From Tsuneonella litorea (GTDB lineage: Bacteria; Pseudomonadota; Alphaproteobacteria; Sphingomonadales; Sphingomonadaceae): 64,000 nt of DNA. The stretch is from assembly GCF_025154015.1 (NCBI RefSeq), contig NZ_JAOAMV010000003.1, positions 1 to 64,000 of the forward strand. Reading direction: 5' to 3'. The position numbers were made by a program, and so were the translations under genes. Shown here in pieces: positions 1 through 64,000 of the stretch. Numbering within the stretch: position 1 is the stretch's first letter; each line of letters starts with the position of its first letter. The notes under the pieces are model-generated. The model worked only from the letters and a program-made list of their open reading frames with translations. It searched no databases and was not told the origin of the DNA.

Positions 1-330
1 ATCGCTGATCTCCCGGCTGTCGGGATCATTGAATCAGCGGTTTAGTCCCTCGGCAAGGGGAGTTTTTCAACAGAATACACCCCAAATCAGACATTCGAGC
101 AACGCTGCAAATTACCGGAAAGCGGACGTTCTGACGAGCGCGGGCTAAAAGCTGGATTAGCGTTTACACAGGGGATCGGTAATGGTGTCCTATGCGCTCC
201 GGCCAGGCTTCAGACCGCCCCCTGTGATCGTCCTGCCGATGTTCTGCAAAATTGGATGGTTCCACTTAATGATGTCGTAGCCGAGATATGGGCTATTTCC
301 GCCTGAGGTGAGGTGATGTGATTTGATGTG
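1..330. other. Gene-free left edge
   Basis: I see no supportable gene here. A minus-strand open frame near 190-372 resembles no family I know and has no ribosome binding site. A short inverted repeat at about 46-61 followed by five T residues (63-67) could be a weak terminator for a gene lying left of the window. The stretch looks more AT-rich than the housekeeping part of the window. Confidence 0.4.
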
Positions 331-687
331 ATGAAAAGCAAACGCAGTGTCCGCTTCGAGTTGAACATGCACGCGGCCTGTCGCGTACCCGCCACCCCCA
401 TGTCCGCCATCATTCTGAATCTTTCCGTCGACGGGTGCCGCGGGCGCTCGAGGTGTTTTTCGCTAAGCCGCGGTGCGACGATCATCATGAAGCTCGCATC
501 GGGCGACGAAATGGCCGGCTAGGTTGTTTGGGCCGATCGGGAGGAGTTCGGAGTCCAGTTTTTTGAGCCGATGCCGACCGACACGGTCGCGCGTCTCAGC
601 GCGGAACAGCCTGACAGAGGCTCGTTGCCGGATCATCGGGACCATATCCCCGTACCCGACTTCGAAGTGAAGCTGGCGCCGGATTAA
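331..687 (+). pseudogene. PilZ-domain protein gene interrupted by an in-frame amber codon
   Basis: PilZ proteins bind cyclic di-GMP or act as its degenerate relatives. The frame opens at ATG 331 (Met-Lys-Ser-Lys-Arg) and shows the family pattern: an early basic stretch, the NLSVDGC segment matching the usual (D)LSxxGC motif, and a Gly that normally leads into a G-x-V-x-W strand. Exactly at the x position (520-522) stands TAG. After it the same frame continues with VVWADREEFGVQFFEPM, which is the expected PilZ end (G-V-x-F), and runs to TAA at 685-687. The break is a single codon, so the gene is recently inactivated, truncated at about 63 residues, or carries a sequencing error. Its 3' end overlaps the convergent gene by a few bases. 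The N-terminal c-di-GMP-binding RxxxR is not clearly recognisable. Confidence 0.72.
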
Positions 688-1868
688 TCGATCTTTGTGC
701 GGTACGACAGTGTGAAGGACGTGGGGGTACCACTTGGGGCCGCGGCAAATGCACCCTTCAATCGAACTCGCATCCGCGTGACGTTTCCGTCGAGCTGCTG
801 AGCATCGGCTACCGGCGTGTACGTCCACGTCGCACCGTTGTCGCTCGAAAACTCCAGGTCGTCGGTCGTGCTCGATAGCGACGTGAAAGTGTACGTAAGC
901 GATGACGGAGGCGTTCCGTTGGTGAATTGAACCGGACCGCTCGATCCCCCGCCAATGTCAGCGACCGACAATTTGGTCGACGCAGGAACCGCGAGGATCA
1001 CGTCGACTGTGTTAGAATCGGGCGCTCCGGTTCCGCTGTTCTGGACGGTCGTCGAGTGTGTAACCACTGCACCCGGGATATCCAGCGGATTGACGGTGCC
1101 GCGAATCGGGTCGTTGAGCGGCGCACTCGTCAGCGTCGCGCTGATCGTCGGCGATCCGCCCGAATTGATTGGGACTGCGACGATGCCCCAGGCATCCTTC
1201 TGGGACAGGTTCCAGGTGAGCGTGTTAGTTGCAGCGCCCGCCTTGGTGCTGCCTGCGCCGATAAGACCTGCGCCGCCCGTTCCGTTCGCGATCGACCAGA
1301 GCGCGGTCTGTCCGGGATCGGCAGTCGCGTAGGTCGTGTCGCCATTGGTGACGATACCGCCAAAAATAAGTTGCGTCGCCGAGCCGGCAAGGGAAATCGA
1401 TGGCACAAAGTGATCGCCGAGAAGTGTCGCTGGGGTTCCCCAAGGAGCCGATTGGTTGACGCCAAAAAAGCTTGTGACACCGATCACCGATGGGCGCGAT
1501 TTGGTGAGGGTGACAACAACGTTGTTCGTGCCCATCGCCGGTGCGACCCTACCCCAGACTTCGATGGCGCCGTCGCCGCCCTTGCCGCGCGTAAGGGCGA
1601 TCAGTGTCAGCGGCTGCCCGGCATATGTCACCGTCGAAACGTCGGCGTCCTTCTCCGCGATCGCCACCGTGACTAGGATCAGGCGACTGGACGACGAACC
1701 CACCGTATGGGTGAAGGTGACTGTGCTGCTGTTGACTGAATTGGTCGATACTGCGTCGACGGTCGGCTGGGCCAGAACAGCTCCAGAATGAAGAGCCACG
1801 AGCGCCAGCAGGAGGGCCCCCACGGCTCTGCAGAACATCTTCAGTCTCGGGGTGAACATCGTGGTCAT
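684..1868 (-). CDS. Secreted DUF11-like repeat protein, 394 aa
   Basis: The product begins with a signal peptide (basic start, hydrophobic core of about 15 residues, cleavage near Val-Leu-Ala-Gln at residue 34). The mature part is Thr/Ser/Gly/Val-rich beta-sandwich sequence. Roughly the first 230 residues form one domain (an SSSRLILVTVAI strand followed by a VxYxGxPLT segment) of a kind often seen in extracellular proteins. The C-terminal third resembles a DUF11/TIGR01451 repeat ('PGAVVTHSTTVQNSGTGAPD'). The start ATG overlaps the stop of the upstream 1683-aa gene as ATGA, so the two are probably translationally coupled. It is the last gene of the DUF11 run. The exact function is unknown; a surface or periplasmic structural role is inferred from its composition and neighbours. 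Confidence 0.75.
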   Translation of the reverse strand: MTTMFTPRLKMFCRAVGALLLALVALHSGAVLAQPTVDAVSTNSVNSSTVTFTHTVGSSSSRLILVTVAIAEKDADVSTVTYAGQPLTLIALTRGKGGDGAIEVWGRVAPAMGTNNVVVTLTKSRPSVIGVTSFFGVNQSAPWGTPATLLGDHFVPSISLAGSATQLIFGGIVTNGDTTYATADPGQTALWSIANGTGGAGLIGAGSTKAGAATNTLTWNLSQKDAWGIVAVPINSGGSPTISATLTSAPLNDPIRGTVNPLDIPGAVVTHSTTVQNSGTGAPDSNTVDVILAVPASTKLSVADIGGGSSGPVQFTNGTPPSSLTYTFTSLSSTTDDLEFSSDNGATWTYTPVADAQQLDGNVTRMRVRLKGAFAAAPSGTPTSFTLSYRTKID

Positions 1869-4800
1869 CTCCGCCTCCCCAAGCCAAGAAACGACAGGCT
1901 TTCGGAATCGAACTTCATGCGGATGCTGGCGAAGAGGCCCTTGTCGGTCTCACGAGCCTCAGAGAAGTCGCGGTCACGAAAGCCCGTCATGTTGTATCCG
2001 AGCGTCACTAGTGTGTTGTCCGCCGGCGTGAAGCCGATCTGCGGTCCGATTGCGAAACTGGTTGTTCCGTCGCTAACGTTCGCCCGGATCGTTGCCGAGC
2101 CGCCGATCTCGAAGCGCTCGCCGATACCAAGGCGGGCATCGAGCCCGCCGAGCAGTGTCGTACCCGCAAGGTCGAAATCCTCGATCCGGTCGAGATTGCG
2201 ACGAAGGCCCAGGAACATTCCGGGCTCCGAACGCTGGTAAAGTTGTCCGTTCCGTACGGTGTAGGGCGACCAATTGGTCGAAAGGCTCGCCAGCAGCCGC
2301 TGCGACTTTGCATCGCCACCGACGGTCACCGCGTTCGATCCAACAGGACCTGGCTCACCAAGCACGGCACCTGCGACCCGGTCGCTGCGGTACTGGAGCT
2401 TGCCAAGGAAAGAAATTTCTGATCCCGACGGCCGATATGCCAACGCGAGGGCGGCATCCATGATCTCGCTGGTCGCCGCGTCGTTGGCGGTCGCCTTGGT
2501 CCAAGTCCCGCCGCCGCCAACCACGACGCCATCCGCCAGTTGCCGGATCACGCTCGCGGTCACGCCCTTGCGGTCGACGCTCTCCCCGTCACGATATTCG
2601 CCCCGGACGGTGGCCGACCATGCATCGTGCCGCCACGAGCCGCCAAGGGTAATGGCGGTGAAGTCTTCGAACAAAGACTGTTCCGAAACGATATGGCCGC
2701 CGCTGGAAAGCGGATGGTCAGGATTGACGAGTTCGCCGCGGTCGAAGCCGCCCAGTTCGCGATTGCCGTCGATGGTCGCATCGATCGTCAGGCTCGGCGC
2801 AACGGGCAGGGTCTGGGCAAGACCGAAGGCAGCGTAAGTGCGCTGGCCGGACTCGTCGATCTGGCGACCCACAGAAGTTAATGCCCGGCTGCCCTGCCAC
2901 GGGGTCAGTTCGAACCCGGCATTGAACGTGCGCGCTTCAACGGTGTCGCCCCTGGCGATCTCATAGGTGCCGACCGCGCGGGCCCAATCGGTCACTGCAT
3001 AGCTCGCGCGTAGCCTATGGCGTTCGGGGAGGTCTGCCGATTCCGTCCCATCGATCGCGACGCTGCTGGTCGCGCTCAGTTCGAGCTTGTTGCCGAGCAG
3101 TCGCTGCGAAACGCCAACCTCGACGACGGTCGAATCTCGGTTGGTGCCATCGGAGAGCTTGTCGGCGAATTTGGCGATGCCGAGCCGAGCCTCGGTCTGG
3201 CCAGTCCGATAAGTGCCCGTAGCCTGGACCGCCTGGCGACTGGAGGAATCGACGACGCTGTCATCGTACCATGCACTGAACACGTATGCGATCTTCTGGC
3301 TCCCTTCGAGCCGCGCGTCGAAGCCGAACTTGCGACGGCCGACCTCCGCACCCGAAACTTGTCCGATCCCGAAATCGGCATCGACCGAGCGGACATAGGC
3401 TATGAGGTCGACTGCGCCCGTCCGATGTTCAGCTTCGACGAGCCAGGCTGTCGCCTCCCTACCGTCCTTGCGGCTGACCGCGAGTTCGGCGCGGATCTCA
3501 GTATTGTCGCCGATGCGTGCCCGCAGATCGACCGCCGCCAACTCGGTGCGGAATTCTTGACCCTTGTCGGTCAGGACCGTCGCACCGAAACGCAGGACGT
3601 CTTCGCCGAAGGTGTAATCGATCCGCGCACCAGCGTTCCACGCCGAGGAGGCTGAGGCTTCGAACACCTCGTAATCGATAACGATGAACTGCGGATTCAG
3701 ATCGAAATCGCGGCTGAGAACTGGCTGCTTGAAACTGATTGTGCCCGCAAGAAGGTCGATATCGTAGTCGAGGAACCGGACCAACTCGCGGCGGGACACC
3801 ACGATTTCAGATCGGAAACGGTCGCGCACCTCGATCGAGACGACTTCGGAATTTGCAAGGATATCGCGGTCGCGCAGCTGATACGGGCCGGAAAGGCCAT
3901 TGCCCTGGATCTCGTCGTGGCGGTGGCGGCTGGCAACCTTCGCGGCGAACGCCTGACCATGGACCTTGCCGACACGCCCCTCGACCTTCGCGCCCGTGGC
4001 GGTGCGCCGATACTGAGCGAGGACCGTCTGGTCGAAGCCGGTCAGGAAGTCACCGTAGAGCGCGTAGAACGCCTTCGTTTCGATCCGGACATAGAGCTTT
4101 TCGCGGCCGGCGGCATCGAAGCGGCGGTCCGATCCGTCGGCGAACACGGTGTAGTATGCTTTGGGATCGATCGCGCCGAGAAGGCGCTGGTCGTCCTTCT
4201 GCTTCGCGCTGTCGTATGCCAGCGTCATGAGAAACCGACCGAGCACGCTGCCCTTGGCATATAGCGCGACCCGGGCGTCGTCACCGAAGTCGCTGTCGAA
4301 CTCGCCGGTCCGCTCCATGTTGTCCGCGACGCTCTTCGCGCCGATCGATCCTTCGGCAAGGCCGATGATGGTCCAGTCGAGGTCTCCCGGCACCACCCAA
4401 CTTTCGAGCTCTTGGCGGCGCTGGACACCGCCGTCGGCGAACTGGAAGTCGAGTCGTAGTGGTCCGCTCACCATCTTCGGCGCGAGCTCGATCAGGGCAA
4501 CGCCCTTGTCGCCCTCGATCGTCCAGTTGGCCGATGCAGAGCCGCGTCCGGTGAGCTGGCCGAGCTGCAACTGGTCGAGCATGGCCGCACTCTGGAATGG
4601 CTCGCTTACGGCGAAGGTCCCGGTCACCCCGGCGCGGACCGGACGGCCGCGGCGGTCGGTGAACTTCACTGCCACCACCGGACGGCTCTTGCCGTCGGCG
4701 ACGAGATGCGAACGAGTCTTTACCAACTCCGCTCTCCACGGCGCCGACACGAATTGCACATCGCGTACGAGCTCGGTGGCGACCGTTCCGTCGGGGTTGC

Positions 4801-6916
4801 GCACGATCGCGCGCAACACGGTCTGGCGCTGGGTCAGCGGGATCGCGCGCCAGGCGGAGACGGCATAGGTGCGGTTGGCCGATACCTTGGTGCCGTCTAG
4901 CGCAAGAGCGCCAACCGCCTTGCCGCCGGCAAAGAGCTCGATCTTCTGGCCGGCCCTGTGCCGAATGACCACCCGAACGGCAGGCGAACGGGGATTGTGA
5001 TCGACATTGGGAAACAGGAACTCGGTCGGGCCATCACCCAGCGCCATCCAGTCGGTCTCCGCACCAGATGCCGCCCGTGAATTAACAGTATAGGTGGGGG
5101 CAGGGGCAGCGGCATCTGTGGGACCTCCATCCGCCGCAGGAACCTCCGCGGCTTGCGGGGAGCCGGGCACGACCGCATGGAAATCGGCGACCGCAAGGCT
5201 GCCGCCCTGGCCGCTCACGAAGCGCGAGATGGCGCTCCCGGCGCTGCGGGTGGAGCGGTGACAGTCGACGAAATGCCCATCTCCCGGAAGCGTCTGAGTC
5301 TGGGCCTGCACGACATGGGTGCCAGGCACCACGCCGTCGAAGTGATAACGTCCTTCGCGGTCCGTAATCGCGAAGCTCCCGTCTTCGAGCATGACCCGCA
5401 CACCGGGAATGCCGACCACGGGACCTTCCTGCCGGCAATCACCGAGCATCACCCGGCCGGTGATAGTCATACGTGAAATCAATTGGTTATGTTCGATTAC
5501 TACCGAAGATTCTACGTCGGTACGGGTGCCGGATGCATCGATAACGGTGGCGTGGTTGACGGCCTGTCCGGGGGCAGCGTCTTCGCGGACGACCATTGCG
5601 TAGGTCACGCGCACCGAACCGTTCGGCGGTATGCTCCCAAGCGCTGCCGTGAAGCCGTGACCGTCGATCGACGCCGAAACGACGCTGGGCTTCGCCTGGC
5701 CGTTGATCCGCAACGATTCGGGGCGAAGTCTGAGCGCGCGCGGCGCACTGTCCGCCAGCACGATATCCGTCTTCGCGCGGGTTGGATCGGGGTTGCGAAC
5801 CGTGACGCTATAGAACACCGCGTCGCCCGGTTCCGCGCGTGGGCGGGAGGCGGACTTCGTGACAGCGAGGGGAACCTTGGGTCGGTCTACCGGAATGTCG
5901 ATTCGTACGGGCGTGATCGAGGTCAGCGCGAAGCTCCCCCCATAGGACGCGTCGTTGATCGTCAATGCCGATCCGTCGGAATGACGAAAGTTCGCGAAGT
6001 TCGACGACGAAACCGTTGAAGGTGCGGAATACGGGGAGGGCGGGGCGACGATAATCCGATAGTTGCCTAGCGACGCATTGGGGAATCGGTACTCACCTGG
6101 TCCCATGGGGTGGGACACGCCCGCGCCGTCGACAATCGGCGCACCCGTGACGACACTGGAGGGCCAGGGGGTTACGCCATCGTCGGCGAATACGGTCGCA
6201 GGCGCACCTGATTGCGCGTCCACGAGCGAGACTCGCGCGCCCGAAACCGGGGTGCCGTCGTCGCTGTCGAAAACAAGCCCGTACGGGTCTGCCAGGATGG
6301 CGACGAGTGTGGTGGCCACCGGCGGAAGACCCGTTCCACCCCCAACCGCGACTTCAACCAATTCCTCAGGTTCGACACTCAACCTGCAGTCATTTCTAGA
6401 TTTGCTAACTGTCGATGCTAACGTATTGATTGACCCTGTAAAAATTCCCGTATCTAAACCTGTTTCGAGGATAGCGATGACTTCTCTGTCACCACGCGCG
6501 CCGGTGATGGTCACGCTCACGCTATCGGCAATTGAGGGATTGAGATTTGCGGCGGGCGCCCAGAAGCGAAGAATTAGCACTTCACCGATCGCGAGAGTGC
6601 TCGTTCGAGCCGAAGCGACGTTGATAGCGCCTCCGGATTGGCCGGCAAACACGAACAACGGATTGCCGCCGCATTGGGAGGGTGAGATCGAAAGCGGGGC
6701 TGCGTTATCGACCGGATGATAGGTCTCGATCTCGGCCGGTTGCGGATCGACATCGATATCGATCGTATTGGAAAGTGCCGATCTCGCAGCACCTTCCTGC
6801 GACCAGCTCACACGTGCCGTGTTGGAAATCGTCTGTGCATTCACAGGACCCGCAAACAGCAACAGCGCCCAGATGAGCGCTGCTGCCATTTCGAGGATGA
6901 AGGCCCACGGACGCAT
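1865..6916 (-). CDS. Giant DUF11/SdrD-like protein with a C-terminal outer-membrane barrel-like region, 1683 aa
   Basis: Signal peptide at residues 1-27 (cleavage near Val-Asn-Ala-Gln). Residues about 28-330 are Ig-like beta repeats. About 345-475 is a clear DUF11/TIGR01451 repeat (AVTKSASRPRAEPGDAVFY through TYAMVV). About 480-550 is a SpaA/carboxypeptidase-regulatory-like fold with the hallmark GVRVMLEDG and DREGRYHFDGVVPG. About 600-840 are further Ig-like segments (a DRRGRPVRAGV motif). From about 845 to the end alternating polar/hydrophobic strands with many Tyr, Arg and Asp suggest an outer-membrane beta barrel. The sequence ends Gly-Arg-Arg-Arg rather than in the usual terminal Phe, so the barrel is inferred, not proven. 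Related proteins are usually annotated only as DUF11-domain proteins. It sits 34 bp downstream of the 375-aa DUF11 gene and overlaps the next gene by 4 nt. A surface scaffold or secretion role is inference. Confidence 0.75.
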   Translation of the reverse strand: MRPWAFILEMAAALIWALLLFAGPVNAQTISNTARVSWSQEGAARSALSNTIDIDVDPQPAEIETYHPVDNAAPLSISPSQCGGNPLFVFAGQSGGAINVASARTSTLAIGEVLILRFWAPAANLNPSIADSVSVTITGARGDREVIAILETGLDTGIFTGSINTLASTVSKSRNDCRLSVEPEELVEVAVGGGTGLPPVATTLVAILADPYGLVFDSDDGTPVSGARVSLVDAQSGAPATVFADDGVTPWPSSVVTGAPIVDGAGVSHPMGPGEYRFPNASLGNYRIIVAPPSPYSAPSTVSSSNFANFRHSDGSALTINDASYGGSFALTSITPVRIDIPVDRPKVPLAVTKSASRPRAEPGDAVFYSVTVRNPDPTRAKTDIVLADSAPRALRLRPESLRINGQAKPSVVSASIDGHGFTAALGSIPPNGSVRVTYAMVVREDAAPGQAVNHATVIDASGTRTDVESSVVIEHNQLISRMTITGRVMLGDCRQEGPVVGIPGVRVMLEDGSFAITDREGRYHFDGVVPGTHVVQAQTQTLPGDGHFVDCHRSTRSAGSAISRFVSGQGGSLAVADFHAVVPGSPQAAEVPAADGGPTDAAAPAPTYTVNSRAASGAETDWMALGDGPTEFLFPNVDHNPRSPAVRVVIRHRAGQKIELFAGGKAVGALALDGTKVSANRTYAVSAWRAIPLTQRQTVLRAIVRNPDGTVATELVRDVQFVSAPWRAELVKTRSHLVADGKSRPVVAVKFTDRRGRPVRAGVTGTFAVSEPFQSAAMLDQLQLGQLTGRGSASANWTIEGDKGVALIELAPKMVSGPLRLDFQFADGGVQRRQELESWVVPGDLDWTIIGLAEGSIGAKSVADNMERTGEFDSDFGDDARVALYAKGSVLGRFLMTLAYDSAKQKDDQRLLGAIDPKAYYTVFADGSDRRFDAAGREKLYVRIETKAFYALYGDFLTGFDQTVLAQYRRTATGAKVEGRVGKVHGQAFAAKVASRHRHDEIQGNGLSGPYQLRDRDILANSEVVSIEVRDRFRSEIVVSRRELVRFLDYDIDLLAGTISFKQPVLSRDFDLNPQFIVIDYEVFEASASSAWNAGARIDYTFGEDVLRFGATVLTDKGQEFRTELAAVDLRARIGDNTEIRAELAVSRKDGREATAWLVEAEHRTGAVDLIAYVRSVDADFGIGQVSGAEVGRRKFGFDARLEGSQKIAYVFSAWYDDSVVDSSSRQAVQATGTYRTGQTEARLGIAKFADKLSDGTNRDSTVVEVGVSQRLLGNKLELSATSSVAIDGTESADLPERHRLRASYAVTDWARAVGTYEIARGDTVEARTFNAGFELTPWQGSRALTSVGRQIDESGQRTYAAFGLAQTLPVAPSLTIDATIDGNRELGGFDRGELVNPDHPLSSGGHIVSEQSLFEDFTAITLGGSWRHDAWSATVRGEYRDGESVDRKGVTASVIRQLADGVVVGGGGTWTKATANDAATSEIMDAALALAYRPSGSEISFLGKLQYRSDRVAGAVLGEPGPVGSNAVTVGGDAKSQRLLASLSTNWSPYTVRNGQLYQRSEPGMFLGLRRNLDRIEDFDLAGTTLLGGLDARLGIGERFEIGGSATIRANVSDGTTSFAIGPQIGFTPADNTLVTLGYNMTGFRDRDFSEARETDKGLFASIRMKFDSESLSFLGLGRRR

Positions 6917-6950
6917 GCGATTACTCAGTCACCGATCTCCCAGCCGTTGA

Positions 6951-8078
6951 TCAGTTGATCGTCGCTTGGAATCGAAGAGTTCTCGTTTCCGTCGCCGCAA
7001 TCGAAGCGAAGGTGTTGCTCACCGTCGTAGTCCCCGCGTTGTAGTTCGCGGCGTCCGATCCGGCCGATCCGCCGCTCGACGTACAAGTGTCGGGAGCGGA
7101 GAACGCACCGTCGAGGTAGACACTTCCCGAAACGAAGGTCATTTCGGTCGGCACCACATCGCTGAGCGCTACATCGGCCGCGGTGGCGGCGCCCGACGCG
7201 TTCGACACGACGATGCAGTACTCAACCACAGCTCCGGGGATGGAGCGTGGGTTAGTGCTACCAACAGGATCGCTGACCACACGGCTATACTTGTTGACCG
7301 ATAGGAGAGCACCCGCGACTTGGTAGTCGCTGCGAGCCGCGTGCTGGCCGTTATAGGCCGTATCGCCGCTGGGGGCGTAGGCCGCGTCGGCGAAGACCGT
7401 TTCCATCGTCGTCTGGCCGTTTGCCGTACCAGGCGGGGTCTGCGAAATGGCCGAACCTCCTGAACCGGCGACTGTACCGCCGATTTGGCTGGCGCCGGAT
7501 GCTGCTGTCGCCGTCAGGACTACCGTCGCGATGCTGCCGTTCGTGGGCAGCGCTGCCGGCGGACCCGCGCTGAGGACCATGTCGGCCAGGACATAAACAG
7601 TCGCGGTGTCACCCGAGGCGATTCCAGCGAGTGCGCCTGCTTGGGTATCGTCCGTCTGCCAACCCGGCGTGCCGTTCGTTTCGACGTAGACGCGCACGTT
7701 GGCGCCGTCGAAGCTGTCCGACCCGCTGAACTGCGCGCTGCCGCCCGACTGGTTCGTCGCGGCAAGCAGGAAGTCGAGCGTGGCGTTCGAGTTGTTGGTG
7801 ACCGTGAAAGTCGTGACCGCATCGGTCTGACCAGGCGAAACGCTTACGGCCGATGCGTCGGTCGTCGCCACAGTCACGTTGACCTTGCGGTCGACCTTGA
7901 ACGTGTCCGTAGCCGAAACCTGGGTCTGGCTGACCCCGCCGACCTTGTAGTCGACCTGGACGGTATTGGTAATGTCGCTGCCAGCGGCAGTCCCTACGGG
8001 GGCCGCTTGAACGACGGATGGTGCTACGGCCAGTGAGATGCCACTAACCGCAGCGAGCCATTTGCTCCTGAGCATCAT
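6951..8078 (-). CDS. Secreted DUF11-repeat protein, 375 aa
   Basis: A typical signal peptide (cleavage near Val-Val-Gln-Ala-Ala, about residue 25) is followed by an N-terminal beta domain opening with DITNTVQVDYKVGGVSQ. This 'xNTxxVxYxxGGxxQ' opening is shared by all members of this cluster. The C-terminal part (about residues 250-375) is a DUF11/TIGR01451 repeat with the hallmarks NPRSIPGAVVEYCIVVSNASG and a closing TLRFQATIN strand. It lies between the 160-aa and the 1683-aa genes on the same strand, with short gaps of 75 and 34 bp, which suggests one transcript. It could be a surface-layer or adhesin-type component; the sequence shows no catalytic motif. Confidence 0.78.
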   Translation of the reverse strand: MMLRSKWLAAVSGISLAVAPSVVQAAPVGTAAGSDITNTVQVDYKVGGVSQTQVSATDTFKVDRKVNVTVATTDASAVSVSPGQTDAVTTFTVTNNSNATLDFLLAATNQSGGSAQFSGSDSFDGANVRVYVETNGTPGWQTDDTQAGALAGIASGDTATVYVLADMVLSAGPPAALPTNGSIATVVLTATAASGASQIGGTVAGSGGSAISQTPPGTANGQTTMETVFADAAYAPSGDTAYNGQHAARSDYQVAGALLSVNKYSRVVSDPVGSTNPRSIPGAVVEYCIVVSNASGAATAADVALSDVVPTEMTFVSGSVYLDGAFSAPDTCTSSGGSAGSDAANYNAGTTTVSNTFASIAATETRTLRFQATIN

Positions 8079-8153
8079 AGTCGTGATCCATCTGCATGCT
8101 CGCTCTCGATCCCCCGCCCGCGAGCTGTGGGCGGCATTTATCTCTTCCGCGCA

Positions 8154-8636
8154 TCATCGAACGACCGCGAAATAAGTCAGCGAACCCTGCGCTCCCGGTG
8201 CAATCCTCGCGAGGGTCCAGCGAACGTGAGTCACGTCTGCCAGGGTCGCAGGCCGCGATCCGGAGTCGCCATTGGCGACTTCCAGCGAAGCCAGATGCCC
8301 GTAAGTCTTTCCTCCATCGACCGAGACATCGAAGGATCCGTCTTCGGCCAGCATCACCGCGCTCGGCAGTGGATTGGTGACTACGAAATCTTCGGCCGGC
8401 TCGGCGCCGGAATTGATGTAACGCGTCGAGAACGCGAGTCGGTCGCCGGGAACGACCCGGGTCGGCTCCTGCAGTTCCTCGTGCTTCTCGTCCCCTTCGC
8501 CGACGACCCGCACGACCTTGACATCGCCCTTGAGTTCAACCGACTGCGGCTGCGCAAGCAGGGGAGTGCCGGGAAAGGCCACAAGAATCATCGAAGCAGC
8601 TGCAAGAAGATGCCGTTTCACGCTGATTTTCCTCAC
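8154..8636 (-). CDS. Small secreted DUF11-like protein, 160 aa
   Basis: The product has a signal peptide ending near Leu-Leu-Ala-Gln (about residue 28) and then a single beta-sandwich domain with the DUF11 logic: TRVVPGDRLAFSTRYINSGA (entry strand), EDFVVTNPLPSAV (the 'xNPxP' turn) and a closing SLTYFAVVR strand. The chosen start is the GTG at 8634-8636, which overlaps the TGA of the remnant upstream frame (GTGA). This arrangement indicates that its translation was once coupled to the now broken upstream gene, so expression may have dropped after that gene was damaged. No enzymatic motif is visible. Confidence 0.72.
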   Translation of the reverse strand: MRKISVKRHLLAAASMILVAFPGTPLLAQPQSVELKGDVKVVRVVGEGDEKHEELQEPTRVVPGDRLAFSTRYINSGAEPAEDFVVTNPLPSAVMLAEDGSFDVSVDGGKTYGHLASLEVANGDSGSRPATLADVTHVRWTLARIAPGAQGSLTYFAVVR

Positions 8637-9485
8637 TTATCGATCGTTACTTTGAACGAGACGGTGTAGCTGGATCCGGCTGCCGCATTGCCTACGACAA
8701 CCGAAATGCCAGCAGCGCTCAGCTCACCGGCATCCATATCTGCGGCGTCGGTCAGTGACACGCCATCGAGCTCGATGCTGCCGGGCAGGTACGTCGTGGA
8801 CGACGACAGTATTCGCAGGCGCAGGTGCGTCCGGGGTCGATGCGGTCGTGGGCCTATCCGGCGGTCAGGCGATCGCGACGGGTGCGGTCATGGCGTCGCT
8901 CGCCAGCGTCACCCTCGTGAAATCGGCAAGCGTTGAGCCGGTGCCGGTCGCAGCTTGCGCGGTCAGCTGCAACTGGCTGTTCTGACCGTCGGTTGCACTC
9001 GCAGGCACGAGCGCGACGACGAGGATCGCGATCGAGGCGTCGGCGTCGAGCGACGGCGTGGCCGCGCCCCCGGGGATCACTGTGTCGATCCCGTCGTCGT
9101 AGACGCCGTTGGCATTCGTATCGATTGCGATCTTGTCGACTATGAGGTCGAAATCGTTCCCCGCCACTGCCGGCTCTGCCACGAGATTAAAGGTCTCAGG
9201 TCCGTTGCCGGTATTGCTCAGGAGGAAGCGGAGAACCACGTCGCCGCTAGAGGTGATCGGTCCACCGTCCTGAGAGGCCAGGGCCGCGTCGAGAGTCTCA
9301 TTGACTGTGATCGAAACGATGTTTGAGTCGACCGTCTGAGTCACGCCATTGTGCGTGAAACTTGCGGTGGCAGTATTTTGGATCACCGAACCGGCCGGCA
9401 CGCCTTCCGCGCGGACGGAAACCGCGCACAGTGCGGCCGCACTTGCGGCCGACAGCAAAAGACAGTGAACAGGGCAGAACTTCAT
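8633..9485 (-). pseudogene. First gene of the DUF11 run, broken by a stop codon and a frameshift
   Basis: From ATG 9485 the frame encodes a signal peptide (cleavage near Val-Arg-Ala-Glu) and a beta domain with the shared QNTATASFTHNGVTQTVDSN opening and a DTNANGVYDDGIDT calcium-loop-like segment. It reaches a TGA at 8865-8867 after about 206 residues. The same frame continues with plausible coding sequence (PTTASTPDAPAPANTVVVHD) to about 8793. There the family pattern jumps to another frame: TTYLPGSIELDGVSLTDA down to a stop at 8633-8635. That tail is a textbook end of a DUF11 repeat and its stop overlaps the next start as GTGA. A stop plus a small deletion/frameshift therefore split one gene. 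A shortened 206-aa secreted product may still be made. Sequencing error is the alternative. Confidence 0.68.
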
Positions 9486-9779
9486 CCGGCCCAAACTAAA
9501 CGGTATAGGTTAACGAATCTCACCCAGTGGCTAACAGAGGCCTAGGGATCTGTATCTATTAGGGAATCGGTCAAAATCACGAATTCGGCGAGGGGGGGGC
9601 AGCGTTTCGTGGAAGCGGATGGTAAGGCTTCAGGACGCTCCCAAATTAGACGCAACCCCGACAAGACAAACTATCTCGGTTAACGGCAAGCCGTCCGGGC
9701 ATTAGATTTTGAGTGACATGCCAAGAACTTCGCAAGGGCGGAGTTGCGGATCGAGGGGATCAGCGGCGGTCTGCGCCAT
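9486..9779. other. Upstream region of the DUF11 run
   Basis: No gene is recognisable between the DUF11 run and the integrase remnant. The stretch should carry the promoter of the minus-strand run, but I cannot point to a convincing -35/-10 pair. A run of eight G residues near 9592-9599 is notable. The left part probably also contains degraded sequence from the integrase 3' end. Confidence 0.35.
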
Positions 9780-10298
9780 CGGCCGTGTACAGTTATGTCC
9801 AGACGCATGTCGCGTAGCGCCTTCGTCAGCGTAATGTCATGTCGGACAGCGTCTTTCCGCGCTTCGTGCCACAGAAGACGAGGTCGCAGTTCTGTCTCTG
9901 TGCACCTTCATGCGCTCGAACAGCGCCAGCGCCGGCACGGGAAGGGGAACGACGTGCTCGCGTCCCGCCTTCATTTTACAGCTCGCCTTGTGCTCAGTAC
10001 GGAGCAACTTGGCGGCTTCGCGAAACGTGGGAATACCGGCCGCCTTGCGCCGCTCAGCAACGGGATCGATGCCCGATTGGATCTGCTCTCTGACAGACTG
10101 GGCTCTTTCGCGAGCCAGGTTCAGGGGAACCTTGCTGGCGCTACCCAAGGCGATATCGCGTCGCCGACCGTCTTTCTGGCCCCGAACCATCCAACTTTTT
10201 ACGCCGCCCTTGCCGACTAGCAGGAAAAGTCCGTCGCCGTCGCCTTATCGCCTCGGCCTACTCGCCGCCTTGACAGTGGTGACTGTCAGACTGCCCAT
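9780..10298 (-). pseudogene. Remnant of a P4-type tyrosine integrase (DUF4102 N-terminus)
   Basis: Reading leftward from ATG 10298, three frames together rebuild the arm-binding N-terminus of P4-family integrases: MGSLTVTTVKAASRPRR, then after a frameshift DGDGLFLLVGKGGVKSW and GRRRDIALGSASKVPL, and FREAAKLLRTEHKAS. Immediately after this the sequence jumps to a piece from the catalytic domain (KAGREHVVPL and ALFERMKVHRD), so the core-binding domain and the first catalytic Arg are deleted. Further frameshifts follow (DLVFCGTKRGKTLSDM, then LTKALRDMRLDITVHG), and the sequence diverges at the position of the H-x-x-R box. The gene is dead. It reads away from, and lies 133 bp past the 3' end of, tRNA-Ser, the classical position for an integrase of a tRNA-inserted island. 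Confidence 0.85.
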
Positions 10299-10431
10299 TA
10301 GTCAGTCTCCCACACTTTCTCCCGCGCCATCTCGCAGCTAGCGGCGAACGGCCAGAAACGGAGGGACACGGATAAACGGCTAAGTACTGCTACGTTAGCC
10401 ACCTCAACGGGTCGGTTAAGAAATAGGGAAG

Positions 10432-10521
10432 TGGCGGACAGGGTGGGATTCGAACCCACGGAGAGCTTGCACCCTCGCTGGTTTTCAAGACCAGTGCCTT
10501 AAACCGCTCGGCCACCTGTCC
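10432..10521 (-). tRNA. tRNA-Ser (anticodon UGA)
   Basis: On the minus strand the acceptor 5' strand GGACAGG (10515-10521) pairs with CCTGTCC (10436-10442), followed by a G discriminator and an encoded CCA (10432-10434). The anticodon arm has the loop CTTGAAA with anticodon TGA, the long variable arm expected of class II tRNAs is present, and the T arm has GGTTCGAATCC. Length is 90 nt. The 3' end faces the integrase remnant, so it is the likely attachment site of the former island. I found no second copy of its 3' end in the window. Confidence 0.97.
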
Positions 10522-10594
10522 GTCGAACCGAGCGGCTAGCGAGCCGAATGGCGCTTGTCACGAACCCTTTGCGGTTTGCACCGTTACCAAGGCT

Positions 10595-11629
10595 ATGCGA
10601 CACAAACCCATGCGCCTGAAACCGTTTGGCTACGCCGCCGCTTTGCTTGCTTCCATCCTCGCAACCCCGTCTCATGCACAGGACCTGTCGTTCGACGCCT
10701 ACCTGCAACTGCTGATCGCGCGTGCGCGTGCGGAAGGGGTGAGCGAGCCGACGATCCAGCGGATGACATACGACCTCACGCCGAACCCGCGGGTGATCGA
10801 GCTCGACCGGGGCCAGCCGGGCACCCCGACGAGCAGCGGATCCTTTCCGCGCCTGCAGCCCTACCTCGACGATCATGTCGACGCCGCGCGCATCAACGGA
10901 GGACGGCGGAACTACCAGGCGCTCGGGCCACTCGCCGCGCAGATCGAGTCGAAATACGGCGTACCAGCCAATGTGGTCGTCGCAATCTGGGGGCACGAAA
11001 CGAATTACGGCAGTTACACCGGCAATTTCGACCTCGCGCGCAGCCTGGCAACGCTTGCATGGGAAGGGCGCCGGCGCGAGCTGTTCGCGACCGAGTTCGT
11101 CGACCTTCTCAAGATCGCTGACAAGGGCGTCAGCCGCTCCACGCTGAAGGGCAGCTGGGCCGGCGCCTTCGGCAATCCGCAGTTTCTGCCCAGCATCTAC
11201 CTGCGGCTTGCCCAGGATGGTGACGGCGACGGTCACCGGGACATCTGGAACAGCCGTGCAGATACGCTCGCCTCAATCGCCAATTACTTCCGCGATGCGG
11301 GCTGGCGGCGGGGGCAGCCTTGGGGGGTGCTCGCCCGCGTCCCCCCCAGCCTCGATTGGGCAGCGCTCAAGTCGCCGATGAACGCGCCGGTGTGCAGCCG
11401 GGTGCACGAACGCCACAGCCGCTGGATGAGCGTGGGCGAGTGGAAGCAGCTCGGCGTGCAGCCGCTCGTTAACCTCCCGGACGATGTCACGGCGTCGCTG
11501 TTCCAGCCAGACGGCCCCGGCACCAGGGCTTGGCTGTTAACCGCAAATTATCGGGTCATCCTCGAATATAACTGCTCGAACTACTACGCGATGAGTGTGG
11601 GGTTGCTTGCAGATGAGATTGTCCGTTGA
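10595..11629 (+). CDS. Lytic murein transglycosylase, MltB/SLT_2 family
   Basis: This enzyme cleaves the MurNAc-GlcNAc bond of peptidoglycan with formation of anhydro-MurNAc. The 344-aa product has a signal peptide ending near Ser-His-Ala-Gln. The catalytic domain shows the family hallmarks: the sequence around IESKYGVPANVVVAIWGHET with the catalytic Glu, YGSYTGNFDLARSLATLA, and the GSWAGAFGNPQFLPS segment typical of MltB. The first ATG gives Met-Arg-His-Lys; a second Met at 10610 (Met-Arg-Leu-Lys) is an equally good start. There is no lipobox, so it is probably soluble in the periplasm rather than lipid-anchored. It heads a cell-wall operon: the next gene starts within its last codons (17 nt overlap). 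Confidence 0.9.
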   Translation: MRHKPMRLKPFGYAAALLASILATPSHAQDLSFDAYLQLLIARARAEGVSEPTIQRMTYDLTPNPRVIELDRGQPGTPTSSGSFPRLQPYLDDHVDAARINGGRRNYQALGPLAAQIESKYGVPANVVVAIWGHETNYGSYTGNFDLARSLATLAWEGRRRELFATEFVDLLKIADKGVSRSTLKGSWAGAFGNPQFLPSIYLRLAQDGDGDGHRDIWNSRADTLASIANYFRDAGWRRGQPWGVLARVPPSLDWAALKSPMNAPVCSRVHERHSRWMSVGEWKQLGVQPLVNLPDDVTASLFQPDGPGTRAWLLTANYRVILEYNCSNYYAMSVGLLADEIVR

Positions 11630-12662
11630 GGCCGGTTGCCGGCAGTTTCTCGTTGGCCTGACCGCCACGGCGCTCGCGGGTTGCGGGCTGGTCGGGGGCG
11701 GTAACCACCCGGACATGGCGACCGCAATCCAGCCTGCCAGATCCGGCCCGGCAGCGGATTACCCGATGGTTCTGGGCGATCCCTACACGATCGATGGGGT
11801 GCTCTACACCCCGGTCGATACGCTCAATTACGATGTAGTGGGCTACGCCGCGGTCGCCGGTGGCGAAGGGATCACGCTTGCGCACCGGACCCTGCCGCTG
11901 CCGAGCTATGTCGAGGTAACCTCGCTTGCCAGCGGAAAGACGATCCTCGCCCGCGTCGAGCGGCGCGGGCCAATGACCGGCGACCGCTTCGTTGCCCTGT
12001 CGGCCGCAGCTGCCGCCCAGCTCGGGGCAGACGAAGGCGCTGCGGTCCGGGTTCGCCGGGTCAATCCGCCCGAGAAGGACCGGGCCGAACTGCGGGCGGG
12101 TCGCCCGGCGCCGGAACGCATGGAAACGCCCAAGTCCCTGGTCGAGGTACTTCGCCGCAGGCTCCCCGAATCGGGGGCTGCCAGTCTGCGCGCTCCGGTG
12201 CCGGACGTGGCCGCGATCGCCGCGGCGGTGACCGTTTCCCCCTCGGCGCCCTCTGTCACGCCGTCGTCGCGCGCTGTCGCGGGACCCCCCGCCGCTGCCA
12301 AATCGACCACCGCATTCCCCCTCCTTCCGCTCGCCGGCAGCGGCGAGGCGGCCAAGCCGGTCGTCGTCGCCCGTGCCGAAGCGGAACCTGCAGCGGCTTC
12401 CCGCGCAAAGGCGCCGTCTCCGAAATCTGCCGAGACAGCGCCGGTTTCGGCTGGAGAAGGCTTCGTCATCCAGGCTGCGACCTTCTCTGTTCGCGAGAAT
12501 GCAGAAAAGGTCGCGCAGGCCCTGGGCGGATTCATCAGTCCGTCGGGCAGGTTCTACCGCGTCCGGACGGGACCGTTCGAGAACCGGGGACAGGCCGAAG
12601 CCGCGCTGGCTAAGGTTCGAGCCGCCGGTTATAGCGACGCGCGAGTCTATAGCGCAGGTTGA
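11613..12662 (+). CDS. rlpA: RlpA-like septal-ring lipoprotein with SPOR domain
   Basis: RlpA proteins bind denuded glycan strands and in some species cleave them, acting at the division septum. From ATG 11613 (349 aa) a short signal peptide ends in a lipobox Leu-Ala-Gly-Cys at about residue 20. A double-psi beta-barrel domain follows (about 55-150; GYAAVAGGEGITLAHRTLP and the ARVERRGPMTGDRFVALS segment corresponding to the NDRGP stretch of RlpA). A long Pro/Ala-rich linker leads to a C-terminal SPOR domain (about 275-348; VIQAATFSVRENAEKVAQAL and RVRTGPFENRGQAEAAL). In place of the canonical N-D-R-G-P it has E-R-R-G-P, and the Ala/Leu-rich surroundings make enzymatic activity uncertain; septal binding through SPOR is likely. 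It overlaps the transglycosylase gene and precedes the carboxypeptidase gene. Confidence 0.85.
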   Translation: MRLSVEAGCRQFLVGLTATALAGCGLVGGGNHPDMATAIQPARSGPAADYPMVLGDPYTIDGVLYTPVDTLNYDVVGYAAVAGGEGITLAHRTLPLPSYVEVTSLASGKTILARVERRGPMTGDRFVALSAAAAAQLGADEGAAVRVRRVNPPEKDRAELRAGRPAPERMETPKSLVEVLRRRLPESGAASLRAPVPDVAAIAAAVTVSPSAPSVTPSSRAVAGPPAAAKSTTAFPLLPLAGSGEAAKPVVVARAEAEPAAASRAKAPSPKSAETAPVSAGEGFVIQAATFSVRENAEKVAQALGGFISPSGRFYRVRTGPFENRGQAEAALAKVRAAGYSDARVYSAG

Positions 12663-12696
12663 CAGCCGCCGGCTTCCGCCCGGCGCGGGAGCATCG

Positions 12697-13857
12697 TTGA
12701 ACACCCTCATCAAGTCACTGCTGGCCGCCGCCGCACTCTCGACGAGTGCCGGCGCGGCGAGCGCGGATCGCGCTCCGATCGAACCGCTGGTGCCACCGCC
12801 CGAGGTTCCGATCGCCCTCCTGGTGGACCTCTCGTCGGGCCAGACGCTCTACTCGCGCGAACCCGACCGGCGCTTCATGCCGGCGTCGATCACGAAGGTG
12901 ATGACCGTGTTCACGGCCTTCGAGATGATCGATGCGGGCAAGATCTCGCCGAGCCAGGAGGTCATCTTCAGCGAGCCGACCTGGAACGACTGGCACGGCG
13001 TCGGCTCGACGATGTTCCTCGAGCTCAACCAGCGCGTGACGATCGACGCGCTTCTTCGCGGAATCACCACCGTCTCCGCGAACGACGGAGCGGCGGCACT
13101 GGGCGTGGGGCTGGCCGGTTCGCTCGACCGGTGGGTCGACAGGATGAACGCTACCGCCCGCTCGATCGGAATGCACGACAGCCATTTCGGGACGCCGAAC
13201 GGATGGATGGACGAAGGGCGCACGTTCGTGACCGCGCGCGACCTGGTCACCCTGGCGACGGCGATGATCACGCGCCACCCAGACCTCTACGAGCGGTATT
13301 TTGGTCATAAGCGACTGAAGTTCAACGGTTTCGAGCAGCGTAATCACGACCCCGTGACCGGCGTCGTCGATGGAGCCGACGGGATCAAGACGGGTTTCAC
13401 CAATCAGGCCGGTTACGGATTTCTGGGCAGCGCGGAGCGTGACGGGCGCCGGCTGGTGATGGTGATCGGGGGCGCGCCGACCTCGCGCATTCAGAAGCAA
13501 TCGTCGCGCTCGTTCCTCGAATGGGGGTTTCAGGCTTTTGAAGGCCATCCCTTGTTCGCCGCGGGCACGGTCGTCGGCGAGGCGCGCGTGCAGGGCGGGG
13601 CGCAGAGGTCCGTCTCGCTGGTGGCCGAACGCCCGATCGGGTATGACCTGCCGATCGGCCAGACCGGAAAGGTCGAACTGACGATCCACTACCAGGGCCC
13701 GCTCCGCGCGCCAGTCGCCAAGGGCGAACAGGTCGCCGAGCTGGAGATCGCGGTCGAGGGCCTGCGCACCTCACGCGTTCCGCTCGTCGCCGCGAGCGAT
13801 GTCGACGAAGCCAACCTGGCAGAGCGTCTGGTCAACGGCGTTGTGGCCCTGTTCTGA
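12697..13857 (+). CDS. D-alanyl-D-alanine carboxypeptidase (PBP5/6-like)
   Basis: It removes the terminal D-Ala from peptidoglycan pentapeptides in the periplasm. The 386-aa product carries a signal peptide, and the three active-site motifs of the S11 family in order: S-I-T-K (catalytic Ser), S-A-N and K-T-G. A C-terminal beta domain (PBP5_C) follows from about residue 285 (YDLPIGQTGKVELTIHY). I chose the TTG at 12697 because it is preceded by GGGAG at a five-base distance and starts the signal peptide; the open frame extends further upstream but only as a shadow of rlpA. Its stop overlaps the tmk start as TGATG. The family normally ends in an amphipathic membrane helix; here the last residues (ERLVNGVVALF) could serve as one. 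Confidence 0.93.
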   Translation: MNTLIKSLLAAAALSTSAGAASADRAPIEPLVPPPEVPIALLVDLSSGQTLYSREPDRRFMPASITKVMTVFTAFEMIDAGKISPSQEVIFSEPTWNDWHGVGSTMFLELNQRVTIDALLRGITTVSANDGAAALGVGLAGSLDRWVDRMNATARSIGMHDSHFGTPNGWMDEGRTFVTARDLVTLATAMITRHPDLYERYFGHKRLKFNGFEQRNHDPVTGVVDGADGIKTGFTNQAGYGFLGSAERDGRRLVMVIGGAPTSRIQKQSSRSFLEWGFQAFEGHPLFAAGTVVGEARVQGGAQRSVSLVAERPIGYDLPIGQTGKVELTIHYQGPLRAPVAKGEQVAELEIAVEGLRTSRVPLVAASDVDEANLAERLVNGVVALF

Positions 13858-14495
13858 TGATCCCGGGCAAGTTCATCGCGTTCGAGGGCGGGGAAGGGTG
13901 CGGCAAGTCCACCCAGGCCCGACTGCTGGTCGATGCGCTGGCCGGACGCGGGATCGACGCCGTGCTCACCCGTGAACCCGGCGGTACCCCGGGGGCGGAG
14001 GCGATCCGCCGGCTCCTGCTCGATCCGCCGGGCGAGGGGTGGGGTGCCGAAGCCGAGGCGCTCCTCTTCGCCGCCGCGCGCGCCGATCACGTCGCCCGGT
14101 TGATCCGTCCGGAAATCGCGAAAGGCCGCTGGGTGATCAGCGACCGGTACGTCGATTCGAGCCGTGCCTATCAGGGTGGAGCGGGCGGCGTCGGTGACGA
14201 GGCGGTGCAGGCCCTCCACGCGATTGGCAGCGGCGGCCTTCGCCCCGACCTCACGATATTGCTCACCGTCGATCCCGAAACGGCGGTCGCGCGGACCCGC
14301 GCGCGCGACGGTGATGCGGCCGACGCGATCGGGGGCCGGGATGCCGGCTATCACCGGACGGTCGGTGAGACGTTCGCCCGGCTTGCCGCGAGCGAGGACG
14401 AGCGGATTGCCGTGATCGACGGGGGCGCCGCGCCCGAAGTGGTCCACGAGGCCGTGTGGGGGGCGGTTTCACCGATCACGGGAATTGGCACGTGA
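13857..14495 (+). CDS. tmk: Thymidylate kinase
   Basis: Phosphorylates dTMP to dTDP in the cytoplasm. The 212-aa length is normal. The P-loop is FEGGEGCGKSTQ near residue 8-19, the DR(Y/H) base-sensing stretch is ISDRYVDSSRAYQGG, and the lid region is RTRARDGDAADAI. The gene is coupled to dacC upstream (TGATG) and to holB downstream (GTGA), the common tmk-holB pairing that links dTTP supply to replication. Confidence 0.96.
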   Translation: MIPGKFIAFEGGEGCGKSTQARLLVDALAGRGIDAVLTREPGGTPGAEAIRRLLLDPPGEGWGAEAEALLFAAARADHVARLIRPEIAKGRWVISDRYVDSSRAYQGGAGGVGDEAVQALHAIGSGGLRPDLTILLTVDPETAVARTRARDGDAADAIGGRDAGYHRTVGETFARLAASEDERIAVIDGGAAPEVVHEAVWGAVSPITGIGT

Positions 14496-15454
14496 CCCTC
14501 ATCGGTCACGACGCCGCCTGGCGCGAATGGCGGGACGGGCTCCGCGGAGAGCGGATGCATCATGCCTGGCTTCTCGCGGGCAAGAAGGGGCTCGGCAAGA
14601 TGCGCTTTGCGCTTGCCGCGGCGCGCGAACTGGTTGCCGAACCCGGCATCCCCCAGCCCGAGGGCCAGCATCCCGACATCCTCGTTCTCACCAACCTGCC
14701 CAAGGACGAAAAGGAAGAGAAGAAGCGCGAGGACGGCAAGGAATACGAACTCGCACGGAACATCAAGATCGCGCAGGTCCGCGAAATGCAGCGCCGGCTG
14801 ACCACCCGTCCCACGCTCGGCAGCAAGCGGGCGGTCATCATCGACCCGGCCGACGACATGGAAACCGGTTCGTCGAACGCGCTGCTCAAGAGCCTCGAGG
14901 AGCCGCCTGCAGGCACCTTCTTCCTGCTCGTCGCCCATCGCCCCGCCCGGCTGCTGCCGACGATACGGTCACGCTGCCGGCTGTTGCGCTTTCCCACGCT
15001 CGAAGATGCCGCAATCGCTCGCATCCTCGGCGAGCAGGCGCCGGAAGCCGATGCCGGGACCCGCGCCGCGGCGGTCGCGGCTGCGGCGGGCTCGCCCGGA
15101 GCAGCGCTCGAATTCGTCGCCCAGGATCTGGCGCCGGTCGATGCGCTGATGCGGCGGATCGTCGAGACCGGTGATCCCGACTTCACGCTGCGCGGCAAGC
15201 TGGCGGCAGAGATCGGCGCGCGGCCCGAACGCGCGCGGATCGCCGCAGTGCTGGACCTGGCCCGCGCGCGGCTGGCACAGATGGCGGCCGCGGCCCCGCG
15301 CGGCGGCCTGCCCGCGATTGTCGATGCCCATGCCGACCTCGTGCGTCTTTCCGCGCAGGCGCCGACACACAACTTCGATCCCGGCTTGCTGGTGATGCAG
15401 ATCGGCGGCTTGCTCGCGTCGACAGCGGCGGCTAGCAGCCACGCCGATGCCTGA
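14492..15454 (+). CDS. holB: DNA polymerase III subunit delta'
   Basis: Subunit of the clamp loader that places the beta clamp on DNA. The 320-aa product has the AAA+ P-loop-like AGKKGLGKM, a sensor/SRC motif TIRSRCRLLRF, and the helix segment SSNALLKSLEEPPAGTFFLL typical of HolB. The GTG at 14492 overlapping the tmk stop is the natural start; an earlier GTG at 14456 is possible but lies inside tmk. Between residues 60 and 85 there is a lysine/glutamate-rich insertion (KDEKEEKKREDGKEYE) in place of the zinc-binding cysteines of E. coli delta', a variant common in alphaproteobacteria. Confidence 0.93.
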   Translation: MTLIGHDAAWREWRDGLRGERMHHAWLLAGKKGLGKMRFALAAARELVAEPGIPQPEGQHPDILVLTNLPKDEKEEKKREDGKEYELARNIKIAQVREMQRRLTTRPTLGSKRAVIIDPADDMETGSSNALLKSLEEPPAGTFFLLVAHRPARLLPTIRSRCRLLRFPTLEDAAIARILGEQAPEADAGTRAAAVAAAAGSPGAALEFVAQDLAPVDALMRRIVETGDPDFTLRGKLAAEIGARPERARIAAVLDLARARLAQMAAAAPRGGLPAIVDAHADLVRLSAQAPTHNFDPGLLVMQIGGLLASTAAASSHADA

Positions 15455-17003
15455 ACCCTATTATCTTACCACCGCGATCAGCTATCCCAACGGTCGCCCG
15501 CATATCGGCCACGCCTACGAAGCGATTGCCGCCGACGTTATCGCGCGCGTGAAGAAGGCCCAAGGGTTCGACGTGCGGCTCGTCACCGGGACCGACGAGC
15601 ACGGCATGAAGATGGCCAAGACGGCGCGCGAGGCGGGCCGCGACACGCTCGAATTCGCAAATGAAATGTCCGGGTATTTCCGTGATATGTGCGCTGCTCT
15701 TCATATCGATTACAGCGCGTTCCGGCGCACGACCGAAGAGCAGCACTTTGCGGCCAGTCAGGCGATCTGGAAGGCGATGGAATCCGCCGGCGACCTCTAC
15801 CTCGATCGTTACGAGGGCTGGTATTCGGTTCGCGACGAAGCTTTCTACGGTGAAGACGAGATTGTCGAAGACGAGGGGGGTGCCAGGCTCTCGCCGCAGG
15901 GCACCCCGGTTGAATGGCAGGTCGAGGAAAGCTGGTTCTTCCGGCTGTCGAAATACCGTGATTACCTCATTGAGCTGAACGAGAGACCGGGCTTTCTCGA
16001 GCCGGAAAGTCGCCGGAACGAGGTGCTGGCCTTCCTCAATGGCAACGACCTGCGCGACCTGTCGGTCAGCCGGACGAGCTTCGATTGGGGCGTGCCGGTG
16101 CCCGGCAGTCCCGGTCACGTCATGTACGTATGGGTCGATGCGCTCACCACCTATCTCACCGGTATCGGCTTTCCGGACCGGGAAGGGGAGTTCGACCGCT
16201 TCTGGCCCGCCGACCTCCACCTCATCGGCAAGGATATCGTTCGATTCCATGCGGTCTACTGGCCGGCATTCCTCAAGAGCGCGGGTCTGCCCGCGCCCAA
16301 GGCGATCTTCGGGCACGGCTTCCTGCTCCACCGCGGCGAGAAGATGTCAAAATCGACCGGCAACGTTGTCGATCCGCTCGAACTCGCGGAACGATACGGG
16401 GTCGACCAGTTGCGCTATTTCCTGCTGGCAGAAGTGCCGTTCGGCAAGGACGGCAGCTTTTCCGCGGAGGCGATCGTCACGCGATGCAATGCCGAGCTCG
16501 CCAACAGCTTCGGCAACCTCGCGCAGCGCGTCTTGTCGATGATTTTCAAGAACTTGGACGGCGAACTGCGCAACGATCTGCCCCTGAACGAAGCCGATGA
16601 ATTGCTGGCAAAGGCGGTCGGCACCGAAATCGACACGATGCGCCAGCGGTTCGAAAACTTGGCTTTCAGCGAGGGTATCGAGGCGTGGATGCGCGCGGTC
16701 TTCGCGTGCAACGCCTATGTCGACGACCAGGCCCCGTGGACGCTCCGCAAGACCGATCCCGAGCGGATGGCGGCCGTCCTGATGACCCTGGTTCGGCAGG
16801 TCCGCGATCTGGCGATCGCGATCCGGCCGGTCGTGCCGTCGAGCATCGACCGCCTGCTCGATCAGATCGGAATCGCCGCCGATGCCCGCGGTTTCGCCGC
16901 CCTGGATGACAAGGACTGGATCGCGCAGTTGGGCGCGTTCCGCCTGTCGCAGCCGGTGGGCGTGTTCCCGCGCCTCGAGATGCCGTCCGAGGAGGCCGCG
17001 TGA
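15447..17003 (+). CDS. metG: Methionyl-tRNA synthetase
   Basis: Charges tRNA-Met. The 518-aa product has the class I signature HIGHAYEA (about residue 20) and KMSKSTGN (about 307), plus the alpha-helical anticodon-binding domain after about 380. It lacks the four-cysteine zinc knuckle and the C-terminal dimerisation domain of the E. coli enzyme, matching the short MetG form seen in many bacteria. The start overlaps the holB end by 8 nt, and the stop overlaps the tatD start. Confidence 0.96.
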   Translation: MPEPYYLTTAISYPNGRPHIGHAYEAIAADVIARVKKAQGFDVRLVTGTDEHGMKMAKTAREAGRDTLEFANEMSGYFRDMCAALHIDYSAFRRTTEEQHFAASQAIWKAMESAGDLYLDRYEGWYSVRDEAFYGEDEIVEDEGGARLSPQGTPVEWQVEESWFFRLSKYRDYLIELNERPGFLEPESRRNEVLAFLNGNDLRDLSVSRTSFDWGVPVPGSPGHVMYVWVDALTTYLTGIGFPDREGEFDRFWPADLHLIGKDIVRFHAVYWPAFLKSAGLPAPKAIFGHGFLLHRGEKMSKSTGNVVDPLELAERYGVDQLRYFLLAEVPFGKDGSFSAEAIVTRCNAELANSFGNLAQRVLSMIFKNLDGELRNDLPLNEADELLAKAVGTEIDTMRQRFENLAFSEGIEAWMRAVFACNAYVDDQAPWTLRKTDPERMAAVLMTLVRQVRDLAIAIRPVVPSSIDRLLDQIGIAADARGFAALDDKDWIAQLGAFRLSQPVGVFPRLEMPSEEAA

Positions 17004-17779
17004 GGCTGATCGACAGCCATTGTCACCTCGAATACGAGGGCGTGGCCGAATACAGGCAGGGCGTGCTTTCCCGCGCGCGCGATGCCGGGGTGACCGGGAT
17101 GCTCAACATCTCGACCCGCCGCAGCGAATGGGAAACCGTGGTGGGCACGGCCGAGCGCGAGCCTGATGTCTGGGCCAGCGTGGGAATCCATCCGCACGAA
17201 GCCGACCAGCACGCAGACCTCGGCCGCGACGCGCTGCTGGCGGCAACGTCACACCCCAAGGTCATCGGGATCGGCGAAAGCGGGCTCGACTACTATTACG
17301 ACAAGTCCGATCGCGCGGTGCAGCGCGACCTGTTCCGGATGCACATCGGCGTCGCGCGCGAAACCGGCCTGCCGGTCATCATCCACACCCGCGATGCCGA
17401 GGGCGACACCGCGGCGATCCTTGCCGAGGAGATGCAGCAGGGCGCTTTCCCGGCCCTGATCCATTGCTTTACCGCATCTCGCGATTTCGCGAAGTCCGTC
17501 CTCGACCTGGGCTTGACGATCTCCCTTTCGGGTATCGTCACGTTCAAGAACGCGAAGGAACTGCAGGAAATCGCTGCAGACCTTCCTTCGGACCGGCTGC
17601 TGGTAGAAACCGACAGCCCGTTTCTCGCTCCGGTGCCGCATCGCGGCCGCCCGTGCGAGCCGGCCTTCGTGCGCGACACAGCGGCGTTCGTCGCAAACCT
17701 GCGCGCGGTGCCACTGGAAGACCTGGCGGAAACGACGACCGCCAACTTCTTCAGTCTTTTCACGAAAGCCGCGGCGTGA
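17000..17779 (+). CDS. tatD: TatD-family metal-dependent DNase
   Basis: TatD proteins are 3'-5' exonucleases involved in DNA repair and turnover. The 259-aa product shows the metal-binding pattern in order: DSHCHLE near the N-terminus, GESGLDYYYDKSD with the conserved Glu, a His in VIIHTRDAE, a His in IHCFTASRD and the final LVETDSPFLAPVPHRGR with the catalytic Asp. The gene starts in the metG stop (GTGAGG region) and its own stop overlaps the next start as GTGA, so the set is one operon. Confidence 0.93.
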   Translation: MRLIDSHCHLEYEGVAEYRQGVLSRARDAGVTGMLNISTRRSEWETVVGTAEREPDVWASVGIHPHEADQHADLGRDALLAATSHPKVIGIGESGLDYYYDKSDRAVQRDLFRMHIGVARETGLPVIIHTRDAEGDTAAILAEEMQQGAFPALIHCFTASRDFAKSVLDLGLTISLSGIVTFKNAKELQEIAADLPSDRLLVETDSPFLAPVPHRGRPCEPAFVRDTAAFVANLRAVPLEDLAETTTANFFSLFTKAAA

Positions 17780-18543
17780 AGCTCATCATGCTCGGCTCGG
17801 GCACCTCAACCGGGGTGCCGCGGATCGGCGAAGACTGGGGCGACTGCGACCCCGCCGAACCGCGCAACCGCCGTACGCGGGTATCGATCGTGGTCGAGAA
17901 CGCCGAAGGCAAGCGCCTGCTGGTCGACACCTCGACCGACCTGCGCCAGCAACTGCTCGCAAACGCCATTGAAAAGGTCGACGGCGTGTTCTGGACGCAC
18001 GACCACGCCGATCACTGCCACGGGATCGATGACCTGCGGGTCATGCGTTATGACCGCTCGGGTCCGTTGCCAGGGTTTGCCGCCGACGAGACTGCCCGGC
18101 GCCTGCGCGCGCGCTTCAGCTATGTTTTCGCCGGCGAACACGGGTATCCGACGATCTGCGAGCTCAACACGCTTGAACGCCTACGGATCTTTGCCGGATT
18201 TGGCGTCTCGCATTGCCAGATGCCGCACGGGCCGGCGCAATCGACGGCATTCCGTTTCGACGCGGACGGAAAATCAATCGGTTATGCGACAGACTTCAGC
18301 GAAATTACCGAGTCCATGGTGGCGCTCATGCGGAAGGTCGACCTGCTTGTGGTCGATTGCCTGCGCCGCAGACCGCATCCGACGCACGCGCATCTCGCCA
18401 TGGCACTCGAGTTCGCGAAGCGTTGCGGTGCGCGCCGCGCGGTCCTGACGCATCTCGACAAGTCGATGGATTACCGGACCCTGGCTGGCGAGGTGCCGGA
18501 CACGGTCGAGGTTGGATACGATGGGCTGGAGATCGCGTTATGA
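17776..18543 (+). CDS. PhnP-like metallo-beta-lactamase fold hydrolase
   Basis: The 255-aa product has the zinc site of the MBL fold, THDHADHCHGID, with further ligand His/Asp in DCLRRRPHPTHAH and near the end THLDKSMDY. It starts MLGSGTSTGVPRIG after a few residues, the usual opening of the PhnP/YycJ-like subgroup (phosphodiesterases on cyclic phosphates or nucleic acid ends). I chose GTG 17776, which overlaps the tatD stop; the longer open frame upstream is a shadow of tatD. The tatD-MBL pairing is frequent in alphaproteobacteria. The precise substrate cannot be told from sequence. Confidence 0.88.
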   Translation: MKLIMLGSGTSTGVPRIGEDWGDCDPAEPRNRRTRVSIVVENAEGKRLLVDTSTDLRQQLLANAIEKVDGVFWTHDHADHCHGIDDLRVMRYDRSGPLPGFAADETARRLRARFSYVFAGEHGYPTICELNTLERLRIFAGFGVSHCQMPHGPAQSTAFRFDADGKSIGYATDFSEITESMVALMRKVDLLVVDCLRRRPHPTHAHLAMALEFAKRCGARRAVLTHLDKSMDYRTLAGEVPDTVEVGYDGLEIAL

Positions 18544-18710
18544 ACGAAATCAGCACCGTCCAGATCGTCGCCTTGCTCGGTTGGCTGCTGCTCGCCGGCA
18601 GCGCGTTCGCCGGTTATCGCCTGGGGTGGAAGGAAAGCATCCGGCTGGCGCTGCTATGGGCTGGCATATTCATCGCCGTGGGACTGGCGTTCTCGCTGGC
18701 GATGGGGTGA
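18540..18710 (+). CDS. Small two-helix membrane protein, 56 aa
   Basis: Starts with ATG 18540 overlapping the upstream stop (TTATGA). It encodes 56 residues with two hydrophobic segments (about 8-26 and 36-54) separated by a short charged loop (RLGWKESIR). No family is recognised. The overlap with the MBL hydrolase gene and the clean hydrophobicity pattern support a real gene. Nothing in it predicts a function. Confidence 0.65.
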   Translation: MNEISTVQIVALLGWLLLAGSAFAGYRLGWKESIRLALLWAGIFIAVGLAFSLAMG

Positions 18711-18731
18711 GAGGCCCAGGATGTATTTAAC

Positions 18732-18745
18732 ATAATATATATTAT
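18732..18745. promoter_or_regulatory. AT-only 14-bp palindrome before mazG
   Basis: ATAATATATATTAT is a perfect palindrome ten bases upstream of the mazG start, in an otherwise GC-rich operon. It could be the -10 region of an internal promoter or a regulator site. No ribosome binding site separates it clearly from mazG. Confidence 0.4.
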
Positions 18746-18754
18746 CATCGCACA

Positions 18755-19531
18755 ATGTCCGACCAGCTCGACCGCCTCCTCGCCATCATGGCCACTCTCC
18801 GCGACCCGGAAAACGGTTGCGACTGGGATCGCGCACAGCGGTTCGAGACGATCGTCCCGCACACGATCGAGGAAGCTTACGAAGTCGCCGACGCGGTCGC
18901 GCGCGGAGACGTCGATGACATCCGCGACGAACTCGGCGATCTGCTGTTCCAGGTCGTGTTTCAGGCCCGCATTGCCGAGGAAGCCGGATTGTTCGATTTC
19001 ACCGCCGTCGCGCGGTCGATCGCGGACAAGCTCGTGGCCCGCCATCCGCACATCTTCGCGGATGCCGAGGCGCCCGGCGCAGATCGCGACAAGCAGTGGG
19101 AAGCGCTCAAGGCTGCAGAGCGCGCCGACAAGGGCGCGACCAGCGCGCTCGACGGCGTTGCGGTCGCGCTTCCCGCGCTGATGCGCGCCGACAAGCTTCA
19201 GAAGCGCGCCGCGCGGGTCGGCTTCGACTGGCCCGACCGCGACGGGCCCGCCGACAAGCTCGCAGAGGAAATGCGCGAACTTGCCGAAGCCGATGAACCC
19301 GAGCGCTTCGAGGAAGCGGGCGACCTCCTGTTCGCCGCGGTCAATCTCGTGCGCGCCTACGGCATCGCGCCCGAGGACGCGCTGCGCGCTGCCAACGCCA
19401 AGTTCGAACGTCGTTTCCGGGCAATGGAAGAACGAGCCAAGGCTGATGCCGCCGACTTTGCCGGCCTCTCGCTCGACCGGCAGGAAGCCTATTGGCAGGC
19501 CGTCAAGCTATCGGAAAAAACGCTGGATTGA
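18755..19531 (+). CDS. mazG: Nucleoside triphosphate pyrophosphohydrolase MazG
   Basis: Hydrolyses (d)NTPs to monophosphate and pyrophosphate and helps clear damaged nucleotides and (p)ppGpp. The 258-aa length matches E. coli MazG. Two MazG domains are visible: the N-terminal one with CDWDRAQRFETIVPHTIEEAYEV and the metal-binding ELGDLLFQVVFQ, the C-terminal one with EEAGDLLFAAVNLVR. The gene converges with hflX, 13 bp between stops. Confidence 0.95.
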   Translation: MSDQLDRLLAIMATLRDPENGCDWDRAQRFETIVPHTIEEAYEVADAVARGDVDDIRDELGDLLFQVVFQARIAEEAGLFDFTAVARSIADKLVARHPHIFADAEAPGADRDKQWEALKAAERADKGATSALDGVAVALPALMRADKLQKRAARVGFDWPDRDGPADKLAEEMRELAEADEPERFEEAGDLLFAAVNLVRAYGIAPEDALRAANAKFERRFRAMEERAKADAADFAGLSLDRQEAYWQAVKLSEKTLD

Positions 19532-19544
19532 TCCGGCCGGACGT

Positions 19545-20822
19545 TCACAGGGCCTCGAACTGGCCCCGCTCCTTGGGGTTGAGGCGGACCGCAAGCCGCC
19601 GCAACGGCCCTTCGGGCCCGGCACCGGCGTCAGCTTCCTCGATCACCTCGCCATGCGCGTGAAGCCAGGCGATCTGCCGGCCGGCGCTCGCCGGAAGGAC
19701 GAATTCGTGAACGCGCGCGCCCCGGGTCAACTGCTCACCGAGCCGGATCATCAGCGCATCGACGCCCTCGCCCGTTTCGGCAGAAAGCGCGATCGTCATA
19801 TCGTCAGCCTCGGCGGCGGCGCGCACGTCCGCAGCCACCTCGGCGGAGAGGAGGTCGATCTTGTTCCACACCTCGAGAATGGGAATCCCCCCTGCCCCCT
19901 GCCCCCTGTCATGCCCCTCGGTGACCCCGAGATCGCCGAGCACTTCGAGCACCTGGGTCTTCTGCGCCTGGGTCGATGGGTTGGCGATATCGCGCACGTG
20001 CAGGATCAGGTCGGCACCGGTCACTTCCTCGAGCGTCGCGCGGAATGCGGCGACGAGCTGGGTCGGCAGGTCGGAAATGAAGCCGACCGTGTCGGACAGG
20101 ATCGCCTTTTCCACTCCCGGTAGCGAGATCGCCCGCATCGTCGGATCGAGCGTGGCGAACAGCAGGTCCTCCGCCATCACCTCCACCCCCGTCAACCAAT
20201 TGAAAAGAGTAGATTTTCCAGCATTCGTGTATCCGACCAGCGCGATAACCGGCCAGGGCGCCCTCCCCCGCCTGTCGCGGTGGAGCTGCCGGGTCCTGCG
20301 CACGCCTTCGAGCTCCTTGCGCAGGCGCGCCATGCGCTGGCGGATCATCCGCCGGTCCGCCTCGATCTGCGTTTCGCCCGGCCCGCCGAGGAAGCCGAAG
20401 CCGCCGCGCTGCCGCTCGAGGTGGGTCCACGAACGCACGAGCCGGCTCTGCTGGTAGTCGAGGTGAGCAAGCTCGACCTGCAACCGCCCCTCCGCAGTTG
20501 CCGCGCGCTCGCCGAAAATCTCGAGGATGAGCCCTGTGCGGTCGATCACCTTGCGCTTCAGCCTGTCCTCCAGGTTGCGCTGCTGGATCGGACTGAGTGC
20601 GCCATCGACGATGACAAGTTCCGCCTCGTTCTGCTCGCACGCGATACCGATGTTCTCGACCTGACCGGCGCCGAAGAGCGTGCCCGGACGGACTTCGCGC
20701 ACGGGGACAACCTGGGCCTCGGCCACGACAATGCCGATCGCGAGTGCCAGCCCGCAGGCTTCCTCGAGCCGCGCCTCGGGGGAAAGGTCGTGGTGCCGGC
20801 CCCGAACGTCAGGACATACCAC
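19545..20822 (-). CDS. hflX: GTPase HflX
   Basis: Ribosome-associated GTPase that splits stalled ribosomes, especially under heat stress. The product (about 425 aa) has the HflX N-terminal domain (VREVRPGTLFGAGQVENI), the glycine-rich FGFLGGPGETQIEADRR linker, and the G motifs: G1 GYTNAGKSTLFN, G3 DTVGFISDLP, G4 NKID, G5 SAETG. The start is uncertain: GTG 20822 is given, but the frame stays open upstream and the homologous-looking stretch LLGEVSRGARAVVVCPD begins about 15 residues earlier, where only a CTG or similar codon is available. It follows hfq directly, the conserved hfq-hflX pair. Confidence 0.92.
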   Translation of the reverse strand: MVCPDVRGRHHDLSPEARLEEACGLALAIGIVVAEAQVVPVREVRPGTLFGAGQVENIGIACEQNEAELVIVDGALSPIQQRNLEDRLKRKVIDRTGLILEIFGERAATAEGRLQVELAHLDYQQSRLVRSWTHLERQRGGFGFLGGPGETQIEADRRMIRQRMARLRKELEGVRRTRQLHRDRRGRAPWPVIALVGYTNAGKSTLFNWLTGVEVMAEDLLFATLDPTMRAISLPGVEKAILSDTVGFISDLPTQLVAAFRATLEEVTGADLILHVRDIANPSTQAQKTQVLEVLGDLGVTEGHDRGQGAGGIPILEVWNKIDLLSAEVAADVRAAAEADDMTIALSAETGEGVDALMIRLGEQLTRGARVHEFVLPASAGRQIAWLHAHGEVIEEADAGAGPEGPLRRLAVRLNPKERGQFEAL

Positions 20823-20872
20823 GACGGCCCGCGCCCCGCGGGAGACTTCGCCAAGCAGGTTTTCGTCGAAAC

Positions 20873-21427
20873 TCAGTCGCCGTCGCCTTCGAACTCGTCG
20901 GACAGGTCCACCGGGCTTGCCGGCTGGATCGTCGACACAGCATGCTTGTAGGCAAGCTGCACGTAACCTTCGCGTTCGAGCAGCATGCAGAACAGGTCAT
21001 AAGCGGCGATCTTGCCCTGAAGCATCACGCCGTTGACGAGGAACATCGTCACCTGGACACCCGCCTCGCGCACGCGGCTGAGGAATACGTCCTGCAGCAG
21101 GCGCTGCCGCGCGTTCGAACCCTGGCTCGTGAACTGCGCCGCGTCGACCGGGTTCGACGGCATGATCGTGGATACGGCGTGCTTGTAGACCAGCTGCGAC
21201 TGCCCGTCCCGCCGGAGCAGGATCGAGAAGTTGTCGAACCAGGTCACGATGCCCTGCAGTTTTACCCCCTTCACCAGGAACATGGTGACGGGAACCTTGT
21301 TCTTGCGCAGCAGGTTGAGAAACGCGTCCTGCAAGCTCTGCTGCTTGCCGCTCGAGGGCGGGCCAGACGATTCGTTTTCCTCGCTCGGGGGTTTCGGGCG
21401 CGCGGACAGCGTGCGGGATGTGGACAC
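20873..21427 (-). CDS. hfq: Tandem (double) Hfq RNA chaperone
   Basis: Hfq binds sRNAs and mRNAs. This 184-aa protein, about twice the usual size, contains two complete Sm/Hfq domains. Domain 1 (about 30-92) keeps the canonical [23 protein letters not shown] and YKHAVST motifs. Domain 2 (about 108-171) has [23 protein letters not shown] and YKHAVST: the Asn of FLN has become Ser, the Lys of GIKLQG has become Met and the first Phe of FDxF is Tyr, so its RNA surfaces differ. An acidic tail (SDEFEGDGD) ends the protein. GTG 21427 is preceded by AGGAG nine bases upstream; the longer frame has no support. Three double-domain chains could form one six-domain ring. Double Hfq has been noted in Novosphingobium relatives. 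Confidence 0.95.
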
Positions 21428-21575
21428 TTGCAACGTCTCCTGTTGTTGGCGGCCGCTTCTGCGGTCCGCAATCTGGCGCGTCCCTAAGGGGAACGCCGGA
21501 ATCGCTGCCGAATATGGCGAGCCCGCCTCAATTCGCAAATGCTTTTGCTGCAACTGCGTTCCGCCATGTCGCGGT

Positions 21576-22952
21576 TCAATCCTCGTCGCGGCGCTCGCCC
21601 ATCCCCAGCAGCTTGAGTTTCCGGTGGAGTGCAGACCGTTCCATGCCGATGAAGTTGGCGGTTTTCGAGATATTGCCCGAAAACCGGCGGATCTGGATGG
21701 TCAGGTATTCGCGCTCGAAGCTCTCGCGCGCTTCGCGCAGTGGAACGCCCATCAGCGACGATACCGCCCCGCCCCCGCCGATGCGGCTGCCGGTCACTTC
21801 CCCAGGCAGCATATCGGCCTCGATCGTGTCGAGCTTGTCGCGCGGGGTAAGGATGATCGTGCGCTCCACGACGTTGCGCATCTGGCGAACGTTGCCGGGC
21901 CAGTCGTAGGCCTGGAGCGCCGCGATCGCCTCCTGGCTCACCGTCGGGGCAGGTATTCCCTGCTCGGCCGCATAGCGGGTGAAGAAATGCTCGGCGAGCG
22001 CCGGGATGTCGTCGCGCCGCTCGGCAAGCGACGGGATCGTCACCGGCACCACGTTGAGCCGGTAGAACAGGTCTTCGCGGAAACGCTTTTCCTCCATCTC
22101 CCGCGCCAGATCGCGCGAGGTCGAGGAGACCACCCGCACGTCGACACCGACCTGCCGGTTGCCCCCCACCCGCACGAAGCTCTGCTCGGTCAGCACGCGC
22201 AGGATCCGCGCCTGGGTCGAAAGCGGCATATCGGCCACCTCGTCGAGATAGAGCGTCCCGCCGTCCGCCATCTCGAGCAGGCCCGGGCGAACGAGGCTGC
22301 CGTCGGCTTCCTCGCCGAAGAGTTCCTGCTCGAACCGCTCCGGCGTGATGCGCGCCGAGTTGACGATGACGAACGCGTTCTCGGCCCGCGGACTCCAGGC
22401 GTGGAGCAGACGGGCGGCGACTTCCTTGCCTGCACCCGCGGGACCGCTGATGAGGACCCGGCTGCCGGTGTTGGCGACCCGCTTCAGCGTGGCGCGCACG
22501 GCATTGATGGCCACCGAGTTGCCGGTGAACTCCTCACCCCTGGCAAAGCCCTCGCGCAGCCGGGTGTTCTCGCGCCGCAATCGCTCTGTCTCGGTCGCCC
22601 GCTGGACGAGCAGGAGCAGCTTTTCGGCCTCGAAGGGCTTCTCGATGAAGTCCATCGCCCCCCGGCTCACCGCGCTGACCGCGGTATCGATGTTGCCGTG
22701 GCCCGAGAAGATGATCACCGGCAGCTCGGGCTCGCGCTTCTTGATCTCGTCGAGCACCTCCAGCCCGTCCATCGGGCTGCCGTGGAGCCAGACGTCGAGC
22801 AGGACGAGGCTCGGCCGCCGCTCGTCGACCGCGGACAGCGCAGAGGTGCTGTCGCCGGCCGTGCGGCATTCGTAGCCTTCGTCGGACAGAACGCCGGCGA
22901 CGAGTTCGCGGATATCGCGTTCGTCGTCGACGATGAGAATGTCGAGAGCCAT
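21576..22952 (-). CDS. ntrX: NtrX-type response regulator
   Basis: Response regulator partner of NtrY. The 458-aa product has a receiver domain (acidic pair DD at 9-10, phospho-acceptor Asp53 in VLLDVWLHG, Lys in FIEKPF), an AAA+ domain with Walker [10 protein letters not shown] and Walker B-like [11 protein letters not shown], and a C-terminal Fis-type helix-turn-helix ([23 protein letters not shown]). The sigma-54 contact loop GAFTGA is absent: after LFGEE the sequence reads [16 protein letters not shown]. This loss is known for alphaproteobacterial NtrX and means it probably acts without sigma-54. It lies directly downstream of ntrY. Confidence 0.92.
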
Positions 22953-22968
22953 CAGACCTCCATCCGTT

Positions 22969-25200
22969 TCATTCGGCCGCCACGGTTCCGCCCTGGGTGA
23001 GTGGATCGCGCGCGAACCGCAATGTCACGCGTGTCCCTCCCCCCCCGTTCGAAGCCCCGGCGAACGTCATGTCGCCCCCGTGTTCCTCGACGATCTTGTT
23101 CACGATCGCGAGCCCCAGACCGGTCCCCTTCTCGCGCGTGGTCACGTACGGTTCGACGATGCGTTCGCGGTCCTGCGGCAGCCCGACACCGTTGTCCTCG
23201 ACGCTGACCGTGACGAAGTCGGACGTGGCGTTCATCGTCACGGCGATCCGCCCGCGATAATCGGGTTCGGCGTTGCGCGCGCGTGCCTCGATCGCCTCGG
23301 CTGCATTCTTGAGCACGTTGGTCATCGCCTGGCCGACCTGGTGACGATCGGCAGCAATCGTCACCGGCGCCTCTGCGTCGGTCGAGAATGCGAAATCGAT
23401 TTCTGGATGCGCGACCTCCTGCAGGAACAGCGCCTGCTTGACGAGGTCGAGAGCATCCTCTGGCCGGAACACCGGTTTTGGCAGGCGCGCGAAGCTGGAG
23501 AACTCGTCGACCATCTTCCTGAGGTCGCCGACCTGGCGGACGATCGTGTCGGTCAGCTCGTCGAACAGTTCGCCGTCGCTCGCGATCTGCTTGCGATAGC
23601 GGCGCTTCAAACGCTCGGTGGCAAGCTGGATCGGGGTGAGCGGGTTCTTGATCTCGTGTGCGATCCGGCGGGCCACGTCGGACCAGGCTGCCTGGCGCTG
23701 GTCCAGGATCTGGCGGGTGATGTCCTCGAACGTGATCACCCGTCCATCGGGGGCATCGGCGACTTTCACCGCGAGGGTCAGCAATTCGCCGCCCTTCGAC
23801 CAGTTGACGATCCCGCTGGCGAGGCGCGCATCGGCCAGGTTCGCCAGTTGGGGCGCGACTTCCGACAACTGGACCGCGGCGGGGACAGGGCCTTTTTCAC
23901 CGAGCAGGAGTTCCTGTGCGGAGCTGTTCATCAGCAGCACCCGTCCATCGCGATCCAGTGTGACGATGCCGGCCGATATCGATTCGACAACCGCCTCGAT
24001 GAACGCCCGCCGCTCGTCAAGCTGGCGGTTCGCGCCGAGTAGCGCGGCGGTCTGCTGCTCGATCTGGCCCGCCATCCGGTTGAACGCGCGGTTGAGCATC
24101 CCGATCTCGTCCGAGCCGGTGCGCCCCTCGACCCGCACGAAGTCGCCCGCGCCGATCTTGCGCGCTGCACCGACCAGTTCGGTCAGGGGCTCCACCTGCC
24201 GATCGGCGAACCGCAGCGCGAACCACACCGCTAGTCCCACCAGCGCCAGGCTGACGAAGAACAGCGCCAGGTTGAAGCGCAGCTGCAAGGCCCGGGCGCG
24301 CTTCGTCAGCACGTCGTACGCGCCGACCACGGATTGCGCCGTGGACCACTGGCTGAAGCCGAGCGATTCGGTATTACGCGCGTTGTAAAGATAGATTCCC
24401 GCCTTCGGGTCGATCGGCGCCAGCGCCTCGATCCGCATGGGGTTTCCGCTGACCACCACCGGCTCGCCGGTCGCAAGGCGGTTGGCGGCCGCCTGGGCGA
24501 ACACCGTCGGCTGGTTCCCTTCGTTGAGATCGAACACCGCGGCGATGCGCATCGAACCGTCCGGCACGCGTTGGAGAATGGCGGATTCGTTGATCTCGCG
24601 CTGCTTCACCTGCAGGAAATAGATGTCGGCGAGGTCAGGATCGGTCAGCTTGAAGGACTGCAGGTAGTACTGCATGTCGCTCGCCATCGCGACTGTCTGG
24701 TTGGCCACCTGGACCTGGTTCTGCTCGTAGTAGCCCCGCGCCAGGTTGTTCGCGTTCTGCATCAGGCCGCGCGAATTGTCCGAGAACCAGAAGTCGACGC
24801 CCGACTGGAACAGAAACGCGGCGAACGCTGCCACAAGCAGCGTGGGTACCGCGGCGATCAGCGAGAAGAAGAACACCAGGCGCACGTGCATCCGCGCGGT
24901 CGTTCCCGCCGCCCGGCGCAGCGCGAGCCGCCGCCCCAGCAGCACCAGCAAGGCCATTGCCGGAAGCAGCGTGGCGATCAGCAGACCGGCTACCTTGCGC
25001 GAAGGCAGCAACTGGCCATCGGGCGGCGCGCTCGTGAACGTGTACCAGGTCGTCCAGACCATCGCGCCGAAGGCGATCGCGGCGACCACCTCGAGGATGA
25101 GGTAGAAGTTGGCCTTGCGGCTGGCGACGACGAAGCGTCGCCACCAGCGCGGGCTGCGACGGTAGGCGACGTCGGTCGGTCCCTGTTCGGAAGCAGCCAT
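22969..25200 (-). CDS. ntrY: NtrY-type membrane sensor histidine kinase
   Basis: Partner of NtrX, linked in alphaproteobacteria to nitrogen, redox and envelope control. From ATG 25200 the protein has 743 residues. Three hydrophobic segments lie in the first about 130 residues (FYLILEVVAAIAFGAMVWTT, GLLIATLLPAMALLVLLG, LVFFFSLIAAVPTLLVAAF), then an extracytoplasmic domain, a fourth segment (LALFFVSLALVGLAVWFAL), a HAMP domain, a PAS domain (VVESISAGIVTLDRDGRVL), the H box [18 protein letters not shown] and the ATPase boxes (N box, VEDNGVGLP, TGLGLAIVNKIVEEHGG). The longer upstream frame overlaps the gap after ntrC and is not needed. Confidence 0.93.
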   Translation of the reverse strand: MAASEQGPTDVAYRRSPRWWRRFVVASRKANFYLILEVVAAIAFGAMVWTTWYTFTSAPPDGQLLPSRKVAGLLIATLLPAMALLVLLGRRLALRRAAGTTARMHVRLVFFFSLIAAVPTLLVAAFAAFLFQSGVDFWFSDNSRGLMQNANNLARGYYEQNQVQVANQTVAMASDMQYYLQSFKLTDPDLADIYFLQVKQREINESAILQRVPDGSMRIAAVFDLNEGNQPTVFAQAAANRLATGEPVVVSGNPMRIEALAPIDPKAGIYLYNARNTESLGFSQWSTAQSVVGAYDVLTKRARALQLRFNLALFFVSLALVGLAVWFALRFADRQVEPLTELVGAARKIGAGDFVRVEGRTGSDEIGMLNRAFNRMAGQIEQQTAALLGANRQLDERRAFIEAVVESISAGIVTLDRDGRVLLMNSSAQELLLGEKGPVPAAVQLSEVAPQLANLADARLASGIVNWSKGGELLTLAVKVADAPDGRVITFEDITRQILDQRQAAWSDVARRIAHEIKNPLTPIQLATERLKRRYRKQIASDGELFDELTDTIVRQVGDLRKMVDEFSSFARLPKPVFRPEDALDLVKQALFLQEVAHPEIDFAFSTDAEAPVTIAADRHQVGQAMTNVLKNAAEAIEARARNAEPDYRGRIAVTMNATSDFVTVSVEDNGVGLPQDRERIVEPYVTTREKGTGLGLAIVNKIVEEHGGDMTFAGASNGGGGTRVTLRFARDPLTQGGTVAAE

Positions 25201-25258
25201 CGTTGCTGAGTTACAACGCCACTGTTGCAGAAATGCAAGTGATTTTAGGCAAACCGTT

Positions 25259-26674
25259 TCAATCCCGCCGAAGGCAGCCGTCAGGATCGATATCGAGATC
25301 GGTGAGCCGCTTGCGAAGCGTGTTGCGATTGATGCCGAGAAGGCGCGCGGCGCGAAGCTGGTTGCCGCCGGTTTCCACCAGCGCATGGATCAGCAGCGGC
25401 CGCTCGAACTGCGCAAGCGCATCGTGGTAGAGCTGGCCTTCGCGCATCGGCGCCACGCGAAGCCATGCCTCGAGCGCGCCTGCAAAACCCTGCGCGCGAC
25501 CGTCCCCTGCCACCGATTCCGGCGTGCCCAGCACGGCTTCGACCGTCGCCGCGTCGATCGCCTCCTCGCGTGCGATCAGGGCAAGCCGGTAAATCGCGTT
25601 GCGCAGTTCGCGGACGTTGCCACGCCAGGCGAAGCGTTCGAGCGCCGCGATGGCGTCCGGTTCGATGCGCCGGCGCGGAAGTCCCTCACCCACCGCCTGG
25701 CCGAGGAAGTGGCGCGCCAGGGCGGCGATATCGTCGCGCCGCTCGCGCAGCGGCGGCAGTTCGATCGGGACGACGTTGAGTCGGTAGAACAGGTCCTCGC
25801 GAAAGGTCCCCGCGGCGATCATCGGGACGAGATCCCGATTGGTCGCCGCGACGATTCGCACGTCGACCACAATCTCCTGCCGCCCCCCCACCCGGCGGAT
25901 GCGGCCCGATTGCAGCGCGCGCAGCAGGCGGGTCTGCGCCTCGAGCGGCATGTCGCCGATCTCATCGAGGAACAGCGTGCCTCCGTTGGCCTGCTCGAAC
26001 TTGCCGATCGCCTGCGCGATCGCGCCGGTGAATGCGCCCTTTTCGTGCCCGAACAGCTCGCTCTCGATCAGGTCGTGCGGGATCGCCGCGGCGTTTACGG
26101 CGACGAACGGTCCCGACTTGCGGTGACCGAGCTGGTGGATAGCCTCGGCGACCAGTTCCTTGCCAGTCCCCGATTCGCCCAGGATCAGCACCGTCAGGTC
26201 GTTGCGCAGGACGCGCGTGATCATGCGGTAGACGCCCTGCATCGCCCGGCTGCGCCCGACGAGCGGCAATCCCTCTCCGCTTTCGTCGATCGGCACATCG
26301 CCCGGTTCGGCCCGCTGTCCCGCCGCCTGGCGGACCGCGCGCACCAGTTCGTCGAGATCGAAGGGCTTGGGAAAATATTCGAACGCGGCAAGGTCGCTCG
26401 CGCGGACCGCGGTGTCGAGCGTATTCTGCGCCGACAGCACGATGACCGGCATGGCGGGATGCCTGTCGCGCAACGCGGGCAGCGTCGCCAGGCCGTCGCC
26501 GTCGGATAGCATTACGTCCGTCAGCATGACGGCATAGGGTTCGCCCGCCAGGCGCACGTCGCGCGCGGCGATTCCGTCGACCGTGTCGACCGCAAAGCCT
26601 TCATCCTCGAGCGCGGTGACGATCACCGTCGCGATGCCGGGGTCGTCTTCGACGAGGAGAATGCGATTGGTCAT
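25259..26674 (-). CDS. ntrC: Nitrogen regulator NtrC (sigma-54 activator)
   Basis: Phosphorylated by NtrB under nitrogen limitation and activates sigma-54 promoters such as glnA. From ATG 26674 the product has 471 residues: receiver domain with phospho-acceptor Asp53 (MLTDVMLSDGDG), AAA+ domain with Walker A GESGTGKE, an intact sigma-54 loop EKGAFTGA, Walker B GGTLFLDEIGD and the arginine-finger region, and a Fis-type DNA-binding C-terminus (GGNQLRAARLLGINRNTLRKRL). The intact GAFTGA contrasts with NtrX next door. The start lies 2 bp past the ntrB stop. Confidence 0.95.
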   Translation of the reverse strand: MTNRILLVEDDPGIATVIVTALEDEGFAVDTVDGIAARDVRLAGEPYAVMLTDVMLSDGDGLATLPALRDRHPAMPVIVLSAQNTLDTAVRASDLAAFEYFPKPFDLDELVRAVRQAAGQRAEPGDVPIDESGEGLPLVGRSRAMQGVYRMITRVLRNDLTVLILGESGTGKELVAEAIHQLGHRKSGPFVAVNAAAIPHDLIESELFGHEKGAFTGAIAQAIGKFEQANGGTLFLDEIGDMPLEAQTRLLRALQSGRIRRVGGRQEIVVDVRIVAATNRDLVPMIAAGTFREDLFYRLNVVPIELPPLRERRDDIAALARHFLGQAVGEGLPRRRIEPDAIAALERFAWRGNVRELRNAIYRLALIAREEAIDAATVEAVLGTPESVAGDGRAQGFAGALEAWLRVAPMREGQLYHDALAQFERPLLIHALVETGGNQLRAARLLGINRNTLRKRLTDLDIDPDGCLRRD

Positions 26675-26676
26675 CT

Positions 26677-27741
26677 CTATCCCTGTTTCGCCACCGGCAG
26701 ATGTATGCGGAAGTGCGTGCACCCTGCCTTCGCGTCGCGCTCGTGGGCGATGCGGCCATCCATGTCGTGCACCAGCCGGCGCACCAGTGCGAGACCCAAG
26801 CCCTGCCCGCTCTTCTTGCTGCTCACGAAAGGCTCGAACACGTGGTCGAACAATTCAGGGTCGATGCCCGGTCCGTTGTCGCTGACGGTCAGCTCGATCG
26901 GCAGGCGGACAGAGCGACCGGGACGGATCGCGTTGTAGATGAGCCCGCTGACATAGCGGGTCTTGACGGTGATCTGCGCACCGTCCTCTCCAGCACAGGC
27001 ATCCCGCGCATTGGCGAGCAGGTTGATAACGACCTGCTCGAGCGCCTCCTCGTTGCCCATCACGGGGGGCAGCGAGGGATCGAATTCCTCGATGATCTCG
27101 ACCCCGCGAAGGCCGCCGCCCCGCACCGTGCCGATCGCCCGGCGGATCGCTTCGTGGAGGTTGAGCGGGAAATTCGGTTCGGCTCCGCGTGCGCCGAGGC
27201 GCTGCATCCGGTCGATGAGCGAGGCGATCCGCGCGACCTCGGTGGCGATCAGGTCGGCCAAGGGGCGGTCCCGTTCGTCGAGCTTGCGAGCGATGAGCTG
27301 TCCGGCTCCCCGGATCGCGGCGAGCGGGTTCTTGATCTCGTGCGCCAGCACGGCCGGGGCACTGAGGCGGCTGGCCCGGGCCTCCTCGCCCATTTCCTCC
27401 TGCCCAGCGTCGGACAGCGTGACCACCCGCCATCCAGGGTGCGACGAGAGCGGCGACATCGACAGGTTCACCCGGCGCTCGCGCTCGCCCGCCCGTATCG
27501 CGACGCCGCGGGCGACCAGCGGGGCCGCGTCCTCGCGCGAATGGGCGGTGACGCGCGAATCGTCGATCCGCACGACCTCGAACAGTGGCCGCCCGATCAT
27601 TCGGTGCGCGCTGCGGCCAAGCATTTCCTCGCTGGCCGGATTGGCCTCGACGATGGTCATGTCCGGGTCGAGCAGAAGGGTCGCGAAGACCAGGCCCGCC
27701 AGCTGCTCGCGCGCGCCGGGCGACCCGCCCGTTCCGTTCAC
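26677..27741 (-). CDS. ntrB: Nitrogen sensor histidine kinase NtrB
   Basis: Soluble kinase/phosphatase of NtrC, controlled by PII in the family. From GTG 27741 it has 354 residues: an N-terminal PAS domain ([24 protein letters not shown]), the H box [20 protein letters not shown] with the phospho-His, an N box ([13 protein letters not shown]), and G boxes SDNGPGID and GQGLGLALV. The start overlaps the dus stop as GTGA, the conserved dus-ntrB linkage also seen in enterobacterial dusB neighbours. The longer reading frame upstream is a shadow of dus. Confidence 0.94.
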
Positions 27742-28727
27742 GCAGCCATCCGCAGCCGCAGCGGCTCGTAGAACCGGTCGATCTCCCCGAGCACCTGGCC
27801 CGCGTCGTCGATGAAGTTCACCTTGTTGCGGAACTCGGCCGAGCCGTGGAGGCCCTTGGTGTACCAACCAATGTGCTTGCGGGCCATCTTCACGCCCGTG
27901 TCCTCGCCATAGTGATCGAGCATCGCGCGGTAGTGCTCGACGAGCGTTTCGTGCTGCTCGTCGAGCGCCGGGTCGGCCAGCGCCTCGCCGCTCTTCCACC
28001 AGTGCATGACCTGGCCAAGTAGCCACGGCCGGCCATAGGCCCCGCGCCCGATCATCAGACCGTCCGCGCCGGATTGCTCGAGCGCCTTCGCGGCATCGGG
28101 GATCGAGCAGATGTCACCATTGACGATGACCGGAATGCGCACGGCATCCTTGACCTTGCGGACGAACGCCCAGTCGGCTTCGCCCTTGTACATCTGGTTG
28201 CGGGTCCGTCCGTGGACCGTGATCATCTGCACGCCCAGGTCCTCGGCGATGCGCGAAAGCTCCGGTGCGTTCAGGCTGTCGTGGTCCCAGCCCATCCGCA
28301 TCTTGACGGTCACCGGCACGTCGACCGCCTTCACGCAGGCCTTCATCAGCTCGATCGCGAGCGGTACCTCGCGCATCAGCGCGCTCCCGGCGTACTGGCC
28401 GACGACCTTGCGCACCGGGCAGCCGAAATTGATGTCGACGATCGCGGCTCCGCGATCGGCGGCAAGCTTGGCCGCCTCGCCCATCGATACGGGGTCGCAG
28501 CCGACCAGCTGCATCGAGACCGGATCCTCGATCGGCGCCCATGCGGCTTTCTGGATCGACTGGCGTGTCTCGCGGATCGCCGCCTGGCTGGCGATCATCT
28601 CGGTCACGTTGAGGCCCGATCCGTACCGCCGCACGAGCGCGCGGAAAGGCATGTCGGTCACGCCGGTCATCGGCGCGAGCACGACGGGCGTGTCGATCGT
28701 GACCGGGCCGACCCGGATCGGCGCCAT
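27738..28727 (-). CDS. dusB: tRNA-dihydrouridine synthase (DusB-like)
   Basis: FMN-dependent enzyme that reduces uridine to dihydrouridine in the tRNA D loop. From ATG 28727 it has 329 residues. Hallmarks: [13 protein letters not shown] near the N-terminus, the catalytic Cys in NFGCPVRKV, the KMRMGWD and [17 protein letters not shown] stretches, NGDI and [11 protein letters not shown] of the phosphate-binding site. It starts the nitrogen regulation operon and is divergent from ispDF with about 100 bp between. In alphaproteobacteria the ntrB-upstream Dus gene was called nifR3. Confidence 0.94.
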
Positions 28728-28829
28728 TGGCGGCGGGGAAGGAAGCGAGTTCAACTGCTGGATGCCTAAAATTTGGGCAGCGCATAGTGGATTGATGGGG
28801 TGCGCGCAAGGCGGTAGCGCGCGCAGGTC

Positions 28830-29963
28830 ATGACCACCCTCCCCTCCTTTGCCGCCATCGTCGTTGCCGCTGGGCAAGGCCTGCGGGCCGGGCAGCCAGT
28901 ACCCAAGCAGTTCGCCCATTGGCGCGGCAAGCCGGTCGTTCGCCATTCGGTCGAGGCGCTGCTCGCAGCGGGTGCGAAGCCGTTGGTCGTGGCGATTCCC
29001 GATGGCGCCAGCCCGTTGGCCGAAGAGGTGCTGCGCGGACTCGATGTCCAGCTAGTGACCGGGGGAGCCACAAGACAGGTGTCGGTCGCTCTCGCGCTCG
29101 AAGCGATCGAGGAAGCGCAGCGGGTGCTCATCCACGACGCCGCCCGCCCCGTTCTCCCTGAGAGCGTCATCGGGCGATTGCTCGTCGCGCTCGAGACTCA
29201 CCCTGGCGCCATCCCGGTGCTTCCCGTGGTCGACAGCATTGCGATCGAGCACGACGGCCTCATGGCGGATGCGGCAGACCGCGCGGTGCTGCGCAGGGTG
29301 CAGACGCCGCAGGCCTTCCGCTTCGGAGACATCGCCTCGGCCCATCGCGCATGGACCGGCGAGCCGAGTGCAGGCGACGACGCCCAGGTGCTGCGCGCGG
29401 CGGGCGGTTCCGTCGTGCTCGTCCAAGGCGACGAGGCGCTCAGGAAACTGACATTTGCGGGAGATTTCATGGCCGAAGCCCAATACCTGCGGGTCGGCAC
29501 GGGGTTCGACGTTCACCGCCTGGCGCCGGGCGCGGACTTATGGCTCTGCGGCGTGCAGATCGATCACGCCTTCGGGCTTGCCGGTCACTCGGATGCCGAC
29601 GTGGGCCTTCACGCAGTGGTGGACGCGCTGCTCGGCGCGGTCGGCGCAGGCGACATCGGGCAGCACTTTCCGCCGAGCGATCCGCAATGGAAGGGCGCGG
29701 CGTCATCGCGCTTTATCGAGCACGCGGTGCGCCTCGTCGAAGAGGCCGGATACCGCGTGGGCAACATCGACGTCACGCTGGTCTGCGAGGCGCCGAAGAT
29801 CGGCCCTCACCGCGACGCCATGCGGGATCGCATCGCCGCACTTGCCGGGATCGATGCAGCCGCTGTAAATGTGAAGGCCACTACCACCGAGGCGCTCGGC
29901 TTCACCGGACGCGGCGAAGGGATCGCCGCGCAGGCCGTGGCCACTGTGATCCGCAACTCGTGA
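28830..29963 (+). CDS. ispDF: Bifunctional IspD-IspF of the MEP isoprenoid pathway
   Basis: Two non-consecutive steps of isoprenoid precursor synthesis in one 377-aa protein. Residues 1 to about 215 are IspD (CDP-ME synthase): [18 protein letters not shown] nucleotide-binding loop, [23 protein letters not shown] and the [11 protein letters not shown] region. Residues about 220-377 are IspF (MEcPP synthase): GTGFDVHRL and [18 protein letters not shown] with the metal ligands, and [22 protein letters not shown] at the end. Such fusions are usual in alphaproteobacteria that also lack a separate ispF. The stop is close to the next start. Confidence 0.96.
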
Positions 29964-29971
29964 GGTTTTTC

Positions 29972-30511
29972 GTGAAACGCACCCCTACCCTGATCGCCGC
30001 CGCAGCGTTGGCATCGCTTGTCCCTGCGCAGGTCCAGGCGCAGTCGGCAGCCGCGTGCCTGACCGAGCGCGAGGTCGCGCAGATGGCGATCTATGCAGTC
30101 CCCTCGCTGGTCGATGGGGTTCGCGGAAAGTGCGCCGGAAAGCTCGCCCCGACCGCTTTCCTGGCCACGCGCGGGGACGCGTTCGCCGCGAAGTATGCCG
30201 CCTTGCAAGGCGAAACCTGGCCGGTCGCGAAATCGGCGATACTCAAGTTCGTTTCGGGATCGGTCAAGGACCGGAATGCCGACACCCTCGCGATGGTCGC
30301 CGCGCTGCCCGACGAATCCGTCCGTCCATTGGTCGACGGAATGATAGCCCAGAAGATCGGAGAGTCCGTCAGCCCCGACCAGTGCCGCAACGTCGAGCGC
30401 GGGATGCAGCTGGTTTCGGTGATGAACCCGCGCGACAGCGGGGCGATGATCGCGTTCGTCATGGCGGTTGCCAAGCCGAGAAGCCCGGCGATCTGCCCGG
30501 CCAGCTCATGA
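29972..30511 (+). CDS. Secreted protein of unknown function, 179 aa
   Basis: GTG 29972 has GAGG six bases upstream and opens a signal peptide (Lys-Arg, then a hydrophobic core of about 15 residues, cleavage near Val-Gln-Ala-Gln). The mature part is a small alpha-helical domain with a few conserved-looking Cys (CLTEREVAQ, CAGKLAPTAF, CRNVERGM, ICPAS), perhaps two disulfides. I recognise no named family. The stop overlaps the start of the next gene as ATGA. Its role is unknown. Confidence 0.75.
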   Translation: MKRTPTLIAAAALASLVPAQVQAQSAAACLTEREVAQMAIYAVPSLVDGVRGKCAGKLAPTAFLATRGDAFAAKYAALQGETWPVAKSAILKFVSGSVKDRNADTLAMVAALPDESVRPLVDGMIAQKIGESVSPDQCRNVERGMQLVSVMNPRDSGAMIAFVMAVAKPRSPAICPASS

Positions 30512-31005
30512 GCGATCTGTTGCCAGCGGAAATCGTCGACCTCGCCCGGCGCGTGGTCGAGGAAAATGCGAAGATCGGCCGCAAGGTGGCGCTCGCCGAG
30601 AGCTGCACCGGAGGCCTCGTCGCCGCGGCACTGACCGAGATCCCCGGATCTTCGGCGGTACTCGATCGCGGGTTCGTGACGTATTCGAACGATGCGAAGC
30701 AGCAGGAACTCGAGGTTTCGAGCGAACTGATCGAAACCTTCGGCGCGGTCTCAATCGCATGCGTCTGGGCGATGGCCCAAGGCACGCTCAAGCATTCTTC
30801 GGCCGACATAGCGGTCGCGATCAGCGGCGTTGCCGGTCCGGATGGCGGCACGCCCTTGAAGCCGGTGGGAACGGTCGTTTTCGCGCGCGCCTGCCGCGAG
30901 GGCGACGGCGAACCCGAAGGCGAAATGAAGCAGTTCGACGGAAAGGACCGGTCGGAAATCCGCCGTCAGGCGACGCTCGCCGCGCTGGAGCTGCTGTTGC
31001 CGTAA
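30508..31005 (+). CDS. pncC: CinA C-terminal family nicotinamide-nucleotide amidase
   Basis: Deamidates NMN to nicotinate mononucleotide, recycling pyridine nucleotides. The 165-aa single-domain protein shows the family core VALAESCTGGLVAAALTEIPGSS with the catalytic Ser, GFVTYSNDAK and VAISGVAGPDGGTPLKPVGTVVFA. The coupling domain of full-length CinA is absent, as in E. coli PncC. Its end overlaps the end of the convergent COQ10/RatA gene by 40 nt. Confidence 0.93.
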   Translation: MSDLLPAEIVDLARRVVEENAKIGRKVALAESCTGGLVAAALTEIPGSSAVLDRGFVTYSNDAKQQELEVSSELIETFGAVSIACVWAMAQGTLKHSSADIAVAISGVAGPDGGTPLKPVGTVVFARACREGDGEPEGEMKQFDGKDRSEIRRQATLAALELLLP

Positions 31006-31427
31006 AGCTGGTGGGCGCGCTGCTCGAACGCGGCGACCATCTTGCGGAAAGCGCGGTCGAAATACTGGCCGGCAAGCGCCTCGAACACGGCGTTGCGGAA
31101 GGTGAAATCCACGCAGAAGTCGACCTCGCACCCGCCGTCCGCCAGCGCCCGGAACAGCCAACGGTTGTCGAGGTCCTTCATCGGCCCGTCGAGGTAGTGA
31201 ACCTCGATCCGGTCCGGCCGGTGCTTGATCACGCGCGAGGTGAACTTTTCCCGCAGCTGCTTGAACCCGACGAGAAGGTCGGCGACCATCTCCGTCTCGC
31301 TGTTTGACTTCACGCGGGTTGCGACGACCCAGGGCAGGAACTCCTGGTACCGGCCGACATCGGCGACCAGGTCGAACATCTGCTCTGCCGAGTACGGCAG
31401 GACGTGAACCTCGTGAATGCCCGGCAT
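30966..31427 (-). CDS. Coenzyme Q-binding START-domain protein (COQ10/RatA family)
   Basis: The 153-aa protein begins with the family pattern VHVLPYSAEQMFDLVADVGRYQEFLPWV and includes the FTSRVIKHRPDRIEVHYLDGPMKDLDNRW strand set and a C-terminal helix. These proteins bind ubiquinone and support respiration. The bacterial name RatA (ribosome association toxin) comes from E. coli; there is no antitoxin-like neighbour here, so I would not call it a toxin. It is the second gene after lipA (TGATG overlap) and overlaps pncC at the other end. Confidence 0.88.
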   Translation of the reverse strand: MPGIHEVHVLPYSAEQMFDLVADVGRYQEFLPWVVATRVKSNSETEMVADLLVGFKQLREKFTSRVIKHRPDRIEVHYLDGPMKDLDNRWLFRALADGGCEVDFCVDFTFRNAVFEALAGQYFDRAFRKMVAAFEQRAHQLYGNSSSSAASVA

Positions 31428-32365
31428 CAGCGTCGCTGCCGCGCCAGCTTTTCCTCGCGCGCGGCCCGCATCTGGGCGAAATCGTCGCCCGCATGATAGC
31501 TCGACCGGGTCAGCGGGCTCGAGGCGACCTGGAGAAATCCCTTCGCCCGCGCGATCGCGCCATATACCGCAAAGGCCTTGGGCGTGACGAACTCCTCGAC
31601 CTTCGCGTGGCGCGGGGTGGGCTGCAGGTACTGTCCCATGGTCATGAAATCGACATCGGCGCTGCGCATGTCGTCCATCACCTGGTGCACCTCGAGCCGC
31701 TGCTCGCCGAGGCCGAGCATGATGCCCGACTTCGTGAAAATCAGCGGGTCGTGTGCCTTCACTTCCTCGAGCAGTCGCAGCGAGGCGTAATACCGCGCGC
31801 CGGGACGGATCGTCGGATAGAGCCGCGGCACGGTTTCGAGGTTGTGGTTGTAGACGTCAGGACCAGCTTCGCAGATCGACTCGACCGCGGGGCGCATCTT
31901 GTTGCGGAAGTCCGGTGTCAGGATCTCGATCGTGGTGCCCGGGGTTTCCCGCCTGAGGGCCTCGATCACCTTGACGAACTGCGAGGCACCGCCGTCGGGC
32001 AGGTCGTCGCGGTCGACGCTGGTGACCACGATGTGCTCGAGGCCCAGCTTCGCGGCTGCGGTCGCGACGTGCTCGGGCTCGAGCGGGTCGACGATCCGCG
32101 GCATACCGGTCTTCACGTTGCAGAAGGCGCAGGCGCGGGTGCAGACATCGCCCAGGATCATCACGGTCGCGTGCTTCTTGGTCCAGCACTCGCCGATGTT
32201 GGGGCACGCCGCCTCTTCGCAGACGGTGTTGAGCGAGAGGTCGCGCATCAACTGGCGGGTCTCGTGATAGCCCTTGCTGACGGGCGCCTTGACGCGAATC
32301 CAGTCGGGCTTGCGCTGGCGACCGGGTTCGTTGGCCGGCTTCGGAGCGGACGCGAGGTCGTTCAT
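31427..32365 (-). CDS. lipA: Lipoyl synthase
   Basis: Radical SAM enzyme that inserts two sulfurs into octanoyl groups of lipoyl domains, such as that of PdhB in this window. From ATG 32365 it has 312 residues. Two cysteine sets are present: the auxiliary-cluster motif [12 protein letters not shown] and the radical SAM motif [10 protein letters not shown], with the GGTxP-like and [10 protein letters not shown] stretches and the terminal [10 protein letters not shown] with the conserved Ser. Divergent from the carbonic anhydrase gene, 60 bp apart. Confidence 0.96.
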
Positions 32366-32425
32366 ATCGGGGGCACTTAGTGTGGGGCCTTGCCAGAGGC
32401 AATGCCGTGCGGCATCGGCTGTTGC

Positions 32426-33079
32426 ATGAATACGACCCCGTCGCTCGAACTCGCCGCCCTCATCGAAGGCTATCGCCGCTTCCGCGAAAGCGGGTGGACT
32501 CCGCGCCGCGAACGCTGGGCGGCCCTGCGCGAAGGACAGGAGCCGCGGGTGATGGTAATCGCCTGCTCCGACAGCCGGGTCGATCCGGCTCAGATTTTCG
32601 ACGTCGATCCGGGCGAGATCTTCGTTGTCCGCAATGTTGCCGCGATGGTTCCGCCGTTTGAGACGACGCCGGGTCACCACGGTGTCTCGGCGGCACTCGA
32701 GTTCGCTGTCCAGTTCCTGAAGGTGCGCGAGATTGTCGTGATGGGCCACGGCCTGTGCGGCGGCTGCAACGCCGCACTCACCCAGTCAATGCGGGGGACC
32801 GAGCCGGGCCAGGGCGGCTTCATCGCCGACTGGATCGCCCTGCTCGACAACGCGCGCGAGCATGTGGTGGCGCAGCACGGAACCGAAGGACGCGAAGCCG
32901 CACGCGCCATGGAACTCGCCGCGGTGAAGGTCAGCCTCGCAAACCTGCGCACATTCCCCTGCGTCGCCGAGCTCGAATCGCGTGGCAAGTTGCGCCTGCG
33001 CGGCGCTTTCTTCGCCATTTCGGACGGAGTGCTCCACTTGCTCGACGAAGACAGCGGCAAATTCGCGCCTGTTGCCTAA
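32426..33079 (+). CDS. Beta-class carbonic anhydrase
   Basis: Interconverts CO2 and bicarbonate. From ATG 32426 the protein has 217 residues. The zinc ligands are the Cys of ACSDSRVDP and the His and Cys of GHGLCGGC, with the Asp-Arg dyad in the first motif. The AMVPPF and [12 protein letters not shown] segments are also typical. It ends shortly before the NYN-domain gene. Confidence 0.94.
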
Positions 33080-33106
33080 TGCGGGTGCGCGGCCCATTTA
33101 GCCGCG

Positions 33107-33832
33107 ATGGAAAGCAATAGCGACAATCTCAGGAACATCGCGCTCCTGATCGATGCCGACAATACCCAGCCCAAGGCGATCGATCCGGTGCTAACGGTCA
33201 TGGCCGAACTGGGCCAGGTCAACATTCGCCGCGCCTACGGCAACTTCGCCAAGGGCAACCTTGCCAAGTGGGACACCATCACCAACCGCTACGGCATCCG
33301 GCCCCAGCAGCAGTTCGATGTTTCCAAGGGCAAGAATGCCACCGACATGGCAATGACCATCGACGCGATCGACCTGCTCAACCAGGGCAAAGTGGACGGG
33401 TTCGGCATCATGAGCTCGGACAGCGATTTCACGCCCCTGGTTACCCGGCTGCGGCAAGACGGCATCGTCGTCTACGGCTTCGGCAGCGCGAAGACCCCGC
33501 AGGCATTCAAGTCGGTCTGCACCCGTTTTATCGACATCGACCAGCTTCTGCGCACCGCCGCGCAGGAAGAAAACGCCGGCGCCAATTCGGCCGAGAGCGT
33601 CGAGGCCGACGTCGAGCTGATGGAACTCATCGGAGCAGCCTACAAGGAGGCCAAGCGCGACGACGAGGGTTTCGCGAAAGTCCAGCAGGTCGGTCAAATC
33701 GCCGGCAACCGGTCGAGCTTCGACGTGCGCAACTATGGTTTCAACAGCCTGTCGGCGATGTTCCGCAGTCTCGGCAATTTCAAGGTCGAGCGGCGCGACG
33801 ACGGGCAACTGTGGGTCAAGCGGCTGCGTTGA
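33107..33832 (+). CDS. NYN ribonuclease-like protein with OST-HTH/LOTUS domain
   Basis: The 241-aa protein has an N-terminal NYN (PIN-like) domain, about 8-150, with the acidic active site: LLIDADNTQP, KGKNATDMAMTIDAIDL and MSSDSDFTPLVTRLR. A linker leads to a C-terminal OST-HTH/LOTUS domain (about 168-240, LMELIGAAYKEAKRDDEGFAKVQQVGQI and SFDVRNYGFNSLSAMFRSLG), a fold that binds RNA, notably G-rich RNA. The predicted role is endonucleolytic RNA processing; the substrate is unknown. All three acidic positions look intact. It ends at a bidirectional terminator. Confidence 0.88.
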   Translation: MESNSDNLRNIALLIDADNTQPKAIDPVLTVMAELGQVNIRRAYGNFAKGNLAKWDTITNRYGIRPQQQFDVSKGKNATDMAMTIDAIDLLNQGKVDGFGIMSSDSDFTPLVTRLRQDGIVVYGFGSAKTPQAFKSVCTRFIDIDQLLRTAAQEENAGANSAESVEADVELMELIGAAYKEAKRDDEGFAKVQQVGQIAGNRSSFDVRNYGFNSLSAMFRSLGNFKVERRDDGQLWVKRLR

Positions 33833-33862
33833 GCCGGGCGATGTCTCGCCTCCAATAGAAAC

Positions 33863-33892
33863 GGGGCGCGCTTCCGCAAGAAAGCGCGCCCC
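33863..33892. terminator. Bidirectional terminator hairpin
   Basis: GGGGCGCGCTT (33863-33873) and AAGCGCGCCCC (33882-33892) form an 11-bp perfect stem with an 8-nt loop. It lies between the convergent NYN gene and the repeat-protein gene. No long U run follows on either side, so it may act as a transcription barrier or mRNA end protector as well. Confidence 0.75.
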
Positions 33893-33913
33893 GCCTGTTC
33901 GTGATCGCGAGGA

Positions 33914-35203
33914 TCAGGGAGCGGTCGAACCGGCGGTCCCCGCTGTCTGCTTGGCGTAGATCGCCCACAAGCGGGCGATCGCCTGCCGCGCCCCTTCGAC
34001 CTTCGCAAAGGTCGCCTGCGCCTCGGCCGTCTTGCCCTGGTCGAGCTGGGCGATGCCAAGGCGCGTGAGCACCCGCGCGGTATCCACACCGGGACGGGAG
34101 AGCGCGAGCTTGTAGAACTCCTCGGCCTTCGCCGGCTGCTGATAGCTCAGAAGCGCATCGCCTGCGGCCATCGCGGTCGCCGCGGTCGCGCCCGAGGCCT
34201 TCGCATCGCGCTCGAGACCCGGAAGGTCGGCAAGGTCCGCCTTCACCCGTCCAGCGGCGATGGTCCGCGCCTCGTTGACGAACACGTCGTTGGACTTGAG
34301 CAGGCCTGCTGCGATTCCCTCGTCGATGACCCGCTGGGTTTCTCCGGGCAGACGTCGGGCGTCGGCCGCTGTGATGTAGTCGGCATAGTCGCGCTCGTAG
34401 CGCATGGCACCCACGCGCTGCGCCAGGCGCATCACGTCGAGAAGCTCCTGCCCTTCGTAGTTGGCGATGTTCCGCTGCACCGCGATCGCATCGCCCCAAC
34501 TGCTCTTGGACGGGTAGTACTGGGCATACATTCCCGCATATTTCAGGGCCTCGGCATCGAGGTTCGCCTGGTAGGCCTGCGCCAGACCGCGCTTGATCCA
34601 CGATTCCGGAACGGCCTGGCCGGCCGCCAGCTTGCGCGCGATCGCCTTGTCGAGCGCCTGGATACCAGTCGGGGCCTGGTCTTCCGCGAAATAGGTTTCC
34701 GCGATCAGGAGTTCGGCATCGCCTTCGTATCCCGCCGCGATCGCCTGTTCGGCGCGCATGCGCGCGGCGGCCCAGTCCTTCGCATTGTAGGCGAGCTGCG
34801 CAGCGGCGAACGTGTTCGACGGCAGGGCTTCCTGCGTCAGCTTTCCGCTGTCGAGCATCATGTCGAGGCCCTGGCGCTGAAGCGACACGGCGTTCGTCTT
34901 GGCGCCGATGTTGTAGACCATCTGGCCGGCGGCGAGCTTGTCGTCGGGAGTCGTCGCGGCCGCGACGAGCGCGGGCACCTGTGCGGCAAGCGCGGCGACA
35001 TCGCCGTTATCGTTCACGACCTTCGCCATCGGCTGATACGTCGCGACGAATTCCTTCGAATAGTTCGCCTTGCCCGCGGGCTGTTGCTTGCCCTTCTTCT
35101 GGGCAAAGGCCGGCGTGGCGGTGGCGGTCAGGCCGACCGCGGCCGAGGTGGCAAGCGCGACGGCGAAGGCAAGCCGCGAAGGCGCGGCACGAAACTTGTG
35201 CAT
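33914..35203 (-). CDS. Periplasmic alpha-helical repeat protein, 429 aa
   Basis: From ATG 35203, preceded by GGGAGA at a good distance, the product has a signal peptide (cleavage near Ala-Phe-Ala-Gln at about residue 35) and then a Lys/Gln-rich basic linker. The rest is Ala-rich helical repeats of about 35 residues with TPR-like features (AAARMRAEQAIAAGYEG, GDALLSYQQPAKAEEFYKLAL, TRLGIAQLDQGKTAEAQATFAKV). TPR proteins serve as protein interaction scaffolds; no partner is evident. It is transcribed divergently from gyrA. Confidence 0.75.
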   Translation of the reverse strand: MHKFRAAPSRLAFAVALATSAAVGLTATATPAFAQKKGKQQPAGKANYSKEFVATYQPMAKVVNDNGDVAALAAQVPALVAAATTPDDKLAAGQMVYNIGAKTNAVSLQRQGLDMMLDSGKLTQEALPSNTFAAAQLAYNAKDWAAARMRAEQAIAAGYEGDAELLIAETYFAEDQAPTGIQALDKAIARKLAAGQAVPESWIKRGLAQAYQANLDAEALKYAGMYAQYYPSKSSWGDAIAVQRNIANYEGQELLDVMRLAQRVGAMRYERDYADYITAADARRLPGETQRVIDEGIAAGLLKSNDVFVNEARTIAAGRVKADLADLPGLERDAKASGATAATAMAAGDALLSYQQPAKAEEFYKLALSRPGVDTARVLTRLGIAQLDQGKTAEAQATFAKVEGARQAIARLWAIYAKQTAGTAGSTAP

Positions 35204-35503
35204 CGAGTGGTCTCCCATGGTGAACTGGGGCCCCGAGGGAGGGGCCGTCTGCCGGAACAACGTGCGCTAGTGGCCAATCGGACCGAACATTGCAATCTCC
35301 TCTAGGGTAACGGCGCTGAACCCCTTTTGAACGGGCGTTTCAGGGGGCGCTGTCCGGTTGTGCCGGAGGGCGGTCATTCTTATGTGGAAAACGGCCGGCA
35401 CGACGGCTGTTCGCGCCCTTGAAAACTGGCGATCCGGACGCCCTTCCCCTAGGCCATTTGCAGCCCGCCGCGCCGCAGTGCGCGCCACAGAAACGGCAGA
35501 CCC

Positions 35504-38335
35504 TTGAGCGACGATATCGAAACCCTGAACCCGCCCGCTTCACCGGGAGACTACGCCCGCGTCGACATCGTCGACGAGATGAAGACGAGCTACCTCGATT
35601 ACGCGATGAGCGTGATCGTGTCCCGCGCGCTGCCCGACGTGCGCGACGGTCTGAAGCCGGTCCACAGGCGCATCCTGTTCGCCAGCAACGAGGGCGGGTT
35701 CGTCGCCGGGCGTCCCTATCGCAAGAGCGCCAAGATCGTCGGCGACGTGATGGGCAACTACCACCCGCACGGCGACAGCGCGATCTACGACGCGCTCGCC
35801 CGCATGGTGCAGCCGTGGAGCTTGCGCGTTCCGCTGATCGACGGCCAGGGCAACTTCGGCTCGATGGATCCCGATCCCCCGGCCTCGATGCGCTATACCG
35901 AGGCGCGGCTGGCCAAGGTCGCCAATTCACTGCTCGACGATCTCGACAAGGACACCGTCGACTTTGCCGACAACTACGACGGCAGCCGCAAGGAGCCGAC
36001 CGTATTGCCGGCGCGCTTCCCCAACCTGCTGGTGAACGGCGCCGGCGGCATCGCGGTCGGCATGGCGACCAACATTCCGCCGCACAACCTGGGCGAAGTG
36101 ATCGAGGGCTGCCTTGCGCTGATCAACGATCCGCTGATGGCGCCCGAGGCGCTGATGGAAATCATCCCGGGGCCCGATTTCCCCACGGCGCCGCTGATCC
36201 TCGGCCAGTCGGGTGCAAAGTCCGCCTACCTGACGGGGCGCGGGTCGATCCTGATGCGCGCGCGGCACACGATCGAGAAGGGTCGCGGCGACCGCGAGGC
36301 GATCGTCTTCACCTCGATCCCCTACCAGGTCGGCAAGGCCGGTCTCGTCGAGAAGATCGCCGAAGCAGCCAAGGACAAGCGGATCGAGGGCATCGCGGAC
36401 ATTCGCGACGAATCGAACCGCCAGGGCGTGCGCGTGGTCATCGACCTCAAGCGCGACGCGACGGCCGAGGTCGTGCTCAACCAGATCTGGCGGCACACGC
36501 CGGCGCAGGCGAGCTTCCCGGCGAACATGCTCGCGATCCGCGGCGGGCGACCGGAGACGCTGGGCCTCAAGGACATCCTCCAGGCGTTCATCACCTTCCG
36601 CGAGGAAGTGATCACCCGCCGCACGAAGTTCGAGCTCGCCAAGGCGCGCGACCGGGCGCACATCTTGCTCGGCCTGGTGGTCGCGGTGTCGAACCTCGAC
36701 GAGGTCGTGGCGATGATCCGCGGCTCGTCGAACCCGGCGGACGCGCGCGCCAAGCTGCTCGCCAAGGAATGGCCGATCGGCGACATCGCGCAGTACATCG
36801 CGCTGGTCGAGGCGATCGAGCCGACTGCCGAGGAGCACGGGGGCACCTACACCCTTTCGGAGCGGCAGGTCCGCGCGATCCTCGAGCTGCGCCTGCACCG
36901 CCTCACCGCGCTGGGCCGCGACGAGATCGGTGACGAGCTCAAGCAGCTCGCGACTGCGATCGAGAAATATCTCTCGATCCTCGGGGACCGGGCCAAGCTC
37001 TACGAGGTGATGCGCACCGAACTGCGCGAGATCCGCGATCTTTACGCGACCCCGCGCGTCAGCGAGATCGCGCCGGCGTGGGATGGTCTCGACGACGAGG
37101 ACCTGATCGAACGGGACGAAATGGTCGTGACCGTCACCCTCGACGGCTACATCAAGCGCACCCCCCTCTCGACCTTCCGCGCGCAGCACCGCGGCGGCAA
37201 GGGCCGTGCCGGCATGGCGACGAAGGAAGAGGACGCTGTGTCGAACATGTTCGTCACCAGCACCCACAACCCGGTGCTGTTCTTCTCCACCGCGGGCAAG
37301 GTCTATCGCCTGAAGGTCTGGAAGCTTCCCGAGGGCGGACCGACGACGCGCGGACGGCCGATCGTCAATCTCCTGCCCGCGCTGGACGACGGCGAGACCA
37401 TCCGCACCGTGCTCCCACTCCCCGAGGACGAGGACAGCTGGGGTACGCTCAATGTCGTGTTCGCGACCGCCAAGGGCAACGTGCGGCGCAACAGCATGGA
37501 CGCCTTCACGAACATCCCGTCGAACGGCAAGTTCGCGATGAAGTTCGACGAGGACAGCGACGACCGCCTGATCGGCGTCGCGCTGCTCGAGGCGGGCGAC
37601 GACGTTCTGCTCGCCACGCGCGAGGGCAAGGCGATCCGGTTCGACGGCGAGGACGTGCGCGAATTCGTCAGCCGAACCTCGACCGGCGTGCGCGGGATGA
37701 GACTGCGCGACGGCGACGAGGTCGTGTCGCTCTCGATCCTCCATCGCGTTGGCACCGAGCAGGAGGAACGCGAACAGTACCTGCGCTTTGCCCCCTGGAA
37801 AGCGGAAAAGGAGGGCGAACCCGACCTCCCCGAAGCGCGCTTCGACGAACTGGCGGCGAAGGAACAGTTCATCCTGACGGTGTGCGCCAACGGCTACGGC
37901 AAGGTCTCGTCGGCCTATGAATACCGCCGGATAGGACGCGGCGGCCAGGGCGTGACCAACATCGACAACATCGAACGCAACGGGCCGGTCGTGGCAAGTT
38001 TTCCGGTTCAGGACGGGCAGCAGCTGATGCTGGTGACCGACCAGGCCAAGCTGATCCGGATGCCGATGGACCTGCGCCACCTCCAGCCCGACCCTGAGAA
38101 CGCGCCGCGCGCATTCCGGATCATCGGGCGCGGCTCCGCCGGGCTCAAGTTGTTCGACGTCGCGAAAGGCGAAACGATCGTCAGCGCGGTCCTGATCGAC
38201 GAGCAGGAAGAGCCCGAGAACGAGGCCGAGGAGATGATCGCCGAGGAGCTGGCGGGCCGCGATGCCCAGGCGACCGAGCCCTACACGCCGCCGCAGTCCG
38301 ACGACGACATTGCGGGCGAGCCCGACGCCGGATGA
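35504..38335 (+). CDS. gyrA: DNA gyrase subunit A
   Basis: Introduces negative supercoils together with GyrB. The 943-aa product contains the QRDR stretch [16 protein letters not shown] with Ser and Asp at the positions that are Ser83 and Asp87 in E. coli (quinolone-sensitive state), the catalytic Tyr in MRYTEARL, and the C-terminal beta-pinwheel with a GyrA-box QHRGGKG, which marks it as GyrA rather than ParC. The start is a TTG (35504) with only a weak ribosome site; the next in-frame Met is already inside the conserved region. An acidic C-terminal tail of about 45 residues ([15 protein letters not shown]) follows. Confidence 0.96.
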
Positions 38336-39174
38336 GAATCGAGCCGTCTGGAGAGGTCTGCGGCGCCGAAGTCTTCGGCGTCGATCTCTCCGGGCCGCTC
38401 TCCGCTCAGACGGTCGCCAAAGTCCGCGCCGCGTGGCTCGCGCACCGAGTCCTCGCGTTTCCCGACCAGTACCTTGACGACGACGCGCTCGAACGGTTCA
38501 CGCTGGCAATGGGCGGCTTCGGCGAGGACCCGTATTTCGCCCCGATCGAAGGGCGCGCCCATATCGCTGCGATCCTGCGCGAAGCGGACGAGACGACGCC
38601 GCTGTTCGCCGAGAACTGGCACAGCGACTGGTCCTTCCTGCCCGAGCCCCCGGCGGGGACCTGCCTCGCCGCGGTCGAGATCCCGCCGGTCGGCGGCGAA
38701 ACCTTGTTCGCCGACCAGGTCGCGGCGTTCGCGGCGCTACCCGACGATCGCAAGGAACGCCTCCGTTCGCTGACCGCGATCCATTCTGCCCGCCTCGCCT
38801 ACGCGCCAGAAGGATCGTACGGTTCACGCGACAAGGGACGCAGCATGGCGATCCGCCCGGACGAGAGCGCGCGAGCGACGCAGCGGCATCCGCTTGTCCG
38901 GCACCATCCTGAAACCGGCGAGGAGGCCCTGTTCAGCACGCTGGGCTACATCGTCGGGATCGAGGGTATGGACGACGCGGAAGCGCTCGCCCTCCTGCGC
39001 GACCTTTCCGAATGGCAGGTGCGCGACGAATTCGTCCACCGGCGGCGGTGGGCGCCAGGCATGGTGGTCCTGTGGGACAATCGCAGCGTGCTTCATCGCG
39101 CCACCGGCGGATACGAAGGCTACCGGCGCGAGCTGCACCGCACGACGATAGCGGCGCCGCGTCAGGCCGCGTGA
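38332..39174 (+). CDS. TauD/TfdA-family Fe(II)/2-oxoglutarate dioxygenase
   Basis: The 280-aa protein has the iron-binding facial triad of the family: H-x-D in [10 protein letters not shown] and the distal His in [10 protein letters not shown], with the 2-oxoglutarate-binding Arg in [10 protein letters not shown]. The family hydroxylates sulfonates, aryloxyacids or carnitine precursors; the substrate cannot be told. It starts within the gyrA stop (ATGA), so it may be co-transcribed. Confidence 0.9.
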
Positions 39175-39809
39175 TCGCGGCGGACCGTGCGGACCACGCC
39201 CGTGCAGATCAGGAACTGGCCCGCGTAATAGAGCGGCCAGACGGACCATTCGGTCACCGCCTGGTCGAGCGCGCCGCCAAGCCGCGCGAAGATCAGTAGG
39301 TCGCTCGCCACGAACAGCAGGGCGCCCACGCCGACGTGGTAGCGGCTGAACCGGCTGAGCCATGCGCTTGCCGCCATGCCGCCCAGCGTAGCCGCGTAGA
39401 TCACCGCGAGCGGATCGCGCGTCAGCAGCCAGGCCGCGAGCGGCACGCCGGCGAACAGCGCCAGAGCTGCCGCGAGTTGCGTCGTCGCGGGCTGTGCTCG
39501 CCGGTTGATCAGGTAGAGCGCGATCGCGACGAGGTGCGAGAGCAGGAACAGCCCTCCCCCGACGACGGTGTCGAGTTCCATTCCGACATCGCCTGCAGCG
39601 CCGATCGCCATGACGGCGGCGATCGTCCGCGCCGCGGGTGCCTTGCTGCGCGCAAGGGCATAAGCAGCCAGCGCGGCGACAGATGCGCCCTTCAGGGCGA
39701 TGATGAAGAGGCCTCCGATCCGTGCGTCCCCCAGCACCCAGAACGCGACCGCAAGCCCGATTCCGGCCAGCAGCCAGGGCCGGTGTTCGACAAGAGCGCG
39801 CTTCGGCAT
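39162..39809 (-). CDS. YhhN-family membrane protein (lysoplasmalogenase-like)
   Basis: From ATG 39809, preceded by a GGGGGA site, the 215-aa product has about seven to eight hydrophobic segments (for example [53 protein letters not shown]). YhhN/TMEM86 relatives hydrolyse lysoplasmalogens. The usual acidic residues inside the membrane part (Glu in [19 protein letters not shown], Asp in ASDLLIF) are present. It overlaps the end of the dioxygenase gene by 13 nt. Confidence 0.85.
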
Positions 39810-39892
39810 CGGCAGTCCCCCTTCCCCAATCGCATCCGGCCGGGCTGACTGCCCTTGAACTTGCCCCCGTGCAAGCACTAGGCGATGCGGCG

Positions 39893-41242
39893 ATGGCGCA
39901 CGATATCCACATCATCGGCGGCGGCCTCGCCGGAAGCGAGGCGGCCTGGCAGCTCGGCCGGCGCGGCTATCGCGTCCGGCTGTCGGAAATGCGCGGCGGC
40001 GGAGATTCCACCCCGGCGCACCAGGGCGCTGGCCTGGCCGAACTCGTCTGCTCGAACAGCTTTCGCTCCGACGACGACGCGAAGAACGCGGTCGGCCTGC
40101 TGCACCACGAGATGCGCCGGCTCGACAGCCTGGTCATGCGCGCGGGCGAAGAGGCGCGCGTTCCCGCCGGCTCGGCGATGGCGGTTGATCGCGACGTGTT
40201 TTCCGCAGCGGTCGAGCGCGAGCTTTCCGCATTGCCGAACGTCGAGATCGTCCGCGAGCGGGTGGATGTCCTGCCCCCGTCCGGCGCGACGATCGTGGCG
40301 ACCGGGCCGCTGACCGCCGCCGCGCTTGCACAGAGCATCGCCGGGGCCACCGGGCAGGACAGCCTCGCCTTCTTCGACGCAATCGCTCCGATCGTCCATC
40401 GCGACAGCATCGATATGGACGTCGCATGGATGGCGGCCAGGTGGGACAAGGGCGGCAAGGACTACATCAACTGTCCAATGACCCGCGAACAGTACGAGGC
40501 TTTCGTCCAGGGCCTGCTCGACGGCGAAAAGACGACCTTTCGCGAGTGGGAGAAGGACACCCCCTATTTCGAGGGCTGCATGCCGATCGAGGTCATGGCC
40601 GAACGCGGTCCGGAGACGCTGCGCTTCGGCCCGATGAAGCCGGTCGGGCTCGACAACCCGCACGCCGCGACGCCCGAGCACCCGAACGGGCGCTGGCCGT
40701 ACGCGGTCGTCCAGCTGCGGCAGGACAACAAGCTCGGCACGCTGTGGAACATGGTCGGCTTCCAGACCAAGCTGAAGCACGCCGAGCAGGTGCGATTGTT
40801 CCGCACCATCCCCGGCCTCGAGAACGCCGAGTTCGCACGGCTCGGGGGCTTGCATCGCAATACCTTCCTCAACTCGCCGGTCGTGCTGGATCGCCAGCTC
40901 CGCCTTCGGGGTGCAGAGCACATCCGGTTCGCGGGACAGATCACGGGCTGCGAGGGATACGTCGAAAGCGCCGCGGTGGGCCTGATGGCGGGACTAATGG
41001 CGGTGGCGGACCTTTCGGGCGAGAGATGGGTCTCGCCTCCGCGCACGACGGCACTGGGTGCCCTGCTCGCGCACATAACCGGCGATGCGGACGCCGATAC
41101 CTACCAGCCGATGAACATCAACTTCGGCCTGTTCCCGCCGCTGCCGGACATTTCCAAGAAGGCGCGCAAGGAAGCCTACACCCAGCGCGCCAAAGCCGAC
41201 CTAGGCGAATGGGTCGCCGCGCACCGGGCTTTGCCCGCCTAA
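39893..41242 (+). CDS. trmFO: Folate-dependent tRNA m5U54 methyltransferase TrmFO
   Basis: Uses methylene-tetrahydrofolate and FAD to methylate U54 in tRNA. From ATG 39893 it has 449 residues. It starts with the dinucleotide-binding [15 protein letters not shown], followed by [19 protein letters not shown], the Cys of [37 protein letters not shown] and the C-terminal [19 protein letters not shown], all family hallmarks. It converges with the EF-hand gene with a 4-nt overlap. Confidence 0.95.
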
Positions 41243-41700
41243 CAGCGGCAGGCGGACTTCCTGGCCGCTCTCTTGGGCGCGGTGGTACGAAACTCGGCCA
41301 TGTCGAGCTGGTTGTCGTGGTTCGCATCCGCGCCCTCGAACCGGTCTACCGTCGCCACGGCCCATTCCTCAAAGTCGAGCAGGTTGTTGCCATCCTTGTC
41401 GAGCTTGCGAAACGCGGCGCTCCGCGTGGAGAGCATCTCGTTCCGGCTGATGATGCGGTCGCGGTTGCGGTCATAGCGGAAGAAACGCTGCTCCTCGCGC
41501 GTAAGCTCGGTGGCTTCCGGCGGAGCGGGCCCTTTCAGCTCGCCCGGATCAGCAGTCGGCAGGCTTTCGGGATCCGGGGGATCGAGCTGTGCCATCGGCG
41601 GCGGAGCGCCCTGTTCGACCTCCGCGCGGCCTTGCCACCAGAACAGTCCCAGCCCGACGAGCGCCAGCGCCAACACTCCCCCCAGCACCAGCCTGCTCAT
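41239..41700 (-). CDS. EF-hand calcium-binding protein, periplasmic
   Basis: The 153-aa product has an N-terminal hydrophobic segment ([18 protein letters not shown]) acting as signal or anchor, a Pro-rich linker, and three EF-hand loops: [24 protein letters not shown] and [12 protein letters not shown], each with Asp/Asn at positions 1, 3, 5 and Glu at 12. The first loop has an Arg at position 4 and 6 and is less canonical. The end carries a Cys pair (SACRC). Its role is unknown. Confidence 0.87.
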
Positions 41701-41738
41701 GCGCGTCCCTTACGAATTTTCGCTTGTTCCATCATAGC

Positions 41739-42392
41739 CTAGCGGCCCGTCATGCCAACCCGAAGCGCAATCAGCGGCGCGATCCGGCCGGCAAGGACGG
41801 GTTCGTGCCGGTCAATCGCGCGGTCGGCAAGCGCACCCAGCACCGCGATTCCCCGGACCTGGCGCGGAAGCCGGCCCGGCGGGGGCGTGGCGCGTGCAAG
41901 GGCAAGTGCTGCCGCGCGCTCGCGCTCATCGCTCGTCCGGAAGGCAAAGTCCGCCAGCGCCCAGCGCCGGGCTGCCCGCCGAGCCAGCTCTGCGCCTGCC
42001 GGCTCGACCCGGGCGCAGCGGGCGATCGCCGCGAGAGCGTCCGCCCGACCGTCGGCGAACGCGTCGATCGCGGTTTCCGGTAGCGGCGCTTCGCCAAGCA
42101 GCTCTTCCCATCCGTCGACGAGTGCCGCCAGTTCGGTCTGCGCGCCAGCCAGGCGGGTTTCGAGCGATGCCAGCAGGGGATTGCCGGTCAAGCGCGCACC
42201 TTCGGGCTGGCTCAGGCGCTCACGCCACCAGGCAAGCCGCATCTGGGCGAGCACGCCCTCGCGAGCCTGGGCGACGATACGAGCGAGCTGCGCGTCCAGT
42301 TCCAGCACCGCCTGGAGCGCGGCGCGCGTCTCTCCGGGATGCCATGCGAGCGCGACGCGCAGCGCCGGCTGGAGAACTTCAGATGAGTCCAT
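41739..42392 (-). CDS. Squalene/phytoene synthase-fold protein, 217 aa
   Basis: From ATG 42392 the protein shows the isoprenoid-synthase-like helix ILARIVAQAREGVLAQMRLAWWRERL that marks the squalene/phytoene synthase superfamily, but it is shorter than the active enzymes (about 280-350 aa). The Asp-rich DxxxD motifs needed for diphosphate binding are not seen. It therefore resembles the mitochondrial complex I assembly factor NDUFAF6 group rather than a carotenoid enzyme. Function is unproven. It is divergent from the pilin-like cluster. Confidence 0.7.
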   Translation of the reverse strand: MDSSEVLQPALRVALAWHPGETRAALQAVLELDAQLARIVAQAREGVLAQMRLAWWRERLSQPEGARLTGNPLLASLETRLAGAQTELAALVDGWEELLGEAPLPETAIDAFADGRADALAAIARCARVEPAGAELARRAARRWALADFAFRTSDERERAAALALARATPPPGRLPRQVRGIAVLGALADRAIDRHEPVLAGRIAPLIALRVGMTGR

Positions 42393-42540
42393 GAGGTTGC
42401 CTTCCGTTCGCCCTTGCCGCGCTGTCAAGCGATAGCGGCGGGGGGCTGCATTTCGTTAACCCTGTCGTTTCGCACTCCGCTTACCGTGGGCCCGCTAAGG
42501 GATGGGCGAGAGAACCCGTTCATTACGAGGATTGCTGACC

Positions 42541-43872
42541 ATGCAAGCGATCAGCGACTGTTTCAGTAGGCTGCGAAAGGACCGCAGCGGCAATGCGATG
42601 ATGCTTACCGCCGTCGCGCTGCCGGCGCTGATCGGCGCGGCCGGATTCGGCGTCGATACCGCGCAGTGGTACATGATCCAGCGCGAACTGCAGCACGCCG
42701 CCGACCAGGGCGCGATCGCCGGTGCATGGACCCTTGCCTACAAGGACACCGGATCGACTTACGACAACCGGGCGCGCAAGGAATTCGCCAACAATCTCGG
42801 CATCGCGAAGACATATGCAACGAGCATCACACCCACCGTAAAGCGGGGCAACTTCCAGGGTGGCACCAACAATTCGGTCGTTCTCAACGCGGAAGTTTCC
42901 GTCACACTCCCGTTCTCGAAGTTCATGAGTTCGACACCGACCGTGATCCGTGTCGCCTCGGAGGCGGCGTTCGCGGCGGGGACGGTTCACAAGGCGTGCC
43001 TGCGCACGTTGAAGAAGGGGGCAGCGGGCACCTTCCAGGTCGGGAACGGCGCAACGGTCATCGCGAACTGCGGCGTGATCGCGATTTCCTGCGAGCCAGA
43101 AGCGATCAGGATCGACGAGAACGCCACCATCGACATTGCCAAGATTACCGCCTGCAACACGGACGCCGCATCGCTGCCGTCCACCTTCACGGGCGAGCTT
43201 GTCGTGGACAACACGATCGGCAACTACGTCAACGAACTCTACGGCCCGCAGCCACCGGCAGACGAGCCCAAACCGCCGGCCTACGATTGCAAGAACGCGC
43301 CCAAGAAGGGCACGTACACGATCACGCCCGGGGTTTACGAGCAGGGCATCAAGATCGCCTGCAACACGATCTTCTCGCCCGGTTTGTACTATGTGAAGAC
43401 CGAACTCGATCTGACCCACAACGCGGTCGTCAGCGGTTACGGGGTCATGTTCGTGCTGCTGAACGGCGCGACGATCAAGCTGGGCGGCAGCGGTGCCAAC
43501 GGCACCGGTGACGGCGGAACGATCAGGAGCAGCCTAAACCTGACGCCCCCGACCTACGCGAAGCTGATCGAACTCGGATACTCCGACGACTTCGCGAAGA
43601 AGTACGAGAATGTCCTGATCATCGCCGACAACACGGCGACGGAAGTCGACCATATCATCAATGGCAACGCAAACATGCACATCCAGGGCAAGATCCACCT
43701 TCCCAAGGGTAACGTGAAGGTGAATGGCGGTGCCCAGGCCGCCGACGGCGTCTGCTTCCAGATCACCAGCTACACGCTGGACGTTTCGGGCGGCGCGTAT
43801 CTCTACACCCTGTGTTCGCAGGAAGAGACGCAATCGCTCGAAAGCCAGCCCGGCGTGAGGTTGATATCGTGA
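42541..43872 (+). CDS. TadG-like protein, 443 aa
   Basis: First of six TadE/TadG-type genes. The start at ATG 42541 has AGGA upstream. The N-terminus KDRSGNAMMLTAVALPALIGAAGFGVDTAQW is the TadE/G-like pilin domain: a short basic stretch, a type IV pilin-like hydrophobic helix and the G-V-D region. The helix is followed by a Gly/Asn/Asp-rich beta region (about 150-440) with repeated short strands (IRIDENATIDIAKI, NANMHIQGKIHLPKGNVKVNGG), which may form a beta-helix or adhesive head. No von Willebrand domain is seen in it. The stop overlaps the next start (GTGA). Confidence 0.85.
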   Translation: MQAISDCFSRLRKDRSGNAMMLTAVALPALIGAAGFGVDTAQWYMIQRELQHAADQGAIAGAWTLAYKDTGSTYDNRARKEFANNLGIAKTYATSITPTVKRGNFQGGTNNSVVLNAEVSVTLPFSKFMSSTPTVIRVASEAAFAAGTVHKACLRTLKKGAAGTFQVGNGATVIANCGVIAISCEPEAIRIDENATIDIAKITACNTDAASLPSTFTGELVVDNTIGNYVNELYGPQPPADEPKPPAYDCKNAPKKGTYTITPGVYEQGIKIACNTIFSPGLYYVKTELDLTHNAVVSGYGVMFVLLNGATIKLGGSGANGTGDGGTIRSSLNLTPPTYAKLIELGYSDDFAKKYENVLIIADNTATEVDHIINGNANMHIQGKIHLPKGNVKVNGGAQAADGVCFQITSYTLDVSGGAYLYTLCSQEETQSLESQPGVRLIS

Positions 43873-44321
43873 GGCGCGCGCTGGGACAGGCGCTCGCCTG
43901 CACGCGGGGAACCGCGGTGATCGAGACAGCGCTGATCGCGCCGGTACTCGCCGTCATGGCAGTGGGCACGTTCGAGGCCGGAACGATGGTGCAGAAGCAG
44001 CAGGAACTGCAGAGTGCGGCTTCCGAAGCGGAAGCCATCATCCTGGCAGCGGCAGCAGGATCGGGCGTCGATTCCACGAAGCTCAAGGAAATGCTGGCCA
44101 CTTCCACCGGATTGCCGAGGGACAATATCACCCTTGCCGCAAAGTTCCGCTGCAATAACTCGGACGGCTTCGTGAACAGCGCGAGCAGTTGCGGGAGCGG
44201 GCAGCGCGCCTACCAGTTCGTGCAGGCCACGTTCAAGGCGCAGTACACCCCGACGTGGACGAAGTTCGGCCTTGGTTCGGCCTTCACCTACACCGTCACC
44301 CGCACGATCCAGGTAGGCTGA
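43869..44321 (+). CDS. TadE-like pseudopilin, 150 aa
   Basis: GTG 43869 overlaps the upstream stop. The product has the TadE hallmark RGTAVIETALIAPVLAVMAVGTFEAGTMV: a conserved Glu four to five residues into the hydrophobic helix, as needed for processing and packing of pseudopilins. The globular part has a pair of Cys (RCNNSDGFVNSASSCGSG), perhaps a disulfide loop. It lies inside the six-gene set with almost no gaps. Confidence 0.85.
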   Translation: MRRALGQALACTRGTAVIETALIAPVLAVMAVGTFEAGTMVQKQQELQSAASEAEAIILAAAAGSGVDSTKLKEMLATSTGLPRDNITLAAKFRCNNSDGFVNSASSCGSGQRAYQFVQATFKAQYTPTWTKFGLGSAFTYTVTRTIQVG

Positions 44322-44324
44322 GCG

Positions 44325-44774
44325 ATGAACGCGTTCACCCGCAAGCTGAAATCCGACCGTCGGGGGGCCACCCTCGTCGAATTCGCCGTGATCTCGCCGA
44401 TTCTCATCACGATGCTGCTCGGCGTCGTCCAGGTCGGCGCGTGGATCCAGGCCTACAACTCGGTGCGCAACGTAGTGAACGACACCGCCCGGTTCGCGAT
44501 GGTTGAATACCAGCGCGGCAACAAGATATCCGACGAATCGATCCAGGACAGGGCGAGCGAGATTGCGGTCAGCGGCAAGTATCAGCTCGATCCATCGCTC
44601 GTCGTGCCGGTTGTCACGGCAAAGACAACGCAGGTCAACGGCATCAAGCAACGGCGACTGGTCATTTCCTACCAGGCACCCGAATTCATGCCGCTTGCCT
44701 CGGTCGTCTCGCCGAAGATCCAATACGGCCGCGACATCTACCTCTACGACAAGAGCGCGGTAGCCGGCACATAA
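44325..44774 (+). CDS. TadE-like pseudopilin, 149 aa
   Basis: Starts 3 bp after the preceding stop. The N-terminal helix DRRGATLVEFAVISPILITMLLGVVQVG is a very clear TadE/TadF motif (Arg-Arg-Gly, then the E-F-A pattern). The rest is a small mixed fold ending at GTxA. The pilin-like helix would be inserted into the inner membrane and, after cleavage, into a pilus if the assembly apparatus exists elsewhere in the genome. Confidence 0.88.
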   Translation: MNAFTRKLKSDRRGATLVEFAVISPILITMLLGVVQVGAWIQAYNSVRNVVNDTARFAMVEYQRGNKISDESIQDRASEIAVSGKYQLDPSLVVPVVTAKTTQVNGIKQRRLVISYQAPEFMPLASVVSPKIQYGRDIYLYDKSAVAGT

Positions 44775-44857
44775 CGTGCGCCGCGAGGCGGCTTTCCTAC
44801 CGGATTAACCATTCTCCTTCGGCAAGACGTTAGCCTGCGCGCGCTACGCGCGAAGAT

Positions 44858-46759
44858 GTGAAGAACCCTGCGCGCCTTGCCCCGGTCGACCGGATCCGCG
44901 GTTTCTTCGCGCGGATTGCCCGTGATCGCGCCGGCAACACGCTCGCCCTCATCGCCGCTGCGATCGCACCGATTATGGCGATGGTCGGCGGCGGGGTTGA
45001 CATGGGCCGGTCCTACATGGCCCAGGCGCGCTTGCAGCAGGCATGCGATGCCGGCGTGCTGGCGGCGCGCAAGCGGCTCGGTTCGGAAGTGGTCGTCACC
45101 GGCGTGGTCCCCACCGACGCGGCGATGATCGGGCAACGCTATTTCAACATCAACTACCGCGCCGGCGCCTATGGATCGACCGACCGCAGCTTCGTCATGA
45201 CGCTGGAACAGGACTACGCCGTATCCGGGGTGGCGAAAGTGACGGTGCCGACCACCATCATGCGCGTGTTCGGGTTCAACCAGGTCCCGGTCAAGGTCGA
45301 CTGCGAAGCCCAGATCAACTTCAGCAACACCGACGTGATGATGGTGCTCGACGTCACCGGATCGATGGCCCAGACCAATCCCGGGGACACGAGCAACCGC
45401 ATCGACGTGCTGAAGAACACCGTGCGCGGTTTCTATCAGCAGCTGCAGGCATCGGCCCAGGCAGGCACCCGCATCCGCTACGGCTTCGTTCCCTATTCGA
45501 CCAACGTCAATGTCGGCGGTTTGCTCAAGGACGACTGGGTGGTCGGTTCGTGGACCTACCAGTCCCGCCGGATCGTCAGCGACATCACCAAGATCATCAC
45601 CTTCACCTACTGGACCAAGGCAACCTACGTTTCCGGCACCGCCAGCACGGCCGAGCATTCGACGTACGCGGCAAGTTTTGACGAGATGAAGGGGTATTAC
45701 TGCCCGACTGCTCCGTCCAACAGCGTCAGCACGACGACGTCGTCGTCGACCACCACCGAAACGATCACGACACCCCTGCCCGGGGTGCGGACGACGACCA
45801 CCTATGTCCGCACCCGCAACGGCTATGCCTATTCGGTCTACCTCGTCGACACGACCTGTCATGTCACCCAGACCACGTACACCGATTACAAGGACACCTA
45901 CCAGCAGGTCACCGAGCCCGCACTGGGGCAGGATTCGCGCTGGGAATACGCGCCGCTGACCTTCGACGTCGCGAACTGGCGGAGCGAAGGAAACGGCTGC
46001 ATCGAGGAACGCGACACCTACAAGATCACCAATTACGATGCGGTCGACCTGTCGAGGGCACGCGATCTCGACATCGACCTCGTCCCTAGCCCCGGCGTTC
46101 CCGGGACCCAGTGGCGCCCGATGTACCCGTCGCTCGTCTATGCCCGTGCGGTGGAATGGTCCGGATCGGGCAGCTTCACCAAGGTTCCGATCACGACCGA
46201 CAAGGAGTTCGTGCAGCCCTATGCGCTGGGATCGGCGGCCTGCCCGCCGCCGGCGATGAACATGACCACGCTGACGCAGGAAGACCTCGACGCCTACCTC
46301 GCCACCCTCAAGCCCAACGGCAGCACCTATCACGACATCGGGATGATCTGGGGTGGGCGGCTGATCTCGCCGACCGGGCTGTTCGCCGCGGAAAACGCCG
46401 ATACCAGCCCGAGTTCGCCCACAAGCCGCCACCTCATCTTCCTTACCGACGGCGAAACGGCACCCTACGACCTCAGCTATTCGAGCTACGGGATCGAGCC
46501 GATCGACGGGCGGCGGTGGGATGCGACGACGCCGATGTCGCTGACCAAGACGGTCGAAAACCGCTTCGCTTTCGCGTGCAAGGAAGTGAAGAAGCGGAAC
46601 GTCACCGTCTGGGTCATCGGCTTCGGAACCGCGCTCAGCGACGTATTCAAGGACTGCGCGGGCACCGGACACTTCTTCGAAGCGGCCGACGCCGCCGAAC
46701 TGAACGCGACCTTCGCCACTATCGCCCGCAATCTCAGCCAGCTGCGGATTCAGCGGTGA
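44858..46759 (+). CDS. TadG-like protein with von Willebrand factor A domain, 633 aa
   Basis: The N-terminal helix DRAGNTLALIAAAIAPIMAMVGGGVDMG is a TadG/TadE-type segment. From about residue 160 a vWA domain starts with the complete metal-ion-dependent adhesion site DVTGSM and later LTDGET and GFGTALSDVF. Between these halves there are Thr/Ser-rich stretches and a few Cys (CHVTQ, GCIEERD, CKEVKK) that may make disulfides. The product looks like a pilus-associated adhesin. GTG 44858 is the only sensible start; an 83-bp gap with a GC-rich hairpin-like stretch precedes it. Confidence 0.87.
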   Translation: MKNPARLAPVDRIRGFFARIARDRAGNTLALIAAAIAPIMAMVGGGVDMGRSYMAQARLQQACDAGVLAARKRLGSEVVVTGVVPTDAAMIGQRYFNINYRAGAYGSTDRSFVMTLEQDYAVSGVAKVTVPTTIMRVFGFNQVPVKVDCEAQINFSNTDVMMVLDVTGSMAQTNPGDTSNRIDVLKNTVRGFYQQLQASAQAGTRIRYGFVPYSTNVNVGGLLKDDWVVGSWTYQSRRIVSDITKIITFTYWTKATYVSGTASTAEHSTYAASFDEMKGYYCPTAPSNSVSTTTSSSTTTETITTPLPGVRTTTTYVRTRNGYAYSVYLVDTTCHVTQTTYTDYKDTYQQVTEPALGQDSRWEYAPLTFDVANWRSEGNGCIEERDTYKITNYDAVDLSRARDLDIDLVPSPGVPGTQWRPMYPSLVYARAVEWSGSGSFTKVPITTDKEFVQPYALGSAACPPPAMNMTTLTQEDLDAYLATLKPNGSTYHDIGMIWGGRLISPTGLFAAENADTSPSSPTSRHLIFLTDGETAPYDLSYSSYGIEPIDGRRWDATTPMSLTKTVENRFAFACKEVKKRNVTVWVIGFGTALSDVFKDCAGTGHFFEAADAAELNATFATIARNLSQLRIQR

Positions 46760-47343
46760 ACCGGCGGCGATCACTTCTGCGCGACAGCAATGGTGCGGCG
46801 CTGATGGAATTCGCGCTGATCTCGCCCGCGCTGCTGCTGCTCCTGCTCGGAATGTTCGAGATGGGCTACAATTACTACCTGCAGGCGCAGCTACAGGGAG
46901 CCGTGCAGAAGGCCGCGCGGGATTCCACCACGCAGGCGGCCGTCGGCAGCATGGGCGCGATCGACGCCAGGGTGACCGCAGCCGTGCGCACGATCGTCCC
47001 CGATGCCACGCTCACGTTTTCCCGCCGCGCCTATTCCAGCTTCTCCGACGTGCACCGGGCAGAGGATTTTACCGACCTCGACAACAACGGCATCTGCAGC
47101 AACGGCGAGCCGTTCGAGGACGCGAACGGCAACGGCATCTGGGACGACGACCGCGGCGTGGGCGGCGGCGGAGGCGCGCGCGACGCGGTGCTCTACGTGG
47201 TGGAAGTGCGATACCCGCGCGCGTTCGGCGCCGCGCAGATGGTCGGTCTTCCCGACACCGTCACCACCCAGGCGACGACGGTCCTGCGCAACCAGCCCTG
47301 GGAAGGCCAGGCGGTGATTGCCGGCGTGGGAAACTGCACGTGA
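46756..47343 (+). CDS. TadE-like protein with calcium-loop-like repeats, 195 aa
   Basis: GTG 46756 overlaps the stop of the vWA gene. The N-terminal helix NGAALMEFALISPALLLLLLGMFEMGYNYYLQ is a clear TadE motif with the conserved E-F. In the middle (about 110-140) the sequence has two tandem Asp/Asn loops, DLDNNGICSNGEPF and DANGNGIWDDDRG, resembling dockerin or thrombospondin type 3 calcium loops, then a Gly run. This is unusual for a TadE protein and suggests calcium-stiffened presentation of the domain. The stop overlaps the next start. Confidence 0.85.
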   Translation: MNRRRSLLRDSNGAALMEFALISPALLLLLLGMFEMGYNYYLQAQLQGAVQKAARDSTTQAAVGSMGAIDARVTAAVRTIVPDATLTFSRRAYSSFSDVHRAEDFTDLDNNGICSNGEPFEDANGNGIWDDDRGVGGGGGARDAVLYVVEVRYPRAFGAAQMVGLPDTVTTQATTVLRNQPWEGQAVIAGVGNCT

Positions 47344-48029
47344 AAACCGCGACTGGCCTGTGGCATGCGATACGGGGATGCCGATCAGGAACGGCGGTCA
47401 CCGAGTTCGCGCTCGCCGCGCCGATCCTGATGGCCGCGGGCCTGTGGGGCGTGGAAACCGCCAACCAGGCGATCGTGCAGATGCGCGTGAACCAGATCGC
47501 GATGCTGATTGCCGACAACGCGTCACGGGTCGGCGAGAACTCGCTGCTCGGCGAATCGAAGATCTACGAAAGCGACATGAACGACGTGCTGTACGGCGCC
47601 CATGTCCAGGGCGGCGAAAGCTTCGGCTTCTACGATCATGGGCGGGTGATCCTCTCCAGCCTCGAGGTGTATCCCGGCACCGTGGACCAGCAGTACATCC
47701 ATTGGCAGCGATGCATGGGCAAGCTTACCCATCCGTCGAGTTACGGCCATGCCGGCGACGGCACCGACGGCTCGCTGATCGGCATGGGACCACCCGGAGA
47801 GGAAATCATCGCGTTCGAGGGTGAGGCGGTGATGTTCGTCGAGGTTGCCTACGACTATCAGCCGCTGATCTCCGAGGCTTTCACGGCCGCGGGCAGGTTG
47901 ACCGCGACCGCCGCGTTCAACGTGCGCGAGAACCGCGACCTCAGCCAGATCTTCCAGCGCGACCCGGCGAGCCCGGATCCGGTCGCCAGCTGCGACAAGC
48001 ACCAGGGCGTGGCGGACTACTACAGCTGA
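47340..48029 (+). CDS. TadE-like protein, 229 aa
   Basis: Last gene of the cluster, overlapping the previous stop (ACGTGAAAA). The N-terminal helix SGTAVTEFALAAPILMAAGLWGVETANQAIV carries the TadE Glu-Phe-Ala pattern. The remaining 190 residues form a globular part with the pair of Cys near the end (CMGKLTHPSS and ASCDKHQG). No further Tad genes follow: the next gene is pdhB on the other strand. Confidence 0.85.
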   Translation: MKTATGLWHAIRGCRSGTAVTEFALAAPILMAAGLWGVETANQAIVQMRVNQIAMLIADNASRVGENSLLGESKIYESDMNDVLYGAHVQGGESFGFYDHGRVILSSLEVYPGTVDQQYIHWQRCMGKLTHPSSYGHAGDGTDGSLIGMGPPGEEIIAFEGEAVMFVEVAYDYQPLISEAFTAAGRLTATAAFNVRENRDLSQIFQRDPASPDPVASCDKHQGVADYYS

Positions 48030-48065
48030 TCGCTACTGCCGGCCGCCTGGCGCGACCAGGCCAGG

Positions 48066-49451
48066 TCAGTCGCGGTAGCAGACCTTCCTGGCCGCGGCGA
48101 CGATCCGCGGCGCGTCGATCAGGGCAAGCTTTTCCAGGTTCGCGGCGTAGGGCAGCGGAACGTCCTCGTCGCAGACCCTCAGCACCGGGGCGTCGAGGTG
48201 ATCGAACCCTTCTTCCATGCAGATGGTCACCACTTCCGACGCGATCGAACAGGTCGGCCAGCCTTCCTCGGCGATGATCAGCCGGTTCGTCTTGGCGAGC
48301 GAGGCGAGGATCGCCTCCTTGTCGAGCGGGCGCAGGGTGCGAAGGTCGATCACTTCGGCGTCGATCCCCTCGCCCGCCAGCGTCTCGGCCGCCTCGAGCG
48401 CGAGGCCGACGCCGATCGAGTAGCTAACGATCGTCACGTCGCTGCCTTCGCGCACGATCCGCGCCTTGCCGATCGGAAGGACCCAGTCCTCGAGATCGGG
48501 CACCTCGAAGCTGCGGCCGTAGACGAGCTCGTTCTCGAGGAAGACGACCGGGTCCTCGCTGCGGATCGCCGCCTTGAGCAGGCCTTTTGCATCGGCCGCG
48601 TCATAGGGGGCGATCACGATCAGCCCAGGGACGCTGGCGTACCACGGTCCGTAGTTCTGGCTGTGCTGCGCGCCGACCCGGCTCGCCGCGCCGTTGGGCC
48701 CGCGGAACACGACCGGGCAGCGCATCTGGCCGCCCGACATGTAGTTGGTCTTCGCCGCCGAGTTGATGATGTGGTCGATCGCCTGCATCGCGAAGTTGAA
48801 CGTCATGAATTCGACGATCGGCCTCAGGCCGCCCATCGCAGCGCCGGTGCCGATGCCGGCGAAGCCGTATTCCGTGATCGGCGTGTCGATCACCCGCTTC
48901 GGGCCGAACTCGTCGAGCAGCCCCTGGGTCACCTTGTAGGCACCCTGGTACTGCGCGACTTCCTCGCCCATCACGAACACCCGGTCGTCGGAGCGCATCT
49001 CCTCGGCCATCGCGTCGCGCAGTGCCTCGCGCACGGTGACCGTGGTCATCGCGGTGCCTTCGGGGACTTCGGGATCGCGCGCGGGTTCGGCCTTGGGCTC
49101 CTTCGCAAGCGGGGGTTCGCCCGGTTCGTCGCGGCCGACGTCCTTGCCCTCGCCCGGTACGTCCTTCACGGCTTGAGTCGACCCGGCGTCCGCGGGCGCT
49201 TCGTCGCCCCCCTCGCCCGCCATGGTCGCGATGACTTCGCCGACCTTCACGTTCTCGGTCCCTTCGGGCACGACGATCTTGCCGATCGTGCCCTCGTCCA
49301 CGGCCCCGAATTCCATCGTCGCCTTGTCGGTCTCGATCTCGGCGAGAATGTCGCCGGCAGACACGCTGTCGCCTTCCTTGACGAGCCACTTGGCGAGCGT
49401 GCCCTCTTCCATCGTCGGCGAGAGTGCGGGCATCTTGAGTTCGAGGGCCAT
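48066..49451 (-). CDS. pdhB: Pyruvate dehydrogenase E1 beta subunit with N-terminal lipoyl domain
   Basis: Part of the pyruvate dehydrogenase complex. The 461-aa product begins with a lipoyl domain (about 1-80): [13 protein letters not shown] contains the Lys to be lipoylated. An Ala/Pro/Glu-rich linker (about 80-135) connects to the E1 beta fold ([61 protein letters not shown]). The lipoyl-E1-beta fusion is typical of alphaproteobacteria. It is coupled to pdhA (TGATG overlap). Confidence 0.95.
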
Positions 49452-50557
49452 CAGTAGCTCTCCACCAGCACGTCGGTGTACAATTCTGCGGGTTCCGGTT
49501 CGGGGGAATTCTCGGCGAAGTCGGCGCTTTCGGACACTTGCGCGCGGATGCGCTTGTCGATGTCCTTCAAGTCATCCTCGCTCTTGCCGCGCTCCAGCAG
49601 TTCCTTCTTCGCGCGCTCGATCGGGTCGTTGTGCTCGCGCTGGTCCTGCACTTCCTCGCGGGTGCGGTACTTCGCAGGGTCCGACATCGAGTGGCCGCGG
49701 TAGCGATAGGTATTGAGTTCCATCAGCACCGGGCCGTTGCCTTCGCGCACGTGCCTGAACGCGACTTCCGCCGCCTGGCGCACCTCGAGCACGTCCATGC
49801 CGTTCACGTCCATCCCGGGGATGCGGAATGCGGTGCCGCGGCGGTAGAACTCCGTTTCGGCGCTGGAACGCGCGGTGCTGGTGCCCATCGCATACTGGTT
49901 GTTCTCGATCGCGAACACGATCGGCAACTTCCACAGCGACGCCATGTTCATCGTCTCGTAGACCTGGCCCTGGTTCGCCGCGCCGTCGCCGAAATAGGCG
50001 AGGCACAGCCCCCCGTCGCCGCGGTACTGGTGGCCGAGCGCCAGCCCGCCGCCAAGCGAGACCTGCGCACCGACGATGCCGTGTCCGCCGTAGAACCTGT
50101 GCTCGGTCGAGAACATGTGCATCGAGCCGCCCTTGCCCTTGCTGATCCCGGCCTCGCGCCCGGTCAACTCGGCCATGATGACCTTGGGATCGATCCCGTA
50201 GGCGAGCATGTGGCCGTGGTCGCGATAGCCGGTGATGACGCTGTCGAGCCCTTCGGTCAGCGCGGACTGCAGCCCCACCGCGACCGCTTCCTGGCCGATG
50301 TAGAGGTGGCAGAACCCGCCGATCAGGCCGAGGCCATAGAGTTGCCCGGCACGCTCCTCGAATCGACGGATGAGCAGCATCTGCTCATAAAGCTTGAGAA
50401 GTTCCTCGTCCTTCGCCTTGTATCTGGGCGATTTCGCATGTTCTTCCTGAAGCGAATGAAGGACGAAATCGAGGTCCTCGGCAGGCGATTTCGGCGCCGC
50501 CGCCTTCTTCGCAGGGGCAGACTTGCGGGCTGTGCTCTTGCTGGCTGGCTTGGCCAA
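49451..50557 (-). CDS. pdhA: Pyruvate dehydrogenase E1 alpha subunit
   Basis: Binds thiamine diphosphate and decarboxylates pyruvate with PdhB. The 368-aa product begins with a Lys/Ala-rich tail and contains the thiamine motif [43 protein letters not shown] and the phosphorylation-loop region [14 protein letters not shown] 50557, with GAGGA upstream, starts the basic tail; no ATG is nearby. The E2 and E3 genes are not in the window. Confidence 0.94.
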
Positions 50558-50677
50558 TGGGAGGTCCTCAGAAATGGGCTGCCGGGGAGGTAGCGGGTAT
50601 CGGGAGCCTATGGCGCAAGGCCCGCGCGGGCGCAATGCACGTGCATACGAAAACCCGCTTTCCGTAAGGGCTGGCGG

Positions 50678-51010
50678 CTATTTGCGGGGCTGGTCGGCGG
50701 GATCGAGAAGGATCACGACCTCGTCGGGATGAACCACGTTGAGGTCCCGCCGGATCAGCTCGCCGACGAAATCGGGATCAGCGTGCTTGGGATTGAGCGC
50801 ATCGACCTGCAGCTTCAACTCGTCGCGCTCGTGCGTCAGGGCCGCAATCTGCGCGCGCCGCTGGTCGAGAAGACGCAGGTTGTCCCCCCAGGCTAGCAGG
50901 CCGCTGGGCCCGACGATCGCCAGTCCGCCGAGTACGAGCAGCAACGCCAGGGCGATCCCCTGGGTCAGCCGATCCTTCGGCGATTCTATTCGATGCCCTT
51001 CCCGTGTCAC
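50678..51010 (-). CDS. FtsB/DivIC-like septum formation protein
   Basis: Small bitopic membrane protein of the cell-division complex. From GTG 51010 (110 aa) it has a short cytoplasmic stretch, one membrane helix (GIALALLLVLGGLAIVGPSGLLAW) and then a coiled-coil region (RLLDQRRAQIAALTHERDELKLQVDALNP) ending in DFVGELIRRDLNVVHPDEVVILL, the usual FtsB pattern. The open frame starts 12 codons earlier at TTG, with no clear binding site for either. It is upstream of pdhA, a common arrangement in alphaproteobacteria. Confidence 0.87.
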   Translation of the reverse strand: MTREGHRIESPKDRLTQGIALALLLVLGGLAIVGPSGLLAWGDNLRLLDQRRAQIAALTHERDELKLQVDALNPKHADPDFVGELIRRDLNVVHPDEVVILLDPADQPRK

Positions 51011-51080
51011 GAATGCGACAGAATCACAGTTAACCCGGGGATTCAAGCGCTTTCACTGCCGTTTTGCGACGCGACGTGAA

Positions 51081-51115
51081 AAGCCCGGGCCGGCCGCCCC
51101 GGCCAGCCCGGGCTT
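51081..51115 (-). terminator. Terminator after the Gly/Ser-rich gene
   Basis: On the minus strand AAGCCCGGGCTGGCC pairs with GGCCGGCCCGGGCTT over 15 bp with one mismatch and a 5-nt loop, and is followed by TTTT. A second hairpin (51126-51134 with 51155-51163, 9 bp) stands between the gene stop and this terminator. It separates the transcript of the secreted protein from ftsB-pdhA-pdhB. Confidence 0.8.
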
Positions 51116-51171
51116 CCCGGGAGTGGACCCCGCCGCGGGGGGAGGGTTTGTCGAGGCGGGGTCTCGGGTCG

Positions 51172-52023
51172 TTACTCCGCCGGTTCATCCTTGGCCTGGC
51201 GGCGGGCGGTCTTCTCGAGCTTGCCTTCGCTCATCGCCGATACCAGCAGCGAGCCGGAGCCGGTGAAGTTGGCGGCCGGAACCGTCGCCAGTCCGTCTTC
51301 GGTCATCACCACCAGCTGTTCGACACGGCCGCGGCTGTCGGCGATAACCTCGCTAACGGTTCCGATGCGGTCGCCGTCGCGGTCGCTCACCGGCATTCCC
51401 GGCGCGATGTCGAACGTGCCGGCACCCTGACCCGCGAGGCTTCCGGCGAGTGCGAGCTGGCCCGCAGCGCCGGAGAAGAGTGCATTCGCGCTGCCGTTGG
51501 CCGCACCGCTGGCGGAGCCGGCAACGCCCGAAGCGAGGCCCTGCGCCCGTCCGGCGGCGTTGCCCGCCGCATCGACCGCCGCGCCTGCCGTGCCGCGGAC
51601 GGTACCCGCGAGGCTACCGGCGGTGCTGCGCACGGCGTCGGTCCCGATCAGCTGCGCGTCGCCGTTCACCGAACCGCTACCCTGGGCGCTGCCCGAGCCC
51701 GATCCGGCAAAGCTGCCGAGCGGCGCGGTGACGGTCTGGTCGAGCGAGCCAGAACCTTGCGCCGAAGCCTTTCGGCTCGCCGAAACACGACCCGACTTGC
51801 GATCGACGCTGGCGGCGCCTTCGCTCGATCCACTTGCCGAGCCAGTGGTGCGGGTGACGGTTTCGACAGAGCGCGTGGGCAGGTTCACCGAACCCGCACC
51901 GTTCAGAGCGCCGCCTACGGTGCCGCCGAGTGCCCCACCGAGACCGCCCCCACCAAGGAGCTGGGCCTGCGCGGGCGCCGCAGCGAGCAGCAATGCGGCG
52001 GAGGTGAGAAAGATGGTCTTCAT
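51172..52023 (-). CDS. Secreted Gly/Ser/Ala-rich protein with C-terminal PRC-barrel-like domain, 283 aa
   Basis: ATG 52023 opens a signal peptide ending near Ala-Gln-Ala-Gln. About 180 residues of low-complexity Gly/Ser/Ala sequence follow, with short repeats such as GSGSGSAQGSGS and AGSASGAANGSANA. The last about 80 residues resemble a PRC-barrel: GMPVSDRDGDRIGTVSEVI, DSRGRVEQLVVMTEDG, then VPAANFTG. A basic-acidic tail ends in DEPAE. Domains of this sort occur in envelope proteins, but the partner and role are unknown. It has its own terminator. Confidence 0.75.
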   Translation of the reverse strand: MKTIFLTSAALLLAAAPAQAQLLGGGGLGGALGGTVGGALNGAGSVNLPTRSVETVTRTTGSASGSSEGAASVDRKSGRVSASRKASAQGSGSLDQTVTAPLGSFAGSGSGSAQGSGSVNGDAQLIGTDAVRSTAGSLAGTVRGTAGAAVDAAGNAAGRAQGLASGVAGSASGAANGSANALFSGAAGQLALAGSLAGQGAGTFDIAPGMPVSDRDGDRIGTVSEVIADSRGRVEQLVVMTEDGLATVPAANFTGSGSLLVSAMSEGKLEKTARRQAKDEPAE

Positions 52024-52143
52024 CGGTCTGATCCTTTTTTCATTCGCGGCAGGGAGGCCATTCGCCGTCCCTCGAAACAAAAACGGATCACCGCTCGAAA
52101 TCCATCCAACGGACACGGAAAAAAGATTACAATACGCTGATAT

Positions 52144-53346
52144 TCATCGACATTTTCCGCACACGAGGCCACGACCATAGGTGTCATCGGGTCCCTTGCG
52201 GCCAAGATCGACGGCCTCTGCATCAAGCTTCGCCCGCCAGTTCGATCCTCCCGCAGCGGCAATCCGCGCTGCCACGAGCGGCGCAGCGAACGAGGTGCCG
52301 CGCAGCTTGACCATGCGGCCTTTTGCATTGGCCCCCGCGATGTCCGCTCCCGGCGCGGCATAGTCGAGGTCCAGCGCACGCCCGGCCTCGATCAGGGCCC
52401 GGTTGCGCCCATCCACCCCGGTCACGGACACGACCCCCGGATAGCTCGCCGGATAGGCCGGCGGCGCGGCCGGACCGTCGTTACCGACAGCCGCGACGAT
52501 CGTGACCCCCTTGCGCTGCGCCGCGGCGATCGCGCGCGCCAGAAGCGGATTGTCTGGACCGACGAGGCTGATCGTGACCACCCGCGCACCCCCGCCGACC
52601 AGCCAGCCAAGCCCGCGCGCGACCGCGCTCGCACTTCCGCCCGCGGGATCCGTGCCATAGACGTCCGCGACCGCGACGTTACGCGCGCCTGCCCTCCGCA
52701 ACAGCGACACGATCGCGCTGCCGTGATTGCTGGGGGCCGGCGCCCCCGCGGCAAAGCCCTTTGTTGCCGCGACCCCCAGCCCTGCTCCGGCCGCGCCGTC
52801 GATCACGCCGACCCGCGCGGCGATCGGTTTTTCGTTGCCACTTGCGGACAACGCGCCGGTCGAGCGTCCCGACTGCTCGAACACGTGGTCGGGCGTCCAT
52901 TCGACGCCGGGGGCGGCGCGCTCTATGATCGGACCGGCCTCGCGAATGGTCAGGCCGGCCGGTATCCTCACCCGCGTAACCGCGATCCCCAGCCCGTCGA
53001 TCTCCTCTTCGCCGAGGTTGCCGAACCCCAGCGCGACGAGACCGCTGAGGGCAACGTTGCTCGGTTCGAACAGAAGGATCTCTCCGCGCCGTGCGGGATA
53101 ACCCTCTGCAGTCAGTTCGAGCGCCCTCGGGTTGGCACGGACCAGGCGCTCGATCCGTGCCTCGCGCAGGGCTGCCAGCCGGCGCCCGGCATCCGCCAGT
53201 ACGGGTTCGACCGAGCGGGTGACCCCCTCGAGTGCCCCGCGGACCGGGCCCGTCGGCAGCGTCACGCCCGGCAGTCCGAGCTGGGCCGCAGCCGGGGCCG
53301 CGAGCAGCAGGACGGGCAGCATTATCTTGAAAATCGGCAATCGCAT
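52144..53346 (-). CDS. Secreted subtilisin-like serine protease (S8)
   Basis: The 400-aa product has a signal peptide (cleavage near Ala-Ala-Ala-Gln), an N-terminal region of about 150 residues that could serve as a propeptide, and the catalytic domain with the S8 triad in order: Asp in VGVIDGAAG, His in SNHGSAIVSLL and Ser in GTSFAAPLVAA, plus the oxyanion Asn in VAAVGNDGPAAPPAYPA. It ends with a Cys pair (CGKCR). The gene faces away from an ECF sigma/anti-sigma pair with 122 bp between, so the two may be functionally linked. Confidence 0.88.
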   Translation of the reverse strand: MRLPIFKIMLPVLLLAAPAAAQLGLPGVTLPTGPVRGALEGVTRSVEPVLADAGRRLAALREARIERLVRANPRALELTAEGYPARRGEILLFEPSNVALSGLVALGFGNLGEEEIDGLGIAVTRVRIPAGLTIREAGPIIERAAPGVEWTPDHVFEQSGRSTGALSASGNEKPIAARVGVIDGAAGAGLGVAATKGFAAGAPAPSNHGSAIVSLLRRAGARNVAVADVYGTDPAGGSASAVARGLGWLVGGGARVVTISLVGPDNPLLARAIAAAQRKGVTIVAAVGNDGPAAPPAYPASYPGVVSVTGVDGRNRALIEAGRALDLDYAAPGADIAGANAKGRMVKLRGTSFAAPLVAARIAAAGGSNWRAKLDAEAVDLGRKGPDDTYGRGLVCGKCR

Positions 53347-53468
53347 CGTTCACCCGGTGTGTTTTTTCGGCTTAACAGGGATGGAACGAGCGGCGCCATC
53401 CGTTTCATCCATGGAAAACCCGCCGAACAGGAAGGCCAGAACCCATCGCCAGCGGCTTCGAAGACGAG

Positions 53469-53933
53469 ATGGTCGCGCTTCTCCCGCGCTTGCGGCGGTT
53501 CGCAAGCGGGCTGGCGCGCGACCGTGCCGATGGCGACGACCTGGTGCAGCTGACGGTGGAACGTGCGCTCGATTCCCGAGCGCAATGGCAGCCCGGCACG
53601 CGGCTCGACAGTTGGATGATGAGGATCATGCGGAATATCTGGATCGACGAAGGACGCAAGAAGACCCGCAGGGCGCAGACCTTCGTGGCCGAGGAGGCCG
53701 GGATTGCGGTCGGCGGTGACGGCGGGCAGGAAGCCGCGGCCGAACTCGGCGACGTCGGCCGGGCGATGAACCGCCTGCCCGACGACCAGCGCGAGGCGGT
53801 GATGCTGGTGCTGGTCGAAGGCTACAAATACGCGGAGGCCGCGGAGATCGTCGGCTGCCCGGTCGGTACGCTGACCTCGCGGCTGGGCCGCGGGCGCGAG
53901 GCTCTCTTGCACATGCTGGGAGAAGCGGCATGA
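53469..53933 (+). CDS. ECF-type RNA polymerase sigma factor
   Basis: The 154-aa protein shows sigma region 2 (LPRLRRFASGLARDRADGDDLVQLTVERAL and RLDSWMMRIMRNIWIDEGRK) and region 4 (LPDDQREAVMLVLVEGYKYAEAAEIVGCPVGTLTSRLGRGREAL). It overlaps the start of the next gene, an anti-sigma factor (ATGA). The frame is open upstream of 53469 but no start codon is better supported. It is divergent from the subtilase gene and may drive both transcripts. Confidence 0.9.
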   Translation: MVALLPRLRRFASGLARDRADGDDLVQLTVERALDSRAQWQPGTRLDSWMMRIMRNIWIDEGRKKTRRAQTFVAEEAGIAVGGDGGQEAAAELGDVGRAMNRLPDDQREAVMLVLVEGYKYAEAAEIVGCPVGTLTSRLGRGREALLHMLGEAA

Positions 53934-54643
53934 CCCGCGACGCCGACACCGTCCGTGCATTCGTCGACGGCGAACTCGACGACCTGACCGCGGCGCGCAT
54001 CGCGCGCGAGGCGCAGGGCGATCCCGAACTCGCCTCCGCGATCGCCGCCGAACGCCGGTTGCGCGACACGCTGGGCACGCACTTCAACCGCGTGCTGGCC
54101 GAACCGGTGCCCGAGCGCCTTTCCGCTCCTGTCGAGGCGGCGCGCAAGGTCGTTTCGCTCGACGAAGCGCGCCAGCGCCGTTTCGGGTTCAACGCCCGCA
54201 CGCTGCGCTGGGCCGGGCCGGCGATGGCAGCGGCGCTGGTCCTCGCGGTCGCGATTCCCGCGCTCCAGCGCGGCGGGCAGACCGAGAGCCGCGATAGCCT
54301 CACCTTCGCCGCGAACGATCTCGCCCAGGCGCTCGACACCCAGCTGGTGGCCGATCAGCGACAGGGCAGCGAGACGCGCGTCCTGCTGAGTTTCGCCGAC
54401 CAGGACGGGACCCTCTGCCGCGGGTTCGCCCGCGCAGACCTGTCGGGCATCGCCTGCCGCGAGGATGGTGGCTGGCACCTGCGGGTTCAGCGCGACGGGG
54501 TCGACCTGTCGGCGAACGACTACCGGCAAGCCGGATCGGTCGATTCCGCGATCCTGGCCGCGGCGCAGGACATGGCCGCCGGCCCCGCTCTCGACGCCGC
54601 CGGGGAACGTGCCGCCAGGGCCAGTGGCTGGAAGCGCCGCTAG
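53930..54643 (+). CDS. Membrane anti-sigma factor, 237 aa
   Basis: Starts within the sigma gene stop. The N-terminal domain (about 1-75: VRAFVDGELDDLTAARIAREAQ) resembles the cytoplasmic anti-sigma helix domain of one-membrane-span anti-sigma proteins. One membrane helix is at about 95-115 (GPAMAAALVLAVAIPAL). The C-terminal periplasmic part (about 125-237) has Cys residues in DGTLCRGFARADLSGIACRED. No zinc-binding H-x-x-x-C-x-x-C is present. It would hold the sigma factor at the membrane and release it on an envelope signal. Confidence 0.83.
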   Translation: MTRDADTVRAFVDGELDDLTAARIAREAQGDPELASAIAAERRLRDTLGTHFNRVLAEPVPERLSAPVEAARKVVSLDEARQRRFGFNARTLRWAGPAMAAALVLAVAIPALQRGGQTESRDSLTFAANDLAQALDTQLVADQRQGSETRVLLSFADQDGTLCRGFARADLSGIACREDGGWHLRVQRDGVDLSANDYRQAGSVDSAILAAAQDMAAGPALDAAGERAARASGWKRR

Positions 54644-54699
54644 CCTGCCCGGAACTTCAGGCGCGGCGGTGCATACTCTCTTGCGATGAGGGAATCCCG

Positions 54700-55596
54700 T
54701 TGAGCGCCGCGCCGCAGTCCATCCAGCCCCTGGCCACGCTGCAAGTGCAGCTCGTCGAGATGGGCCGCGACCTCGTGCGCGCATTGCCCAACCTGGCGAT
54801 CGCGCTCGTTGTCCTGCTGATCACCTGGCTGGTGGCGAAGTTCGCCACGCGCATCGCAGACATCATCATCGGGCGCTCCTCGCTCCGCCCCAGCCTCAAG
54901 AACCTGATCGATACCCTGGTGAAGCTCGCGATCTGGCTGGCGGGGCTGATGGTCGCGCTGGTCGTCGTGATGCCAGGCTTCACGCCGGCAAGCGTGATCG
55001 CGGGTCTCGGCATCGGCGCCGTCGCGATCGGCTTCGCCTTCCAGGACATCTTCGAGAACTTCCTCGCCGGCGTGCTGATCATGCTGCGCGAGAAGATGCG
55101 CATCGGCGACGTCATCGAGTGCGAGGGAATAGTCGGCAAGGTCGAGCACATCACCTTGCGCGAAACCCACGTGCGCAAGCTGTCGGGCGAGGTGACGCTG
55201 GTCCCCAACGCGATGCTGTTCAAGAATCCGGTGATGATCCTCACCGACGAGGTCCAGCGCCGGCACGAGGTGGTCGCGGGCGTCTCCTACGACACCGACC
55301 TCGACCGGGCGGCGGACGTCATTCGCCAGGCGGTCGCGGGTGCCGAGGGTGTCGATACCGACAAGGGCATCGATGTCTTCGCGCAGGAATTCAATTCGAG
55401 CTCGATCGACTTCAAGGTCCGCTGGTGGTCGGGATCGAAGCCGCGCGATATGTGGGAAAGCCGGGACAAGGTGGTCCGGGCGATCAAGCGCGCCCTCGAC
55501 AAGGAGGGGATCGAGATCCCGTTCCCTTACGTGACCTACACGTTCAAGGAACGGGTGCCGCTGGGCCGGGAGCCGGGCGAAGCGGCCGAAGACTGA
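54700..55596 (+). CDS. Small-conductance mechanosensitive channel MscS
   Basis: Homoheptameric inner-membrane channel opened by tension. The 298-aa product (start TTG 54700 with GGGA upstream) has three hydrophobic segments (LPNLAIALVVLLITWLVAKF, LVKLAIWLAGLMVALVVVM and the pore helix AGLGIGAVAIGFAFQDIFENFLAG) and the beta domain DVIECEGIVGKVEHITLR with PNAMLFKNPVM, then the C-terminal alpha/beta part. The residue pattern of the pore helix fits the MscS family well. Confidence 0.93.
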   Translation: MSAAPQSIQPLATLQVQLVEMGRDLVRALPNLAIALVVLLITWLVAKFATRIADIIIGRSSLRPSLKNLIDTLVKLAIWLAGLMVALVVVMPGFTPASVIAGLGIGAVAIGFAFQDIFENFLAGVLIMLREKMRIGDVIECEGIVGKVEHITLRETHVRKLSGEVTLVPNAMLFKNPVMILTDEVQRRHEVVAGVSYDTDLDRAADVIRQAVAGAEGVDTDKGIDVFAQEFNSSSIDFKVRWWSGSKPRDMWESRDKVVRAIKRALDKEGIEIPFPYVTYTFKERVPLGREPGEAAED

Positions 55597-55637
55597 TTGT
55601 CACCGGGCAGGCGGGTCGATATGGCGCTCAACCGGAG

Positions 55638-55714
55638 GCGCCCGTAGCTCAGCAGGATAGAGCACCAGATTCCTAATCTGGGGGCCACAGGTTCGAATCC
55701 TGTCGGGCGCACCA
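55638..55714 (+). tRNA. tRNA-Arg (anticodon CCU)
   Basis: Acceptor strands GCGCCCG (55638-55644) and CGGGCGC (55704-55710) pair, followed by A and an encoded CCA. The anticodon loop is TTCCTAA in the stem CCAGA/TCTGG, giving anticodon CCT. The D arm has TAGCTCAGCAGGATAGAGCA and the T arm GGTTCGAATCC. Length 77 nt. Confidence 0.97.
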
Positions 55715-55821
55715 GAAATTCCCCGCCGGAACCCACGGTGATCGCCGGCTGCAATCAGGAATGGGCGAAGCGCCTGACTTCCTGTACCGGGCCCGATACT
55801 CAACAGAACAAGGTCCGGCGC

Positions 55822-56514
55822 ATGGAGCGCAAAGCTCAGCCACCGATCGAACGCATCCAGGAAAACCTGCTCGCCCGAAGCGAGCGACGCCTGCTGACCT
55901 GGATCTGCGCGCGGATGCCCGGGTGGGTCTCGCCCGACCTGCTCACCTTCATCGGGATGAGCGGCGCATTCCTCGTCTTCGCAGGATACGTCGCGAGCAA
56001 CCTTGGCGGGCAATGGCTGTGGCAGGCGAACGCGGGTTACGTGATCCAGTGGTTTGGCGATTCGACCGACGGCAGTCTCGCCCGTTTCCGCAAGATCGAG
56101 CGGCCGCGGTACGGTTATTTCCTCGACCACAGCTGCGACGGCCTGGCCACCACTCTGGTGGTGGTCGGCATCGGGCTGAGTCCCTTCGTGACCCTCGAAG
56201 TCGCGCTGGTCGCGCTGGCCGGGTACCTGCTGCTCTCGATCCACGCCTTCCTGTCGGTCCGGGTATTGGGCGAACTGAAGCTGTCCTACCTCAATGCCGG
56301 GCCGACAGAATTGCGCTTCGTGCTCATCGGACTCACGCTGGCGATGATCTTCCTCGGGACGGGTCCCGGCATCTTCGGTCGCATTAACGGCTTCGACCTC
56401 TTCGTGGGCGGGGTCGGGTGCCTGCTGATCGTTCTTTTCGTCTTGCAGACATGGGTCACCGCACGGCGGCTTGCCCGTGACGAACCATCGCGCAATGCGG
56501 AGTGGCACCAGTAG
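55822..56514 (+). CDS. CDP-alcohol phosphatidyltransferase family protein
   Basis: Integral membrane enzyme that transfers a phosphatidyl group from a CDP-alcohol. From ATG 55822 the product has 230 residues. The catalytic motif is complete: DSTDGSLARFRKIERP followed by YGYFLDHSCDG, matching D-x2-D-G-x2-A-R-x8-G-x3-D-x3-D. Hydrophobic segments (FIGMSGAFLVFAGYVAS, TTLVVVGIGLSP, LVALAGYLLLSIHAFLS, FVLIGLTLAMIFLGTGPG, GGVGCLLIVLFVLQTW) give about six helices. The acceptor alcohol is not predictable. A longer frame begins at 55738, inside the space after tRNA-Arg; the chosen start has AAGG upstream. Confidence 0.9.
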   Translation: MERKAQPPIERIQENLLARSERRLLTWICARMPGWVSPDLLTFIGMSGAFLVFAGYVASNLGGQWLWQANAGYVIQWFGDSTDGSLARFRKIERPRYGYFLDHSCDGLATTLVVVGIGLSPFVTLEVALVALAGYLLLSIHAFLSVRVLGELKLSYLNAGPTELRFVLIGLTLAMIFLGTGPGIFGRINGFDLFVGGVGCLLIVLFVLQTWVTARRLARDEPSRNAEWHQ

Positions 56515-56562
56515 CGCCCCGGGAAGGCGAAACGCCCCATCCGGCGCGGGGCCGGGCGAATG

Positions 56563-57015
56563 TCAGTTGAGCTCCTCAGGGGGCGCCACGGGAAGCGGCA
56601 GCGGCGCCACCGGCACGCCTTCCTCGAGCAGTGACTTTGCCTCCTCAGGGGTGGCCTGCCCGTGGATCGTCGCGTGGTCGCGTTCGCCGTAGTGCATCGC
56701 CCGGCTCTGTTCCGCGAAATCCCGGCCCACCCAGGTGCTGCTCTCGAGCGCCCTGGCCTGCGCCTCCGCCAGCGCGTGCATCGCCCTTGCCACCTCCGCC
56801 GGCAGCCGATTGGCGACGGCGGGCGAAGGCGCATCGGGGCGTGCGTTTCCCTTGGCCGGGACCGCGGGCGCCATGGGGGCCTTGGCCACGTCGATCGAGC
56901 CGCATGTCGGGCATTCGACGAGCCCGCGCGCCCGCTGCTCGGCAAACGCGTCAGAGGAGGCGAACCACCCTTCGAACCGGTGGCCGTCTGCGCAGGCGAG
57001 GTCGAACACGATCAT
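56563..57015 (-). CDS. DUF1178 family protein
   Basis: The 150-aa product has the DUF1178 pattern: an N-terminal zinc-ribbon-like part (IVFDLACADGHRFEGWFASSDAFAEQ and CPTCGS) and a C-terminal part with ARALESSTWVGRDFAEQSRAMHYGE, EEAKSLLEEGV and PLPLP, which is the conserved tail. The function is unknown. Its gene is linked by a 4-nt overlap to the nitrilase gene, a conserved pairing in alphaproteobacteria. Confidence 0.9.
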   Translation of the reverse strand: MIVFDLACADGHRFEGWFASSDAFAEQRARGLVECPTCGSIDVAKAPMAPAVPAKGNARPDAPSPAVANRLPAEVARAMHALAEAQARALESSTWVGRDFAEQSRAMHYGERDHATIHGQATPEEAKSLLEEGVPVAPLPLPVAPPEELN

Positions 57016-57842
57016 GACAGGTCCAAGTTGGGTATCTCGCGCCTGTTGGCAAGACTGGGAACCTGCGCCCGGACCTCGACGGTGCGGGCCGCATCGATCT
57101 CGGCGAACCCGACGCCCGCCGTCTCGCCGCCCATGTCGAGCACGATCTTGCCCCACGGATCGACGACCAGGCTGTGACCGTAGGTGCGCCGGCCGTCAGC
57201 GTGCGTCCCCACCTGCGCGGCGGAAATCACCCACGCGCTCGCCTCGACCGCGCGGGCGCGCTGGAGCAGGTGCCAGTGCGCCTCTCCGGTGGGGACGGTG
57301 AAAGCGGCAGGGATCGCGATGGCGTCGCACCGGCGGCGTCCGAGTTCCTCGAAAAGCGCGGGAAAGCGGATGTCGTAGCAGACCGTGAGGCCGAGACGGC
57401 CCAGGGGCGTGCCGTCCACGGTCACGACCTCGTTGCCCGGCGCGTAGGCGTTCGATTCGCGCCAGCTTTCGCCGCCGGCAAGATCGACGTCGAACATATG
57501 GATCTTGTCATAGCGCGCGGCGACATTGCCGGCCGGATCGACCAGCAGCGAGCGGTTGGCCCACTTGCCGCTTTCTCCCGCCACCGCGAGCGAACCCAGG
57601 GCCACCCAGATCCCGTGCCGCGCCGCCGCCGCGCGCGTTGCCGCGAGGACGGGATCGCCATCCTCGCGCACGATATGCGACGCGGCACGCGCGCGATCCC
57701 GATCGAGCAGGCCGCTCATCTCCGGGGTGAACAGCATCGCCGCACCGCCCCGCGCCGCCTCGGCAACGCCATCGGAAATGGTCGCGGCGTTGACGGCCGG
57801 GTCGATGCCCGCCGTCATCTGCAGCAGCGCGACCCGCGTCAT
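57012..57842 (-). CDS. Nitrilase-superfamily carbon-nitrogen hydrolase (Nit1-like)
   Basis: The 276-aa product has the C-E-K triad: Glu in LFTPEMSGL, Lys in YDKIHMFDVDL and Cys in TVCYDIRFP. The stretch IHMFDVDLAGGESWRESNAYAPG is typical of the Nit1/deaminated-glutathione amidase group, which would remove damaged glutathione. The neighbour grxC (glutaredoxin) fits a glutathione-linked task. It overlaps grxC and the DUF1178 gene. Confidence 0.9.
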   Translation of the reverse strand: MTRVALLQMTAGIDPAVNAATISDGVAEAARGGAAMLFTPEMSGLLDRDRARAASHIVREDGDPVLAATRAAAARHGIWVALGSLAVAGESGKWANRSLLVDPAGNVAARYDKIHMFDVDLAGGESWRESNAYAPGNEVVTVDGTPLGRLGLTVCYDIRFPALFEELGRRRCDAIAIPAAFTVPTGEAHWHLLQRARAVEASAWVISAAQVGTHADGRRTYGHSLVVDPWGKIVLDMGGETAGVGFAEIDAARTVEVRAQVPSLANRREIPNLDLS

Positions 57843-58105
57843 CAGCCTTGCAGCATCGCGTCGAGCTTGCCGGACTGATCGAGCGCGTGGAGTTCGTCCG
57901 ACCCGCCCACGTGGGTCTCGCCGATGAATATCTGGGGTACCGTGCGCGCGTTTGGCGCGCGGTCCATCATCTCGGCGCGTTTCGGCCCGCCCATCGTGAT
58001 ATCGTGTTCGGTGTAATCAACGCCCTTGGCGTCGAGCAGGCGCTTGGCCCGGAAGCAATAGCCACAACCGAACTTGGTGTAGATCACGACTTCGGGGGCA
58101 GCCAT
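57842..58105 (-). CDS. grxC: Glutaredoxin 3 (GrxC-like)
   Basis: Small thiol-disulfide oxidoreductase coupled to glutathione. The 87-aa product has the thioredoxin fold with active site FGCGYCFRAK: it is C-G-Y-C instead of the common C-P-Y-C, keeping both cysteines. TVPQIFIGETHVGGSDEL contains the cis-Pro and the G-G-x-D-D/E motif. It starts the grxC-nit-DUF1178 operon and is divergent from hsp20. Confidence 0.93.
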   Translation of the reverse strand: MAAPEVVIYTKFGCGYCFRAKRLLDAKGVDYTEHDITMGGPKRAEMMDRAPNARTVPQIFIGETHVGGSDELHALDQSGKLDAMLQG

Positions 58106-58138
58106 AACTAATCCTTCGATATCAATGCTTTGTCAGGG

Positions 58139-58166
58139 CTTGAAACCGCAAATGCGGCTCCTATCT
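58139..58166 (+). promoter_or_regulatory. RpoH (sigma-32) heat-shock promoter of the Hsp20 gene
   Basis: CTTGAAA (58139-58145), then 14 bases, then CCTATCT (58160-58166). This agrees with the alphaproteobacterial RpoH consensus CTTGAAA / CCTATnT. It would start transcription near 58174, giving a leader of about 97 nt to the Hsp20 start. Confidence 0.8.
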
Positions 58167-58173
58167 CGGAACC

Positions 58174-58270
58174 GTTCTCGTGCCGCATCGCGGGCGGGAA
58201 TGCAATCGTGGCGGTCGCCGGTTTCCGGGGCCGCCCACCTGTTCAAATTGCTCGCAGGAGGATTTGTTTC
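58174..58270 (+). promoter_or_regulatory. Hsp20 leader with a ROSE-like RNA thermometer
   Basis: The leader has a GC-rich hairpin (58208-58214 with 58231-58238) followed by a small hairpin at 58244-58266 that hides the ribosome binding site. In the second, TGCT (58249-58252) pairs with AGGA (58256-58259) around a CGC loop; this leaves the G-G opposition that is the mark of ROSE elements. CAAAT pairs with ATTTG below. The AGGAGG ribosome binding site would be masked at low temperature. ROSE thermometers are common before Hsp20 genes of rhizobia. The match is in sequence and pairing; the temperature response is inferred. Confidence 0.7.
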
Positions 58271-58756
58271 ATGTCACGTCTCGATTTCACCCCCTATCGC
58301 CGTACCACCGTCGGGTTCGACCGACTGTTCGACCTGCTCGAGAGCCAGGTCCGCAACAACGCGGGCGACAATTATCCGCCGTTCAACATCGAGCGGAAGG
58401 GCGAGGACGAATATCGCATCACCATCGCGGTCGCGGGCTTCAAGCCGGGTGACCTCGACATAACCGCGCAGCAGAACCTGCTCGTGGTTCAGGGCAAGAA
58501 GCGGCCCGAGGGCTCGCAGGGCGAGATGCTCCACGTTGGCATCGCCAATCGCGGGTTCGAACGCCGGTTCGAACTGGCCGATTTCGTCCGGGTCGACAAC
58601 GCCGACCTGTCCGACGGGCTGCTGACGATCGACCTCGTGCGCGAGGTGCCCGAGGCGATGAAGCCCAAGAAGATCCACGTCGGCGGCCAGCCCACGCTCG
58701 AGGTCGTCAAGGACGAGGAAAAGAGCGACGAAGGCAAGGCTGCCGACGCCGCCTGA
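58271..58756 (+). CDS. Small heat-shock protein Hsp20 (IbpA-like)
   Basis: ATP-independent holdase that keeps unfolding proteins soluble. The 161-aa product opens with DFTPYRRTTVGFDRLFDLLE, the usual IbpA-type N-terminus, then an alpha-crystallin domain (about 38-130: YPPFNIERKGEDEYRITIAVAGFKPGDLDI, LLVVQGKKRPEG, IANRGFERRFELADFVRV, ADLSDGLLTIDLVREVP with the conserved A-x-x-x-x-G-L-L). The tail includes a lysine-rich stretch and acidic end. ATG 58271 follows GGAGG; the longer upstream frame is not needed and would delete the leader. Confidence 0.94.
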   Translation: MSRLDFTPYRRTTVGFDRLFDLLESQVRNNAGDNYPPFNIERKGEDEYRITIAVAGFKPGDLDITAQQNLLVVQGKKRPEGSQGEMLHVGIANRGFERRFELADFVRVDNADLSDGLLTIDLVREVPEAMKPKKIHVGGQPTLEVVKDEEKSDEGKAADAA

Positions 58757-58780
58757 TCATCGCGTAGTCGCGAATTATTC

Positions 58781-58806
58781 GGGGGCGAACCGCAAGGTTC
58801 GCCCCC
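58781..58806 (+). terminator. Terminator of hsp20
   Basis: GGGGGCGAACC (58781-58791) and GGTTCGCCCCC (58796-58806) make an 11-bp perfect stem with a GCAA tetraloop, 24 bases past the hsp20 stop. A short A/C sequence rather than a U run follows, so efficiency may depend on Rho or on the stem alone. Confidence 0.8.
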
Positions 58807-59055
58807 ACGACGACTGAACGCCGTCTCGTGCGAAACTGACCGTCCGGGTCGCAGAAGACGATCAACTCCGCGCCAAGCCTGTCTAACCCGGACGCCCCCG
58901 AAAAACCACCGCAATCTTAGCAATTGCTAAGTTCTGCGCAGGTGCCGCCCCTAGGCCCCCTACCCAAAGTGAGCAAGATATAAACGAGTTCTAATCTAGC
59001 GACTTGTAAGAAATGACCGCATTGGGCCTGTCGGGGACGAAAAAGTGTCCGAAAA
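58807..59055. other. Gap between hsp20 and pyrG with a 16-bp palindrome
   Basis: No gene is supported here. The stretch lies after the ends of two converging genes and is more AT-rich towards its right part. A perfect palindrome CTTAGCAATTGCTAAG (58916-58931) stands out. With no start codon downstream in either direction it is not an ordinary operator; it could be a small RNA part or a stray site. Confidence 0.4.
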
Positions 59056-60687
59056 TCAGACGAGACGCGCCTGCTGCAGCGCCGCCTTGATGAAACCCGC
59101 GAAGAGCGGGTGCGGCTCGAACGGCTTGCTCTTGAGCTCGGGGTGGAACTGGACTCCGATGAACCACGGGTGGTCGGGCCGCTCGACTATTTCGGGCAGC
59201 AAACCATCGGGCGACATGCCGGAAAAGACGAGTCCGTCCTTCTCGAGCGCGTCGCGATAGGCGGCGTTCACCTCGTAGCGATGGCGGTGCCGCTCGCTGA
59301 TCGTGGTCGCGCCGCCGTATAGCGCGGACACGTGGCTGTTGCCCGAGAGGCATGCCTCGTAGGCCCCGAGCCGCATGGTTCCGCCCAGGTCGCCCTCGGC
59401 GCTGCGCTGCTGGAGACCTTCCTTGCTCATCCACTCGGTGATGATGCCGACCACCGGTTCGTCGGTGGGGCCGAACTCGGTCGAGCTTGCCTTCGCGTGT
59501 CCCGCGGCGCGGGCGCCCTCGATGCAGGCCATCTGCATCCCGAGGCAAATACCGAGGAACGGAACCTTGCGCTCCTTGGCAAAGCGGACCGAGGCGATCT
59601 TGCCCTCGCTGCCGCGCTCGCCGAAGCCCCCGGGAACCAGGATGCCGTGCATCGGCTCGAGCCGGGCGGCGATCTCGTCGTCGCCCTTCTCGAACAGTTC
59701 GGCGTCGATCCAGCGGATGTTGACCTTGACCCGGTTGGCCATCCCGCCGTGGACCAGTGCCTCGTTCAGCGACTTGTAGGCATCGGGCAGGCCGACGTAC
59801 TTACCGACGACGCCGATCGTCACCTCGCCCTCGGGATGCTCGTAACGATCGAGGATGTCGTCCCAGCGCGCCAGGTCGGGTGCAGGGGCGGTCATGCCGA
59901 AATGGCGCAGGACCTCGTCATCCAGGCCTTCGCGGTGGTACTGGAGAGGCACCGCGTAGATGCTCGACGCGTCGAGCGCGGGGATGACCGCCTCCTTGCG
60001 CACGTTGCAGAACAGCGCGATCTTGGCCCGCTCGCCGTCGGGCAGCGGCTTCTCGCACCGGCACAGCAGGATGTCGGGCTGGACCCCCAGCCCGGTCATC
60101 TCGCGCACCGAGTGCTGGGTCGGCTTGGTCTTCAGTTCGCCGGCAGCCGCGATGTAGGGCACCAGCGTCACGTGGACGAAACAGGTGTTGTCGCGCCCGA
60201 GCTCGTTCCGCAGCTGGCGCAGCGCCTCGATGAACGGAAGGCTCTCGATATCGCCGACCGTGCCGCCGATCTCGCACAGCACGAAGTCGAGGTCGTCGGT
60301 ATCGCTCTGCGCGAAATCCTTGATCGCGTCGGTCACGTGCGGGATCACCTGGACCGTGGCTCCCAGGTAATCCCCGCGCCGCTCCTTGGCGATGATGTCG
60401 CGATAGACGCGCCCCGAGGTGATGTTGTCGCCCTGGTGCGCGGAAACGCCGGTGAAGCGCTCGTAGTGGCCCAGGTCGAGGTCGGTTTCCGCCCCGTCGT
60501 CGGTCACGTAGACTTCGCCGTGCTGGTACGGGCTCATCGTCCCCGGATCGACGTTCAGGTAGGGATCGAACTTGCGGATGCGGACGCGGAATCCGCGTGC
60601 TTGCAGGAGAGCCGCGAGGCTCGCCGCCATGAGACCTTTGCCGAGCGAGGAGACCACGCCGCCGGTGATAAATATATACCGCGCCAT
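59056..60687 (-). CDS. pyrG: CTP synthase
   Basis: Makes CTP from UTP with glutamine as nitrogen donor. The 543-aa product starts with the synthetase domain ([25 protein letters not shown], the nucleotide-binding loop) and contains [12 protein letters not shown] and the conserved [14 protein letters not shown]. The C-terminal glutaminase domain (about 300-543) has the oxyanion [10 protein letters not shown], the nucleophile Cys in GICLGMQMA, and the His-Glu pair in [11 protein letters not shown]. It is the last gene of the secG-pyrG transcript on the minus strand. Confidence 0.96.
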
Positions 60688-60778
60688 GGGAGTCGGGCCT
60701 TAAGCGTGTGTAGGGCCTGCACGCAAGCGGCTTGGTGCGGCGGCATGCCGCAATCCACAGCCGCTTCGTCGCAGACGG

Positions 60779-61117
60779 TTAGCGGGTTACGTCGGCGAGC
60801 GGGTCGTCGGACGGCGGGGGAGCAACCGGCTGTGCAGGCGCGGCGGGCGCGCGATCGAGCGTCGATTCGACCGAGACGCCGCTGCCCGAGCTCTTCGCCG
60901 CGATGGCCGCAAGGACGATCGAGAGGACCACGAACAGGATCGCCAGCCACCGGGTCGAGCGGGTCAGGAAATCCGCCGCTCCGCGCGCGCTCATCATGCC
61001 GCTGGGCGAACCGCCGATGCCAAGGCCGCCGCCTTCCGATCGCTGGATCAGGATGATCCCGACGAGCGCGGCGGCAACGACCGCCTGGACGACGAGGAGG
61101 AACAGGAAAAGCGACAT
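60779..61117 (-). CDS. secG: Preprotein translocase subunit SecG
   Basis: Small subunit of the SecYEG channel. From ATG 61117 the product has 112 residues with two membrane helices (LFLFLLVVQAVVAAALVGIILIQ and STRWLAILFVVLSIVLAAIAAK) and the linker with GGGLGIGGSPSGMMSARGAADFLTR, a typical SecG stretch. The tail is Pro/Ala-rich. The tpiA-secG-pyrG order is common in alphaproteobacteria. Confidence 0.93.
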   Translation of the reverse strand: MSLFLFLLVVQAVVAAALVGIILIQRSEGGGLGIGGSPSGMMSARGAADFLTRSTRWLAILFVVLSIVLAAIAAKSSGSGVSVESTLDRAPAAPAQPVAPPPSDDPLADVTR

Positions 61118-61200
61118 GGACTGTGGATCTCGGTGTTCGTGGGTTCCGCGCACTTAGGGATGCGCGTGCCGATCGGCAAGCAGGAGGTCGAAGGGAAGCG

Positions 61201-61965
61201 TCAGGCGTCTTGCAGGTCGGCCGCCGCCATGACGATGCCGAGGAAGCTTTCCGCGGTGAGACTGGCCCCGCCGACGAGCGCGCCGCCGACTTCGTCCGCG
61301 CCCAGCAATTCGCGGGCATTATCGGGTTTCACCGACCCGCCGTAGAGGATGCGGACCGCGCCGCCTTCCTCTTCGCCGTAACGCTCGACCAGCAGCGCGC
61401 GGATCGCACGGTGCATGGCCGCGATGTCGTCCACGGTCGGCGTGCGCCCGGTGCCGATCGCCCAGATCGGCTCGTACGCCACCGAAAGCCGCTCGCCGAC
61501 CCCTTCGAACGGCTCGGGCAGCGACCCTTCGAGCTGGCGCACGACGAAGGCCTCCGCTCCGCTGGCGTCGCGGGTGGCCTCGGTTTCCCCGCAACAGACG
61601 ATGAGCTTGAGCCCCGCCTCGAGCGCGGCGTCGGCCTTGGCACGGACAAGCGCGTCGCTCTCGCCGTGACCCTGCCGCCGCTCGCTGTGGCCGAGGATGA
61701 CGAACTTCGCGCCCGCGTCCGCGATCATCGCGGCCGAAACGTCGCCGGTGAACGCGCCGTCGCTTTCGGCGCTGCAATCCTGCGCGCCGACGCCGATCTG
61801 TTCGGCTTCCTTATGCACAGCGTGGATCAGCGTATATGGCGGGGCCAGCGCGACCTCGACCTTCATCAGGCGCTGCGCGGACCGGTCGATCGCGCGCGCT
61901 TCGGCAAGCATCGCGCGCGTGCCGTTCATTTTCCAGTTTCCGACGATAAAGGGCCGCAGGGCCAT
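61201..61965 (-). CDS. tpiA: Triosephosphate isomerase
   Basis: Interconverts dihydroxyacetone phosphate and glyceraldehyde 3-phosphate. From ATG 61965 the product has 254 residues. Catalytic stretches: Lys in GNWKMNG, His in LGHSERRQG and Glu in AYEPIWAIGTG; the phosphate-binding loop is LYGGSVKPDN. It is divergent from the ppiD-like gene with 195 bp between. Confidence 0.96.
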   Translation of the reverse strand: MALRPFIVGNWKMNGTRAMLAEARAIDRSAQRLMKVEVALAPPYTLIHAVHKEAEQIGVGAQDCSAESDGAFTGDVSAAMIADAGAKFVILGHSERRQGHGESDALVRAKADAALEAGLKLIVCCGETEATRDASGAEAFVVRQLEGSLPEPFEGVGERLSVAYEPIWAIGTGRTPTVDDIAAMHRAIRALLVERYGEEEGGAVRILYGGSVKPDNARELLGADEVGGALVGGASLTAESFLGIVMAAADLQDA

Positions 61966-62160
61966 GACGTGTTCCCAAGGGTGTCGTGTGAAGTGGCCGC
62001 GGGCCATAGACACCATCGGGCCGCAGCGCAAAGACCCTTCTTCACGGGCGCCTCAAAACGACGCGCGACCTGTTGCGGCAAGGTCGCAGGGCTTCTAAAG
62101 CCCCCGCAAACGCCGCGCGGCCACTCCTGCGCGGCTGCCCCTTCTTGTGTCCGGATCGCC

Positions 62161-64000
62161 ATGCTCCAGTTCTTTCGCAACATTTTCAAATCCAAGATCG
62201 GCCTCGCTGTCACCATCGGCTTCATCGGCCTGATCGGCCTCGCCTTCGCCGTTGGCGACGTCGCCTCCAGCGGCACCTTCGGGGGCATCGCCGGCGGCGA
62301 CAACGTCGCAGTGGTGGGCGACGAGAAGATCAGCGCGAACGAATTCAGCGAGGCGGCCACGGTGGCGGTCGATCAGCTCCGCCAGCAGAATCCGACGCTG
62401 TCGATGCAGGCATTCGTCGAACAGGACGGACTCGACGACGTGCTCGATCAGCTGCTGGACCGGCGGGCGATCGGCTGGTGGGCGGACGAGCACGGGATCG
62501 CGGCGGGCAGTAACCTGGTCAACAGCGAAATCCGCCGTCTTCCCGCCTTCGCGGGCGCCGACGGCCAGTTCAGCGAAAGCGCCTACCAGCAGGTTCTCGC
62601 CATGCGGAAGCTTAGCGACGCGACGGTTCGCCGCGACATCGCCGAAGGGCTTCTTGCCCAGCAGGTTCTGGTGCCCGGCTCGTTTGGGGCGAAGATGCCG
62701 ACCAAGATCACTGCACGGTATGCTGCACTGACTCGTGAACGCCGCGAGGGCGCCGTCGCGATGATTCCCAGCGCGGCCTTCGCCCCCAAGGGCGATCCTA
62801 CCCCTGCGCAGCTGACCGCTTACTACAATGCAAACCGGAGCCAGTTCATCCGCCCGGAACGGCGGGTGCTGCGCTACGCGGTTTTCGGCGCCGATTCGCT
62901 TGGCAGCATCGAACCCACCGCTGCCGAGATCGCCGCGCGCTACGAGCGTGACCGGGCCGAAAAGTACGCCGGTCGCGAATTGCGCTCGTTCACCCAGCTG
63001 GTCGTGCCAACCAAGGCGGCGGCCGACGCCATCGCGGCCCGCGGCGCGGGCGCGCTCGAAGCCGCCGCGCGCGAGGCCGGGCTGGAAACGAGCAAGGTCG
63101 AGCGGGTCGACCGTGGGTCCTACGCCGGGACGACCTCGCAGGCTGTCGCCTCTGCCGCCTTTTCCGCAAGCCAGGGCACGATAGCGAAGCCCGCACGCGG
63201 CGGGCTGGGCTACTACGTCGTCCGGGTGGATTCGGTCACCCAAACCCCCGCCCGCACGCTCGATCAGGTTAAAGAGGAGATCGCCAAGACGCTTCGGGAG
63301 GAAAAGCGCGTGCGGGGCCTTGCCGACCTTGCATCGGAGGTCGAAAACCAGATCGACGACGGGGGCGCTCTCAGCGACATCGCCCGCTCGCTCAAGGTCG
63401 ACCTTCAGACTACCCAGCCGCTGGTCGCCGACGGTCGCGTCTATGGCTCGCCGAACGAGACTGCGCCCGAGATCCTTGCGCCCGCGCTTTCTGCGGCGTT
63501 CGAGATGGAAGAAGGCCAGCCGCAGATCACCGCCATCCCTGGCAGCGACCGCTACCTCGTCTTCGAGACTGCGCGGATTACGCCCTCGGCCGCCGCTCCG
63601 CTCGCGGAAATCAAGGACGACGCCACCGCCGGCTGGCGGCGCGACGCCGGGCAGAAAGCGGCCAAGGCGGCCGCCGACCGCGTGGTCGCGCGGGTCGCCA
63701 AGGGCCGGCCGCTGTCCGCCGCGCTCGCCGCGGAGAAGGTCTCGCTCCCGCCCGTCGACAGCATCAACATGACCCGCGGCGAACTGGTCGAGCAGGGCCA
63801 GCGCGTGCCGCCGCCGCTGGCGCTCCTGTTCTCGATGGCCAAGAACAGCGTGAAGCGCCTCGAGGCTCCGCGCGATGCCGGGTGGTATGTCGTCACCGTG
63901 GACAGCATCGTTCCGGGCAAGATCGATGCCGATGACCCGCTTCTCGCGCAGGCGCGGGCCAGCCTGGGCCAGCTCCTCGGCCGCGAATACGGTGACGCGA
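62161..64000 (+). CDS. SurA/PpiD-type periplasmic peptidyl-prolyl isomerase, cut by the window end
   Basis: ATG 62161 opens a frame that is still open at the right window edge (about 613 residues seen). The N-terminus has one membrane anchor (KIGLAVTIGFIGLIGLAFAVGDV), then the SurA-N-like chaperone region (VAVVGDEKISANEFSEAA through FVEQDGLDDVLDQLL), and a parvulin-like part (about 270-390: RSFTQLVVPTKAAADAI and FSASQGTIAKPARGGLGYYVVRV). Such proteins help outer-membrane proteins fold on the periplasmic side of the Sec channel. The common neighbour in alphaproteobacteria is tpiA, as here, and then trpE further on. Confidence 0.9.
   Translation, partial: MLQFFRNIFKSKIGLAVTIGFIGLIGLAFAVGDVASSGTFGGIAGGDNVAVVGDEKISANEFSEAATVAVDQLRQQNPTLSMQAFVEQDGLDDVLDQLLDRRAIGWWADEHGIAAGSNLVNSEIRRLPAFAGADGQFSESAYQQVLAMRKLSDATVRRDIAEGLLAQQVLVPGSFGAKMPTKITARYAALTRERREGAVAMIPSAAFAPKGDPTPAQLTAYYNANRSQFIRPERRVLRYAVFGADSLGSIEPTAAEIAARYERDRAEKYAGRELRSFTQLVVPTKAAADAIAARGAGALEAAAREAGLETSKVERVDRGSYAGTTSQAVASAAFSASQGTIAKPARGGLGYYVVRVDSVTQTPARTLDQVKEEIAKTLREEKRVRGLADLASEVENQIDDGGALSDIARSLKVDLQTTQPLVADGRVYGSPNETAPEILAPALSAAFEMEEGQPQITAIPGSDRYLVFETARITPSAAAPLAEIKDDATAGWRRDAGQKAAKAAADRVVARVAKGRPLSAALAAEKVSLPPVDSINMTRGELVEQGQRVPPPLALLFSMAKNSVKRLEAPRDAGWYVVTVDSIVPGKIDADDPLLAQARASLGQLLGREYGDA

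Follow-up and report, generated by a model that had tools for sequence, protein, structure and literature searches.

What could a run of five secreted proteins with DUF11-like domains, one of them a giant, build at the cell surface? The window, the whole 64,000-nucleotide stretch of a Tsuneonella litorea contig that was analyzed here, contains such a run, in which the first-pass annotation had read five minus-strand genes (394, 1683, 375 and 160 aa, plus one broken), with ends overlapping at ATGA and GTGA. The coordinates agree with the sequence, and the overlaps lie between D and E (ATGA) and between the remnant of A and B (GTGA) (Table 1). Signal peptides had been claimed throughout and, by eye, a signal-peptide-like hydrophobic stretch opens all five proteins. 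The domain assignment of the large protein D also held, its DUF11 and carboxypeptidase-regulatory-like domains exceeding the Pfam cut-offs. By eye, no tail follows the domain in which the subunits end.

Table 1. Features of the five-gene run and its surroundings in the window
Feature	Position	Strand	Description
Gene E	684..1868	-	394 aa; signal peptide, then a variable N-terminal region and a C-terminal, truncated DUF11-type domain; without Lys and Asp
Truncated DUF11-type domain of E	about 687-1151		C-terminus
Gene D	1865..6916	-	1683 aa; N-terminal donor, beta domains, complete DUF11, CarboxypepD_reg, predicted outer-membrane barrel
Predicted barrel strands of D	1907..4465	-	Protein residues 818-1670 (model residues 267-1119)
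Complete DUF11 domain within D	5516..5869	-	Residues 350-467; Lys354, Asp389, Asn454
Donor segment of D	6746..6835	-	Residues 28-57, Asn32; mature N-terminus
Gene C	6951..8078	-	375 aa; N-terminal donor segment, beta domain, truncated C-terminal DUF11 domain
Truncated acceptor domain of C	6954..7307	-	Residues 258-375; Lys263, Asp307; last residues ...FQATIN
Donor segment of C	7890..7982	-	Residues 33-63, Asn38
Gene B	8154..8636	-	160 aa; one DUF11-like domain, truncated (weak match; end by eye), no donor
Gene A, broken	8633..9494	-	N-terminal frame 8865-9494 and out-of-frame C-terminal remnant ending at 8633
Donor segment of A	9300..9392	-	Asn40 of the 209-aa frame
Degraded remnant, presumably integrase-like	9740..10300	-	Between the tRNA gene and A; by eye
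tRNA-Ser(TGA)	10432..10521	-	Adjoins the module

Gene content and order mark the run as a conserved operon, A-B-C-D, to which E is often added. Of 139 non-redundant loci from Sphingomonadales, 130 contain genes A to D (the window with its broken A included), and in each of these 130 the genes follow the order A-B-C-D on one strand; thus, the lack of co-occurrence in other genomes that the first-pass annotation had named as refuting did not appear. The non-redundant set was drawn from 149 loci, 10 of which were dropped for having the last 600 residues of D identical to those of another locus. Among the remaining nine loci, fewer than 500 bases were available before D in seven and 1.8 kb in L081, and L154 is the sole locus lacking B despite 4.4 kb of available sequence. 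D was present in 13 of 60 near-set genomes and in 109 of 396 genomes of the order (the genome of the window counted in both), and 36 of 56 candidate E frames begin at an ATGA overlap. Furthermore, comparable gene sets are present in other classes of the phylum and, by eye, on plasmids of Acinetobacter, Rhodobacterales and cyanobacteria, with only three matches for B among the plasmid records.

The N-T-(A/V) opening that had been ascribed to all five proteins occurs in three of them, A, C and D, and in neither B nor E. It is confined to the mature N-termini of these three proteins and looks like the final two strands of a DUF11 (CLIPPER) domain, so its reading as a common repeat was dropped. 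A, B, C and E, in turn, end in DUF11-like domains that stop before the last two strands (A by model; B, C and E by eye). On these two grounds, one DUF11 domain appears to be split between neighboring subunits, as in donor-strand pili, with D carrying a donor but no terminal DUF11 acceptor, and B and E carrying an acceptor but no donor. Against the DUF11 family (PF01345, cut-off 24.6 bits), residues 350-467 of D scored 31.7 bits, B scored 20.2 bits, under the cut-off, and internal domains of E relatives reached up to 114 bits. When aligned to a model of the complete DUF11 domain (129 positions), the acceptors of A matched up to a median position of 84, with 2 residues left over; the local matches of B, C and E ended at medians of 65, 63.5 and 55, with 48, 45 and 74 residues left, and because these stop earlier than those of A, the end points of the three acceptors were set by eye from the C-terminal strand. 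With a real donor added to its end, the A acceptor gained a median of 5.1-6.9 bits, and the gain exceeded 3 bits in 76-77% of cases; with shuffled donors this was so in 1-3%, and with a piece of B in 9%. For the C acceptor, the corresponding gain was seen in 41-52%, against 1-4% (shuffled) and 8% (piece of B). By themselves, the donors scored only 2-4 bits, and just 47-62% of them aligned behind model position 75.

DUF11 corresponds to CLIPPER, in which an isopeptide bond formed by a Lys-Asp-Asn triad has been solved, and the bond is missing from some DUF11 domains, according to the available part of that report (PMC12617251). In the operon, the bond residues are divided, with Lys and Asp in the C-terminal acceptor (A, C and E) and Asn in the N-terminal donor (A, C and D). 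Within the order, the donor Asn is retained in 122 of 131 rows for A (6 Ser, 1 Thr, 2 gaps), 131 of 134 for C (3 gaps) and 132 of 139 for D (6 gaps, 1 Ser). Acceptor Lys and Asp are retained in 128 and 127 of 131 rows for A, in 134 and 133 of 134 for C, and each in 61 of 66 for E, these 66 rows comprising E found by adjacency. In the complete DUF11 domain of D, where the triad Lys, Asp and Asn lies on one chain, each of its residues is present in 134 of 139 rows, and the four loci in which any was substituted (all one clade) have lost all three. Outside the order, the donor Asn of D is replaced in 7 of 13 D N-termini from other classes (L174, L175, L177, L178, L179, L181 and L185) and kept in L171, L172, L176, L180, L182 and L183, whereas the neighboring acceptors that were read in these loci retain Lys and Asp; hence, a bond to D would not be universal. 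In L095, the D donor Asn and the C acceptor Asp are both lost; in the same locus, the A acceptor Asp is lost and the C donor Asn is kept. In the window, B has Asn where the acceptor Asp is expected, and the triad is absent from B.

In the T. litorea genome, the E-A end of the module looks decayed (A broken, E without Lys and Asp), with B, C and D intact. The broken A retains its donor segment in the N-terminal frame, and its middle, where the Lys/Asp part of the acceptor would lie, is no longer recognizable.

The barrel anticipated in the C-terminal half of D was predicted by AlphaFold2 (mean pLDDT 76.5, pTM 0.74), so the no-barrel outcome named as refuting did not occur; by our own count from the model, this part contains a run of 41 predicted strands of at least 8 residues. 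A Foldseek search with the barrel model retrieved mainly outer-membrane barrels at low TM, the best matches including SlpA and TonB receptors, and the annotation TonB-dependent receptor is attached to several plasmid-borne relatives of the barrel half. At E values up to 1, D matched no TonB plug or receptor family in Pfam, the five proteins matched no PapD-like chaperone and no usher family in Pfam or NCBIfam, and no SprA was among the matches of a D barrel profile to PDB sequences. Homology of D to SprA or to ushers thus finds no support in sequence searches. D is predicted to form an outer-membrane barrel of very large size and to carry a donor of its own.

Taken together, the operon probably builds a self-assembling, donor-strand surface fiber from split DUF11/CLIPPER domains on a giant barrel anchor. 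The acceptor would be the terminal DUF11-like domain of A, B, C or E minus its last two strands, and the donor the two strands right after the signal peptide of A, C or D, such that the donor of one subunit would complete the acceptor of the next. In an intact DUF11 domain, the Lys of the first strand and the Asn of the last-but-one strand form the isopeptide bond, with Asp assisting; given that here the acceptor contributes Lys and Asp and the donor contributes Asn, docking would bring the split triad together and could create a covalent link between subunits. The order would be E (tip), then A, then C (shaft), then D (anchor). E, with a variable N-terminal domain and no donor, would form the tip, and D, with a donor at its N-terminus and the giant barrel at its C-terminus, would anchor the fiber at its base and probably serve as its exit pore. 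B, whose acceptor lacks Lys and Asp, might bind donors reversibly, acting as a chaperone in the periplasm or capping the chain. We infer docking, bond, subunit order, the role of B and the surface fiber itself from these patterns. The barrel-anchored surface module with secreted partners suggested by the first-pass annotation is supported; its shared repeat is given up, and its "soluble partners" are recast as a head-to-tail fiber.

Joint loss of bond residues bears on who is bound to whom. Among 83 loci with a readable A donor and an E, located anywhere in the locus, the A-donor Asn is lost in six, and E lacks Lys/Asp in all six; in the 77 loci that keep the Asn, E keeps Lys/Asp in 74 (Fisher 2.2e-7, ignoring kinship). 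Loci missing a readable A donor or an E were excluded, and an E-like frame was counted if its match ended no more than 25 residues from the frame end, a rule by which no E is counted for L162, whose A donor has Ser. On the tree, the Asn of A changed three times, and E changed along each time, compared with A's own acceptor in one of the three; the sign test gives p 0.25, significance being out of reach with three independent losses. Where A has lost its Asn, its own acceptor retains Lys in 7/7 and Asp in 6/7 loci, and E is without both in 6/6 readable ones. The residues were jointly lost, with the genes kept, in L087, L088, L089, L095, L106 and L161; in L087 and L088, E lies on the other strand and likewise lacks Lys/Asp. 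The exceptions, with the Asn of A kept and E without Lys/Asp, are the window (A broken), L018 (E truncated) and L155. Because E loses Lys/Asp where A loses Asn while A's own mostly stay, the co-loss in 6/6 loci from three lineages argues for an A-E bond. In 45 loci, the Asn of A is kept and no E was found in the available stretch, so A may have another partner. Mutual information between donors and acceptors across 130 loci singled out no pair, and the positive control inside D rose barely above background.

The same pattern bears on the decidedly unlikely scenario in which A and C close on themselves, their N-terminal strands completing the C-terminal domain of the same chain, to give soluble monomers or separate adhesins held by D. 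For A, such closure is disfavored, given that the co-loss is with E and not with A's own acceptor, and not every subunit could close in this way, because the donor of D has no terminal acceptor and the acceptors of B and E have no donor. For C, a linked C+D model, computed from an alignment that left out 5 of 21 same-frame loci and of high confidence overall, places the N-terminal strands of C well (pLDDT 92-93) and the donor region of D poorly (54-71); as read from pLDDT, the model does not bear out docking of the two proteins, and C's donor may occupy C's own acceptor, and a choice between monomer and polymer is reported for the donor-strand pilin FimA in the accessible part of PMC6615685. 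Strand exchange could also be non-covalent, as in chaperone-usher pili, with Lys, Asp and Asn kept for packing or as a relic. This is unlikely too, although it would accommodate the six loci that lost the A-E residues but kept the genes, the seven D proteins of other classes with the Asn replaced, and the bondless DUF11 domains mentioned in the available text of PMC12617251. However, the triad is nearly invariant within the order, and the residues of D's complete DUF11 domain vanish jointly, as they do across A and E.

We consider it very doubtful that there is no fiber at all and that D is an uptake or efflux barrel, with the small DUF11 proteins forming a lid, an S-layer patch or an envelope spacer. 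The TonB-dependent receptor annotations of plasmid relatives and the low-TM matches to SlpA and TonB receptors fit such a role, but the lack of any TonB plug or receptor family match to D at E values up to 1 does not, and the donor/acceptor grammar would be left unexplained.

If the fiber reading is true, this would be a covalent fiber of Gram-negative bacteria that needs no sortase, with a predicted subunit order that can be tested by single point mutants. It would assign a role to many orphan DUF11 proteins annotated merely as domain-containing, account for the small DUF11 neighbors that accompany giant DUF11 barrel proteins, and offer natural tag/catcher pairs for protein engineering. The chances seem evenly balanced that the operon represents a new class of fiber with its own export and anchor machine in several Pseudomonadota classes and Cyanobacteria, characterized by split CLIPPER polymerization, autocatalytic Lys-Asn welds that would make it a natural split tag/catcher chain, a barrel of about 30-40 strands that donates the last strand and through which the fiber exits or from which it hangs, and B guarding the donors in the periplasm. 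A literature search found no system of this composition.

SprA of the type 9 secretion system is a very large outer-membrane barrel, and SprA complexes (8gl6, 8gl8) are among the Foldseek matches of the D barrel, albeit with TM of only 0.15-0.17 by query length and with no SprA sequence match in the PDB at E values up to 1. The TasA/TapA fibers resemble the proposed system in strand exchange and in a small dedicated helper protein, but they are Gram-positive and of another fold, and their helper donates a strand, whereas B would accept one (PMC10151520, as far as the available part describes it). The archaeal threads of Saci_0406 are likewise donor-strand filaments, for which an isopeptide bond between subunits has been proposed; they consist of a different protein, that bond links subunits n and n+2 through Asn and the alpha-amino group of Asp, and no barrel is described in the accessible part of the report (PMC9715654). 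The domain family and a surface role are shared by the DUF11/CLIPPER fibrillar adhesins, which also have the Lys-Asp-Asn triad (PMC12617251, available part), and by the DUF11 grappling hooks (PMC13319060); in the parts of these reports that were available, the proteins carry tandem domains on one long chain, in contrast to the early-ending terminal domains on separate subunits here.

In architecture, the proposed fiber can be set beside chaperone-usher pili (Fim, Pap and the archaic Csu/CupE), which likewise have an N-terminal donor strand, an incomplete Ig-like C-terminal domain, an acceptor-only tip subunit with an extra domain, and an outer-membrane barrel encoded alongside the subunits. 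Unlike in those pili, none of the five proteins matches a PapD-type chaperone or an usher, and the usher FimD aligns with the D barrel at a TM of only 0.14-0.16 (Foldseek). Furthermore, the fold here is DUF11, the split appears to comprise two strands including a bond residue, D itself bears a putative donor, and its predicted barrel is much larger.

In the window, which starts where the contig starts, genes A to E form one run on the minus strand (table), with a GTGA overlap joining the A remnant to B and an ATGA overlap joining D to E. B, C and D look intact. Two domain families score above cut-off in D, DUF11 (31.7 bits against 24.6) and CarboxypepD_reg (39.6 against 32.3), and one in C, a TIGR01451 DUF11-type match (36.4 against 24); the likeness of B to DUF11 is weak and under the cut-off (20.2), and the domain-family search returned nothing above cut-off for A and E.

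Coordinates of the genes and neighbouring features, in the window and at loci around D relatives
Feature	Location	Coordinates	Strand	Remarks
A (broken), B (160 aa), C (375 aa), D (1683 aa), E (394 aa), in transcription order	window	684-9494 together	minus	
tRNA-Ser(TGA) and integrase-like remnant	window	9494-10521 (tRNA 10432-10521)		ahead of A
Three consecutive E-like genes	L087	~15080-20730	opposite D	all without Lys and Asp
DUF11 genes, D (2008 aa), OmpA-family gene, E (978 aa)	L112, Acinetobacter haemolyticus plasmid p4	3441-16948		small upstream DUF11 genes appear fragmentary in annotation
D in two genes: donor-bearing (509 aa) and matching part of barrel (1543 aa)	L114, Synechococcus sp. 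NIES-970	7236-13393		four-base overlap

Counting the window's own genome, D is present in 13 of 60 near-set genomes and in 109 of the 396 genomes of the order, including two of ten congeners, and all matches in the order belong to one family. A profile scan of 80 genome loci recovered mostly A-B-C-D, often with an E-like frame behind. After further loci were joined and copies removed, 139 loci were available; the full set of A, B, C and D is present in 130, every time in this order and on one strand. An E-like frame that stops in the domain accompanies 87 of the 139, its position varying between behind D, upstream of A and the opposite strand; 36 of 56 candidate E frames have an ATGA start behind D. 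Among ten E proteins compared with Pfam, three have a further N-terminal domain (a P-domain, a beta-helix and, below cut-off, a laminin-G-like domain) and the others DUF11-type matches only. E has a variable front and a constant terminal domain; such a front before the same terminal domain is a trait of adhesin tips. The E-like trio at L087 is perhaps a cassette of alternative tips.

The terminal DUF11-type domains of A, B, C and E (acceptors) appear truncated, and A, C and D in mature form open with segments (donors) that resemble the absent end. A complete-domain model of 129 positions, derived from an alignment of 44 complete DUF11 domains from inside E proteins, ends in ...TLTITGTVSASAGATITNTAEIIASS...DDYASASLTVQG. 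For A, the terminal domains follow it to a median last position of 84, with 2 residues over. Local matches of B, C and E stop sooner (medians 65, 63.5 and 55, with 48, 45 and 74 residues over), and because they stop early the end point of these domains was set by eye; all of A, B, C and E finish in a strand of the type of FDVTID, FRATIN, YPAIIR or FTLRVRYVVE. The donors of A, C and D read GTLIENTATATY..VDSNTVTIRV, ITNTVTVNY..SDTFTVD and QTITNVAEARW..SNEVSIAV. With a real donor appended, acceptor scores rose by over 3 bits in 76-77% (A) and 41-52% (C) of cases, against 1-4% for shuffled donors and 8-9% for an unrelated piece of B. By themselves the donors match weakly (2-4 bits), and only 47-62% align behind model position 75, so the case for a split domain combines position, motif and context.

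In a solved DUF11 domain (9IFR), the isopeptide system comprises Lys715, Asp748 and Asn806 (PMC12617251). D has the equivalent residues, Lys354, Asp389 and Asn454, in its complete DUF11 domain, and each is present in 134 of 139 rows; of the remainder, one is truncated and four, from one clade, are changed and jointly without all three. The acceptors retain Lys and Asp in 128 and 127 of 131 rows (A), 134 and 133 of 134 (C) and 61 and 61 of 66 (E). The donor Asn occurs in 122 of 131 rows of A (6 Ser, 1 Thr, 2 gaps), 131 of 134 of C (3 gaps) and 132 of 139 of D (6 gaps, 1 Ser). In B, Asn takes the place of Asp in 123 of 131 rows and Lys is not fixed.

Losses of these residues bear on which subunits pair. 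The donor Asn of A is lost in seven loci, six with a readable E, and all six E proteins lack Lys and Asp; at two of the six, L087 and L088, E was first scored absent, and the E genes later met on the opposite strand have neither residue. In the same seven loci, A retains its own acceptor Lys in 7/7 and Asp in 6/7. Where A bears Asn (77 loci), E has both residues in 74. On the D tree, the Asn of A was lost three times, with loss in E each time and in A's own acceptor once; for E, three events give p 0.25, short of significance though consistent in direction. Counter to an A-E pairing, 45 loci have the Asn of A and no E in the stretch scanned, and L155 keeps this Asn next to an E without Lys and Asp. 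On this co-loss in the sequences, E-A is the link with the strongest support; a C-D link is suggested at a single locus, L095, where the donor Asn of D and the acceptor Asp of C are both lost (the acceptor Asp of A is lost too, and the Asn of C is kept); and a putative A-C link follows by elimination. Since A is broken in the window and its E lacks Lys and Asp, this strain is probably without a normal tip.

C and D share one frame, with only stops between, in 21 loci; 16 were used for a linked model, with the stops read as Gly to give a single chain of C and the D N-terminus, and with 54 extra rows for C or D alone. This model, though confident overall (pLDDT 87, pTM 0.61), lends no support to C-D docking: its well-placed strands are C's own N-terminal ones (92-93), and the D donor is poorly placed (54-71). 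The prediction fits an acceptor of C occupied by a donor of C, whether through self-closure or as a proxy for C-C polymerisation.

To the first-pass annotation the C-terminal half of D looked like an outer-membrane barrel, and structure prediction makes this very probable. The AlphaFold2 model of residues 552-1683 (52 sequences, mean pLDDT 76.5, pTM 0.74) contains 41 strands of at least 8 residues between residues 818 and 1670, of which 31 lie behind residue 1090 (our count from the model's element list). Most of the 50 Foldseek matches listed are outer-membrane barrels (SlpA, Mtr, BtuB, LptD, FimD, SprA), at TM ≤0.20 by query length, and a search of PDB sequences with the barrel profile, to E 1, met no outer-membrane protein. 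The predicted barrel is unusually large, with no known close fold. Some plasmid proteins of rhizobia and others (H5, H7-H10, H15, H16), annotated as TonB-dependent receptors (H8 as OmpA family), and proteins at L188-L190 share mainly the barrel half with D; in the neighbourhoods of H8 and L188-L190 there are giants of DUF11 or SdrD-B type, and small separate genes resembling A, B or C were not seen.

Beyond the order, we compared 20 regions around D relatives from the same phylum, 19 from other classes and one (L188) from the same class. Twelve (L171, L172, L174-L182, L185) combine D with a B-like gene and one or more A- or C-like genes whose ends are similarly truncated, and some of them have an E as well; L173 and L183 begin or finish at contig ends. 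At L184 and L186-L190, D- or DUF11-type giants occur and small separate genes resembling A, B or C were not seen, so some D relatives come without the module. Read by eye, a donor-bearing protein and truncated-end neighbours are also encoded on plasmids of Acinetobacter haemolyticus, Pacificitalea manganoxidans and Synechococcus sp. NIES-970, with a B-like gene on the latter two and none seen for Acinetobacter. The donor Asn is missing from seven of the 13 other-class D proteins that were read.

Of 57 loci scanned, 10 (L034, L041, L046, L047, L066, L070, L078, L083, L092, L109) have a tRNA gene directly ahead of the module and on its strand, ending ~90-630 bases before the A open frame; the tRNAs differ. 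The placement looks like tRNA-targeted integration. The last 16-40 bases of tRNA-Ser have no second exact copy in the window, so the far boundary of an integrated element, if there is one, was not seen; gene E lies close to the end of the contig.

In the mechanism that we propose, signal peptides would carry the subunits across the inner membrane, and B, with the acceptor shape and without the bond residues, would keep donor strands until use. The donor of D would dock into C, that of C into A and that of A into E; at each docking Lys, Asp and Asn would meet, and the joint may weld. The barrel of D would be the exit route or the holder of the fibre. The first-pass annotation knew of no described system with this composition, and among the matches listed from open-licence PubMed Central literature (DUF11, donor strand, isopeptide, pilus, Sphingomonas fimbriae) the system is undescribed; a split CLIPPER (DUF11) domain, a covalent variant in Gram-negatives and a donor-bearing giant barrel were likewise not found there. 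The kind itself, the donor-strand fibre, is already known, and TapA of Bacillus is a strand-exchange helper of opposite polarity to B (PMC10151520).
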